64,000 bases of DNA from positions 11,346,001 to 11,410,000 of the forward strand of contig OX344752.2 in NCBI GenBank assembly GCA_947034885.2, given 5' to 3'. The notes below the pieces were generated by a model. It did not search any database. It was not told where the DNA came from and worked only from the letters and a program-made list of their open reading frames with translations. Below, piece by piece: positions 1 through 64,000 of the stretch (position 1 is its first letter; the number at the start of each line of letters is the position of its first letter). The position numbers were made by a program, and so were the translations under genes. This DNA is from Thuidium tamariscinum. Its lineage: Eukaryota; Streptophyta; Bryopsida; Hypnales; Thuidiaceae.

Positions 1-907
1 ACGCAGATTTTGTGTTTACAAACATGTTGTCAACAAAATCTGGCCCACGATTTTTGTTGACTACAACTTGCTTTTCTTCTAGTGGTTTTACATGCATGTT
101 GTATTGTGACCTTACTAGAAAGTACCTATGTACTTGTGCCATCTTTGTATTCACTCTTCCTAAAAAAGCCTCCAATACTATTTATAAAACTACTTTATTG
201 CAAAAATGATGTATTTTTTTTTACTTCCATATAGAAAGAAGGAAAGACTAGCTTTTGTATAAGTACATGTAAAATGTAGTATAAAATGTATCATTCGTAT
301 ATTTGTCAAAATGTTGATTTTTTAATTATTATAAAATGGTAACTTCCTTCAATTTTTGTGTACAACAATTTGAAATGATACATACTAGAATGCCAAGGTA
401 CAAAAAGTCTTTTAGGAGTTATAAGAAAAATTTGACAAAAAGTAAAATAATTCCATTTCATGGTGAACAAAAGTGAGTTCTAGAGATGGCTAATTTTGAA
501 ATTAATTTTCTTTCAAATCACAACTATTTTTTCTTCAAACTTCCATTGTAATGTATAGTATGTCATATACTACAACTTTTGTTATCTACTTTTGGACTAT
601 GTCCATTGATGCTCATGGTATGGTTGTTTGAATAGGGGTTTTAAGGGGATCAAAAAAATTGGAAGGGCTTATTTTGGAAAACTATAGATGTTCAAAATAT
701 GATGTACAACCCCTACACACTTCAATAATTATTAATGTAGAACGAAAGTAGGCATATATCTAGTGTGAAATGTTGGTTAATTAGTATGGGTCTTATTAAA
801 ATCCATACTTAGTGTAGAAATTTGATGATAGCATCCTCACTCATACTCCAAATAAGTGGCTTCAATGACTTTAGTGTCAATAAGTCTCTTCAAGCCCATT
901 TGTGCAT
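1..907. other. Gene-free AT-rich sequence
   Basis: No reading frame resembling a protein, no tRNA-like cloverleaf and no clear repeat were seen. The short frames here have no recognisable domain or codon bias. Confidence 0.5.
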
Positions 908-1030
908 GTAGAAAATCTACTTGGTTCTGTTGTTTTTGGTTGTATTCATGATTAACAAATTTCTGTTAATCAACAGAAATTTGTTGATCATTAACACGAC
1001 CAAAACAATAGACCCAGGCAAATTTTCTAC
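908..1030. repeat. 123-bp foldback hairpin
   Basis: Two arms of about 60 bp are imperfect reverse complements. They meet in a 14-bp perfect stem (AACAAATTTCTGTT) around a 4-nt loop near 968-971, and the outer ends GTAGAAAA/TTTTCTAC also pair. The shape fits a tiny foldback MITE or a MITE-derived small-RNA precursor. No target duplication was identified. Confidence 0.7.
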
Positions 1031-1089
1031 TAGTGATGTTTAGTACAAGTTATGCATACATTACATTGAAGAAAGGTATCGATGTAGTT

Positions 1090-1379
1090 AAGGTAGGTAC
1101 ACCTAAAATGGCACCTGACCTTAAAGCGCCCTGTACAACATGCATACATTTTGAAAATCAGTCATATACCCAGATTGTAGATGGAGCTTTCAAAAACACA
1201 CTTTGACTGTTAATAACTTTTGCATACGGTATCCAAATCCACTGTTCTTTGGTGCGTTGGAACATGCTTTCACTCATCAATTTCACTCATCAACAAGACT
1301 GTAAAAAAAATCTGAACAACATAATAGCAGGAACTAGGCACAGTATGAAAAACTGGCGCTTTTGGGTGTACCTACCTTA
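1090..1379. mobile_element. 290-bp MITE with GGTAGGTACACC termini
   Basis: The left end AAGGTAGGTACACC and the right end GGTGTACCTACCTT are perfect inverted repeats of 14 bp. Imperfect pairing continues inward for about 12 bp more. It has no coding capacity. The flanks offer TTA or TA as possible target duplications, but alignment is ambiguous, so the superfamily is not assigned. Confidence 0.7.
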
Positions 1380-4300
1380 TTACCTGACTCAATTAAATTC
1401 ATGAAGGGCTATTGGATTCTGACGTTTCCTCTTTTAAACACAGACTTTGAACACCCGGTCTCAAGAAGAGATAGAAATGCCAAGAGTGGAGATAGACGCA
1501 GTCAAATTGATTGATGGAATGGAATAACTAAAGTAGGGTAAGTCGGTTGCTACCAAATCTTTGGTGTGGGACCGAGAGCAAATTAGAGGGTGACTTTTGT
1601 GGATGGGGCTCCTTCCATCAACATGGGTCTGGTAGGATTTTTGGCACACACATTATAATAATTGTCCTTGCATGGTCAATCTTGGCTCTTGTAAATATGT
1701 AACATGCTCCCATTCCATATTTTCTTTCTTTCTTTCATTTCCCAAATCAATGGAATTTTATTGAATTCTACCATTGAACGGAAGAAATTCTGGCTGGGCC
1801 AACCTGTATGGGTAAGTACTGGTGGGGGGAAGGCATAAGTGAACTCGCACATGAGAATGATCAAAAATTGTTGCTATCAAGAGTTTGTTGGCGAGGACAT
1901 TGATTGGGATGCTATGTGTATGAGTCATGTACTAGTACTCGTCCAGTATGAGATTTTGTAGCTGTACCAGCCTGCGTTGAATTGATCCCTAACTAACAAT
2001 ACCCACTACCAGCCCTCTTTTTTAACTGGCACCATACAGCCAGATTGCACCATTCCAAAATAAATGTCTTTTTTTGCCAGATAAAAGTAATCTTTTTTCA
2101 CCCAAAATTTTCCAATTCTCTTTAAAATATGGATGAAGTTGCCAAATTTGGATGGAAAAGTATATGAATATGATATAAAAGTGTTTATGAGTCGAAAAGT
2201 TTGATGAATGTAGAAATACAATGCTTCACCAAATTTGAAGCGATTGCCATCTTGGCACTTTTTCAAAAAGTAAAAAACAGGGCTGCCCACTACCTTCCAT
2301 TAGCTATAATCAATGGGTTTTTTGAGGGTTTTTTTTTCATTTTTAATGGAAGTGTCAAAGTGGTGATATGAAATGTTATAAGGGTGCTCCAAATTTCCAT
2401 TTTCATCCAGATATTGGATGTAATATATTACATAACATAAGCACATATCACATACCTATAATTTTGTTTTCATCCACAATCTCATAACTTCATTCAAGGC
2501 TAAAATTTATTTATTTATAAATATAGAAGTCTTTTGGCAAGGGATTTCATGAATTTGTCACCACTTTATAGCCAAATTATTATTATGTTTTTGCCATCTA
2601 GCATATTTCAACACACACACACACAAAGCATTTAAAGCCCTGTCTAGTATACATAATAAAATGCATGATGTGCAACAACTTTGAAAATTTTGAAATCTTT
2701 TTGCAAATGACTGCTTTCTGCAAATTGAAAAATTGACTGAGGATTTGAATCACCATTTACAAAAAGACACATAGGTAACAGAAAATTGGAACAAAAAATG
2801 TGCTGATCCGTAGCTTCTTGTTCGAAGAGGCTCTCGGTTGCAACACTTGCAGCTCACAAGTTAGAGAGGGTGACATGATAAGGCAGACCAACGTATTACA
2901 GTGGAAACACCCAAAACCGTCCGAATAAGGAATTCAGCATGGTTGGAGGCATCTTTTTCTGAGACTGATATTTTTCTAGTATTAGCGAGAGAAAATCATG
3001 AATATTAAAAAAAATAAAATTGGAATCAGTATGTAATTTCTACAAATTTTCAAAGAGTTGGCTCCCTAGACCACTGGAACCGTCCTATAGGTGTACCCTA
3101 AACTGAACTTTGCTAAAATCAGTTGTCAGTGAATGAAAAGTATACATGTGTCTTCAAACTGCGTTAGCAAATTAGAGTTAAACACTTGTCAGACACTTTA
3201 ATGGACGCTCATGGACAGATTTAGTGACACTCTAGGGACCTGGAATAGGTACAGGGACGGAAATGGGTGTTTCTCCCTTACCACCCTGATTTGCAATCTA
3301 CCTATGTTTGGGCCAATTCCAAGAGGGCACATGTTTTTCAGAAGTGTGTGCATGTTCCACAAATCAAACTTACGTGGAATTAAAATTTGTCAATTAAGAC
3401 TATAATTTCTTTGAAGTTTTGAAGTGGTCAACTCTAGATTATAAAACCACCTCTAAATTAGGATCATCAACAACTCATCAACACCCTATAACCACCTTAT
3501 CAACAACTAAATATTCTCTATTAAAAATATGACATGTTACTCCAACTTGTCATAAAATCCCTAATTTTGTCATAAAAACCTTGATTTTGTCATAGAATGA
3601 AGAGAATTTGGGGGGATTTTAGGTGGAAATGGAGTCAACACTAAAGTGACAAAAATGGGCTGGTCTAGTTGGTGGAATTGGGTTGCAAACGGAAATGGGT
3701 TGGTTTACCATACTAGAACCTAAAGTGAACCAAGTTATTATTTCCACCCTTTTCAATTGGGCCATGGCTCATGTACAAATTGATTATATTTTAAGAGGGA
3801 AAATGTACACCACATCCTCATAATAGTGGAATTGAGAGGAAAGATGTGTGGTGGTAATGGGCTAGTTTACCACACCTAAAACTACAAAGTTCAAAGCAGA
3901 CAAGGTTGCCGACAAACACATAGTGTACCTATTACCCAATGGTCAAGTTTCAACATTATTAATTGAATAACTAATTAAAGTCAAAAAATGTCATTAGTTA
4001 AATGCCTAAAAAATAGAAATATTTTTTGTTTTCACATAAAATTTAAAAAATAGTAATTCCCCCCACCCAATTTTGATATCTATTTTTTGAAATGTCTTTT
4101 GTTGGCTCTAAATTACTAGTTATGTTTAGTCCATAATAAATATTGAATATTTCCTAGTTGGATATAGATTGCATTACCTTTGCAATTCTTCTTTATGAAC
4201 TACAATATTCAATTCTTTTTAAAATTTGGCTTTATCTTCCTTTGGAATAGTGTTGCCTTCTTCTCATGTGGTATTACCATCCTTAGTTTGACATGGTATT

Positions 4301-4454
4301 GTCTTCTTTTAGTATAGTTTTCTTGGTTAGTTTATGTTTATAATAGGAGTAGTTGTAGTTGTGAAATTTGAAACACTATATTGGAGTTGGCAAGAAGCTT
4401 AGTAATACAAATCTATAAGTATTGGTTGTTGGTTGCATTAGATGTATTTCCTGC
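1380..4454. other. Gene-free AT-rich sequence
   Basis: About 3 kb without a supportable gene. It contains a short CA microsatellite near 2613-2625 and long A/T runs. Open frames here (for example near 2006-2290 on the minus strand) are short and featureless. Confidence 0.5.
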
Positions 4455-4665
4455 GATTTAAAAGATTGCAAGTTCCCAACTGTGGGAACAATGTGGGAAT
4501 GCTGTGGAAACTACTACATATGCAATTTGAAGTGGTTGAGAGATTGCCACATCAGATAATAATATTTTAAAAATTAATTAATTTTTGCAAAATTTTATTT
4601 TTTATTTTTTATTTTTATTCTGACTATTCACAACATTGGGAATGGGCCTAAAACAATCTTCTAAT
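4455..4665. repeat. Diverged relative of the CATAAGAGGA MITE
   Basis: The stretch with GTTCCCA, GTGGGAA and a GCCACATCAGA motif is a recognisable reverse-complement relative of the interior of the MITE at 23817-24159, with the same AT-rich middle. The terminal CATAAGAGGA repeats are not preserved. Confidence 0.45.
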
Positions 4666-4708
4666 CCCCCAAAAAACATCTAATGAGTGATTGCTAGTGG
4701 AAGAGGGT

Positions 4709-4933
4709 TGCTACTATGTGAGTTTAAGAGCGTTAGTTTTTGAGCCAAAAAGCCTATACACTTATGATATAAGTATTTATATTATAGGAACCTTTTATGA
4801 TTATAGTGCATTTATATTATAAATACCTATACTATAGGTGTTTATGTTTATAACCACCTTCAATAGTTGTAATATATATATATATATATATGTCTTGCTC
4901 ATATATTTACATTTTCATACTCACATATTAGCA
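4709..4933. mobile_element. MITE with TGCTA..ATGTGAGT termini
   Basis: The left end TGCTACTATGTGAGT and the right end (read on the minus strand) TGCTAATATGTGAGT match at 14 of 15 positions. The interior has alternating CTATA/TATAG blocks and a (TA)n run near 4872-4891. The same terminal and interior motifs recur near 8211-8392, 47575-47825 and 52550-52735, and at the ends of the larger element at 22987-25020, so this is a dispersed family. Confidence 0.65.
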
Positions 4934-5756
4934 TCATTGCTAGTCATATAGCAATGTTGCAAATATGAGTGCTTACTGAAATTCTTCCTTCAGGGAATCA
5001 TCATTATAATTATCCAATTCCTATCTATCACCATTGCCTTCTATAGGAGGTCTTTGCATTGTTGCTCTTTGACTATGTTTTGGATTCCAATACAAATTAG
5101 CCTACTTTGCTCTTCTTCAATCTGTGTTTCTATAGTACAAACCCTTTGATGTTCTTCTCAAATGCCTTCTATTCAAGACCGGTATTGGACTCCAATTTGA
5201 CCACATCCTCCATAAGCACCACATCCTTTACCACTACTAAATACTACAATGTTTGCTAGCAAAAGGCTTTACAAGTATCCATGATAGGTGATATAGAAAG
5301 AGGTAATAAATCGTATAGTATCATCTTCTTCTAGCTTGGTTTGTGTTTGTTTACCATAATTACATATAGTTGTGATTGTGAAATTTGAAACACAACATTG
5401 GAGTTGGCAAGAAGTTGAGTGATGCAAATCCAGGAGTACTGGGTGCTAGGTGAGTGCTTATTGGTGGCATGTCAATTTTGTGAATGCAAGTGGCTAGAGT
5501 ACTTGCTAATGATAAGTTCCTTGGCAATACATTTGCTATGTAAGGATCCGTGATAGTTGAAAGATAAAGAGATGATAAACGATGATGCATAGAAAATTCA
5601 AGGAGAGAGATAAGAGGTGATGCAAGGGAGAGAGAGATGAGGTGATATGAGGATGGAAGAGTTCAAATAAGAGGAGAAAGCACTAAGTGGTGGGTGAAGT
5701 GAATGTTTGAGTTTTTTTCAAAAATTCAATAATAGCAAGAATTTTATAGTAGTAGG
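4934..5756. other. Gene-free sequence
   Basis: No gene is supported. Purine-rich GAGAGAGA stretches occur near 5600-5690. One 76-codon minus-strand frame here has no recognisable features. Confidence 0.45.
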
Positions 5757-6502
5757 GGGTGATTGCAAGAAACAATTCATGTTTTTGGCTCAAAAACATT
5801 GTTTTTGGACATAGTACTGGCAATACTACGCAATCCTAACAATGTAGCACGTCTAATGTGCGCCTACAAATCTCAACTGTTGATTTTGGGCACTTGCAGA
5901 TCTGGGCTGTCAGTGTAGTACTATGTGATACATTAGACTACTACAAAGTACTTCACAGGCCATAGGAAGCAAAAAATAGCAGAAAAAGGGTATGTGGACC
6001 TTTTTATTTTTAATAATTCAAAATAAATCAAAATTTTATTTAAAAAAATCCATTTTTTGAAACAAAATTATGTTCACATTGCAACAAAAAATTCATCTAA
6101 AATTTTTGTCCCTCTTCGTAGCGTTTGTGCAAAGGGAGGTCACTTTGACCCCATGTGGACAATAAACGTTCTACTATTTTCATAAAAAATCACCGTGAAT
6201 CCTTGAAATGTTAGTAGACCTCCAACTTGTCGAATTTGTAACTTCAAATTCGGATTTTTTAGTCAAAAATAGGACTAAAAAACTCCGAAATGGCCAAGAT
6301 AGAGAACTAATTGGGGGCAGCTTAAAAATAGTAAACTAATTTTTAAAGAATTAAAAAAATACACAACATATGAAACTTTTGTGTGCACCTTCATGTCAAA
6401 TTTCAAGTCGACAGGGCAAAATATGCAAAAGTTATGAGCAAAAAACTACCTAGTAGAGGTCAAGGGGATAAAAAAAAGGACAAGTGTTTCTTGCAATCAC
6501 CC
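5757..6502. mobile_element. Non-autonomous GGGTGATTGC element (746 bp)
   Basis: The termini GGGTGATTGCAAGAAAC (left) and GTTTCTTGCAATCACCC (right) are perfect inverted repeats, and TAGG lies directly outside both ends. Read in reverse, the right half (about 5980-6502) matches the first 600 bp of the transposase-bearing element that starts at 25316. Shared blocks include the CTTGTCC-CCTTGACC region, the TTTACTATTTTTAA-CTGCCCCC block and the TGCACAAAC block. This is therefore an internal-deletion derivative of that element. It has no coding capacity. Confidence 0.8.
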
Positions 6503-6956
6503 TAGGAAATGTGCCCACTACAGAAGTTGTTTCAATGATAATACACTTGAGCTAATACTTGCTAACTACTTTGTAAGGCACTTTTAGTAATTTCTACTAT
6601 TGAACTTTACTTTGCAAATTTGATCAAACAAACAAATGAAGCTCTTAGTATTGGCTTAAAGCATTGAGTCTAGTTGCACTAGCCAATTAGCAACAATTTA
6701 CAAATTGGAGCATCAAACTCAATCCCCATTAGTTTCCTTACAACTGCAAACATACTATACATTAGTTAAACCTATAATAACTAAACATATGCTATGCATA
6801 ATTTGCCCTATTGAAATTAAAAGTAGGCAATGAAAAAAGATTTAATAAAAGATGAGCCATTACTTCTATGGCAATCATAAATAACACACTAATGTAGACA
6901 TATCCATTTTTTGCTGCTACACCTATTGTTGTCTTCATGTACAAATGGAGTACACT

Positions 6957-7899
6957 TTAACCCCTAAAGGTTTTTGACTATGTTTTCACCAAAAATGCTC
7001 CAAAACTGCCATTTCTAATACAAGTGCAATTTTTTTTAAACACATTTTTGACTCATGTAACCATAGGATCTTATAGTAAGGTGGTTTGTAAACATGTGGA
7101 AAAAATTTCAGAAATTTCCACTGTGTAGATTGCAAGATATAAGCATTTGAATTGACAAAAATTGTTTTTTTATCCCTGCGCAAATCCAGGCAGCTGCACT
7201 TCACAAGGTCACATTTGTGTGAAAAAAAATTCAAAATGGTGGTTACTCTTTGAATTCATACTTCAATGCAAGTTGGCTACATTCTCAAAAAATTTCAAAC
7301 CATTTGGAATTGTACAACATATAGAAAAAAATAAGTAAGTAGAAAGAAGTAAAAAATGAGCTAAAATACTAAATTGTGAATATTTTATTCATGGAATTGA
7401 AAATTTTCAATCCCAATGGTTAAAATGTTGTAATAAACAATCTACACCTTCTATTTTTATTTTTTTTCAAAAATATGAAAAATTGAATTAAATGAAGAAT
7501 TTCAAACTTCTTTTGTACTGTAGAGATTTTGTAACTGGCCACAAACTACCCCAAACTCAAAATCTTCATAACTTTTGACTCATTGATCGGAATGGATTGA
7601 TTCAAAGCTTCCTATGTCTGTATAAACCTAAAGAATCAATTTGAAATTTCACTTTTTTTTTTAAAAATTTGAAAAAGTTTTTTCATCTGCCCGGGCTGCC
7701 CGCCTAGTAAAGAAAATAGCATATCCTGCCATAACTTTTTAACCGTGAAGTCAAAAGTTATGAAAATTGTTGGGCCTTAAAGCTACTCCTTGGACACACA
7801 TTGTATCAAAATTTCAAAGAAAAAAAAAACTCTATCCATAGTGAGCTGCCCAAAAAATTTATAATCTCAAAAAATATTGTTCACGGCTTTAGGGGTTAA
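6957..7899 (+). mobile_element. TTAACCCC-terminal element, copy A (943 bp)
   Basis: It begins TTAACCCCTAAAG and ends CTTTAGGGGTTAA, a perfect 13-bp inverted pair. It shares ordered internal blocks (the ATAGGATCTTATA block, the GTAGATTG-AAGATA block, repeated TCATAACTTTTGAC blocks and a CCCGGGC block) with copies at 21202-22121 and 39311-40249. It has no transposase-sized frame, so it is a non-autonomous element of unknown superfamily. Confidence 0.75.
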
Positions 7900-8210
7900 G
7901 ATGTGCACCACTTCTGCATGAGAGAGGGATTCTTAATGGTTTGGGAATGGGTATATTTGCATTAATGGTTGTGCCAACAACACAAGGCATACTAGTGAAT
8001 AGTAAAAATTTCATAAAAATATAAATTTTGCTAAATGAAACATTATCAACTAAAAATTTTGGTCACAAATATTTACATTTTCTAATTTTCATTCCAAGAG
8101 TGAAACTGTAATATCTTAAAAAATTTCAATTAATATAAAATTCATTGATTTTTTCATGATTTTTTTGAAGTTTTATGGAGGGAGAGAAAATTGGTAGGAG
8201 AGGAAAAATT

Positions 8211-8392
8211 CTATACACCTATACTATAGGTGTCTATATTGTAAACACCTCAATGGTTATAGTACATCTATATTCTAAACACTTATAATATAGGTGTTTA
8301 TGTTATAAACACCTTCAATGAATGTAGGATACTTACTTATACTTAGGCTCAAGGCTCATAGGCTCACAGTTCTATGCTCGCATACTAGCATC
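8211..8392. repeat. Truncated copy of the TGCTA..GTGAG MITE family
   Basis: It shares the ACACCTATACTATAGG interior and the right-end CATACTAGCATCGTTGCC with the element at 4709-4933. The left terminus is missing. Confidence 0.5.
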
Positions 8393-8476
8393 GTTGCCAT
8401 TTGTGAACCTATTTGCAACAAATAGTAGAATTCTATTGAAAGTGTCCCCAAAGTGCATTTGCCAACAAAATCTTAT

Positions 8477-8651
8477 CACTACAAGAGAAAGGGGTGTTTT
8501 AAGTATAGTCCTAGAGATAACATTTTAAGTGTCTTTTTAGTAAAATTTTACTAAAAAGACACTTATTTCTTACTTAAAGTCTCCTATAAAGGTCATTACT
8601 TAAAATGTTATCTATAGGACTATACTTAAAACACCCCTTTCTCTTGTGGTG
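8477..8651. mobile_element. CACTA-type MITE (175 bp)
   Basis: The ends are CACTACAAGAGAAAGG and its near-perfect complement, the CACTA signature of En/Spm elements. The inverted repeats extend about 53 bp with only a few mismatches. A TAT triplet lies immediately outside each end (8474-8476 and 8652-8654), matching the 3-bp duplication of CACTA elements. A second perfect 19-bp palindrome (arm AAGTGTCTTTTTAGTAAAA) sits at 8528-8565. It has no coding capacity. Confidence 0.88.
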
Positions 8652-9029
8652 TATATTCAACTTCAATTGGTTCATTGTTGATCTTTGAGATTTTGGTTTT
8701 ATACTCAAGCTATACGACATTTTCAATGGCCTAGGGAGTTGCCACTTTGAAAAGTCATAATATATACATGACTTATCCAAAAAAAACTATATATTTTTCT
8801 TAATTCAAGATTTTCAATGACTAATACCACAAAAATGTTTTGTTTTTTTAACGTAGAAAAAGGTGACTCCAACTATGTTGAATTTCTCATTTTGATGGTT
8901 TATGATGTTTTCATCTTCATGACAAATTTTAATGACCTAGTGCACATCACAAGGTTTCCAACTGAAATAGATAAAAACAAACAGTAAATCACTAAAGATT
9001 TTTTTTTAAAAATATTTAAAAAAAAAAGA
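8652..9029. other. Gene-free AT-rich sequence
   Basis: No gene or clear repeat was seen. This stretch separates the CACTA MITE from the putative promoter and leader of the bHLH gene. Confidence 0.4.
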
Positions 9030-11618
9030 CCCTGCCAAGTGGTCCAGGCGTTGAGAAGTAGACATGGCCGTCCCCATCGCCATGAGGAGTTTGAGCCGTG
9101 GTGGTGGTCCAACGGTCCCCATCCCCCGCCTCTCTTGCTTGTCAAGGGAGTTGGTAACTTACTACTTACCTTTCTTCCTGCTAGAGCCCAGCTACCCCAG
9201 CTACCCCAGCCTCCCTTTCCTTCCTTTCCTTCCTCTCTTGCTTGCCAGTACACAAGCATCGCACATCTGTTGCTCCTCCCCAATTTCATGGACACAATTG
9301 CAACTTCATTCCAAGGTCAAAACCAAGCACACAATGCATGCAATGCCAGATTCATGAAGTCATCTCCCAAGTGTGGCACTTCACTCACGTCTCATCAATC
9401 AATCAATCCATCTCCCATTTGACTTTCATTCTCAATTGCAGCAAGCTTGTGGTGGGGTGGAGTTAGTCAGCGGTGGAGGAGTGAGTGAGTGAGTGAGCGA
9501 GCGAATGTATGTATGCGTGATAAGGTTGGGTTTTCAATATGCCAATTGAAGTTGAATTGGACTTGGGAGTTGCATGATGGATTTGGTAGAGTATATGATA
9601 AATCAGACGTACTCCCTTGTCATCATGATGTGATGGCGTTGTGGTTTGTGTGGAAGAGGAGTTGACAACGACGGTGCCGTGGTGGCTCATTTATTCGGAT
9701 TCTTGTGGACTGATTGCTTGCTGCATTTGGGGTGTCGATCGATTGTAGGCTGTGTGTTAGATCGGGTTTCGGCAGACCTGTGTATTGATCGATGGTGGGT
9801 AGGTTGGTAATGCCTTTATTGGTGGTTTTTGTTGGAAGGTTTTGTTGATATGATGCTGTGGTCGATGGAAGGGAGCTCTGTCGTTTGGAGAGGATAGTTT
9901 TGAGAGATTTGTCTGAGCTTAGTGTTTGTTGTTTTCATTTTCTCTCGTTTCTGTGTAGGTTCCCGGATTGAGCGGTTCTTGCGTGGTTATTAGCATTGAT
10001 TTTTTAGCGACGTGAATCAATTTGCGTCGGTTGCGGGGAGTTAGTTACGTTCGTCATGTTCAAATCTCGAGCGAGTCTTTATTGATCGGGCACCGGTAGG
10101 TGAGTGGTTCTTCAACGTTCTTGAACCTTCTTGAAGATGTGATGTCTCGTTTTCTTTGATTAATTTTGTCGAGTGAATTCTGGTGATGGCGATTGGAGTA
10201 CTATGTGTGCGCGCAAGGATTAAGCTGTTTGTGTATAAATTCCAGCTTCAATAGGATTACTGCAGTGCTTCTGTTTGCAACCATCGAAGACATCCCTGCA
10301 AGAGCCTTCCCTTTCTTAAGAAAAAGATATACTTTGTCTAATTTTATACTCTTTTTGTATACTGGAATGTCGGTTAGCCATTGTAGCAAGGTTTGCGCAC
10401 GTCGTGAACTATCCACCCACTGCAAGTTTAGATAAAAGTTCTAGAGCCTCAGCTGATCAAAGTGTTGATTATCTTCCTCTAGTTTACTAATTCGTACGAG
10501 GCTACGAGCGTTTCTTGAATTTGTATAAATTAACGCAGAATCGAAACTAAAATATTCGTTCATTTAATTTGCAATAGATCAGTAGCACTGAGCAGAGGAT
10601 ATCTAGTTTCGGATGGGGGAGAGTACTAGACTCCAATCTATTTGAAGAGCCTGATATAGTGTAAGTTTTACGCTTAGGCAGAATGCGCCATAACTGTTGC
10701 ACAGGAATACCGTTCTGTCACTTGCTCGTACCTTTTGCTGTTAGTACCGCTGTACACTTGAACCTTATAATAATGGAGAATCGAGTGTCCGGCACTCCCG
10801 TGGTAGGATCGGTCATAAGGGCACCCATGTGTGAGTCCACACATGTTTGTCCCTCTGAAGGTGATGCCCTTGAATTTTTCTCTCCTACACCGGAGAACCA
10901 AGCAGCTAACATGGGTGCTAAGGTCATTAGCGGTAAATCATGAGGAGTTTCGATTTGAAGTTAGCAAACTACTTACTGCGACTTAGCTGGTGTGTGAGGA
11001 TTATACTCTTGTAACCATTTGCACAGGCACAGTTACGTATTTAAAATTGGGGGCTGGCCTCTGGACATGACTTCAAATTCATTGCAAGGTAGTCACTGGG
11101 AGTTGGTGTCAGTTTGCTTATTGTCACAACTTGAGAAATGTGGGTATTTAGAAACATATTCTAGTTAGATAATTGGAGCTACTTGAATGGTGTAATGAAA
11201 TCAAAGTCTATTTGTGAACTGTGTGTGGACAGGAACGAGGAAAGAATCAATCTACGTTCATCATATTTCCTGATATTCGTATGCAGTGTCCAACTAAGAA
11301 GCAGCAGAGCAACTCACCCCTGTTTTTCATAAGAAAAGGTAGGTCCTAACCGACAAACCAGTGGGATCTCTAAGCGAACTTCCGACTTCTGAACACATGA
11401 AAATTCCCGAAAGCATAGTGGGCACGACATGCTATTATAGAGTTCCAAGAAAGAATCCGAATAGGAGAAAACAATGGCTAAAAATCTTGTGAGCCCGTGA
11501 ATTTATGAAATGTTCCTGTAATATCAGAAGCTTCTCTAAGTAGTGATGAGTTTCGAAGAAAGACTCTTGGATTATTGGTGATCGCTATCATGCAGGAAGC
11601 TGAGTGTGTAAGGGAATC
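9030..11618 (+). promoter_or_regulatory. Putative promoter and 5' leader of the AMS-like bHLH gene
   Basis: Composition shifts here from AT-rich repeat DNA to balanced, gene-like sequence, including a CT-rich tract at 9180-9240. Sites consistent with leader introns are a GTAGGTGAG donor at about 10097, an exon-like piece 11287-11338 (AG before, GTAGGT after) and an AG acceptor at 11594-11595 before the exon holding the start codon. Several short frames (for example one starting ATGGAGAATCG near 10772) were not accepted as coding because they do not join the bHLH frame. Leader exons are inference; RNA evidence would settle them. Confidence 0.45.
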
Positions 11619-14600
11619 ATGAGTAAGCAACCAGGACCCGGAGGAGTGCAAGAGCGTCTTCGGTCCATTGTAAACCCCAAAGGCTGGGACTATGCAGTCT
11701 TTTGGCAGCTCCATGATGAGAAACGGTAAGGCTGAACTTCTAAAGGCTCTTCAATTTCTTGAGTACGGTTCTAGGAATTTCCTTCGCTTCCTTCCCACTC
11801 ATTTCTCTGAAATTTTCGAAGGTTGCAAACCAAATATTTTAGATTGATACCTAACAAGTAAGAACAAGTAAGGGATCGTACGGAGGCTTCGAAATGGGTA
11901 GTGAGGAGGCCTCTCAGTCTGTGAATTTGCATTAAGTTTATCTTGCCTTCCATAATCAATCTCTCTATGAGACTGCAAAAATATTCGTAAATTTACTGAA
12001 AACCAAGTTACAGTCACAAGAACTAAACGTATTCATTTCAAGCTCCGTTTCACATGATTGGTTCAGGGCAAAACCGAACTTGATGGGAACAGGAGAATAG
12101 CTTCTAACTTCATTCTGGGAATGTTTTACCGGGAAGAGGTATTAAGTTGGATATGTTATTGGTGTGTTGTAGATCGCTCGATTGGACTGGATGCTGTTGC
12201 AGCGGTGCTGGGGCTTCAGGCAACGACAACTTGGTGGCATCCACTAGCAATCGCTATCTGGAGTCGTCAACTGGCTGCCCAGATGTGAAGGGCTATCATC
12301 CTCCCATACACATCTGCTCTTTACTTGCTAGCATGCCATCATCAGTGTCATTGGACTCAGAGTAAGCCCTCACATCCGATATCTCCGATTACCATTTGAG
12401 CCCTCCGAAGATTTATGGTTTTTATTGCACCTGTACTTGTCTTTAGGGTGAAGCAAAAAAACGAATGGCTCATTTATTTCAAATGAGTTCCACTGGAGAT
12501 ATTTAACCTTTAACTAGAGCATCTTTCAAGTAGAAAAGAATGTGATGAGATGAATTTTCTGATTGACTAATTTTATTGCTGGACATGATACATGTGTATC
12601 AAAATACAGGATTCAAGGGATGGTTTTTCTCGGAGGCCAACCAAAGTGGGTACATGGGGATCCGTCCATGGAGGGGCAGGTACCGTGATTTCACTCTTTC
12701 ACACTTATGCCAGTCTCCCCTTCTGCAAATTCTCTTAGCATGTGGTTGCATCCTCTTCTGGTAAGAGTATTACCTGGTAGAAGACCACTTTAAGAGTCTT
12801 CGCCAATGCATATCTTGACGCCCTCCATTTACGATTTGGATAAAATATATAATGAAGTAACTCATTATGGTATAGTATATATCTGAAAGAAGATTTAGTC
12901 GATTGATCGAACAGTTCAAAAGGAAATAATACTGTCCACGTGCGTTGTAAATCCGGAATGTGATCTCTGAACTGGGTACACTTTTTTGTAGGACATGGGC
13001 GTGCAAACTAAAGTGTGCATACCCGTTCAAAGCGGTCTTGTGGAGCTCGGGGTTGCAAACCATGTAAAAATCATTCCTCTCCAGTGAAATTTCATCTGCA
13101 TGCTAGTTCGCTTCCACAACCCCTAATTAAGTGAATAATTGACCGAGGGAGTACACTTCCATATCTATCGGAGTTGATATGAATCATTTTGGAAGCTGAA
13201 GAGAAGACTTAAAGGTGTACCTTAAGAAAGAAGAATTATTCCCTACATTTTTGAATGATAAAATTTGATTGAAAAGAGATTATGTTTGATTGTTGGCCAC
13301 CAAGTGGACGTGGAACACGGAGAGTCAATATTTTAACTTGAAGGATGAATAGTTGCATCCACTGAAAACCAAACTTGGCATTATTTTGAATTCTTACGTT
13401 GTTACACAATATCTGGTGTATTGTTCATCTTTAGCGCATCTTTGGTTCAACATCTGCTGATTAACTGGAGAGTGTGTCGGCCTCTAGGTGACTTACGACG
13501 CAGACCTGGTGCAATATGTAAGAGCTCGATGTGGAGATCCGTGGCAATCAGGCATTTCCAAGCAAACAAGGAGTGGCAACAACACCCTCGATGGGTCGGG
13601 TGGCCATGGAATGATGGATCAGCAGGCCGTCAAGATGTACTACTCACGTCATTTCCCAACCAACTTGGACAGCCCCTGGCCAAGTTCACACCCATGGGAA
13701 CAAGAAGACATGTTGGAGTCCCAGCTCATGAGGAGTATGCTTTCTGATTTCTACTACTGCAGCCATGAGTGCTACTTATCAGTCTCATTCAGGAACGAAA
13801 TATCCAGGGAAATTTATGTTGTCATATTTGTTAAAGTGGTGTGTTTCAAAGGGAAAAAGTTATAACGTCCAAGTGCTTAGAAATCTAAAACTGGTGTAAT
13901 TTGAGGTTCCAGACATGCGACAGGAAATACGTGCAGAATTCTTGAAATTTAACCATTGTAACAAATATGACGATGTATCGAAATACTCTAATGCCTACCA
14001 TGTGCTTGCGTCTGCACAGGTGTGGACCAAGAGCTTATTCAGTTACCGGGGTCAACCGCACACTTTCCTCATCATGGTAAATATGTCGAACTCGGAGATA
14101 GCATGTTTATCCACTTCTGTCTCTCATTAATTGAATGCCACTTAGGTATATTGTTACAAGGTCAAGGCCTCCACGGGTATAATTCTGAGGAAGTTATACA
14201 TCTGGTCATATCAGTCTGTTCTCACTCCTATCATTCCAATTTATTGGTGAATTACGCAGAATCGCCTGAGCATTAGCTTTCATGTAAGGGTTAACAAACT
14301 TGTGTCAAAGATTAATCCAGTTCTGCCATACACAGGCACTCTGGCGGAGTCTCCACGAGGAAGTGGGTTGTCAAAAGACGACGGGGAAGGTGAGCATAGA
14401 AACCAGCCGAATAGCAAGTGAAAACTGAGTGTTTTTTCAACAAAATGGGACGTTAAGGTGATATCAGTGTATCATGAGGAGGCCTCGTATATGAACAATG
14501 TTATCATGGTGTAGAACTTTCCATGAATCTTGGAAAATATTTATAAATAATAATGATGTCTAAACGTTCACAAAATATTGCAACATTTTGAAAATAATGT

Positions 14601-16546
14601 TAACTTGTTTGCTTGCACACTGTTGATTATATTGTGAGTGATCTCTTTCAGTTGCATAAGTTAAGGTCTAAGTGACGTATATCTGTATGTGGTGAATTCT
14701 GGATTCCACTAGTGAAACAGGAGATGCGAGGGGAGTCATCTGATTGCAGTGATCCAATGGAAGACGACGATGAGAAGGGAGGGCCCAGATCTGCTCGCCG
14801 GCATTTGTCCAAGAACTTGGTTGCAGAGCGCAAGCGCCGGAAAAAGTTGAATGAACGCCTCTATTCATTGCGTGCTCTTGTTCCTAAGATCACTAAGGTG
14901 AAGCTCTCTGACATTGCATATTAATGAAACAGAGTTTCAAGTAGAATTAGAACCTTTCTGGAACTTCTACACAACATCATTGAAAGAATATCCCCATAAT
15001 GAATTCATCGGGAGGCCCTGGTATGACCACCTTATTCAGAGGAAGATTCTCTTTACGATGTCTACAGCTTTATACTGACTGAAAACACTGTTATCTCCAG
15101 AACTAGGCCTTTGTCATTTGTATTACTTAGGAGATTGTCTTGAACTTATATGCAGATGGATCGCGCATCAATATTGGGGGATGCGATAGAGTACGTGAAG
15201 GAGCTGCAACAACAGGTGAAGGAGCTGCGAGAGGAGTTGCTGCCGGACAGCAAAGAAAATGAAATTCCTGCAGGATTGGGTTTCGACGAGGGCGGAGTGA
15301 CAGCAGAGACAACGCTTGGGGGTGGCGTTGACATGGGGCAATACCCAGGGAAGATCGATTCGCAGTCCATCACAATTGAGGTTATTGACAGGAAGGGTGA
15401 CCAGGAGATCACTCAGCCTATACAAGTAAGCTCAGGATCCATTCACGTGTTTCCATATTCCTAATAATGAGACGTAGAAAAATTAAACAATATTAGCATG
15501 TTCTCGAACGCAATCTATCCACAAAATAAATTTCTTATTCGTGATAGAGTTGTCCCATGTGTTTACAAGTGTTTACAACATTAATGGAACATTGAGATCG
15601 TTAAGTAGGTCATTTGAAATTTAAATTATAGCCAACTCTGGTTTTAGTAGCTTAAGTTGCACACCTTCATTTGCTTTGAACTCAAGTGATTCAACCCATA
15701 GCATATTGATTTGCATATCTAGCCACGTTGTTGGTGCTGACTATGTTAAATTGAGTATAGACATCTGATTACATACGCAAATTAATGACTTAAGTGCAAT
15801 ATTTTCTACGCTGATGTCCGTCGGTTCAGGTGGAGGTGAACAAGATGGATGGGCGTCTATTCAGTCTACGAATTTTTTGTGAAAAACGACCTGGAGTATT
15901 TGTGAAGTTGATGCAAGCCCTTGACGTCCTCGGCCTTAACGTTGTCCACGCCAACATCACCACTTTCCGTGGTCTTGTCCTCAACATTTTCAATGCCGAG
16001 GTATTCATATTTGCAATCGCAATCAACCCCTTCAAGACTCATTTTCCAGATGTCTTTTGTGACTCACTAGTATGATTCTCTGCTACAAACCAAGCAAGTC
16101 GTAGTTCTCTTTAAATATCTCAGGATGATTGCATTTGCTAAATGTGGACGCGGTGCTACTAATTAGTATGCTTGAACGCTATTTCCTCAGTTAGAACTAC
16201 TGAATCATCTAATAGTATGAAAATGTCAGACAATTTTGACATCTTTCAAGCGACAAAATACGAACTATAGGATTTAGTCCACTCACTGCCCCTCGGTGGC
16301 TAGGGCTACTACGTGGTTATATTAATGAATGTGGCATGAGAGATAATTATGCTGCTACATTTTCTGTTAGTGCAGGTAAGAGACAAGGAGCTCGTGGGTG
16401 TGGAGCAAATGCGTGATACCTTGTTGGAAATGACCTCGGGTCACCGCGCACTCAATCTCTCTCCTTCAGATGGCCCCAGTTTACAACAATCCTCCATCAG
16501 TGGAGAAAGAATTCTTGACACTGCGAATGAGGGACCACTCCCTTAG
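11619..16546 (+). CDS. AMS-like bHLH transcription factor, 11 exons, 530 aa
   Basis: Exons: 11619-11725, 12173-12361, 12610-12679, 12992-13063, 13488-13734, 14020-14076, 14336-14389, 14713-14897, 15156-15425, 15830-16000, 16376-16546. All ten introns are GT-AG and the phases sum to 1593 nt with stop. An in-frame TGA 18 nt upstream supports the ATG. Residues about 10-165 form a bHLH-MYC N-terminal domain (GWDYAVFWQLHDEKR, DWTGCCCSG, GCPDVKGYHPP, MPSSVSLDS, VCIPVQSGLVELG). The basic region and HLH lie at about 293-355 (KNLVAERKRRKKLNERLY, then MDRASILGDAIEYVKELQ), split by intron 8. An ACT-like domain follows at about 418-495. Order, length and motifs match plant AMS (Arabidopsis AMS is about 570 aa), a nuclear tapetum regulator that binds E-boxes. 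In a non-seed plant the likely role is spore-wall or sporogenous-tissue development (inference). It could instead be another clade member near AMS. Confidence 0.92.
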
Positions 16547-17353
16547 CTTAGAGATGAATTTTCCATCTCAAGAAAAAGTTCCTGACTCTGCAATCAAGAC
16601 TCACTGTGATTGGGTCATCAATACTTGCGAGAACAATGAGGTCTTGCAGAAATCCCTCGTCATTTAACAGCAAGTCTTATAGAGGATTGAAAATCCCAGT
16701 CTTATGAAATCTTTCCCCTTCTGATTACGATACATTGGAAGCCCAGCTCTTTATAATAAGTGAAAGACTTGCATGAAGGCAGAGGTCATCCTCAAAGGCA
16801 GACCTGTTGCCGTACATACTCATGCCGACAATTATATTTGCCACATATCAAGTGAGTAGTGGCTAATTATATAACAATAAAGAATTTCAATTGGAAAGAT
16901 TATTAGCTTGTGAAGCTCTCACGTATTCAAATTGTTTGCTAAGCAAGTGATGTTACTAAGAAGCAATTGAAGAAACAAAAGCCCTGACATCAGATTCATT
17001 GCTCCACCATACTCACATCATTACTAAAGTTTGATGAATGATATGCTTGACAAGGAACAACCACAGAAAGTGGAACTGCAATGCAGAGCTGCGAGAAAGA
17101 AATGTCCAGATTAAAAAGCAGGATGTTAATCAAATTAGGAGGATCAGATTTCACAGTTCTATCAAACAAAATTGGTTCCTCATCCTAAAGCCTGGTGTTG
17201 CAATGAAAATTGCCAGACTGCCGTGATTACACCTACTTGAAACCGAACTATTCAACACTTCTAAAGATCAAAATCTTTGAGCAGCTGATACTAATCAAAA
17301 GGGAAAGATCACACCAGTGCCGTAATTAAATCAATCCTCTTTGAAATTGGAGA
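16547..17353. other. 3' flank of the bHLH gene, no further gene seen
   Basis: This stretch probably contains the bHLH 3' UTR. A second frame (to about 16667) overlaps the last exon and has no features. It lies between the stop of the plus-strand bHLH and the 3' end of the minus-strand Hsp70-like pseudogene. Confidence 0.45.
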
Positions 17354-18303
17354 CTATGACTTCAGGTGAAGTGCCAAAGAAACAGCGCCATATACCACAG
17401 CGCTTCCAGGATCAAGAGGACTGACAATGTGGGCGATTTCTTTTGCAAAGCGAGCTCGGACCCTTTGCATGAGGTACGGCGAGCTTGCAAATCCGTCCAC
17501 CTTGATGTTCGGCACTTGCTCCAACTGCGCAGCAATGAGCTCCAGAATCTCCTCCACCATGGGACCAAAAATCGACTGCAAGTCCTGTTTCGTCAGCTCC
17601 ACCTCAGAGGAATCAAGCAGCCGATTTCCACGTTCCTGAAGTCTCGTATGCCTCCCATTTCGGAGCCAGCTTGTAGTGCAGTGTCCAGAACACTCACGGT
17701 ATCGGTGTCCATCATCTTGTGGCCGAACGCACACTTGACCTCTTTCCAGTCCTTGAGCTGACGCGTCTCGAACGATGAGAAACCCGAAAGGAAAGCTCCA
17801 AGCATCCGGGCTTTGGGGACAAGAATCGCATGAAAGATTGGTCCACAAATGTTCCGCGCGCCACTAAAACCTCCTGAGCTTTGCGTAATCTCCTTCACCT
17901 TGTAAATTTAACTGGTTCCTACAAACTCTTGGACCACAGTGTCCACCGTGCTTCCCCCAACATCCAACACCAGGAGCTTGTCTGAGAGTTGGAGAGATAG
18001 CCGCTTCTGCTCCTCTTGCAAATTCTGGTGGCAGTGGAACGAAGCAGCCTCGGGCTCCAGCGCAATCTACACCAATGCCACAAATGTGATTCTCAGAGGT
18101 AGCTTGAGGAGCTCAAAAGGACGCTAAAATTTGCTAAATCATTTGTAGCAGTAAAGAAAATTTGGTAGAGATCACTACTGACCATTACGGTGACGACGCT
18201 CCCGGCCGGCTCCCTGCGAGACGAGACCCGCCTTCACCGTGCAATTCTTCATCCTCTCCTTGGCCTTGTCATCCCAGATGGATGGCACCTCATAGAGACA
18301 TTT
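17354..18303 (-). pseudogene. HSPA12-type Hsp70 ATPase-domain pseudogene
   Basis: Minus-strand pieces in order match the second half of an Hsp70/HSPA12-like ATPase. They are CLYEVPSIWDDKAKE with VKAG (18303 downward), IALEPEAAS then LLVLDVGGSTVDT (phosphate-binding motif, from 18066), KEITQSSGGFSG, LTKQDLQSIFGPMVEEIL and the C-terminal VDGFASSPYLMQRV with DPGSAVVYGAVSLAL. An intron is likely between about 18182 and 18067, but its donor phase does not reconcile. A TAA at 17908-17910 interrupts the frame just after the GGST motif, and a frameshift near 17650 separates the last two blocks. The N-terminal nucleotide-binding lobe was not found. Known HSPA12 relatives are cytosolic chaperone-like ATPases. 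This copy is judged non-functional, unless the TAA lies in a mis-called intron. Confidence 0.8.
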
Positions 18304-20444
18304 TGCAGCGGAGGTCACCGATACTACATCTGTCCCAGACCCATGCGACGACATGGATTGTGCAAATGTGGCAAAGAAAGAGCTGGAAAACCAATCCTAA
18401 TCTACAACTGGATTCCACGTTCAGCGTCGAACTGACCACCGCAAATTAGATCACGAATGGTCCCTCCTCAACATCGAAGGAATGACCAACTTTCGAAATC
18501 TAACGCCAAAAAATTTCACGTTTATCACATAGTTGAAGTTTTAATGCTGAAATGCACTCACACAGATGCCACCAAAGCCAACGACCAAGCTTTTTTAATG
18601 GACAGACCTATGCGACAACATCGATCGATTCTGCAAATGTGGCAACGAAAGAGCAAGAATCAGCCGCTTGAAATTAGAATGGATATTAATTGAGCTCACG
18701 GTTTTGATGGTGTCCGGTAGTGCTTACCGACTAATGGCAGACTCCGTCACAATTTTCTTCAAACTCCGTAATGCGGGGTCCATCGATGATCATTGTGTAC
18801 GTGAGAGAGAAAGGATTGCGCTAATTCTGCGCTTTGAGCCCAAAACTTTTCTTTCAGATTTGTAGACAGAGTGGTAAGCATCGAAGCAGCACTTTGAGCA
18901 TCGATCAAGTACGCAATGAAGCTCTGCCAATTGTTGATTCATCACACGAAGTCTACAGTACTCTCGTCCACACGCAATTCCCAGCGTTTTGCCGATCGAC
19001 GACGATCGATCAGCTAAGGGTTTGGATTCGTAGCTTCCAAATTGTGTAAGCAAATTGATCAAGTGATGAGCTTCGGGAAGATTTCCAAGGGACGTCGGTC
19101 GACTGTAATAATTCTACCGTCTTTCACAGAATCTCATCTACAAGGAGGTCCTCTACAGCTTGTGCTCCTTGCCGACAATGGAGACTACACTCTTCATTCT
19201 GTTTAGACTGGTCCACACTAAATAGAGTATTTGAAATAATCAGTTCGTTTAGCGTTCTCATGATTTTAGGAATCCACAGTATTCAATGATTGAGTTTTTC
19301 TACTCCCTCTTGTCTCAAATAAATCTTGGATTTTCTAAATTTGTTTGTCTCAAAAGAAATTCAATGTTTCAATTGTTCACACAAATTTTCAAATTGACAG
19401 AACTTGAATCACTGGATTTGAATCATTGTGTACTCCCAAACTCTAATTGCAATGAATGTTGCACTCCAGTTGTAGTTCTTTTGTAGGACTTCATCGAACA
19501 AGAATTAGACTCGAACTTGCTCAAAAATGATGGAAAAATGTAGTGTCAAAAAGTGTCAAAAAGTGTCAAAAAGTGTTGACTTGAGGTTATCAAAATTCAA
19601 TGAAGGAGCTAATCGAACTTGTTTGAATTCATCAACATTGAAAGGAGAGGACCTCATCAAAGTAAAATTCGCAAGATTTAGTAGCAAGACAACCAAAACT
19701 CATCATCCCAACCAAATGAAAAAATCATAAAAATTATCAATTTTGTCACATTTCTTGAATATGATCTACTCTTTTGGGATTGAAACTTTTAGAAATACTA
19801 GGACTAACTATAGCCACAAGAACTATGCATTTTTGTCTCAATGCAAGCAACTTGCACATTAATACAATGTTTTGCAAGTAACTACAAATCTATTGTGAGA
19901 AGGAGGGAGTATCTATTTTGAATAGTTTTTTCAATTACTTATATACATTAGATGTGTGGTGTTGCACAATATATATCACTCCACTTGCATACAAATTGGT
20001 AGGTCATCTATCAAAGTGGCAACCACCAAATTACAATACCATTTTATAACTACCAACCTAGAATGAGGTACAATTTAGAATAATTGATGATAACATTAGA
20101 ACAAAAAAATGATCCCAATAGACACCTTAATATTCACCACCACCTACCATTGTACCCGTCATTTGAACATTTTCTGTAAATTGCCACACCTATTCTTACA
20201 ATTTGTGCTACTTCAACCAACTCTCACAACCTTTCTCACTTTATTGCTTATTCTTTAGCATCACTCTTCCTCTTCCTTTCTCAAATTTTTCCTTCTTTAT
20301 TTCTTGTAAAGAGTGTGTGAGCTTTATATATGTTGCATTAAGACAACTAGTGTTGTATTAGGAGATTGGGGTTGTGTCATTAATTAGCAAATAACAATAT
20401 TACAATACCTATGAGCATTTGGTGCTTTGTTTGTTTTTGGATAT
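18304..20444. other. No supportable gene; short tandem repeat
   Basis: A minus-strand frame near 18790-19062 could be remnant upstream Hsp70-like sequence but shows no motif. At 19537-19575 an 11-bp unit (AAAAAGTGTCA) is repeated three times. The remainder is AT-rich and featureless. Confidence 0.4.
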
Positions 20445-21125
20445 GTAAAAAAGATGATTTAAGATTGACTTAGTAGCTACAATGAAATCATGTACTTTAG
20501 TTGTTTAGAGTTTGTCTTCTTTACAATAATGAAGTCATGTGCATTCATAAGATATGACAATACTTGTGACATGCAGAGGTATTTTTTGGGTGTGAAAGTC
20601 ATGGCTTTAGATTAATTAGTGACTATAATAGAATCATATAGTTTTTATTCCAAAGTCTATCTTCTTCACAATAATTGAAGTCATGTGCATTTATAAGATA
20701 TGATAGTGCTTGTAACATGCAAAGGCATTTTTTTGGATGTGAAAGTGATGGATTTTAGATTAATTAGTGACTATAGAAGAATCATGTATTTTTTTAATCC
20801 AAAGTCTATTTTCTTCACAATAATGAAGTCATATGCATTCATAAGATATGACTATGCTTGTGACATGCGAAGGCATTTTCTAGATGTGAAAGTGATGGCT
20901 TTAGATTAATTAGTGACTATAGTAGAATCATATCTAATATCTATCTTTGTTGCAATAATGAGGTTATGTACATTGATAAGTTATAACATACAAAGCATTT
21001 TCTAGATATGAAAGTAATGGCTTTAGAATTGCTTAGTAACTACACTAGAATCAAGGACTTTTTAATTCGGAGTCTCTTATTCACAATAATGAAGTCATAT
21101 GCATTCATAAGATATAATTGGTTTT
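20445..21125. repeat. Diverged tandem repeat, unit about 131-149 bp, 4-5 copies
   Basis: The block CAATAATGAAGTCAT recurs at about 20524, 20669, 20818, 20953 and 21084. Each copy is followed by CATAAGATATGA, GACATGC and TTTAGATTAATTAGTGACTA. Copies differ by substitutions and small deletions. No coding capacity is evident. Confidence 0.8.
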
Positions 21126-21201
21126 TTCTATGTAGAAATTATTTAGAAATTATTGTTGAAGGATGATTTATTGTCTATAGTATAATCATGTATATCTTGA
21201 G

Positions 21202-22121
21202 TTAACCCCTCAAGTTTTTTTACTATACTTACTCCAAAATTGGTCCAAAATTGCAAGTACAAACTTTTTTTTTAAACATTTTTTGAAATTTGGAACCGTA
21301 GGATCTTGTAATAAGTGGATTTGAGAACATATCCAAAAACAATTAGAATTTTTCACCATGTAGATTGGAAGATAATAGCATTTCAATGCTTAAAAATCAT
21401 TTCTTTTAACCCTGCGGAAAACAAAGAAGCTGTACTTCAAATGGTGACAATTATAATAAAAATGGTCTAAAATGGTTATGCCTCTTTGGATTCATTTTTG
21501 AGGTCAATTAGGGTACTTGCCTAAGAAATTTCAAATTGTTTAGAATTGTAAATTATATAGAAAAAATTCGTAAGTAAAAAGAAGTGGCAAATGATTAAAA
21601 ATACAAAATTGTTAAGAATTCAATTGTAGAACTGAAAAATGCCAATCCGACTAGTTGGAATGTTGTAATAAATAATCTATATCCTATAGTTTTACTTCTT
21701 TTCAAAAAATATTGAAAACTGAGTAAAATAAAGAACTTCAAAGTTTATTTTAGAGTAGAAAATCCCTAATTGCCTACAAACAAAAAAAACTCATAACTCT
21801 TGACCCTTCAATCAAAATAGTATTATTCAAAGTTTTTTATACATACATGAATGTAGAAAACTAATTTCAAATTTTTGTTCTTGAAAAAAGTGATTTTTTC
21901 CAATCTACCTGAACTATCTAATTACAAAAAAAAGTAATATATTAGGCCATATTTTTTTTATATGTATTTTCAAATTTCTTGATTTTTTGTACATGTAAAA
22001 GATATTCCTTATCCTACCTTATATTAAAATTTGGGTTGAAAATATAGAAATCTCCACTCACACATACTTGCCCAAAATCACTATATTGCCAAATTTAGCA
22101 AATTGGTCCTTTAGGGGTTAA
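21202..22121 (+). mobile_element. TTAACCCC-terminal element, copy B (920 bp)
   Basis: The termini are TTAACCCCTCAAG and CTTTAGGGGTTAA. The interior follows the order of copy A, including the CCGTAGGATCTTGTA block and the CACCATGTAGATTGGAAGATA block. It is more AT-rich and more diverged than copy A. It is non-coding. Confidence 0.72.
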
Positions 22122-22986
22122 AGTCCATCACTTTTTATGCTCCAAGTTGTGACTGTTTTAGGAAAACATTGTGTCTATTTAATTTTATGTCGGTAAGATG
22201 ACCATTGTAAATACACTTTTGTCAATGACTTTGGAGTGATTTAATTATTAAGGTTATGGTAAAGACATACTTTAGTTTTTTGCCTAATAATCAAATAATT
22301 AAAATCCAAAAAATAGTTAATCAATCCAAAAAATAATATATTTAAATTGAAAAAATTTACAATATAACTCAAATAGTTTAGGCATTCATCTAAATCTCTT
22401 ATACAATTTTTGGATGGCATTTATTTAGACTGCCTACTTGTCTTGACCTCCAAACCTTATTAATATAGTCTCTACTTAACCAATTAAAATGGTGAAGCAA
22501 CAAACTTTTGCAACATGTATTTATAGTTATTAAAGAAGAGATGCAAGATTGTATAGAGCAATATAAATTAGGCAATCTCTATATTTATATACATGAAGAC
22601 AAAACAAACTAGGTTAATCATTTTTTTTTAAAAATTTGCATCATTTTAATTACTTATTTTTCTACCAAGCTACTAGGAAGCTATAGTAATATAAAACTAT
22701 TGAATATGTATGTACGTAGATGCATGCATATGTACATACAATTTATTGTTAACTCTGTATATACAACCCTAATGAAAGAGATGATGTACAGGTGGTGACT
22801 ATTTGTACTAATGGATTGTAATCCTTAGTATACGTATAGAATTTAACTTGGTATTTGAATAGAATTTTAATCATGTTAAAACTCTTCTATTATGAAAATT
22901 CTATAAAACATTAAAAAAAAATAGAAATAAGTAGTGATCTCTCTCTATCAATATCAAGTATCAATCTAAGTGCATGGTCTTGAAGC
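22122..22986. other. Gene-free AT-rich sequence
   Basis: No reading frame or repeat was recognised. TATG/CATA-rich short repeats lie near 22700-22740. Confidence 0.4.
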
Positions 22987-25020
22987 CAAGGTTGCTATTA
23001 TGTGAGCTTGTAAGCCTATGAGTCTACCTAGTTTTTAAAAAATTCTATCTAAAATTTTTGGCCAAAATTTTATTAAGTTTAATAAATTTTAGTGCCTATT
23101 ATGGCGGACCTATTACCATGGACCCATTACCGTAGTCCGTTGAACAACCTTATTTTACCATTTATTGTATTATGTTAAATTTTAAGAAAAAAAAATTGGT
23201 GACTAATTAGATATTTTTAAATCAAATGAGGTGATTTTTTTTAGAATACTCTCCTTTGTCTTGCTTCTAAGTACCTCATAGTGTTGAGGGGAGTCCCACG
23301 GCTCCAACCCACCCACCTCTATTTTTTTATTTTTTTATTTTTGTCGGAGCATTGTTGTGGCAAGAAGTCTTGCTAAGGGAAACTGCAAGGATCCTAGCTG
23401 CAACTAGAATGGATTGAGACCAATTAAAAATCTGAAAATAAATATTCACACAAATATTCAGAGCAAACAAACTCTATATACAATTTCCATAGAAAACTCT
23501 AAATATTTCATAGCAAAATTTGGTTTTTACAACACATAATGATCCTCTCTCTTTTTCTCTTCTTTCTTTCAGATATATATTTTTCAACCTCATTAAGAAA
23601 GAAGAAGACCTTTAACTACCACTTTTACCTTATCCTCCATGTTTTCTATAAAAATAAAAGGACTTAATTCCTAGTAAGTCATTAAGACTTTAACTCAACT
23701 AGAAGTCAAATCTTATCATCTTATCTTTAACTCCTATGTAGCTTTCTAATCTTATCTCATAGAAATAAACAAACTAAAGTCAAATAATTTTTTGGTAGAG
23801 GTAAAAAAAGTAAAACCATAAGAGGATTTTTGGGCCCCCAGAAGACTGTTTCAGGGGTGTTCCCCGAAATTGTTCCCACTATTGCAAACCAGCCACCTAT
23901 TGGTCTAAATTTTTGAATTTTGAAAAATAAAATTAAAATTTTTTTTTTCAAAAAACTTCAAAATGTATTAAAGAAGAAAAAAATGATTTAAAAAAAATAT
24001 TTAAAAAATATTTAATATTTAATTAAAATTAATAACAAATTATTATTTTCTGACGTGGCAGTCGCTCGACCACATCAGCATCGCATTCTCAGAGTTCCCA
24101 ATGCGTTCCCAGGGTTTGGGAACTCGCAGTCTTGTACAACAGCTGAAAATCCTCTTATGCATTAAATCAAGAAAAAAGAGGTGGAGCCCTTAATGAGTCA
24201 CATAAGAGAACAATGATCAACTAATCAATAATCTTGTGTAACTAAGTTCATTCTTTACAATATTAATCCCTATTGACTGAATATTTTTCTTTTAAAATTT
24301 TAACAAGTTTGATTATTGATACATTAAGACAAAAGTATTGATGCCTACATTGGCTTCTAAGAAGACCTACACTACTACAAGATAGTCATGAATAAAATAA
24401 AATTTGATGCACCTAAGCTCTTTCTACATATAATGAAATCCTCTCGGAAATCCTATGAACAATTTTTTTTCAGAATTTAAACAAGTCCACTGACCTACAA
24501 ATGAAGAGGGAATAATTGATATCCTAGAATTTTCCCTAAGAAGACTTATAATGCTACAAGACATAATCAACCAAAATAAAATTCAATGTAGCAAAACTCC
24601 TTATCAACAATTTTTTTTCTAAAATCTAAACAACTCCTATAATAAAACATCAATAAAAAAATAATTGGTACCTTTCCTTAGGCCTCAAGAGGATCTATAT
24701 TATTATAAAACAATGATCAATCAATATTTTGTACAAACTTAATTCCATCTTCATTCAATTTTCATATCAATTGAATTCTTCATCTTTGCAATATTTACTT
24801 CTAAATAAGATTTTCATCCAAATTCAATTTAACGACAATAATAGGTCTACAATAATAGATTCATGAAAGTAAGTACTAAAATTTATTAAAAATAAAAAGT
24901 TTGATCCAAATTTTAAGACCGAATCTATTTGAACGTTTGCTAATGCTTTTTCAAATTTCTATACTCTATGCTTATAGAAACCCTACTTTACACTCACAAG
25001 CTCACAGATTAGCAATGCTA
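22987..25020. mobile_element. Mutator-like 2-kb element with 10-bp flanking duplication
   Basis: The direct repeat GTCTTGAAGC lies just outside both ends (22977-22986 and 25021-25030). The inner ends pair over about 22 bp with few mismatches: TGCTATTATGTGAGCTTGTAAG on the left, TGCTAATCTGTGAGCTTGTGAG on the right read in reverse. A 9-10 bp duplication points to the Mutator superfamily (known for that group; assignment here is inference). The ends match the small MITE at 4709-4933, so that MITE is probably a deletion derivative. There is no transposase. A different MITE is nested at 23817-24159. Confidence 0.62.
23817..24159. mobile_element. CATAAGAGGA-terminal MITE (343 bp)
   Basis: The left end CATAAGAGGATTTT is complemented by AAATCCTCTTATG at the right end. 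The interior has an AT-rich core and paired TTCCCA/GGGAACTCG blocks. It is closely related to the element at 32535-32818 and is nested in the 2-kb Mutator-like element. Confidence 0.75.
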
Positions 25021-25315
25021 GTCTTGAAGCTTGGGATGAAGTTGAGCTTTAGCAACAATACAAGCAACAATATCAACCCTCATTATTTGAATGGATATTT
25101 ACATTACTTGAATTTTGTTAAATTTAGTATTTTTTTTAATATTTGATTTTCATATATTTGGATTAATCATGAATTCTTGAATTTTCACCAAGTTTTATAC
25201 ACAATTGATTATGACAATATAATTGTATTAGTTCATAGGGAGGATATTCAACATCCTTAAGGACTTGCTACAACCAATGAAATTCTTTAGTAGCAACAAT
25301 AACAACTACATAGTC
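25021..25315. other. Gene-free spacer
   Basis: AT-rich sequence between the right end of the Mutator-like element and the left end of the DDE transposon. Nothing else was seen. Confidence 0.35.
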
Positions 25316-28300
25316 GGGTGATTGCAAGAAACACTTGTCCTTTTTCTTGTCCCCTTGACCTTGCACGGGTGGTTTTTGGGTCATAACTTTTGCAATTTTT
25401 CTTCGTTTGGCTTGAGATGTGAAATGAAGGTAAATAAAAAAGTTTTTGATGTTGTGTAATTTTTTCAACTTTTTGAAAATTAGTTTACTATTTTTAAACT
25501 GCCCCCGATTGGGTGTCTACTTTGGCCATTTTGAAGGTTTTTAGTCCTATTTTTGACTCAAAAAAGCGATTTTGGAGCCATAAATTGGACATGCAGGAGA
25601 ATTAGGAAGACTTAAGGGATTGACGCTGAGTTTTTCTTATTCAAGTGAAGTGTGAGGTGTGCACATGTGGTCAAAGTGGTCACTGTTTGCACAAACTTCA
25701 CGATCACGAAAAGAAAAAAAATAGGGAATTTTTTGTTGGAATCTGAGCACAATTACATTTAGGAAAATGGATTTTTTTCTTTTATTTTTTTGGATTTTTT
25801 TCGAATTACTAAAAATGAAAACATCTCACTGTCCCTTTTTGGCTATTTTCGCTTGCCTCGCGCCTATGCAATACTTTGGGGGAATCCATAAGACCTTGTA
25901 GGACTACATAGGACTCAGTAATACAGCTACGGGAAACATCTGTCAGGACCACTATCAGAAACCTTAATAACATCGAGCAGCGGAACATTCAGTTATTGGC
26001 AGTTGAACAACTGGTATTTTCAGAACGATCTGAATGCCGCCGTTCTTGGAAGGTATGCAGGACGTAGCGTCATCAAATTTCCTAGGCGAAGGGAACATAC
26101 TGCTCATGAAATTTTTTTTAGGTTTTGCAACGCCATTGTGATGCCATGCAGCGCAATCGAGATCTGTCGGACCGCCCATGGCCGAATACGCGGCTCGCAG
26201 ACGAAGGAGCCCGACGAGAAGAACGGCAGAGACAATGGAGAGAGAAACAACAACGATACCGTGCAAGGCAAAGGGAGCGTCAGGAGATGGAAGTCGACCA
26301 AGATAGGCGCCACCATGAGGAAGATGACAACTTGCGGTCTCGGGCAACGCTGCATAGAAGGGCTGCGGAGTTCTCGAGGGACCTAATTTGGCACCTTGAA
26401 AGACTAGGTGACGACGACATCAAGGCTGTAGTTCTTGACATGGTTTTCAAAAATCAAGCTGTGAGGATGCTCATACCTGATTACTATCCGTCGCCGGAAG
26501 ACGCTAGAGCACAGCGTGACATCTTGTAGAACATTAGGCTAGACTTGCAGGCAATGAAGGTTCCTCACTGTAGCGGCATGTTGGCAAGGAAGCGAGCGAT
26601 TTTAGAAGCTGTTGTATCGGACGTGGAAACCGATTCATGGCGATTCCCCAACATTCTTGGAACTAGGAGGCAAAATCTTGTTTCAGCTGTGCAAAGGCTT
26701 CAGGATGCTGGCACGGAGAGTTCTTCGCGGTTCACAGTGCCTAGCAGGAAGAAGCGTGAAGGAGGAATTGCGGAGGAGGTGCGGGAACTTGTCATTCTGT
26801 GGTGGACCGAAGAAACTAGGGTGTGCCCGAATCGGAAGCAAGTTCGAAAGAGAAGACTGGGCCGAAAGCAGTATGAAAAACACGCTGCACATCTTCTGCT
26901 TGAAAGTCAGGCGAGATTTCCTCCCCTATGCAATAGCAATTGTAGTGTTTCATTGTGTCTTGTTTGTGTCTTTACTCAGTACCGAGGACTCCACACATTG
27001 CTAGCAATGCAGGTATTGTTGCACAGCACAGCTGCTTGTACCATGCCTTTCACGTTGCTTCTAGCGTACCATTCTGTCGCTTACGATTTTATTATTCCTA
27101 CTGCATGAGGGTGGAGAATAGAATTCCTTCATTGTCTAGGTTCCTTTGTGACGACGACATCACTTCTCATGTGCTCTTAGTGCCCATGAGTTCTGTCGAC
27201 TACTTTCAATTCTGGAAGTCCAAGTCATGTTTTTGGCATGCACAAATAGTACGTAACAGTCACTTCTCATATAGCATATGTTCTCAATAGGGGTGTGTGA
27301 TCCTACTGAATAAGTCCTACACCGCAAGCATGTAACCAACACCTTGTACTATCATCGTTGTCATTGAGGTCCATGTACGGTAAACCATACCTTACCTTAG
27401 ACAATGTAGTACCGTCAAAGCTCCCCGCATGTTCATAGCATATGTTCCAGTCCTTGGAACACATGGTCATTGACTCCTCTCCTCCTACTTTCTAGATGGA
27501 AGACGAACACAAAGTCCTCCTAGCGCTAAGCAAGAAAAGTAAAGCATTGCCTCCCTTTTTTGAGGCAGTGCTAACGCTATCTCAGTATCAAGACTAGCCT
27601 TGATATCACTTGCCCTCTACGTATTGCACATGGAAGCGCATGCCAGAAGATGGTGCATTCCTTCTAGTACCCTGCTTCAGTAAACTTAGTGACCTCCGCC
27701 TATGCAAATAGTCATCGGTAGTTCGAAGTCGTCCTCTCTGAACGCTTCCGGTCATTATGAGTACCGTCCATCTAAAGCCCCTCTGCTTCTTCCCATTTCT
27801 GAAGGACGGCTTACATTCCTTTTATACTAAAGAAATACTCAGTAGGACCCCTGATGCCTACCACATTGCCATGTAAACCACTACATTTTTTCATGTTACG
27901 TACCACCGCTTCAAAACACTTGGGGACTACATGGTATTGCACACTCAGTACAGGCTTCGTTTTGGAAGTATTCAATGACGCTTCAGGTCCATACTAACAA
28001 TGGATTCATCTTCCTTTGTTGTCCACGAGGACAACACAGGAGTCTCTCAAAGCGTCCGCTCTAAACAGAGTCCTCCTCGAAGCAGTCACTACCTCCTTTT
28101 ACTCATGGTAAGATGTAAAGGTACATCTTCTCTTACGTGCTTCCTGCTTGCAATAGTGTTTGTAAGTGTACCATAGTACTTTAAACCTAGTACTAATTCT
28201 CCATGCCTACTACCCGACAGATAATAACGGGCATCAACAGTCCTACGTGATATACGTAACGCACTTCCTGGATTACGTAGTACTAACATCGAGTACTTTC

Positions 28301-31168
28301 ACAGATCTGTAGTGATGTCAGGTTGAACTTGAAAGACATGTAGTATTATGTCCGAGTACTATTGCTCACAGACAGTCGGCGTGTGCAGGTTGATTTATAC
28401 AAATGCTTCGTCGAACTTCACTCTCAATGTCCGATTATGCTGCGGTCCTTCATCAAGTTACGCCCTTTCTTCATCATCAGGTGTAAAGAACGTAATGTCT
28501 GCTGTTGTAGGTACCACATTCAAGTGCTCTTTCTACTTGAGGCTCTGAATGCTTTTCGTGATCCTAGGCATGGGGCCCACACCTTATTCCGGTGCATTTG
28601 CCAATGCACCGTTTGTGGCTCCAACGTTGAAGGCATCTGCCAAGTCGGTGGTAGCTGCTTCTCAGGTGTGACGTCCTTATGGATGTCCATCCTCTGTGAC
28701 AAAGCAGAGGACGCAGAATTCCACAATTTGAGGTACTTTGAACTGAAAATCCCTTCTAGTAGTCTTCACATGCTGTTGAACGTGCCATCTCCGATCCTGC
28801 ACCATGCCTTGCTTCCGATTTGTAGTCACGTTCATTTACGACATCAAGGAACCAAGTCACTGTAAAATCATGTAAGAAGTGGAACGTCAATTTTTTTCCA
28901 CTTTATAAGTGCTTGCAGTGCCTTCCACCACCATTGCTTCAAGATGGAACCTCTCTCCATGCGGTCCTTTATATCACAAACAGCAGATATTTGCTATTAC
29001 TTTGGACTGATTGAACATTACTAACTTCCACTTCCTACTACACTGCTGCAGCTGCTTGTCGGGATCCTGTTCCTTGTGCGGAGTCCACAAGTTTGCCCTT
29101 TGCCCACAGGAAAGAGTGGATGGACCAGGGTGCACCATCAAGTGGAAAAAATTTGAGTACGTGGTGGATGGAGCATCGGATTCACAGATAGCCCGCAAAC
29201 GCATCACAGAGGTCACTTTAACGACTTCATTCACTGTTTTCATGGACTTCTTGAAGCCGACTCTGCAGCGCTTTGTGTATCACAACTTCTGTGCTCGTTG
29301 GCAAACCGAGCAAGATAAACTAGCTAAAGAAAGCTTGTCTAGTACTGCCATACTAACACACATAGATTTCGCTGAGAATTACACTTTCCAAGTGCAAAAC
29401 GAAATCCAGTCCATGTATTATCATTCGACTCAGATAACAATTATGGTTCAAGTTGTCTACCGTGTGCATGTGGTGGACGACGGAATCGATGCCATGCCAG
29501 AGCTCGTTCGAGAAACCCACTATTGGATATTGGATGACAAGTCTCATGACACGCTTTTCGTCCAACACTGTCTCTTGCGGCACTGGCAGTGGTTACAGTC
29601 GCGTGGCTACACGCCGGACACGCACATTGTTTTCAGTGACGGCTGCTCAGCACAGTTCAAAGGTGCACGATCTCTGTACTTTGTTGCTAGGTATGTGTCT
29701 TGCTAAGTATTTCAATTCAACTATTGCTTCTACTGACCTACTACTTTCGCTTCTCATGAAACAGTGCACCAGGGGAGTACTACTTAGTACAACATTGTCA
29801 ATGCTTTCTTTCACCTTTGTTATGATGTCAGTGATGAACTTTCTGTTCATTCCCGGAGAAACAATGTGAGATGGCAGCACATTCGTCTCATCCTAGCTCA
29901 CCCACCGTACTACTTGCTGTGACACTTGCCCATGTACCCTTCTTTGACGGGAAGATGAAAAATGCTATGGAATTTTTTGGGGTCTGGTCATGGCAAGGGT
30001 GAGTGGGATGGTGCCGACGTTGTCGTCAAGAGGGCGTTGTGATCAAAGCAGCTAATGAATCCTAACCGACAACTTCAAAATGCACGTGATTGCGTTATGT
30101 TCCTTGATGCCACTATGGCGGGTCCTGTCCCGGTCCGCAATGGATGCATCAGGTGAGGACATAGCGGACTGCAATTTCATAAGTTGCACTTCTACATTAC
30201 TTTCTCTAATTCACATTCTTGTAATGCACTTTCTGGATATGCTTCAAGAATTTGTCATTGTGCTCTTCATAGTGCTTATACTGTGCACCCTTCGGCACCT
30301 GCAATTGTATTTCACAGCCGTAGCTTTTTACGTAGCATGCCTTCAGAAGGTAGTACACAACTGGAGTGGCATGGGTACAATATTAGCCAATTTTGGAGGC
30401 TCCTCACACTTCCTTACTTTGTGAACACTGGCCAATGTGTTCTACAGATCTTTCCGTTACTTCCATCTTGTTGATGTGCATGACGTGGATCGAAGCTCGG
30501 CGCATGGATGTCGGCAGATAAAAGGATCTTCGAAGCTACATTCCGTGTTAGCACCCGATGTTGGCGACCCCACTAAAATATTGGTAAGAACGCTTTCTTG
30601 CTTCTGTGGACCTTGCCTGGAGGGAGAATTCCACAACTGCGACCAGAAGTCATACGTGCAGCCTTAGAGGGTTCACAAGGTCGAACCAGTGAATGTACAG
30701 TATGCACAGGCTATAATTGAAGCAGAAAACGAGGAAGATGAAGAGCCTTGGGAATTTGAAGAGGATGAGGACCGCATGGGCGACTTGGTGCAACCTGGTG
30801 ATAATTTTGCCATACCCGCTGAAGCTGATAATGAAGAAGGTGTTTCCTTCTACATTCTCCAGTGCCAAGTAGCAAAACACATTGTAGAAGAAGACTTTGA
30901 GTGCGAATGGGGTGCTAAATTTAAACAAGGTGACTACACCATCACTGGAACGTACTATCAGAAGTGGGGTAGGCCAACCTCTCAGAACTATGTGTACTTG
31001 AAGGACTCTAGGCCTGCCCATATAAACGCTGACTTAGTACTAGCTTGCAAATTCCAAATGCTGCCAAGAGCGCATAGAGTGAAGGGAGGTGATCCTGTGT
31101 ACTCACTACCAACTAAGAGTACTGATGTCATTATGTGTGCGCTTGGGGAATACCAAGACTGCCACTGA
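25316..31168 (+). mobile_element. DDE transposon, left end plus transposase body
   Basis: The left terminus is GGGTGATTGCAAGAAACAC at 25316. The following 600 bp (to about 25900) match, in order, the reversed right half of the 746-bp element at 5757-6502, which has both termini. This ties the transposase frames at 26.1-31.2 kb to that terminal repeat. A matching right terminus was not found downstream, so the right end is deleted, displaced or too diverged. A lone relic of the same left end, in the same orientation, begins at 33241. Confidence 0.75.
26125..31168 (+). pseudogene. DFAENY-family DDE transposase, three in-frame stops
   Basis: Pieces read in one order. An arginine/glutamate-rich N-terminal segment at 26125-26900 has TAG at 26527-26529 and ends in WWTEETRVCPNRKQVRKR. 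After a large gap comes 28390-28732 (FIKLRPFFIIRCKERN, CCCRYHIQVLFLLEALN). A GT-AG intron joins it to 29052-29692, with NLSCLSGSCSLCGVHK across the join, then IDFAENYTFQVQNEIQS, SHDTLFVQ and VFSDGCSAQFKGARS. About 29960-30152 gives GSGHGKGEWDGADVVVKRA, then TGA at 30040-30042. An AG-GT join to 30448 leads to RSFRYFHLVDV, IKGSSKLHSV, LSCFCGPC, then TAG at 30665-30667 and an acidic tail to 31168. DFAENY, FSDG and the acidic residue after GHGKG are the likely metal-binding set (inference). The family is familiar from many uncharacterised animal and plant proteins. The few disabling changes suggest recent decay. Confidence 0.82.
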
Positions 31169-32534
31169 CTACATGATTACCTTCCAATTGCCTCTTATGC
31201 AACGTTTACAATTTCATTTTTAACTTCTTCACTTTAGTTACAGAAGATATGATGTTGTAAATGTTAGAAGTGTAGGCTGCTTATTCAATCTTGACGATGG
31301 CTTTGAAAATGAGCAACACTTGTACTTTCCTCATAGAGGGCAAAATGAAGGCATGGTTACCTTGAAATAGTGTATTGAATTGCCTAAGACAATGCATACT
31401 CTCAACATTGAGAATTCCAAGGGCAATTCTTGAAACACAGTGCTCGTTGTCTCTCCTACCACTCCATTTTTACTATCTATTGTTTAGTGCAAGAAACAAG
31501 TAGTAACTATGGAAGTTCACATTTACATTTTCCATAACATATCCCACCTTCAAACTCGAATGAGAAGAAGAGTTCTGTAGAATGGTCTTATCCTTTCACA
31601 TTTTTGTCCATCCATCATTTTACACATTTGTATCTATAGTATATGCTTCCATCTTTTTTTTATTTATCCTTTGCAAGATGCAAATTTCAAATTTTTTAAA
31701 TTTTGGTCCATTAAAATATTCAGACAATTATAGTTTTATTGTAATTCTCTTGCAATTGCTGCATTAACGTGAATTCCATGGAGGGGGGATCATGTGCAAC
31801 CCCATTTTTTTTTGGGAACCGAAATCCATTTATTTTCAACTAATTACCTGGTCCCTATTATTATTATTATTATTATTATTATTGAAAATTATTTTTATTA
31901 TTATTTCATTACATATTGATGAATCATTTAACACCATCTAATTCTTTATAATTTTTGAGGATGGCGCACCTTCAATTTCCTTCCTTCACTATAACATGAA
32001 GAAATCTTGTAAAGAAAATAAAAAGCTTTTATGAAAACAGGAAGTCATCATACAAGCTTGTTTGAAACCTAAATCACCTTATTCTATTACCATAAGACTT
32101 ACATCTAAAGGAACTTCCTTTGAAATGGGGAATTTTTACCCTTTCCAAGCTTACCAGTGTGTCATTCTTAGTACGCAACCTGTTTCGCAATATACCGTAC
32201 AGTCCTAAGTCGTAAATGTAAGGCACTTCTTCCATGTAGCTACAATTCTAATCCTAAACATTACACTAGAAATGAAGCATCGTAACCTCTATGTCTACGT
32301 ATACCCAAGTTTTTTTCCTCTTTGCATCCCACTTCCAATTAGTCTTTCCATTCTAGCAATTCTTTCATGATCATTTTTTTTTTTTACTCTTCCCATTTTT
32401 TTTGCTCATGCAATTTCATAAGGATTATTTCTGGTTTTCTAATCCACTTCCAAATTTGTGTTCTCCCAGTCTATACTTATACCAAGTATAATTTCGGTTT
32501 GGATTACACTTTCCAATTTTTTTCCATTTGGGCA
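31169..32534. other. Gene-free sequence with ATT microsatellite
   Basis: No gene is supported. A perfect ATT trinucleotide run of about 28 bp lies at 31856-31883. T-rich tracts dominate the rest, and the right end of the DDE transposon was searched for here without success. Confidence 0.5.
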
Positions 32535-32818
32535 CATAAGAGGACTTCTCAGGGCTTTGAGAGACCATTTCAGCCCTATTCCCCAATCTATGAACTAGTT
32601 AGATTAAATAATAATAATAAAATAATTTAAAATATTGAATTATTATAAATAAAAAAATTCAGAATTTTATCTTATTTTATTTTTTAAATATTTATTAAAG
32701 TTTCATATCGGATGTGGGAGTTTCTTGGTCACATTAGGTTGCCTCTACGGTAGCTTTCAACGAGTTCCCACGGTCTAGAAACTCGTACTCCTCTACACCA
32801 TTTGGAAATCCTCTTATG
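32535..32818. mobile_element. CATAAGAGGA-terminal MITE, second copy (284 bp)
   Basis: The termini CATAAGAGGA and AATCCTCTTATG are inverted. The AT-rich core and the CGAGTTCCCACGG...GAAACTCG block match the copy at 23817-24159. Confidence 0.72.
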
Positions 32819-33240
32819 ATTCCTTCATGTGCAGTCATTTTTCACTTCACTTGCACTTCCCTTTTTTTTCTCCTCCACCTATTTCATAAGGATTATTTTT
32901 GGTTTTCTAGTGCTCTTCTAATTTTTTTCCTATCCTAGTCTACACTCACGCCAAGTATTCTTTCTCTTTGAATTCCACTTCCCAATTTTTTTCATCCAGT
33001 AGAATTAGTCCTTCATGGTATTTTTTCTTTTTCACTTATATGTGAATTGTGCAATTCCTTCCTTTGAACTAACATTTGCAAAGTCATAGTGACCTTCATT
33101 ATAAATAGATACTAGAGAATAAGATTTAAGGAAAATTGTATTGAATTGTGGTTGAGGTTCTTTTTCCTACATTTTTATGTGCATAGGTAGCTCCAATATG
33201 AGTGTCATTATCTTGTTCTGCAATTTTTTTTTAATAGAAA

Positions 33241-33450
33241 ATTGCAAGAAACACTTGTCATTTTTCTTGTCCCCTTGACCTTTATTAGGTAGTTATTGGC
33301 TTATGAATTGTTCATCTTTAGTTTGTTTGATTTAAAATTTGGAATGAAGGTGCATAAGAAAGTTTCACATGTTGTGTAATATTTTAATTTTAAAAAGAAT
33401 AATTCTAGTATTTAAGAATTCGCCCTCATTGGATCTTGGGTACATCACTC
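33241..33450 (+). repeat. Relic of a GGGTGATTGC element left end
   Basis: ATTGCAAGAAACACTTGTCA followed by the CTTGTCCCCTTGACC block and about 170 bp more match the start of the 25316 element in the same orientation. The outermost GGGTG is lost. Confidence 0.65.
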
Positions 33451-33899
33451 TTTGTATATTTTATACCCCCCCCCCGTAAGGCAAGAGGGTATTTTTTAGG
33501 GAGTTATTTAGCACCTTAATTTAATATGAAGCCCCCTATAATAATCTAATTTGGAAAAGTGACCTATATTAGTGCACCCTATCATTACTTATATTACCCT
33601 TGGGCATTGAAATTAATGTATGCTAAATTACTTATAAAGAAAAAAATGAATGCAAAAGCTAATGAAAAACAAAAGTGTTAGAGGACAAATTAAAGATGAT
33701 ATATTTTTTTTCTACACCCTTTACGCACCCTTATACTCTTCAGAAGACAATACTGAGTGTAACTTTGTTTTTCTATGCCCAAGTTCTCCATTGTAAAGAC
33801 TTTGGATCATCCAAATTTGTGCTTTTCTTTGCATAACCTATTTTATGTAGTGAAGTCACTTTCTATAGTATGAGCAAGAGTGTGAGATATAAAATTTTC

Positions 33900-34165
33900 A
33901 CAGCCCTTTTTTCTCACACCCCATTCTTTTCACACCCTTTTTTATTTTACACATGAATTTTTTTCACACCCCCTTTTATTCCACTCCTTTTTATTCCACA
34001 CTCTTTTTTATTCCACACTCTTTTTTATTCCACACTCCATTCTTCTTGATTATACTCTTTTTTATTTCACACCCCATTTTCCTTAAAATTATACTGTTTT
34101 TTATTTCACACCCCATTTTTCTTAATTATACTCTTTTTTATTTCACACCCCTTTTTGGGGGGACA
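33900..34165. repeat. Pyrimidine-rich short tandem repeats
   Basis: Units of roughly 18-40 bp built on TTTTTTATTCCACACTC and TTTTTATTTCACACCCC repeat several times. The strand bias (C/T on plus) is the same as in the larger satellite just downstream. Confidence 0.6.
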
Positions 34166-34534
34166 CATGAATTTCCAATGTGTACATAGAGTAAAAGAAT
34201 TTCAAGTCCACATCATTAATTTAGGATACTTTACATTACTGAAGAACCCAATATTGCTAAGTGTGACGGAATACCTAATTTGAAATTAAATTAAAAAAAT
34301 TCAATTTTTTTTTAAAATTGCCACTTCCCATTTTCTTCCAGAAACCCCTATTTCATAAGTATAAAATTAGGGTTTGTGGTCCTCTTCGTACGCATTTGTT
34401 TCCAATCTCTCCTATTTATTTTTGGACTACACATCCTATTTTTTTTCTTTCGGCATTCCTGTCATGGTAATTTTCCCAATTCAATTGTACTTCCCATCTA
34501 TTCTAATCTTTCTTATACTTCTCATTTTTTTCGT

Positions 34535-35350
34535 TTCCACGGGCAATTCGTTTTTGCCAAATTTGTCCACAAATGCACTTCCCATTTTTTTTCCTTTGGT
34601 CATTTCTTTCACACTTCCCTTTTTTTTTCGTTTCCAAGGGCAATTCTTTTCGCCAATATCTTCCACAAATGCACTTCCCCTTTTTTTTTACTTTGGTCAT
34701 TTTTTTACACACTTCCCATTTTTTATACTCCCAAGGACTATTCTTTTTTGCCTATTTCTTCCACAGATGCACTTCCCATTTTTTTAACTTTGGTCATTTT
34801 TTTACACACTTCCCATTTTTTATACTCCCAAGGACTATTCTTTTTTGCCTATTTCTTCCACAAATACACTTCCCATTTTTTTTAACTTAGGTCATTTTTT
34901 TACACACTTCCCATTTTTTATACTCCCAAGGACTATTCTTTTTTGCCTATTTCTTCCACAGATGCACTTCCCATTTTTTTTAACTTTGGTCATTTTTTTA
35001 CACACTTCCCATTTTTTATACTCCCAAGGACTACTCTTTTTTGCCTATTTCTTCCACAGATGCACTTCCCATTTTTTTTCCTTCAGTCATTTCTTTCACA
35101 CTTCCCACTTTTCTTTTTGTTTCCAAGGGCAATTCTTTATTGCAAAATTTTTCCACAAATCCACTTCCCATTTTTTTTTCCTTTGATGATTTCTTTCACA
35201 CTTCCCATCTTTTTTGGTTTCCACGGGCAATTCATTTTGCAAAATTTTTCCACAAATCCACTTGCCATTTTTTTTTCCTTTCATCATTTCTTTCACAATT
35301 CCCACTTTATTTAATCTGTGTTTCGCTTCCCATTTTTTTCTGTTTCCAAA
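34535..35350. repeat. 97-bp satellite array, about 8 units
   Basis: The word CCACARATNCACTTCCC starts at about 34567, 34663, 34761, 34858, 34956, 35054, 35153 and 35250, a spacing of 96-99 bp. Each unit also carries TTTGGTCATTT, ACACTTCCCATTTTT and a CCAAGGRC block. The open frames across this array (up to about 170 codons) are artefacts of the near-multiple-of-three period and low-complexity composition. Confidence 0.88.
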
Positions 35351-35441
35351 GGCAATTCTCCTTCATGAATTCTCGAACCCACATCCACTTTCCATTTCTT
35401 TTTTCCTTTGGACAATTCTTTTGTGCATCGTCATTTTCTAA

Positions 35442-35545
35442 TAGGGTTTGGGGTTTTAGGGTTCAGGGTCAAGGTGGGTTTAGGGTCATTCTAGGATTTA
35501 GGGTTGATTTAGGGTTTAGGGTTGGTTTAGGGTGGGTTTTGTAAT
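35442..35545 (+). repeat. Degenerate interstitial telomere-type repeats
   Basis: About ten variants of TTTAGGG/TTAGGGTT occur within 100 bp, interspersed with short substitutions. They directly follow the 97-bp satellite. Confidence 0.75.
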
Positions 35546-36347
35546 AGGGTTTTGGGCATCTCTTTAAGTTCACATTCCTTTCCTCTAACACACTCTCCAT
35601 TCTATGTTTCCCTTTGTGGCATCTCTTTTAGGCCACTCATGCCCTCTAGCCACTCCATTGTATTTCTAATGGAGGCAATGTTTGGAGGATGTTGTATAAC
35701 TTATTTAGAAAGCCACATGTCTAAGGTATATGTGATTTAGGTTGCTTATGAAGATGTGGCAATTTGTGAGTATGGAATTCATTGCATAGGCCTTGTACTT
35801 CCTCTATGGAAGATGTGTGATGCAAATGCACCACATGGATTTGCAGAAAATGAACACGAAATGGAAACCAAAAATGAGGCCTGAGTGGAAAAACTAGGGC
35901 CTGTCACCTACACTAAAATTTAAAAACTTTCAATGAAACTCATGAATTAAAGACATGCTGTCCATACCAGCAATGCACAGATATGGAAGTGGGACTACAT
36001 CCTTGCTTTCATTGCACGAGAATACTTTTATACAAAGGGGGCATGCAATACTTTAAGTACATGTTGTACATCGTAGTACACAATAGGACATGGGAAGTTA
36101 GCATGAGTATTATTATAGTACTCTTATATATAGGCAGTGTATATTGCAGCACTCAGAAAGATACAAAGAGGACTGCCATTACATACAGCAGTCCCATTTA
36201 TTTGAAGTTTCTTCACATATGTCTATAAGGTCAACTATAAACAAACACAGAATACTATACGGTTGCAATTTTCTTACAGTCTGAGTTACAGTTTTCTAAT
36301 CGGGCGTTTATAGCCGACCCTAAAAGCCTAAACCACCTTGTCCATGT
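35546..36347. other. Gene-free; 3' flank of the SUVR-like region
   Basis: No gene is supported. The last few hundred bases could be 3' UTR of the minus-strand SET-domain gene. Confidence 0.4.
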
Positions 36348-37738
36348 TCACTTACATCTGCAGGAAGCACTGCCACATTGACATTGGAAAGGTAAGACTT
36401 GACAATCTTCACGTGTGAACTCCACGCCATAATCCCATGTGATCTCTTTACCAGCTCCTATATCCCTGTTTGCAAAGAAAGCTACTTGCACACACAAATT
36501 TTGACGTATGTTACAATGTGGATGAAGCAACCTCAAAATCAAAAATAATTGGCAAAGAAAGCTGGAGACATTCGTTTCGGGACTCACATGGTATAGCGTG
36601 GGCAATGTACAACCTATCCAGACAAGCATGTCCATAGCATTTCCATCGCCACATCTGCATACCACAGCCAGTTCAGCGCTAGAGGAAAAAAGTATCTATA
36701 GACGATAAATTCAAGCTCTGCATATATAGAGGTCTCACCTGTGATTCATCCATCGTGCAACATTGGTGTACTGCGAAGAGTCAACGCATAACAATTCCTT
36801 GTCACTTTTGAAAGACTCCGACTGCCAATGCGCATCAAGGAAGAGTGTATACTCCGGACCAGTCTTCCGTTCAAGCAACTCCACATTGCTGACCACCTCG
36901 CACGCGAACTCAAATAAGAAGGTACCTTCGCGAAGCGGTTGCACTGTACAGATTCCCCAGCCCACTGCCACGCTCACAAAGTATACCTGTATGCACCAGG
37001 CCAACAAATGGAAGAAGAGTTATTGCTAGTGTAAGGCTATCTGCAGAGTTCGTAATGTATATTTTTGAGAAGCACTAAAGTGACATACCTCAAATTTCTG
37101 TCTCAACCCGTTCTGGACGACTCTATTTCCACAATGTGGACTGCAGAGACATGTATTTGTGCACTCTTGTATATAATCACGTTGCACGTGACCCGGACAG
37201 GCTCCTTTCCAATATCCCTTACAAAGAAATTCCCCACGGCAGTGAACCAATGCCGATCTTGTTCCATCTCTAATCTCCCTGAACTGTGCAAGTAGAGGTT
37301 GTAGAAGTCAGTAATAAGAAGGCAACAAAGTCCATATCGGCTATTGTACAAGAGAAGTATTACACAGGTACACAATATGACTTGCAAAAAATTGGAACAA
37401 AAGATACATGCACCTCAGAATTGGTGCTTGAATGAACGCACCTGCTTGATATACCGACTTTTTAACATTCCATCAGCAGTATACGCACAACCAGTGGAGA
37501 CGGAACAACACTGGCAGGTCCTCCTGTCATGAACACAAGTACCCCTACATGTATAACCCAGTTCTGTGGAAACACATGCCCGCAGAACCTTCCGAGGTAA
37601 AGAATGGTGCAATATTGGATTCCTCACATAAATGTAGGACGAGACGTCCCAATGTGGGGATCCCTCGAAGGCACCGAAGGTAGAGCACAGAATAGGAATG
37701 CTCTCACAACCTTGAGAGCAGTCGATGACAACAAAGCC
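36348..37738 (-). CDS. SUVR-type H3K9 methyltransferase, catalytic region (possibly truncated gene)
   Basis: Minus-strand exons: 37738-37442, 37283-37089, 36986-36739, 36654-36348, with GT-AG joins that keep frame. Exon 1 is pre-SET (VVIDCSQGCESIPI, GTCVHDRRTCQCC, AYTADGMLKSRYIKQ). Exon 2 completes pre-SET (CTNTCLCSPHCGNRVVQNG). Exon 3 begins SET (GWGICTVQPLREGTF, NVARWMNHR). Exon 4 holds the rest of SET (FANRDIGAGKEITWDYG) and post-SET (CQCGSASCRCK). Order and spacing match plant SUVR1/2/4 enzymes, which methylate histone H3 lysine 9 in the nucleus. The NH..C, WDY and zinc cysteines are present. Between YH and VAFF, exon 4 carries an extra 34 codons starting GTGAGT, see findings. No WIYLD-type N-terminus was found upstream, only a GC-rich minisatellite, so this may be a captured or truncated copy. 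Confidence 0.78.
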
Positions 37739-38291
37739 CTGTTGCGGAATTGGCACACATTACGAGATAGGAAAATGAAGCTCTCCTAAGTGACAACGGC
37801 CATTCAGTGCACATACAAAAAAATATGTATTGAAGCACACAATAATGAGAAGCACAAAGTGTAACAAATGCATGGCAGATACCACTTCCTTCCAAGCACA
37901 TGCATAGGTGCTTAAGACATGTTCACAGCACTGTCTATGGCCATGTAGAAGTACAGAGGCCTCCCAAAATGTGCCATGGGAATAGGAAAGACAAATAACA
38001 AGAGAGTTTGCAGTACTATGAAATTGAGAACGGCTACTAGCTTCTAAAATGAACACAAGTGGAAAGCCCCTGAAGCAAGCAGCCTCTTGAACGGTTTCCC
38101 TTCACCATAGGGGAGCCGTGCGCCAAATCTCTTCGGGGGCGGTCCTCCTCAGCAAGGCAAAGGAAATGCCTCACTTCTTTGCAGGGTTGTTCTGTTAGAC
38201 ATATTTTTGGGTTTTGGCGTCGTGTTAGACGTCCGATGTCGCGTGTCGTATAAGACAACCTGTCGCTACCCCGTCCCGTCCCGTCGCGCAA
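37739..38291 (-). other. Possible leader or N-terminal exon of the SUVR-like gene
   Basis: A minus-strand frame from about 38291 to 38037 is basic and has no recognised domain. Another to 37760 contains a hydrophobic stretch that looks like an intron translation. Neither could be joined in phase to the first pre-SET exon with confidence. Confidence 0.25.
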
Positions 38292-38339
38292 GGGTAAATT
38301 TTTTTACCGCGAAGTAAGAAGTTTTTGCCTACGTCGCAG

Positions 38340-38655
38340 GCTGTCCACGCTGACGTGGAAAGCGAGGCAGGGCGACTACAGGTGGGGCGACCGCGTCTCT
38401 GGTAAGGGCGACCACGCATCCGATTTTCAGGGCGACAGCGGGTGCAGAGGCGACCGCGGGTACCGGGCTCAGGCGCGACCGCGGGTTAAAAATCCAGCGC
38501 GACTGCGTCTCTTTTGCGACCGCGGGTGCAATGGAAGGGCGACTTCGGGTATAGGGCGACCTCGGGTACAAGAGAAGGGCGACTTCTGGTTAGGGGCGAC
38601 CTCGGGTGCAGGGCGACCACGCCTCTGTCTTTGATGGCGACCGCGGGTGTTTTTT
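38340..38655. repeat. GC minisatellite module 1 (5' of SUVR-like)
   Basis: About 14 variants of GGGCGACCGCGGGT on the plus strand, many reading GGGCGACTTCGGGT or GGCGACCTCGGGT, separated by 5-20 bp. Relative to the minus-strand SUVR-like gene the unit reads ACCCGCGGTCGCCC, the same relative orientation as in modules 3-5. The surrounding DNA is strongly AT-rich, so this is a sharp CpG-rich island. Confidence 0.85.
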
Positions 38656-39310
38656 ACCCCTAAATGCTCAAGGCCTTTGGGGGAGTTTCTAGGAATTTGT
38701 TCTAATTTCTAAAGTGAAGAAAAAAATTACTTCATGATGAGCTTTAAGAAAGAAAATTTTAAATGTAACCATTCTAATTCAAACTAGACATGTCAGAGAT
38801 CATTTAGGAGAACAAAACATATATCACTTATGGATTGAAAGATTATAATGTTTAATCACTATAGTGTCCAAATTGCCAAAGAGATTTGAAGTCATTCAAC
38901 CCTCCGTTTACAAGTCTAATCTAAAAAGTTTATGATTAAAAAAAACGGGATGAAAGGGCTTTACAAGCATAACCCCGGTCAATTTATCGCTTCTCAAAAT
39001 GTACTCTACAATCTTTTTCCTATATAATGTACAATTCCAATAGACTTTAATTTTGTTTGAAGCGTATACCGAGCTTGCCTTATAGAATGGTTTTAAAATA
39101 TAACTACCATTTTCAAAGTTTATTTATAGCATTGTGACCTTTTAAACTACAATCCTTGATTATTACTACAGGTCTACACTTCATTGTAGTTTTCATTTTA
39201 AATAACAACAATATATTATACATTTTGAATTTTTTTCTTGTAGGGGTGTGAGGGTGTGCCTCTAAAGGACCTTTGTGTTTGTGGTGTATTGAATTGAATT
39301 GACACAATCA
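38656..39310. other. Gene-free AT-rich sequence
   Basis: Nothing supportable was seen between GC module 1 and the TTAACCC element. Confidence 0.4.
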
Positions 39311-40249
39311 TTAACCCGTAAAGCCCCGAATTGCATTTCTAGGGATCTCACTACCTATAGAATTTAATTTAATTTTCTTTGAAATTTTGACACAACATGT
39401 GCCCGCAACTTAGGGGAAAAGGACCAACAATATAATCCCTTTTGACTACACGATCAAAAAGTTAGGACATGACGTGTTGTTTCCTTTAAAATTGTGCGTA
39501 GCCCGGGCACCAAAAAAAAACTTCTTTAGAAATTGTGACATTAAGAAATAAAAATTTGAAATATCTTTATTAGATTTTTATCTATGTGTAAACCTTTGAA
39601 TCATTCCATTTCAATACATGAGTCAAAAGTTATGAGGAATTTTAGTTTGGGGTAGTCAATGGGTACTTATAGAATCTCTACTCTACCAAAAAAGTTTGAA
39701 ATTCTTTATTCCATTCAATTTTTTATATTTTTGAAAAAAAAGTGAAACATTGGATGAAGATTGTTTCTTACAATACTTTAACTAAAGTAATTGGCATTTG
39801 TCATTTTTATAAATAATTTGTTGACAACTTATTATTTTCAAGCATTTTCTATTTTTTTGTTGGTTTCTAACTTAATGTTTTTTCTCCCATATGTTGAACA
39901 ATTCCAAATGATTACAAATTTGTAGAATGTAGAGCATACATACCACTTTGATTCTAATATGAGTTTAAAGAATAACCATCAATTTTGAGTGTTTTTTATA
40001 CTAATGTCACCTTGTCAAGGGCAATTGGCCAATTGCCGGAAAAAAAGGGGTTTTGCTAGTACAAATGTTAATATCTTGCAATGTACATGGTGAAGATTTT
40101 CACCACATCTTCTGAAACCATCCCACAAGAATATCTCACCATTTCATATGTGACAACAAAAATTTCAAAAACATTGCACTTGTATTACGAAACGCAATTT
40201 TGGAGCAATTTGGGTAGAAATATACTTAGTTAAAAATCTGTGAGGTTAA
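39311..40249 (-). mobile_element. TTAACCCC-terminal element, copy C (939 bp, reversed)
   Basis: The ends are TTAACCCGTAAAG and GAGGTTAA. Internal blocks (GCCCGGGC near 39500, ATGAGTCAAAAGTTATGA, the poly-A stretch, GTGACAACAAAAATTTC) run in the reverse order of copy A. The ends are more eroded than in copies A and B. Confidence 0.68.
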
Positions 40250-40462
40250 CCAACTAAACCAAAGGCTAGAAAATAATAAAATAACCCCAAAGTTAATATG
40301 TCGAAATACGATGAAAATGCCTAGTAAGGTGCTACAACATATCAATATGTAAGGTACTAAACTACTAGGCTATAAACTTCCGCTAGAAATCTTTTCAAAA
40401 AAACATTTTTGGAAGATACAGTGGGACTAATTTACCTTCCAAACAATTGGACTAATATCTAG

Positions 40463-43400
40463 TTACAAACAAAAATCTGAATCGTTCTGCACTTCGTCAG
40501 CATCAAGGTCCGTATCTTCGCGCGATGCGTAACCAACGTCTGTGTCGCTATCGTGGCTTGAGCTGTCATTCTCGTCCTCTTCTCTTGTTATTGGTTCTGG
40601 TCGTATTTCTCTTTCCACCTCTGAGGTCAAATTCCGCACAACTATGTCTTGACCACCAGGAATCGCAGTCTGGACTAGTCGTTTTGTGGGACGCGTTGCA
40701 TCAATAATTCCATCAACTACAGATTCAGGACCTGCTTGAACCGCTATTGATTGGCTTGATTGCTGGACCGCTTGCGTGGAGCACCCTGCCCCAAGCCTAC
40801 AAGGTTCCACAATTTGATTTGCGCGCTTCGGATGTCTGTGTGTCCTTTCATCTACTCTTCTAATGCGCCTTTTTTTACTTCTGTCTCTATTGTTGCTGTT
40901 GCGTAGTCGTTCTTCCAACGATATTTCTCTTGGCTCAGACACTGGAGTTGGTTGGGTGGCTTGTGGAGCGGACTCGGGGACTTCTTCATTGATGTTGGAT
41001 AGTGGACCAGTCCTCCATCTAAAGGCGTCCTTGTCGATGAACTAGGGGCCGATCTTCTGACTCTACCTTGGCTTGTATCTTCCCCTCTGGGCACACGGCC
41101 CCTTATAGAAGGAGTTGTGACTGACCTTCTGACTGTAGTCTGCCCTGTATGTCCACCTCGAGTCAAGGAAACGTTCCGACTACGGTTGAGGATGGTATTC
41201 AGTGGCGCATCTGAATCATACTCAGCTGCCTCCGTTGTTTGTATGGTCGGTGAATTCATTGCTACCGAAATAGGAGTTACTTCTTCTACAACCTCTTCAA
41301 TGTGATCCACCTCTTCTTCTGCTTCAATTCCCGCATTGATTGGTGCAATGTTTCCAATATTCATTGCTCTGCTTGAAGGAATACGTGTTGGTACTAGAGA
41401 TGTTGGTACTGGAGATGTTTCTTGAACATCTGAGGCAGGCATTTGATTATCTGCTTGTTCGTTGTTGTCAGAAGGTGTTCTTGCCGCAGTTCGTGGTGAA
41501 ACTGTGCTCCAATTTCCGACCCACGCATCATCAGGGTTCCGCTCTGGAGAACAAAAAAGTTCTTCCTCAGCAACACCTTCCGCATCATTGCCACTTGCAA
41601 ATGTGTTTCCATATCGATATGGCGGTGGACTTGGTGGAGGTGGGACCATATCTGCCCATTCATTGTGATCGCGCAAGAGATCTTCTTCTTCTCTTCGGAC
41701 TAAATTATCTTCGATAAAATCAAAATAACCCTCGTCCTCCGATCCTGAAGGCATAGGCTCGTCCCTCTCTTCATCAGTGTCTCCATCCACGAGGACCCTT
41801 TCATAAAATTGAGCAGCATTGTACCCACGCTTTTGACGTTCCAAGTGGCAGTTAGCATAAATGTACACCAAATCTTGAGCCTTCTTTGTGGTCAAACGAT
41901 TTCGCGTTTTACTGTGCACGAATGAATACATGCTCCAGTTTCGTTCACATGAAGATGCTGAACAAGTCAACCCTAGAATTCTCTTTGCAATCTTCGGAAG
42001 AGCATCGCCGCCTATATGATTCCACCATTGATGAGGTTCTAAATTGGTCTCTGTAATGTCGAGAACCTCTTCTCGAGGATCAAATGGCCCTGTCTTCTCC
42101 TCAAATTGGACAAGCTCTTGCATTGCCACGACCACTGAAACTCCTAATGATGGAGCTAGTTTTCGTATGACTCGATTCAAAGCTGCTTTGGCCGCCCCAT
42201 CGTTTTGAATTTCTTCTACTCCTGCCAAAAACGGATTCAAGAGTGCTCCTGCATAGTGGAGGTCCGTTCGCATTAACTTCCAACGAGCTTCAAATTTCTT
42301 CTCGTAACGCGTTGCAACCACAGGGTCTAAAAGAAATGGAGGATCCCTGAGAGCATACACGTGTTTCTTCAACTCGAACATTATCAACCAAGCTTTTGGC
42401 ATTGCTGGTTTTTTGCCATCAAAGTGTCGTAGAGCAACGAGTACTGGCTCTATCATAAACACGAAATTCTTGCATTTTGACCAAAACCTTTCAGAATGAA
42501 TGTTTAGCCGAACATCCATTGCTTTGCGCCTAATGGTACCTCCATTAGTCCGATTCTGCAAACTGAACTCGAAGGTCATGTAAGCGTCATCTGCAACCAC
42601 GGTTTGCAAAGCTTGTTTGCAATCGAGCAGGCGGTCTACCATAAGGAAATTGGTGGCAAACTGTGTCAAAGTAGGCAGCCTAAGCATTTTGTTTGGAGAA
42701 TGTTTCCGAAACAAAGCCATAGTGAAATGGTATTTCTTGATATGCTTCACCATTGTCCTACACTCGCTTACCAAATCCTTCATCGTTTGAGACTTTCCCC
42801 AATCTTCCAAAAGCAAATCCAAGATGTGAGCCGCACACCCTTGTTTGTACATGTGGGGATATTTCAGTAACAAACATGACATAGTTCCAATCATTACTGA
42901 AGCATTGTCTGTACACAATTGCACAATATTTGAAGGACCGGCCTTGTCTATGTACTTCGACATTAAAGCTGTCGTGTAGGCAATGTCCTTCTTCGCTCCC
43001 GTACTGTCCTCTGATCCCAAAAACACATCCCCTGCTGGACAAACGAGCATCACATTCATCAATGGCCGCCTATTGGTATCTGACCACCCATCTGAACAAA
43101 TAGTTGCTCCATATTGCACAATAGAGTTCTTTGTCCGGTCATTGACCATTTTTTGGACAACTTCTTTCTTCACATCAATCATCCTGGTACGCAACGCGTT
43201 GAATGCTGGTGGACGATATAAAATTCCAGCTGTTGCAGTTTCCTTCACTGCATTTATAAATGCAGGGTGTCGCGTGACGTTGAATGCAATATTGGCTTCA
43301 TAAAAAAATGAAGCCCACGTCGCATCCAACTTTTGTCTCAAGCCTATTTGTAATGCTTCATCCATACTTCTTTGACGAGAAACCACAGGGCGGCTTCCTG

Positions 43401-43866
43401 TTCTGTCAACCGTACTTGGAGTAGAATCCACTGAATCTGGGGTAGGGTTTGTTGGGCCGGTTGGACCCGTTGGATTTGAAGAACCACCCACCTCACCACC
43501 CTCTACCTCTTGAATGAGGGATTGTGCCGCACCAATGGCCTCATTGCCCACAAATGGTGTTTCAAACAATTCTTCAAAGCTCATGGCTTTTGGAACGTTT
43601 CCGCCGCAAGTCATAAACTTTTCACGTGCACTTCTAGGGATTTTTGGACAACGTTCTGCTGTTGCCGAGCTACCATATCCAAAGTGACTAAATGCCCTTT
43701 TCCGCACAAAGACTTTGCTCCACCCGCAAAACAAGCATTTCAGAGGATAGGGTGAATGATCATTTGGAACGCATGGTATAAGCCAAGGGTCCCAATCTTT
43801 TGTAGCCCTACGCGTATCGGGCCGACCTTGACCACCACCTGGGACAACCATGGTGTGAATCCACAA
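40463..43866 (-). CDS. hAT-superfamily transposase with BED-type zinc finger, intronless
   Basis: A 1004-codon uninterrupted frame runs from 43866 to 40852. Residues 44-73 carry a BED-like finger (CLFCGW...H...C). A DUF659-type transposase segment at about 215-370 has QYGATICSDGWSD (D259) and VQLCTDNASVMIG (D320). The hAT dimerisation region at about 600-675 holds SSCERNWSMYSFVHSKTRNRL (E641). These give the D-D-E set expected of an active enzyme. The C-terminal half after residue 690 is acidic, serine-rich and poorly conserved. Near 41000 the meaningful frame switches: a second frame to 40463 (VSEPREISLEERL, then a basic stretch and an acidic tail) looks like the original C-terminus, implying a 1-nt indel after the catalytic core. 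hAT terminal inverted repeats and an 8-bp duplication were not identified. It could be an element gene or a domesticated derivative. Confidence 0.9.
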
Positions 43867-44078
43867 TGAGTTTCACCCCCAAAAAATCGATCCAAGAATC
43901 CAGTAACGAGGAAAAAGTTATGACAATGCTACCTACTGTGAGAGGGTTTTTAAACCCCCTCAAAGCAAGGCTCTTGCCCTCCAATGAACCAAAACATCCG
44001 CAAGAAGCTTCTTTCGAAGGTTCAAGGCTAGAGTCTAATCACTGAAGCAAGGTAATCCCTCAGTGTTTCAGCTGCAGC

Positions 44079-44100
44079 TTTATACTCTGTCGCCACAGGG
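44079..44100 (-). promoter_or_regulatory. TATA-box region of the hAT gene
   Basis: On the minus strand GGCGACAGA is followed by GTATAAAGCTGCAGC; TATAAA lies at 44084-44079, about 213 bp upstream of the ATG. The GGCGAC-then-TATA arrangement resembles the cores at 50.1, 54.3 and 60.7 kb, but the downstream TCACCC...GTGGCTGA block was not found. Confidence 0.55.
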
Positions 44101-44640
44101 GCGACTGCGGGTACAGGGCGACTTCGGGTGAACAAGGCAACCGCGGGTAATGGGGGCGACGGCGCCTGCAAGGACGACCGCATGTACGAGGGCAATCGTG
44201 CGTGGAAGGGCGACCGCGGGACAGGGTGAGGAACTGCAAAAAATGACCCGCGATCGCCCCAAGCGCGGTCGCACTCCCCGGACGGGCGACCGCGCATGGA
44301 CGGGCGACCACGCATGGAGGTGGCGGTTTAGGTTCTGGCACCGGAGGTCGCCCCTGACCCGCGGTCGCCCCAAGCGCGGTCGCACTCCCCAATCGGGTGA
44401 CCGCGCATGGACGGGCGACCGCGCTTGGAGGTGTCGGGCGGCAGTTCTGGCACCCGAGGTCGCCCCTGACCCGCGGTCGCTCCAAACGCGGTCGCACTCC
44501 CCGGACGGGTGACCGCGTATGGAGGTGGCGGGCGGCAGTTCTGGCACCCGAGGTCGCCCCTGACCTGCGGTCGCACCTTTGCAGGTTTTCAATTTTTGGA
44601 AAGCGCGGTTGCTGTACACGCGGTCGCCTTACAGGACCAG
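44097..44640. repeat. GC minisatellite module 2 (5' of hAT)
   Basis: The proximal part (44097-44225) reads GGGCGACTGCGGGT on plus. The distal part (about 44250-44640) is an approximately 100-bp higher-order unit repeated about three times, containing GACCCGCGGTCGCCCC, AAGCGCGGTCGCACTCCCC and GGGCGACCGCGCATGGA, so both orientations occur. GC content is very high against an AT-rich background. Frames of up to 197 codons across it are repeat artefacts. Confidence 0.88.
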
Positions 44641-45084
44641 CTGGCCTGAGCAAGGTGGACAGTTATTAACCTAGCTGTAACAGGTATTATTTGAGAGATT
44701 CGGAGATTCCTCCTAGTTCCACATTATATCCCACTTCATTCTCATTAAAAGCAGCATCTAAATTACTATGTAGCAATAGTTACTCCAAAGTGATTTACCA
44801 TTTCATGCACATAGAAGCTTTTAAAGGTATTTCCAACCCCTTCACCACCAAGCCCTATTGGCTCTTTCTCCAAGAAATCATGAACCTTCAAACCTCAATA
44901 AAAAATATCATACTTTTACTTAGGAATGTTGAGTTCTATGAGAGCTCAATTATGGAGGAGGACAACCCTCAATTTCATGATATTTCAAATGCTTAATCCC
45001 TAAAGGACTAAGAAGATACAATGTGTCATCTTCAAAGTTTTCAATGGCAATTTCTTGTAAGGGTGAAGCAAATCTCAATATGAA

Positions 45085-45745
45085 ACAAAGGGAATGTAAT
45101 ATTTTTGGGATCTCAGTATTAGACTTAGATTAGTGGGAAAAAAAATGGGAAGACAAAATTTTAAAAAATGACAGTTATTCAAAAATGTATACTTGAACTT
45201 CTACCAAAACATTATGGAGATAGAGTTTCTATTAAAATTCAATGGAACCCCACCCCCCCCCTAGTACTTTAAAAAAAAAGGAAATGTAATATTTTTGAGA
45301 TCTCAATATTAGACTTAGATTATTGGGGAAAAAAATGGGAAGACAAAATTTAAAAAAATGACACTTATTCAAAAATGTAAACTTGAACTTCTACCAAAAC
45401 ATTATGGAGATAGAGTTTCTATTAAAATTCAATGGATCCCCCCCCTAGTACTTTAAAAAAAAAGGAAATGTAATATTTTTGAGATCTCAAAATTAGACTT
45501 CGATCAGTTGAAAAAAAAATGGGAAGACAGAATTTTAAAAAATGATACTTATCCCAAAATGTATACTTGAACTACTACCAAAACATTATGGAGATAGAGT
45601 TTCTATTAAAATTCAATGGATACCCCCCCCCTAGTACTTTAAAAAAAAGAAGGGAATGTAATATTTTTGAGATTTCAATATTAGACTTAGATTAGTTGAA
45701 GAAAAATGGGAAGACAAAATTGAAAAAATATGGCACTTATCCAAG
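45085..45745. repeat. Tandem repeat, unit about 185-190 bp, 3.5 copies
   Basis: AATGTAATATTTTTG starts at about 45091, 45284, 45468 and 45655. Each full unit ends with AATTCAATGGA, a C-homopolymer of 7-10 and CTAGTACTTTAAAAAAAA. High identity between units suggests recent amplification. Confidence 0.88.
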
Positions 45746-46784
45746 AATGTGGAAATAGAAGGACATTTACAAATAAAATATTAGAAATTTAAGTTACCTT
45801 TTTAGCTCTAACATGGACCTTAATGACATTGATCTAAGCAATTAGATAGTATCCTAAAGAGGATATCTTAGCCTCCAAAATTTATGTGGATTTAGTTGCA
45901 ATAATGAATTATGTTGAATGCATCTTAAGGACAAGTATTTATTGTAAAGATGCTTGCATTGACCAAATGATAACAATGTTGTGTACAATTTGAGAAGAAC
46001 TTTACTCCAAGTCAAATGAGTAGGAGGTTTCCATAAAAATGAATCCAATCTCATGTCATAGTATTTTGTGTTTAATCCTTATTTGAAGCCTTTGTGTAGG
46101 CTTCTCATGATTTAAGGGTTTAGGTAAATGGGTTTTTTTTTGCTATATAACTTCCATTCTAAAGTTGTAATTGAAATATCAATTATATTTCTAGATAAAT
46201 AACATTCCAAAGTAGAGGGACAATGGAAGTTTAGGGATAATTAAGGATTTCGGTTTTATTGAATATAATACTCCAAGAACATATAATTTAAGATCTAAAA
46301 AATGTTCAACAAAAGATCTTTAGGAATAATTAAGGGTGAAGCAAATTTCAATATGGTAATACTAAATTATCTTTAGACTCCAAATAAATTTTTCTAAGGG
46401 GTTAAAAAATCTATATTCATCTTTTTATAAATTTGTTTCTCCCAAAACTACGTTTGTGGCCCATGATGTTGATCATCAAGAATTGCTATAATGTAAAGAT
46501 CTAACCATTGAAATGTTCTACAATTAATTCCATACATGCTAGATATAATAATTTTTACTTTTGTACAGTTAAAATTTTAAAAAATGATAACACCTATGTG
46601 CCCAAAAATATGGAAGGATAGAATTGATTGAAATCCTCCATTGTCAAAACTGTTTTAGTCTTGTAGGGATTAAAGGAATGCAATAATACTATTGCATAAA
46701 AAGTTTGTAGTTAATAGACACTTGAGCAAAATGCTACTTCAATGTTGCAAAATTAAAAATTAAAAATTGAAGTTATACATATAT
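45746..46784. other. Gene-free AT-rich sequence
   Basis: No gene or clear repeat was seen between the tandem array and the long repeat that starts near 46785. Confidence 0.4.
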
Positions 46785-47830
46785 CTTTTAGTAAATGGCA
46801 AACACCATTGTATTAGAAATGAACATTTAGACCAAAAACATTTGAGCCAGAAGGGGTGAACAATAAAAATAAGTTATACTATAGTGAAACTAATACAAAT
46901 ATTTGAATGCAATTCAATGGACACACTCCAAAAATGAATTTTAAGCCTTTAGGTGATTTGAATCAGGTAGTTTTGACAATTGCTATTTTTAATTCAAGTA
47001 ATAGATTTTAGGAAAAAATATGAATTTAGGCACATATAATTGTAAGATCCTATATTACACTAGTTTGAGAAGATGTGGAGGAAAGTTAACCAATTTTCTA
47101 CTATGAAAATTGCCAAGATATTAACATTTGAATTGATTGTAATTCTTTTGAGGGCCTTGTGATGTATGAAAACCTAGGAAGTTGCACTTCATACAATCAC
47201 ATTTGTATAAAATAATTGTCGTAATGGTGTTTCTTTTCTATACCAAATTACCAATGTTCAAAGGCAATTCATAAGATGCTTGAAATTTTTTTTAGGCAAA
47301 CTACAAGTGTATAACATTTTTGGAAAATATATGTCAGTACATAGGAATATAGAATGATTTCAAATAGTAAGTTGTTAAGAGTTGAATTATATAGAATTGA
47401 AAATGCCAATTCCAATGGTAATTATTATCCTGCATCTAATATTTCAATTTTTGTTATAGATTTCGAATATTGAATTAAATGAAGAACTTTACAGAATTTA
47501 TTGTGCATTTGTTGATTAGAAAACTAGGAAATCCCTAACAACCCTTAATCAAAATACCTCTTAACGATCATGACAGATGCTACTATATGAGTCTAAAAAT
47601 GTGAATCCCCAAGACTATTCACCTATAGTATAGGTATTTAAATCATAGAAACTTTTTATAATTAGAGATTTCTAGTTTGATTATACTATACACACTTATA
47701 TTATTGGTGCATATGTTATAAACACATTGAAATATTCAATAGTTGTGGGATACCTACTTATATCTATAATCAAGGCTTACATACTTGCATTTCTATCTTC
47801 TCATGCTAGCATTTTAGTAACAAAATCAAA
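46785..47830 (+). repeat. Left arm of a 1-kb inverted repeat pair
   Basis: Starting at TTTAGTAAATGG, this block matches 52500-53512 in reverse orientation over about 1 kb at roughly 80% by eye. Shared words include GAATGCAATTCAATG, ATTCTTTTGAGGGCC and TTCATACAATCACATTT. It contains a diverged TTAACCCC-type interior followed by a GATGCTACTATATGAG MITE (about 47575-47825). No transposase. Confidence 0.75.
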
Positions 47831-48567
47831 TTAAGAAATTCACATTTTAAATTTATTTTGAAAATTTGTAGAGCACTTATTTCAAAGCCCAAAACTTATT
47901 GGGGTTATGCGTCTCCAAAGTATGCATCTCCAATGTTTGTATCTCATTTTTTCGGTGACCAAATTTTTTAAATTGAACATATGAAAAGAGGATTGTAAGA
48001 CTGTGCATGTGTTTTGTAAATTTAACACACTCGTGAAGTCGTGATCAAACATTATAATCTGTCATCCATAAGTGATAATATTCTATTTTCTTTACCTTCA
48101 TAACCTCTAATATGCACAGTTTAAATTTGTATGCTTATAATTTAAAGAAAATTGATGAAGCATATGAAATATTATCCTATTCCTAAAAACTAAAAAGGAA
48201 TATGAAAGTTGCATGTACAAAAATGTATTAATTGAAAGAAACATCTATTTTATGAAATTTAGATATGGACACTTTCTTCATAAAAATTTGAAATGTCTAC
48301 ATATTACATATTGAGCATTTTATGGAGATGCTTTTTGAAAGATTGAATGAGCATTTTGGATGTTTAAAAAAAACCCATCAACATGCAAACAAAGGAATAT
48401 GAATTCTTTTGCATCCATACACATCAATGATAGAAATGAAACACCCCAAGTTTGCAAAATAATACTAAAAAATAATAGTAGCCTTTTTATATATAGATGT
48501 TTACAAAAGTCATAAGTCCTCCAAAAAATGCTAGCATTGCTAGCCCCCCAAAAGATCATACAACATT
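47831..48567. other. Gene-free; 3' flank of the coiled-coil gene
   Basis: AT-rich, no further features seen. A 79-codon minus-strand frame at 48320-48559 has no recognisable feature. Confidence 0.4.
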
Positions 48568-49964
48568 CTACTTGCTTTGTTCATCTGTCTTTAGCCTTTT
48601 CTTAGCTTCCAAGTCTTTCTTCGCCTCCTTGTAGGCACTATCCAAATTGGATTGAAGAGGAAAATCCCACCATTTATTTTTCATGTACTCTTTCTTCAAA
48701 TTCAGTGCATTGAGCAAATTCATCTTCTTCTTCTCCACTTCCCCGGCCACATCACTTTCCAATGCGAGAGCATGGCTAACTTCTTCTTTAGGTCCTCTGC
48801 TTCCAACTTCAATGTCTCATGTTGCCTCTCATGATCTTCAGAATCTTGTATATCAACAATACAATCAAGAGGGGCTTTGTCCTTCATTTTCTGAAGGTCA
48901 CGTAATTTTGATTGTGCACCTTCAAGAGATCTTTTTTCATTTTCCAAGCAGTCAGCTTCGATGTGACAATCTTCCTTGAGTTTAGCCAATCGTTCTTCTA
49001 CAAATTTGTTAGTTGAAGAACTAGAACCTTCACCCCCTGAAACGGAGAAGTTCAGATAGAATGCTTCCAAGTTCAAGATTTGCTCATGTTGCTTGGTCAA
49101 CTGAATTCGTCCCGATTCAATGAGGGCTTGAAGGGTTGGAACATCATCAGAAGTATCAGTCACTGCCCCTTCCTCCAAAGTCCTTTTCTCTTCATTTGCT
49201 CTATCCAACTCTTCAAGCACACTCTTCAATTGAACTTTATAAAAGTCGTTCAATGGAATATCTTCGTTGGCCTCCACACTTGCAGCTTCAACAGATCCTT
49301 CAATTCTTGGCATCCCTTCCAATGAAGGCAATGTCAACGTGGGGCCCGCCTCCACTTCCCCCTCCTCCAAAGGCTCCAAATTAGCCAATGTCTCACCCAC
49401 ATGTGGCAGTCCAACATCCATCAACTCATCTTCACTACTTTCGTGATCCGACCACACGAACTCATTGTTCGGAACTTCATTCTTGATGAAAATCTTTTTC
49501 CCTAAACCTTCACGTGGGTTTTGGGAGGGACCCGCCCTAGGAATGTCCTTGGTTGACGGTTTTTGGACAAGCTTTGCTCCCTTAATGGTGCTCCAATCCA
49601 CCCTTCGTCGAAGAATAACTTCCGCGTACACCATCTCACATAGAAACAAGGGAATTTCATTCCGAGGCACACTTCGTGTCTTGTACAAGTATCGATATAC
49701 TTCGATACATCTTTGTACAAATCCATCGTGAGTGCAAGCATGAAGATTTGCCATATTTGACTTCAAGTGGATTTTGTGTCGATGATAGGGGAAAAGCTTA
49801 TCGATGTGGCACCATTGTACAAATGCCCTACAAGTGGTCGCGGTCCAAAAGCCTTCGATCCTCTCCCAACCTCCATGAGCCACGACATTAGAGTCCACAA
49901 GGACGTGTCGTTGTCTTTTTTGCATCTTGCCTTTGGCTTTACGGTTCCTCCGGGTGGCGTCCAT
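48568..49964 (-). CDS. Unrecognised coiled-coil protein, paralog 1, frameshifted near its C-terminus
   Basis: Intronless frame. The ATG at 49964 (MDATRRNRKAKG) is chosen because similarity to the 61058 paralog starts there; the open frame extends to 50042 without homology. An N-terminal basic segment precedes the shared domain (WCHIDKLFPYHRHKIHL, then CIEVYRYLY, EMVYAEVILRRRVDWST). A variable acidic middle follows, then a C-terminal half rich in heptad-like E/K/L, predicted coiled coil. At about 48760, in an AAG-rich run, the frame ends in an arginine-rich stop at 48720. The alternative frame continues LESDVAGEVEKKKMN to a stop at 48568, which suggests a 1-nt indel. Function unknown. It shares its promoter core with the 61058 paralog and the kinase gene. 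Confidence 0.72.
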
Positions 49965-50070
49965 TGGATTGAAGTAGATGGAGGTATTAAAAAATACCCA
50001 AATGCGACAATAGCTGCCCCAATAGATGCACGAACCACACAATCACAGTAAAAAAAAACCAAGTACTGGA

Positions 50071-50173
50071 CACGCAGTCAGCCACGAGAAGCGGGTGACA
50101 GAGTAGTGTGCAGCGCTGGAATTGCAAGTGGGCGAATGCGGATGGGGCGACCACTTATAAACCCGATGTCGCC
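50071..50173 (-). promoter_or_regulatory. Shared core promoter, copy of the coiled-coil 1 gene
   Basis: On the minus strand GGCGAC (50173-50168) and its complement GTCGCC (50151-50146) enclose a TATAAG box at 50159-50154. About 60 bp downstream comes TCACCCGCTT then GTGGCTGACTGCGTG (50098-50071). The same blocks at similar spacing lie upstream of 54476 and 61058. The box is about 190 bp upstream of the chosen ATG. Promoter function is inference from position and conservation. Confidence 0.65.
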
Positions 50174-50440
50174 TGGGGCGCGTGCGTTCCGTGCGAGGGC
50201 GACTGCGGGTGGGGCGAGTGCGGGAAGGGCGACCGCACGAGGGCGATCGCGGGTCCTTTAAAGGACCTGTTTTGCGGTCTGGGCGACCGCGCCTGGGCGA
50301 GTGCGCGAAGGGCGACCACGGGAAAGGCGACCGCGGGTCCTTCACAGCAGTGGCGACCGCGGATAGGGCGACCGCGGGTCCTTTTACGAGGTCATTTATT
50401 TCTAAATTTCCCGCCTTCTGACTTGGGCGACCACAGGTTG
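50160..50440. repeat. GC minisatellite module 3 (5' of coiled-coil 1)
   Basis: About 12 copies or variants of GGGCGACCGCGGGT on the plus strand, several followed by CCTTT. It begins right at the promoter core and ends about 50440. Relative to the gene the unit reads ACCCGCGGTCGCCC. Confidence 0.87.
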
Positions 50441-51299
50441 TTCACCAAGGAAATCTGAATTTTGGATTTCGCCCTCTGAAAAATAGTTGTAGAAATGAAA
50501 AGGAAGCCGATGTGAACTAAAAAAAGGATTCATGGGAAGAAATGGTGTGTAAAAGAACAAGGAAATGCCCATTTTTTCAAAAAATAAAAGTTTATAAAAA
50601 TAAAAAGGGAAATCATATTAACTAAAGAATGCTCATTTGGAGAAAATTCCATGAGAAAATAAATATAAAAATAACACAATCAATGAAAGGCTTGAAAGAA
50701 AAATGCATTGTAGGAATGAAAAGAAAAATCTCAGTATCAATAAAAAAAAATCATGAATTCAACTACAATAGTGCAGTAATGACCTGAAGTATGTCAAAGC
50801 TAAATGCTCAATAATGTAATTGAATGCCTATATAAGTTAAAATGCAATGGTATACATTTCCACCAATATTTGGTGTGTAATTTTTGAGCATAGGAAGCTG
50901 AGATTCATTTTATATAGATTAATAATGATGTCCAAAGTTGTACACCATCTAATTTGGTGGGAAAAATATCTAACTAAAGAAATTGTTGCAAAAGTATTCT
51001 ATATAAAAATAACTACCAAGTGGACTACTAAGTATTATTCAACCTTCTTTTTTGGATCCATATTGCTTACATAAAAAAATATAGAAGCATGTCTATTCTT
51101 TATTGTTTTTTTATTTAAGTTGAAGGTGACATTTGAGAGCCATTGTAAATACAAAATCACATCATTTCTTTGTTTTCCTTACGACCCCCAATCAACATCC
51201 AAGAGCATAATAAAACATGAATTTCTTTTTTGGGTTTTAGAATATGATGATTATGGTGTGAAAGACCCTGAATCCAAAAGCACATTAGCCTTGTTTTTG
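50441..51299. other. Gene-free AT-rich sequence
   Basis: No gene or clear repeat was seen. Confidence 0.4.
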
Positions 51300-51730
51300 T
51301 GGGAGGTTTCTATTGGGAACCTCATTTAATTCTAAGACATATTTTTTTATTTTTTTAGAAAGTTTCCCATCATAACTTCATTAAATTCAAAAGAGCATTT
51401 TCTTTTAAGAGGTTCACATCAGAAATCTCATTTAATTATAAAACTAATATCTTAATTATTTAGTAAGGGTTTTCATTAGGAACCTTATTTAATTCAAAAA
51501 CATATTTATCTTGAACCCCTTTTTTTAAAGGGTTCCCACTGAGAACTTCATTGCACTCAAAAACACATTTTTTTGGATGTGGTTCCCATTGGAAACCTCA
51601 TTTATTTCAAAAACACAATTCCCTCTTTTTTTGGCGTGGTTTACATTGCAAACCTCATTTCATAAAAAAAAACAATTTCCCTCTTTTTCAAAAGAGGTTT
51701 GCATTGGGAACCTCATTCAATCCAATAATT
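51300..51730. repeat. Diverged tandem repeat, unit about 50-64 bp, 7-8 copies
   Basis: Each unit carries a GGTTCCCATTGGGAACCTCATTT-like palindromic block followed by AATTCAAAAACACATTT. The blocks centre near 51316, 51376, 51424, 51479, 51543, 51591, 51651 and 51706. Frames running across it are repeat artefacts. Confidence 0.72.
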
Positions 51731-52499
51731 TGTTTTATTTTATAAAAAATTTGGTTCTTGTTGTGCATAAACTCATATGCATTAAATTCTGTGATGCCTT
51801 ATTTGGAATACTCATTCAAAAGATGTTAAGTGATATAACCTCACCTTTGGAATTCTCGGAAAAAAATTAAATTTTTAAGCTATTAGTAGTTGAGGTTAGG
51901 GGTCAACTTTAAATCAACCTCTACTTAAATAACTATTTAGAGAGAACAAAACATTATTTTCTTTAGGGTGAAATCGTAGATCAAATATTGAAAGATTCCT
52001 TAGTTATTGGTCACAGGATTGATGATATCATCATTTGGAACATGAAGGGGGGGGATTTTAGTGCTCAATTTCCTTTTCTATCTAGCCTTTCGGCCCTTTT
52101 CAAGCTTGGCCGCTTTGTATATTGGATTCATCTTAATGCAATAGTTCTTCCATTTTTTCAAATACATATTTAATTTTATTTTTTGCAAATTCATTTCAAA
52201 AATAAAGTATTACAAAATCTAAATTCAAAGTGGAAAAATTTTAGGATCTAAATATTCTAAAACGTAGGTATTGTATATGGTATTATTGTCCAACAATATG
52301 TTATAATCTTATTAAAATATCAAGGATTATTTTGAGTTTTCTTCTATTCTAATCCTTGCCTTTATCCTTTACAAATTAATATCAATCCTCTTTAGTTTTT
52401 TGAGATAGGACAAGTTCTTATACACTTTAACAATTCCTTAAAATTATAAGCGTACAAGTTCTAACTAGGTAAATGCAGAGATTATCAAGGTAAAGAAAA
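51731..52499. other. Gene-free AT-rich sequence
   Basis: No gene is supported. Short frames near 51988-52173 are featureless. Confidence 0.4.
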
Positions 52500-53512
52500 T
52501 ATAATATTATCACTTATGGAATTATGGATCAAGAGAGTATAAATAGGTATGCCACAACTATAGAATATTTCAACGTGTTTATAACATATACCCTATAATA
52601 TAAGTGTGTATAACATAAGTGTACTAGAAATCTCTTTTCTATGATCCAGACACGTATATTATAAGTGAATCGTCTTCTAGTCTTAGGGACTCACATTCTT
52701 AGGCTCATATAGTAGCATCCGTCACGAGTTTTAAGAGGGATTTGGGATGCAATAGATCTCCCATTTGTTCAAAAAATAAAAAATAAAAAATTGTACAATG
52801 GTTTGTAAAGTTCTTCATTTAATTCAATATTCAAAATTTATTACAATAATTAAAATATAATGTGTAGGATAATTCTTTGAAATTTGAACCATTGAAATTA
52901 GCATTTTCAATTCTAGAATTGAACTACTAACAACTTAGTCTTTGAAATCATTCAATATTCCTATCTACTTGCTATGTTTTCCCAAAATGTTATACACTTC
53001 CAAATGGTTAAAAAGTTCTCAAGTATATTATCAATTGCCTCTAAACATTGGTATAAATAAGCACCACCATTTACGGCAATTGTTTTATATAAATGTGATT
53101 GTATGAAGGGCAACTTCCAGATTTTCTTACATGTCACGGCCCTCAAAAGAATTTCAACCAATTCAAATGTTAATAGCAAGGTAATTCTCATGATAGAAAA
53201 ATTTGAAATTTCCTCCACCACTTTTCAAACTAGCATAATATAGGATACTACAACTATATGTGCCTCAATTCATTTTTTTCCTCAAAATCTACTACTTGTA
53301 TTCAAAAGAGCAATTATGGATAAAACAAAATTCAAATCACTTAGAGGTTTAAAATTCATAGTTGGAGAATGTTCATTGAATTGCATTCAAAGATTTGCAT
53401 TAGTTTGGCAAAGGTATAACCTCTTCTAATTCTTCACTCCATTTGGCTCAAATGCTTTGTTCTATTAAATGTTAGATTTTAGTACAATGAGATTTTCCAT
53501 TTACTAAAAAAC
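52500..53512 (-). repeat. Right arm of the 1-kb inverted repeat pair
   Basis: Reverse-complement partner of 46785-47830, including the MITE-like part near 52550-52735 (GGCTCATATAGTAGCATC) and an outer end at CCATTTACTAAAAA. The two arms bracket the coiled-coil 1 gene, its promoter core and GC module 3. Confidence 0.75.
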
Positions 53513-53564
53513 TAGGATACAATACATTAAACTATTCCCTAATGACAAATTTTTAGTTGTCATG

Positions 53565-53733
53565 TAAAGCGACCGCCTTTAGAGCGACCACACTTCACAA
53601 TTTATTTATTTATTTTGAACCAAAGGGGCAAGCCCTCTGCATGAAGAAGCTTAACAAAATTTGCAAACCCTGAAAGTAAGGCAACCGCGGGTAAGGGGCG
53701 ACCGCGCCTCAAGGGCGATCGCCAGTGCCACAA
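53565..53733. repeat. Small GC minisatellite remnant
   Basis: AGCGACCGCC and AGCGACCACAC at 53567-53600, then GGCAACCGCGGGTAAGGGG and CGACCGCGCC at 53680-53725. These are the same unit as the larger modules, in plus orientation. Confidence 0.7.
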
Positions 53734-53774
53734 GTTGCGTCAGAACACACTACCATTCCAGGCTCGATCGGCCC

Positions 53775-54128
53775 TTAAGAGAATATTCTATTTACTAAAT
53801 AGGTTTCATCCAGTGTCCCGCAATGCTCTATCAGCAGGGTTGAAGTTCGAGTTTCAACGAGACATTTCTCGATTTTATCCATCTTCAGAAGTTTTTTGTT
53901 GTAGACATCATAAACTCGATTGAAAACATGATGAGCACTTTTCACTTGCAGCTCCGACGACACGGGATTATCTCGACACTTGGCAGTGCACAGCACAATT
54001 GCCTTCCCGAGCAAAACTTCCACCACATTCTCATTCTCAACTCCCTTGATACTGCCTTGCGATATAAACACCTCCTTCCCGGCCTTGCGTGGAGGAAGCT
54101 CTTTCTTCAGAGTAAGGGAGCTCCTCAA
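53775..54128 (-). pseudogene. BAH-domain gene fragment
   Basis: The minus-strand frame contains KEVFISQGSIKGVENENV, VEVLLGKAIVLCTAKCRDNP, KSAHHVFNRVYDV and a following LKMDKIEKC. This resembles the C-terminal half of the BAH domain of plant chromatin readers of the ASI1 type, where ELFLASGEG, GKC.VLC and FYR.FDV are the corresponding positions. The first strand of the domain and any partner domain (RRM or PHD) are absent. GC minisatellite abuts the 5' side and a smaller remnant lies 40 bp beyond the 3' side. The call as BAH is by motif memory only and should be checked. Confidence 0.5.
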
Positions 54129-54280
54129 ACGCGGTCGCCCCCCAGCCGCTGTCGCCCCCCAGCCGCGGTCACCCCCAGCCGCGGTCGCCCTCCAGTCGCG
54201 GTCGCCCTACCCGCGGTCGCCCTACGCACCCGAGGTCGCCTACCCGCGGTCGCGTCTGGATCCGCACGCGCCTGGGGCGA
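54127..54280. repeat. GC minisatellite module 4 (5' of the kinase gene)
   Basis: About nine copies of CGCGGTCGCCC with CCCAGC, CTACC or TACC spacers, read on plus in the same direction as the kinase gene. It ends where the inverted GGCGACTTCGGGT of the promoter core begins. Confidence 0.87.
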
Positions 54281-54375
54281 CTTCGGGTACTTAAGCAGTC
54301 TCCGGGACCGCATTCGCCATCTTGCCTCGGCCTTGCGCATTGTCTTTCACCCGCCTTGGAGTGGCTGAATGCATG
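54275..54375 (+). promoter_or_regulatory. Shared core promoter, copy of the kinase gene
   Basis: GGCGACTTCGGGTACTTAAG at about 54277-54295 is followed by GCAGTCTCC, a partly decayed inverted partner. TTGCGCATTG at 54333 and TCACCCGCCTTG then GTGGCTGAATGCATG (54347-54375) follow, at the spacing seen at 50.1 and 60.7 kb. TACTTAA takes the TATA position, about 185 bp before the ATG. Confidence 0.65.
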
Positions 54376-54475
54376 CCCGTGGGCCGGGGTCCTTTATTCG
54401 ATTTTGGGGGGATTTTTTTGTCATTTTGATCTATAAAATTCCTCAAAGCTACGGTGAAGCTTTCAATTACACGCA

Positions 54476-56131
54476 ATGTCCAACCCAATAGAAGATGGCG
54501 ACGTGAGGTACAAAGGTATTTTGGATACTCATCCAATATTCTCAGAAATGCCTAATCCCACAGAGGGTACCAGTACCTTGAGGCGAAAATCCCTTTGGGA
54601 TTTGGATGATCCACAACACTTTCTAGAGCCTATATTTACAAGCGAAACAACAGGGAATGAAGCTCGATTGAAGAAAAAGAAGTCCAGGTCTGCTCATGAT
54701 AAGGATCCAACATATCCTCCTTCAAGTTATACGAAGTATGCATACGAGGTGTGCCTTCAATGGTACGCTGGCAAAAGTGTACAATTTTTGGAGGCAAACT
54801 ATTTGAGGGATGCTGGAACAGGCACGGAGAAGCTAACGGGGGATTTGGAGGCCCGAATCTTAAGCAAGTGTTATGAATCAGAGGACTTCAAAGACGTGGA
54901 CTTAACGTACAATTCCAGATTTTGTGATTGGATGACTGATACTATTCAGGCAGTAACTTTTAATACCAAGAAATTGATGATAGAGTTCCGTGCACCAACC
55001 ACAGGACGAGTGGAAGATGAAGAGGCAAAGGAATTCCGTGCGAAGATGGAGTGGTGGCATACTACGTCCAAGAGATTGTCAAAGTTTGGACCGAGGGGTT
55101 TCAAGTGGAAAAATGACGCTGTGAAGGCTGCATTTGCAAGAGATGGTGGAGTGAGTATCATATGGATTCCACCCACAGCAAAGGTTGAGGCCCTCGGTGG
55201 TTTTTCTCGTGAAGGTGGCCACGGAAAGGTGCGAAAGGTTCGAATAACAGGTCTAGATACCATTCCACCAAATATTGCTCTTGCGGGGAAAATGCCAAAA
55301 ACGAAGGACTTGCGTGATCAACGGGTGGAGCGGTCCGTAGAGGCCTTGGCATGCCCTTTAAATCATGCAGGCTTAATTAAGTTTTTTGCCTTAAACTCAA
55401 TTACCATGGAAGCGTATACATTGTGGTGGAATGGAGGTCATTTGGGTGACTTACTGAATGTGGATAAGCTGGTGTCACGAACTACTGAATGGCACGAAGT
55501 GCATCGAATCAGAGAACTTCCTGAAGAGAAACAAAAGGAAGTTAGCCTTTTTCGAAGGCATAAGGCAAAGTTGGCATGGACCTTGGTGTATGTGACTCAC
55601 CTCATGCACCAATCATCAGTGCTACACAACGATTTATCTCCGAGAAATGTATTGTTGCACTATCCTGATTATTCAAATGAAATAATCAACATTGGGATTT
55701 GTGATTTTGGAATTACAAGCCGTGTAAACGAAAAAGCCCCATCGCATTATGGATATCCTACCAAGGAAGAGACACGAAAGCAACAAGAGGGACGATGGTG
55801 GGTGGTTCCAGAGTTGTTTTATACATTTGGACCACCTAATTCGGATACAAGCATACCAATTATGCAATCGAGGCATAAATATACAAAGCAGTCAGACTCG
55901 TATTCTATTGGAAAGCTGGTGGAAGCTATGAAGATTGGGGATATGTATCCTTTTGACAAAGAGACATTCACAACGATGGATGCATGTAGGTATTTTGCTA
56001 TGAAGGTGGGCCAACTCAAAAATGAAGATCTGAAGGAGAGACCAACATGTACAGAGGTGGTGAATTTGGTCCTGGGGCCTCCATGGTATATGAAGCCTCC
56101 AACATTTGTATTGCGCGATTCCCCCCTGTAG
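54476..56131 (+). CDS. Intronless protein kinase with novel N-terminal region, 551 aa
   Basis: Residues 1-235 have no recognised domain (acidic and basic stretches, W-rich segment near 190-212). A kinase domain fills about 236-535. It has a glycine-rich loop GGFSREGGHGKV (241-251), a candidate lysine at 272, a helix-C glutamate near 286-289, catalytic loop LHNDLSPRNVLL (D386, N391; HND instead of HRD), CDFG (409-412), a PE pair at 445-446 replacing APE, SDSYSIGKL (473-481) and the subdomain XI arginine (ERPT). All core catalytic residues are visible, so activity is plausible. The substrate is unknown. It lies downstream of GC module 4 and the shared promoter core. Start chosen as the first ATG in frame after the core. 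Confidence 0.87.
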   Translation: MSNPIEDGDVRYKGILDTHPIFSEMPNPTEGTSTLRRKSLWDLDDPQHFLEPIFTSETTGNEARLKKKKSRSAHDKDPTYPPSSYTKYAYEVCLQWYAGKSVQFLEANYLRDAGTGTEKLTGDLEARILSKCYESEDFKDVDLTYNSRFCDWMTDTIQAVTFNTKKLMIEFRAPTTGRVEDEEAKEFRAKMEWWHTTSKRLSKFGPRGFKWKNDAVKAAFARDGGVSIIWIPPTAKVEALGGFSREGGHGKVRKVRITGLDTIPPNIALAGKMPKTKDLRDQRVERSVEALACPLNHAGLIKFFALNSITMEAYTLWWNGGHLGDLLNVDKLVSRTTEWHEVHRIRELPEEKQKEVSLFRRHKAKLAWTLVYVTHLMHQSSVLHNDLSPRNVLLHYPDYSNEIINIGICDFGITSRVNEKAPSHYGYPTKEETRKQQEGRWWVVPELFYTFGPPNSDTSIPIMQSRHKYTKQSDSYSIGKLVEAMKIGDMYPFDKETFTTMDACRYFAMKVGQLKNEDLKERPTCTEVVNLVLGPPWYMKPPTFVLRDSPL

Positions 56132-56426
56132 TGATGAATGCATTAGTTGAAGGCAAATTGTTGAGCTATTAGAAGAAATTGTTGGCAACAATGTGAGCCT
56201 ATCATTTTGTATTACTATACACGAATATATAAATTTTTCTTTGGCAAAACAAAGTGTACATACCATTGCCTTCCATGCATTGTATTTTAAAAGTTAAAAT
56301 ATAATTTATCTTGGAGTCAAATTTGTCTTCACTGTGAGTTGAAATGTCATATGACATGTTTGTATCAAGTCCATAAGATCACCTTTTTGGGGAGTATGGG
56401 GAAATAATATATTACGCAGGCTTTAT
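56132..56426. other. 3' flank of the kinase gene
   Basis: Probable 3' UTR followed by AT-rich sequence. No separate feature was seen before the foldback element. Confidence 0.4.
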
Positions 56427-57517
56427 GGGTGATTGCATGAAACACTTGTACTGCTGTGTTGCATCATGTTTTGTGGTGACTAGTTTTTTAGCCATAACTT
56501 ATGTTTTTTAGCTCCAAATGATTCAAATTTTTAAAAATGGGTACTCATAACTATTATACATCATTTAGAATTTTTGAAGATTTAAAAAAAATATTTTACT
56601 ATTTTTAAATAGCCCCCAATTTTTTGTCACATATTCCAATTTAGGGGTTTTTAGTACTATTTAGAACCCCAAAAAAAGAATTTTGAGCTGAAATTTTGAG
56701 AGAATGTTTTTTTAGTAGAATTATAGCTTACCTCCAAAGGAATTATAAAAATAGTCATTTTTTGGATGTATAGAAGTCCACAAAGAGACCTTCTTTCTAC
56801 TTGCTTTTTGAAACATATTAAACATTTTTTTGGTGATTTTCTTGGTCAAGCCTTATCACCAAAAAATCTTCTCAAATGGCCAATTTTTATTTTTATTTTC
56901 AAAAATGTTTTTTATTTTTTATTAATTAGAACATTGAAGTATGTATTTTCTTCACCGGAATTCTATGTGTTCTATGTCCAAAATCCTAGTGAAGAAAAAT
57001 ACAACTTCAACATTTTAATTTGTAAAAAATAGAAAAAACAAATTTAATGAAATCTAAAAATTGGCCATTTGAGAAGACTTTTTGGTGATAAGGCTTGACC
57101 AAGAAAATCACCAAAAAAATGTTTAATATGTTTCAAAAAGCAAGTAGAAAGAAGGTCTCTTTGTGGACTTCTATACATCCAAAAAATGACTATTTTTATA
57201 ATTCCTTTGGAGATAAGCTACAAGTCTACTAATAGAATATCCACTCAAATATTCAACTCAAAATTCGGTTTTCTGGGTTCTAAATAGTACTAAAAACCCC
57301 ACAATGTCAAAGTGTGACAAATTAACAAAATTGAATTTTAAATATCAAATGTTTTTTTTTAATTTGTAAGAAATAAGAATAATAATTTGAGTCAAGATAT
57401 CGAGGAAGTGTTTTTTTATTTTGGACACTTAGTTTTTTATTCAAAAGTTAGAGCCATCTTAAAGCGGTCAACCCAAAAAAACGCAACAAATAGTACAAGT
57501 GTTTCGTGCATTCACCC
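56427..57517. mobile_element. Long foldback element with GGGTGATTGC-type ends (1091 bp)
   Basis: The left end GGGTGATTGCATGAAACACTTGTAC is answered by GTACAAGTGTTTCGTGCATTCACCC at the right end. Inner arms of about 140 bp (56762-56890 and 57055-57188) are near-perfect inverted copies around a 165-bp loop. Subterminal blocks (AGCCATAACTTATG, TTTACTATTTTTAAATAGCCCCC) resemble those of the DDE element at 25316, so it belongs to the same or a sister family. A transcript would form a very long hairpin. No clean target duplication is visible. Confidence 0.85.
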
Positions 57518-58882
57518 TTAATATGCTCACAAATTTCATGCTCATGCCTCATGGAGTCATGGCTCTTAGCTCACAAGCTCTTTGTTGCAAGCTCTCATAC
57601 AAGTGTCGTTGAAAGTGAACGTGTTCAAATTACTTGTTAAATTGTGTTAAAGGATTTTCATTATTTTGTCATTTTTTATTTTTATTTTTTTTAAAAATAT
57701 TTTGTCATATTTTTAAATAGTCACTTGATTGCTTGAAGTCAATGACATTGACATGTTTGTTGGCCCTTTAGTGTGCAATTTTTTTTCCCAATAATAGACA
57801 ATATTGAGTAAAATTACAATTCCCAAAATGTTATAGGTTTCTTTTGTCCATAGTACTCTATAGTATAAGGGATTTTTTTCCTCTAGTAATTTACATCCTT
57901 AAAGATTTAAAATAGACTTAAGAGATATGGGACTTCAAACAACAAAGGACCCAAACATTTGAGACTTCATTCACTTCAAGAGTTCAAGTTGGTAGTAATT
58001 AAATAAAATATGATGAGCCTTTATCCGTATAGTGAAACTAAAAAGTCCTTGATAATTGTATCCTCCATTTCTTTGCTCCTCAATCCTTACGTGCAAAGAT
58101 TTTTAGGTGATTTTTTAGATTAGAGATGAATTAGAGATGAATTGACATGATTGACTAGTGCATGTATTCAGAATTTGAATTTTCTATTAAAAATTTCCGA
58201 TCATTATGAAATATGAATTTATGAAGAAAGCTTAAAAGAAACTAATATTCAATACTTAATCCTTGAAGGGCAAAGGGGGACATAATGTACTTACTCGAAA
58301 TTTTCAATGACAAATTCCCGATAGGGCAAAACTAATTTAAGTCTTCATTCTTAATACACAAAGAAAACTTTAATTTTATTTTCAAATTTTATTTATTATA
58401 AATCTGAAAAATATTACCCTAAACGTAGAGTTCTAGAATTATAGTGTGAATGTATGATAGAAAATACCAAATAATTAGAATGATTCCAATTTTCTGGGAA
58501 GATGTTTCTATTTATGGAATGATAATAAAAGATTTATAAAATTTGAAAATTTACACATATATAGTTTTTATAAAAATGTTAAGATCCAATTTGGCCAATT
58601 TCCCTATTTTTTACAAATTGAAAAATAAAAGTGCCTATTTCCATGAGCCATTTGTATTTTTCTAGTTCACCACTTCACCTACTTAGAAACCTTTTCTACA
58701 CTTTTCCTTCATCGGATATCTTCTTCTAGAAGAAATATACATTCCCTATATTTTTTATATTTTTTAAAAATTGTTTTTGTATTTTGAAAGTACTCCCGGA
58801 AAATCAAGAGTACTATGGCCAAAGTGTACCAAAACCGGTCAACCCTCCTATGAAGATAGGCTGTTTGTTTGTTTGGATGTTT
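57518..58882. other. Gene-free AT-rich sequence
   Basis: About 1.4 kb with no supportable gene or clear repeat family. Confidence 0.4.
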
Positions 58883-59177
58883 GTTACGTTGAGATCTCCC
58901 GGACCGTGAGTCCCCCGGGTGCGTGTTTGGTACCATTGGAAAGCCCTCGGCGAGGAGGGGTGCACGGGCTTTGATTCATGGTGTTCTGACCTACGGTATG
59001 AAAGTTATTGAATTTTGAAGTTTCTATATGTTACGTTGAGATCTCCCGGACCGTGAGTCCCTCGGGTGCCTGTTTGGTACCGTCGGAAAGCCCTCGGCGA
59101 GGAGGGATGCACGGGCTTTGATTCACGGAGTTCCAACCTACGAAATGAAAGTTATTGAATTTTGAAGTTTTTATACA
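58883..59177. repeat. Two tandem 147-bp GC-richer units
   Basis: GTTACGTTGAGATCTCCCGG starts at 58883 and again at 59030. The units share the CGTGAGTCCC, GGTACCRTYGGAAAGCCC and CGGCGAGGAGG blocks and end in GAAAGTTATTGAATTTTGAAG. Identity is above 90% by eye. Confidence 0.85.
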
Positions 59178-60575
59178 TTTATAAAAATATTTTTTTCTTT
59201 TCTTTTAGACCGTGGCAACGGCACGGGCCACCCTAGTCTTTCTTGAACTTACGATAAATGGTCTACAACATAAAATTCTTTGAAAGATCTAACATGTTGA
59301 ATACTTGAATTAGAATTTGAACAATTTTAATTAAAAGAAAGTTGTCGAACTTGTCAAAATGTAGACAATTTTTTCAATTTACAACAAATTCCAAGAAGCT
59401 CAAAATAGGCCTTGGCGCCTTGTCATTAAGGAGTTAATGGCTTTACGTGTGGAGAAGTTTCTTGTGCCATTCCATGTTTGATAGTTTTGCTATAGATCTT
59501 GAATAAAGTACAAGATTTCAATTTAGAAATTTTGAATGGAAACGAAATTTAATTCCAAATATTCGGTTTTGTTACCTTTTATGAATAGCTAATTGGTTAA
59601 GTTTGAATGTCAAAATGAAGTTATAAATTTGTAATGGGAGAAACCAAGAAAATATTGAAAGGCACTATATTTTTTTATTTTCTTTAATGATTTTAGATTG
59701 GCTTACTGACATATTGGATATTTGGATGAGGAAATGGAGTTTGTCATCATGCTTTACAATAATTTGTTTATTACATTTTGGAAGAATGGATGTGAATTCA
59801 TTTATTCATGGTATATTTAACTTCTTTATCTTATATACTATTATAGATTGAATTCCTTTATTTTGTTTTGTTTGCAATATTTTCAAAGAAGGAAGAAAAT
59901 GATAGATAGTACTGAACTATGTTGTTTAGAAATCATTTAAACCATAGGGATGGTCAATTATGTTATTCCATCAACACTTTTTTGCCATTTTGGCATGTAC
60001 AATAATTTTCTACCTTTGCCTATTTACAATTTATTTCCCTTATCATATATAATTTGAATAGTTTTAAAACCTTTTAATACAGTATCAAATTTGTTTTTTT
60101 CGTAAATATAGAAGAAGACTACTATTTTTTAACTACTTGCAAAACCATTTCTAGATACATGAGAGGTTCCTCAGAAATAAATTATTGAAAATAGATATCT
60201 TTTTTTTGGTGAACTATTATCTTCAAAGATTATAGAAAGTTACAACACAAAGGATTTTTCGATTTCAACCATACAAAATTCTTACAAATTTGGGACTTCA
60301 CGACTTTAGGGGATGCTAACTTCGTAGAAGTCACTGAACTAATCATTAACCAGTAAATGGCCAGGGCCTATTTTGAGCTCCTTCGAATTTGCTTTCATTA
60401 AAACGGAATGTAAACATTTTCATAAGTTTTTATTATTTCACTCTTGATTAGAAATGACAAACATTATCATCAAAGGTTGCATAGGAAAAAAAATATATCA
60501 CTTATAGAGTGAAAGACTATAATATTTGATAATGAAGGTGTTAAAACAACAAAAGAACTAGAAGCCCCAAACCCG
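59178..60575. other. Gene-free AT-rich sequence
   Basis: No gene is supported. T/A-rich sequence leads up to GC module 5. Confidence 0.4.
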
Positions 60576-60700
60576 AAGGCGCGGTCGCCCATCCCGCAAA
60601 CGCGCACCCGTGGTCGCGCACCCGCGGTCGCACCCCACGAACGCGCACCTTCCTGGACTCGCGGTCGCCTTGAATGCGCAGTCGCCCTTGCGCACGCGCC
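60576..60700. repeat. GC minisatellite module 5 (5' of coiled-coil 2)
   Basis: About seven variants of CGCGGTCGCCC or CGCGGTCGCAC on plus, interleaved with AACGCGCACC and GCGCACGCGCC. It reads in the same direction relative to the gene as modules 1, 3 and 4. Confidence 0.85.
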
Positions 60701-60703
60701 CTA

Positions 60704-60800
60704 GGCGACTGCGGGTACTTAAGCAGTCGCCCCGACCCATAGTCCACCTCCCTTGCTTTGCGCATTGACCTTCACCCACTTAGATGTGGCTGATTGCGTG
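60704..60800 (+). promoter_or_regulatory. Shared core promoter with perfect palindrome, copy of coiled-coil 2
   Basis: GGCGACTGC (60704-60712) and GCAGTCGCC (60723-60731) are perfect complements with a 10-nt spacer containing TACTTAA. TTTGCGCATTG at about 60758 and TCACCCACTT then GTGGCTGATTGCGTG (60772-60800) follow. This is the best-preserved copy of the core. The ATG is 327 bp downstream of the palindrome. Confidence 0.68.
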
Positions 60801-61057
60801 CCCGTGAGCAAGGGATTCCATACTTCACGTCGGGATTTGCCATTTTTGCGCTCGAGCTCTGCACATGCTTGGCATACTGTTATGTATGAGTATGTGCCTT
60901 TTTTTTTATAAAAAAAAAAATTTGTAAATGCATATAGGTTTGTAAATGTGTAGTTTGCTTGTTCTAGGGATTTAGGTTTTTAGAAAAGAACATTTTAGTC
61001 GTAGAACAATTAGTTAAGTTAACCATAGAGTAGCATAGTACTCAGGTAGCAATAGTT

Positions 61058-62554
61058 ATGGAGGATGAGACTGGAGCAGCCCAGCCTAGTACAGGCAAAC
61101 CATTGACTTCACCACAGAAGAGGGCAGCTCGAGACAAGGACCGTAAAAGGAAGGAGAAATGTCACAAGAAGCGAGTGCCTCTCCTTCAACATCTAAAAAT
61201 CAAGGCTTTTTTGGGTTGGAGGACTGAACCTGAGCCTTGGACTTACAAAACAGTCAACAAATATGTTGATTGGTGCCACATCAACAAGTTGTTTCCACAT
61301 TGGCGCCACAAGATTCATTTGGGGCAAAACAAGGCCAATCTTGCATATTGCAAAGATGAAGACTTCACACTCAGATGCTTGGAAGTATGGATGAGGTTGT
61401 ATGGGGAGACCAAGCCATATAGAAACGACAATTTCTGTTTCTTCCTGGTCCAAATGGTGTATGTTGAAAACATATTGAAGAAAAAAGTGGACTGGTCAAC
61501 ATTGAAGGAGCTTCTAGTTGGAGACCATGTGGAAGAAGCATCTATTGTGGCAGAAGGTGAAACAATTGATGTGAAGAAGTCATTGGCACGAGTGAAGCCT
61601 GGGAAGTTAGCTGTTTTGGATGAAGACGTAGTATGGTCGCCTAATTCTAGCTCGGATGAACACACCCATGAATACGATGGGTATAATTTCCAGAGCGACG
61701 ATGAGGATGTTGGCATGGGCGACCAAAAAAAGGCATTGGAGTTGGAACTTGCCAAGAAAGGCAAAAGAAAGGTGGAGGACCGAGGGACTCCATCAAACAT
61801 CCCAAAACAAGTCAGGGAGGGTCATGAGCATATGGAAGTAGGCCAAAAAATTGTTGAAGGCCTCCAAGATGGGAGAGTAGGTGATGGAGAAGAGAGTGTG
61901 GACATTATCCAAGCTCAATTAGATTCAGCAATTGAGGCCTTGGATTTGGTGAAAAGACATGTGTTAGAATTGCGCCAAATAAGAGCATTGGAACTTAGTG
62001 CTGGCACAACTGCACACACCATCCCTATGTTGAAGGAAGAGATGAAGGCCATATATAGGGCCATCTCTGAAAATGACGAGCGCCTAGCTTCTATGAAAAA
62101 AAGTAGAGATCTTTATTACAAGAAGAAACAAGAGAAGCGTGGACACCCAATGGACGTGTATGCCATACTTCAACAAAAATTGAGAATTCTTGAACGCGAA
62201 CGTTGGCGGGTGCACAATGACGTAAGAGTCTTCAATCGGCAAATAGATGAGGAAGAAAAGACCAACTACGTTGCTGCTCTACAATGTGCCTCAGAGCTAG
62301 ATTTTCTCGCTATGGCTCCTCAATACGGTACCACAGAAGAAGAAGTATCAGTATTGCGGAAGCTTGTAAAGCTACATGAGAAGAAATTTGTGGAATCAGT
62401 GAAAGAGGTGGGACAATTGGATTCACAAATTAAATTTGAGCACGCTTGGATGAAGTGGAAAGTGCGTACTACAGCTCGAGGTGTTACTCGTAAAGACCTT
62501 GAAGAGATAGGTCCAGAACCCAAAGAAGAAGATTTTTGTAATACCACACGTTGA
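61058..62554 (+). CDS. Unrecognised coiled-coil protein, paralog 2, 498 aa
   Basis: Intact intronless frame. The first 50 residues are strongly basic (possible nuclear signal). Residues 60-150 form a conserved domain shared with the 49964 paralog: WCHINKLFPHWRHKIHL at 72-88, LRCLEVWMRLY at about 105-115, QMVYVENILKKKVDWSTLK at 132-150. Residues about 150-275 are acidic and low-complexity. From about 280 to 470 the E/K/L/R pattern suggests long coiled coils (LNERERWRVHND-like heptads). No catalytic motif, transmembrane segment or known domain was recognised, so no function is proposed. The histidine/tryptophan-rich domain could bind nucleic acid or protein, but that is speculation. Confidence 0.85.
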   Translation: MEDETGAAQPSTGKPLTSPQKRAARDKDRKRKEKCHKKRVPLLQHLKIKAFLGWRTEPEPWTYKTVNKYVDWCHINKLFPHWRHKIHLGQNKANLAYCKDEDFTLRCLEVWMRLYGETKPYRNDNFCFFLVQMVYVENILKKKVDWSTLKELLVGDHVEEASIVAEGETIDVKKSLARVKPGKLAVLDEDVVWSPNSSSDEHTHEYDGYNFQSDDEDVGMGDQKKALELELAKKGKRKVEDRGTPSNIPKQVREGHEHMEVGQKIVEGLQDGRVGDGEESVDIIQAQLDSAIEALDLVKRHVLELRQIRALELSAGTTAHTIPMLKEEMKAIYRAISENDERLASMKKSRDLYYKKKQEKRGHPMDVYAILQQKLRILERERWRVHNDVRVFNRQIDEEEKTNYVAALQCASELDFLAMAPQYGTTEEEVSVLRKLVKLHEKKFVESVKEVGQLDSQIKFEHAWMKWKVRTTARGVTRKDLEEIGPEPKEEDFCNTTR

Positions 62555-64000
62555 AGTGAAGTATTATAGGGTTGTGCTTTGATTTTGCGTTTTGGACAAA
62601 TGTGTCTAATTTTAGGATGTAATTTTTTGGTAATTAATGTAAAAAGCAATTTTCGGAAAAAATGTGCAAGTCGTGAGGATATTTTATTGAAGATGTGAAA
62701 TAGTATTATGATAGTTTAGGACATAACCACTTGAATAATTGTTCCACCAATTGAAAACCCTACCCAAATCAATATAAAATCAATTATTTTCTGTTGTTTA
62801 GGAGTTAGGACATTGTAATGACAAATGTTTATCTATAAAAAAGAACCAATAATGATTAACTTCTAAAGGAAGAATGTCAAATTTTTCGAAAAATTACTTT
62901 GTGGTGCCATTTCTGTTGCATTCATCCAAAAGAAGACTTTTTTTTTCCATAATATCCAACCGTAGGATCTTGTACTTTGCTTGCCTAAGATCATGTGGTG
63001 AAATGTTTAGGAAGTTTGACCGGACAGATTGAAAGATATGGCCATCGAAAGTTCGAAATAAAGTTTTCCGAGATGCAATGCCTATAAATGGAGAATACAA
63101 AATACTAATTACATTCATTTGCTAGAAGAAATACTTCATGTTTTTATGGTGGAATGAAAGTGGAGTTTTAAGAAAAATAGATTAGGTACATTTCCAATTT
63201 CCAGTTGTGGTAATAATAAAAAAATTATGATATTTTTTAGCAAACTTTGATAATCTTTTTGGCATAGTAAATTAACAGTCATTGATAAAAAGAGAACTTT
63301 CTAAAAAAAATTGTGTGACAAAGTTCACTTATTTTTTCCAAAGATCCGTTTGAGAATTGAGATTTCAAGCTTCTGATCAAAAGTAATGTGCAAAAATCAT
63401 AGAAGGCTTCAAAGGCCAAAAAATTACCAAAAACTTCAACATTATTTCTCCTTTTTATCCATAAATTTTGAAATAAAGATCCAAATGTCAAATCAATTCT
63501 TGGACATTTAATTGAACTTCAATTCAACCCTTTTTTTGGTTTAGAAATTTCCTTCAAAAATTCATTTATTATACCTAATGGATGTCCGAAGTGTGTTGAT
63601 TTGGTTTCAAATTATATGATTTCTAATTATAACATGGATTCTAGACTTTGTAGAGAATTCAAATAATACGTGATTTTTTGAAAAATGAATCTATATTTGT
63701 ACAATCCTAGGTTTACAAATACATTTGCCTATGGTTTTCAAAGAACATAAAATTAGGAAAATAAATTTTCCTCTAATATGTCAATGAACAATGAATTATG
63801 GAAAAACAAAATTCATGAGACATATTTTGTCTATATTATTCCATAAAAGTATGTATGTAAAAAAAAATTTGAACCTTCAACTTCTCTCATTGCTCATTTT
63901 TTGATATTTATCATATAAATTATTAGAATAAAAAAATGCGGTCTTCTTGTATGGGATTTAATGATCGAAGTACCTTTCTTTCATTCAAAAATAAAACCGA
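62555..64000. other. Gene-free AT-rich sequence
   Basis: The first part is probably 3' UTR of coiled-coil 2. The rest shows no gene. A weak repeat relic lies inside (62890-63075). Confidence 0.4.
62890..63075 (+). repeat. Diverged TTAACCCC-family relic
   Basis: CCGTAGGATCTTGTA, CATGTGGTGAAA and AGATTGAAAGATA occur in the same order and spacing as in copies A and B. The termini are absent. Confidence 0.4.

What the first reader, a model, noticed from the sequence alone, without database searches (positions are those of the whole stretch)
50071..60800. A shared GC-minisatellite plus TATA promoter cassette precedes unrelated intronless genes
Seen: upstream of the ORFs at 49964 (minus), 54476 (plus) and 61058 (plus) lie, in order, a GGGCGACCGCGGGT minisatellite, GGCGAC with a TATA-like box, and TCACCC...GTGGCTGA.TGC.TG, at similar spacing. 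The genes encode a coiled-coil protein, a kinase and a coiled-coil paralog. Between the two paralogs a common promoter could be ancestral, but the kinase is unrelated, so the cassette appears to have been shared or moved. The hAT gene has a partial version, and the SUVR fragment has at least the minisatellite. Inference: a mobile or converting promoter module, or a larger element family carrying different cargo.
Basis: partly seen in the sequence, partly recalled or inferred. Interest (0 to 1): 0.88.

Follow-up and report, generated by a model that had tools for sequence, protein, structure and literature searches.

The report
Giant five-gene hAT jumping gene
The repeated "promoter cassette" is part of the control DNA of a 29-kilobase jumping gene of the hAT kind that carries five genes (its transposase, a protein kinase and three related proteins), which is much larger and more elaborate than ordinary elements of that kind.

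Summary
Genes A (49964-), B kinase (54476+) and C (61058+) share array, TATA-like box and GTGGCTGA core at similar spacing, beyond shuffles. The explanation is a whole mobile element, not a moving promoter. Window 38182 to 67616 (the last 3.6 kb lie beyond the window) is a 29,435-bp hAT-type DNA transposon with CAGGGTTGTTCTG ends and a perfect 8-bp target duplication. It carries hAT transposase, A, B, C and a RING-like protein D. Scored kinase copies: 72 at 89-100% identity, 7 at 72%. Between two subfamilies all five genes show purifying selection (dN/dS 0.15-0.30; one short hAT stretch 0.52). The core occurs 266 times genome-wide; 96 of the 100 listed sites have another core or a listed kinase within 20 kb. 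Cores group by gene rather than by element, with moderate support, so the sharing looks ancient. The 14-bp motif also lies just inside both ends, inverted, and stays in an 11-kb derivative without the genes. Inferred role: binding sites for an element protein, at ends and promoters. The SUVR fragment is flanking host DNA.

The parts
38174..38181 (.). target-site duplication CTTCTTTG (left copy; right copy at 67617-67624, in L030)
   Evidence: identical 8 bp on both sides of the element
38182..64000 (+). giant hAT-type transposon; runs on to 67616 beyond the window (29,435 bp in all)
   Evidence: homology to other copies starts here; CAGGGTTGTTCTG ends; right end in L030
38182..38202 (+). left terminal inverted repeat (18 of 21 bp identical to the right end)
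38370..38648 (+). left subterminal array of the GGGCGACCGCGGGT motif
40852..43851 (-). hAT transposase gene (DUF659 + Dimer_Tnp_hAT); 999 aa here, open frame 1129-1134 aa in most other scored copies
44078..44084 (-). TATAAAG box of the hAT gene
   Evidence: read from the sequence printed
44099..44629 (-). motif array upstream of hAT (mixed orientation, 112-bp period)
48720..49964 (-). gene A, protein with WCHIxKLFP N-terminal domain and coiled-coil-like tail (414 aa)
50061..50186 (-). promoter core of A (TTTATAAG at 50154-50161; GTGGCTGACTGC.. at 50068-50085)
   Evidence: nhmmer E 9e-30
50130..50438 (-). motif array upstream of A
54127..54288 (+). motif array upstream of B
54263..54384 (+). 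promoter core of B (TACTTAAG at 54288-54295; GTGGCTGAATGC.. at 54361-54378)
   Evidence: nhmmer E 3e-34
54476..56131 (+). gene B, protein kinase (551 aa; HNDLSPRN and DFG present)
   Evidence: Pfam PF00069 8.8e-11
60577..60716 (+). motif array upstream of C
60691..60809 (+). promoter core of C (TACTTAAG at 60716-60723; GTGGCTGATTGC.. at 60786-60803)
   Evidence: nhmmer E 2e-32
61058..62554 (+). gene C, paralogue of A (498 aa). Gene D (same domain + RING-like finger, minus strand, 64443-66716), the array at 67122-67447 and the right end lie beyond the window in L030

Best explanation
Shown: the cassette belongs to a ~29.4-kb hAT-superfamily DNA transposon with five genes (hAT transposase, A, kinase B, C, and D with a RING-like finger), amplified to scores of copies. 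Genes A, B and C have promoters of common descent, and all five genes and both ends carry arrays of the same 14-bp motif. Best supported, not proven: these promoters were already separate before the element's two subfamilies split. Inferred: one or more element-encoded DNA-binding proteins recognise the motif; the first candidate is the transposase, then the WCHIxKLFP-domain proteins A, C and D. Binding at the inverted subterminal arrays would assemble the ends for transposition; binding at the internal arrays would switch the element's genes together, as a small self-contained regulon. The kinase and RING-like protein probably act on the element's own proteins or on host silencing. Decay of copies at CG and CHG sites indicates that the host methylates the element, its arrays included.
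For: Ends and 8-bp duplications are perfect in the 4 of 4 copies whose two ends were both fetched: window CTTCTTTG, C1:7.13 Mb CGCACTGG, an 11-kb derivative GGTGGGGT, subfamily II ATGAAGGT, 36,733 bp. Transposase: DUF659 E 8e-32 and Dimer_Tnp_hAT 4.6e-07. Copies: 130 left ends, 76 right ends, 0 in reversed controls; 79 kinase matches scored, 59 of D, 46 of hAT, all lower bounds. Using 100 of the 130 left ends and all 76 right ends, 59 pairs form; 36 hold a kinase, 25 of these being 28.8-30.4 kb long. Order hAT-, A-, B+, C+, D- in the window and two further subfamily I copies. Selection between subfamilies: dN/dS B 0.15; hAT 0.18-0.23; D 0.23; C 0.27; A 0.29-0.30. Core profile hits lie at A, B and C of both subfamilies, 0 hits in shuffled DNA; 266 exact core sites in the genome, 0 in control. 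Motif sites: 54 of 54 inside the element, 0 in the 39 kb outside it. The 11-kb derivative keeps both ends with their arrays. C-to-T transitions per site, three copies pooled: 4-8% at CG and CHG, 0.6-1.3% at CHH.
Against: No binding, transcription or excision data exist here, so the regulon step is inference. The hAT gene, which should be the key regulated gene, lacks the core, and its array is of mixed orientation, unlike those of A, B, C and D. Arrays could be passive tandem repeats. Support for grouping cores by gene is moderate (0.75 for A, 0.89 for B, 0.88 for C), only two subfamily II copies were used, and by raw identity core B of subfamily I is as close to C of its own element (73%) as to B of subfamily II (72%). 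One short hAT stretch (170 codons) has dN/dS 0.52 and a 124-codon piece of a third element 0.44; within subfamily I the ratios run from 0.21 to 1.56 on few changes; comparisons with dS saturated were not used. The domain shared by A, C and D (model pLDDT 83) gave no confident match to solved folds, which is inconclusive. The window's own copy looks defective.
Confidence: 0.8

Rival explanations
1. A promoter-only module moves or converts between unrelated host genes.
For: Three genes share the cassette although the kinase is unrelated to A and C. Raw identities between cores do not by themselves exclude some homogenisation of B and C.
Against: All three lie in one transposon. Cores group by gene across subfamilies. 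Of the first 100 of 266 core sites only 4 have no other core or listed kinase within 20 kb, and the variable base goes with the gene. No core hit in the 38 kb of host DNA left of the element, at E up to 10.
Confidence: 0.03
2. A hAT transposon that picked up host genes as passive passengers (as in Pack-MULEs), with arrays as meaningless GC-rich satellites.
For: Plant DNA transposons are known to carry captured gene fragments (Pack-MULEs: passages of PMC6431247); tandem arrays expand easily; the hAT array is of mixed orientation.
Against: The five genes are single long open frames in many copies, conserved in two subfamilies at dS near 1 with dN/dS mostly 0.15-0.30, with relatives of B, C and D in metagenomes. 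Arrays of A, B, C and D face the same way relative to their gene, the two terminal arrays are inverted to each other, and the end arrays are kept by a derivative that lost the genes.
Confidence: 0.14
3. An endogenous large DNA virus or virus-transposon fusion (like Teratorn) whose genes share viral promoters.
For: Several single-frame genes with one promoter type in a large mobile unit.
Against: No polymerase, capsid, helicase or integrase domain in the five element ORFs scanned with Pfam (shorter frames not scanned, and A and C match no family). No relative of B or C in four scans of viral contigs. hAT ends and 8-bp duplications explain mobility.
Confidence: 0.02

Closest known systems
Maize Ac/Ds (hAT superfamily)
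   Same: short TIRs, repeated subterminal motif bound by the transposase, non-autonomous derivatives keeping ends and subterminal repeats (passages of PMC3260210); 8-bp TSD (recalled)
   Different: Ac is 4.6 kb (same passages) with one gene (recalled); here 29-37 kb, five genes, a 14-bp GC-rich motif, and motif arrays before every gene
Hermes (hAT)
   Same: BED domains of the transposase bind subterminal repeats; 8-bp TSD (passages of PMC10368747)
   Different: no motif arrays before further genes (recalled: one gene); a BED-like finger in our transposase was only read by eye, Pfam did not match one
CACTA elements En/Spm and Tgmt* (20.5 kb, soybean)
   Same: large plant DNA transposon; a separate element protein binds repeated subterminal motifs with a GC-rich part, possibly hindered by methylation (passages of PMC2613891)
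   Different: CACTA ends, 3-bp TSD, tnp2-type transposase (same passages)
ToxhAT of wheat-infecting fungi (14 kb)
   Same: a hAT transposon that carries a further gene (passages of PMC9594970)
   Different: about half the size, fungal; its known extra gene is a cargo gene, not a conserved set with shared promoters
Starships, Teratorn, Mavericks
   Same: giant multi-gene transposons (passages of PMC10175614 and PMC6431247)
   Different: other transposases (Teratorn piggyBac, from the passages; the rest recalled) and, for Teratorn and Mavericks, links to DNA viruses

Membership tests
hAT superfamily | transposase with hAT C-terminal dimerisation domain | tested here: met
   PF05699 4.6e-07, 30 bits against cut-off 21.4; PF04937 8e-32
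hAT superfamily | 8-bp target-site duplication | tested here: met
   4 of 4 copies with both ends fetched
hAT superfamily | short TIRs of the CAGGG type | tested here: met
   CAGGGTTGTTCTG identical at both ends, 18 of 21 bp; that CAGGG is typical of hAT is recalled
hAT superfamily | non-autonomous derivatives sharing ends | tested here: met
   19 of 23 paired elements without kinase are 9.5-12.6 kb; one read in full
hAT superfamily | transposition activity | not testable with these tools
   only high identity of copies suggests recent movement
CACTA | CACTA termini and 3-bp TSD | tested here: not met
Starship | tyrosine-recombinase captain gene | tested here: not met
   no such domain in the five element ORFs by Pfam; A and C match no family, shorter frames not scanned
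Polinton/Maverick or endogenous DNA virus | polymerase, integrase or capsid genes; 6-bp TSD (recalled) | tested here: not met
   none in the five ORFs by Pfam; TSD is 8 bp
Ac-like subterminal-repeat control | element protein binds the subterminal motif | not testable with these tools
   needs a binding assay

The most novel reading that the evidence does not exclude
A giant hAT transposon that is a self-contained regulon: one 14-bp motif serves both as subterminal transposition site and as operator before all five genes, and a conserved kinase, two coiled-coil proteins and a RING-like protein form a long-kept accessory set that regulates transposition or counters host methylation-based silencing.
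Probability: 0.37. Interest if true: 0.85.

Novelty: new variant of a known kind. Interest (0 to 1): 0.75.

Why it matters
hAT elements are normally a few kilobases long with one gene (recalled; Tol1 and Tol2 at 4.4 and 4.7 kb in the passages). A 29-37 kb hAT with five genes kept by selection, one a kinase and one RING-like, shows that a simple cut-and-paste family can become a complex multi-gene element. It offers scores of natural copies for testing how element genes are co-regulated and how such elements meet host methylation. It also warns that such genes could be annotated as host kinases or RING proteins.

Tried and rejected
Rejected: promoter-only mobility; SUVR as a member of the set (outside the element); RNA genes or a tRNA-like core (window only: no Rfam family at gathering score, no tRNA); viral origin.

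The notebook also says that arrays always face the same way relative to the gene; one search shows the hAT array mixed. For that last reason the odds of the best explanation went from 0.82 to 0.80, of the passenger rival from 0.12 to 0.14, and of the novel case from 0.40 to 0.37.
Full report
The observation. A scan for GGGCGACCGCGGGT with up to three mismatches gives 65 sites in the window where 0.47 are expected. They form clusters between 38.4 and 60.7 kb. Downstream of the arrays, genes A (49964, minus), B (54476, plus) and C (61058, plus) have a TATA-like box 36-43 bp after the start of the last counted array unit and GTGGCTGA 70-76 bp after the box. Local alignment of the 121-133 bp cores exceeds all of 1000 dinucleotide shuffles for the three pairs. 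Restricted to the part from the TATA on, it still does for AB and BC, and 1 of 1000 shuffles reaches AC. The hAT gene has array and TATAAAG; its similarity to A, B and C is reached by 63, 40 and 12 of 1000 shuffles over the whole stretch and by 777, 711 and 28 from the TATA on.

What it is. The assembly of the window is held: 363 Mb in 19 contigs, window at C4:11346001. tblastn on fetched stretches showed hAT, A, B, C and a further paralogue in the same order elsewhere on C1, mostly at 97-99% identity, and a more distant set at about 52-72%. DNA comparison puts the left boundary at window 38181/38182 in the five other copies whose left end was fetched, and a right boundary 29.45 kb further on in the C1:7.13 Mb copy. 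The right end of the window's copy was fetched: the element runs from 38182 to 67616 (29,435 bp), begins and ends with CAGGGTTGTTCTG, and is flanked by CTTCTTTG on both sides. Three more copies with both ends in hand also have perfect 8-bp duplications. With a DUF659/Dimer_Tnp_hAT transposase this is a hAT-superfamily transposon.

Its genes. hAT transposase (40852-43851, minus), A (minus), kinase B (plus), C (plus) and D (64443-66716, minus). A, C and D share an N-terminal domain around WCHIxKLFPxWRH; A and C are 31% identical over 294 residues, and seven versions from both subfamilies align with 31 invariant positions. D adds a RING-like finger that stays below Pfam's cut-off (zf-RING_11, 6e-05, 23 bits against 27); 7 of 16 metagenome relatives carry a RING family in the precomputed column. 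B has a protein-kinase domain. Between subfamilies I and II, with dS about 0.8-1.3, dN/dS is 0.15 for B, 0.18-0.23 for the long hAT stretches (0.52 for one of 170 codons), 0.23 for D, 0.27 for C and 0.29-0.30 for A; a 124-codon hAT piece of a third element gives 0.44, and comparisons with saturated dS (the third kinase, and between paralogues) were not used. Within subfamily I the ratios run from 0.21 to 1.56 on few changes. So all five genes have been kept by selection over the longer span. In the two subfamily II copies fetched, the kinase is on the same strand as hAT and A; in subfamily I it is on the opposite strand. Its promoter goes with it.

Numbers. Left end, up to 3 mismatches: 130 places; right end: 76; reversed controls 0. 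Kinase: 79 matches scored, 72 at 89-100% and 7 at 72%; by my count of that table 34 of the 72 have no stop in the matched stretch. D: 59. hAT: 46. These are lower bounds, as the tool states. From 100 of 130 left ends and all 76 right ends, 59 pairs were formed by nearest opposite end within 80 kb; 36 contain a kinase, 25 of them 28.8-30.4 kb long, the rest 26.6-27.4 or 33-64 kb; of the 23 without kinase 19 are 9.5-12.6 kb. One of the latter (C9, 11,148 bp, duplication GGTGGGGT) matches the window's element over the first 255 bp (93%) and the last ~250 bp (87%), both with arrays; further in it has array-to-array matches, a 72-73% match to the stretch 56432-57264, a kinase-like remnant at 37-43%, and no open frame of 120 aa or more except one across its internal array.

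How the cassette arose. A profile of the three cores finds A, B and C in the copies of both subfamilies fetched (E 6e-14 or better; one A core cut by a region edge gives 0.045). It finds nothing at E<3 at hAT, at the left end or in the 11-kb copy, nothing in shuffled DNA, and about 0.5 at D. A FastTree of 15 cores groups A with A (0.75), B with B (0.89) and C with C (0.88) across subfamilies, so the promoters were probably separate before the subfamilies parted. The support is moderate: raw identity of core B of subfamily I is 73% to C of its own element, 72% to B of subfamily II. Genome-wide, GTGGCTGANTGCRTGNCC occurs 266 times, 0 in control. Among the first 100 listed, 39 have A, 23 C and 38 T at the variable base; 24 of 39 A-letter cores lie 102-115 bp before a listed kinase on the same strand, 0 of 61 others do; 18 complete triads in subfamily I order are seen; 4 of 100 have no other core or listed kinase within 20 kb. 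The 15 unmatched A-letter cores include two (C1:5410094, C1:10215207) that sit before subfamily II kinases found but not among the places scored.

How it probably works. In the window plus 4.5 kb, 54 of 54 relaxed motif sites are inside the element. The arrays of A, B, C and D face the same way relative to their gene (with single reversed units next to the TATA of B and C), the hAT array is mixed, and the two terminal arrays are inverted to each other; where D's array ends and the right terminal array begins is my reading of the flip. That, and the end arrays kept in a derivative that lost the genes, fits binding sites for an element protein that brings the ends together, as the AAACGG repeats do for Ac transposase (PMC3260210, passages), short repeats for Hermes BED domains (PMC10368747, passages) and TNPA motifs in CACTA elements (PMC2613891, passages). 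The same motif before each gene suggests that one protein also sets their transcription. This is inference. Comparison of three copies gives C-to-T transitions per site, pooled, of 6.3% (CG) and 6.6% (CHG) in arrays, 5.4% and 7.7% in coding parts, 4.4% and 5.4% elsewhere, against 0.6-1.3% at CHH and 0.1-0.6% for transitions at A/T: the mark of plant CG and CHG methylation, also on the arrays. The window copy and the C1:7.13 Mb copy differ by 1.2-2.75% in array regions, 0.8-1.3% in genes and 0.46% in other non-coding DNA.

The window copy is probably not fully functional: its transposase frame is 999 aa against 1129-1134 in most scored copies, and D is cut by an early stop.

Known or new. hAT membership is met on each feature that could be tested. 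Size, five conserved genes, promoters of common descent, and a motif shared by ends and genes set it apart from Ac, Hermes, ToxhAT (14 kb, PMC9594970, passages) and other giants (PMC10175614 and PMC6431247, passages). The main text of the 2019 review of giant transposons has 0 occurrences of the word hAT. I rate it a new variant of a known kind. The host is probably a land plant, perhaps a bryophyte: the CG and CHG decay is plant-like, and the genome is 363 Mb; that is a guess. Ten searches of one open library listed no description of such an element, which does not prove there is none.

Noticed in passing
window 36351-38101 and L030:4121-4447: Frames of a SET-domain gene on the minus strand flank the element; the insertion lies at the end of a lysine-rich stretch (..PPPKKVKVTKK), perhaps just inside an intron.
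   Followed up: partly
window 56644-57321: A ~690-bp stretch inside the element downstream of the kinase that matches the same stretch of other copies in reverse at 87%, i.e. an inverted repeat; a related stretch is in the 11-kb derivative.
   Followed up: no
   Followed up: no
window 6954-7855 and 21274-21898: Stretches 72-79% identical to parts of the subfamily II elements near their left ends and elsewhere; possibly remnants or a shared inserted repeat.
   Followed up: no
window 25922-31165: Another transposon-like gene region (e.g. ..HIVFSDGCSAQFKG..); three frames scanned, no Pfam match.
   Followed up: no
L010 (C1:2828000-2837999): A third, more distant element with a kinase at 29-30% identity and a subfamily II-like left end.
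   Followed up: partly
L031/L032 element, positions 6226-6874 in element orientation: The 11-kb element has an internal motif array with a ~162-bp period; arrays with similar spacing occur at C1:16.50, 22.25, 22.66 and 22.75 Mb.
   Followed up: no
window 38182-67616 versus C1:7134478-7163927: Coding parts differ more between copies (0.8-1.3%) than AT-rich spacers (0.46%), mostly by transitions, fitting methylation-driven decay of GC-rich parts.
   Followed up: yes
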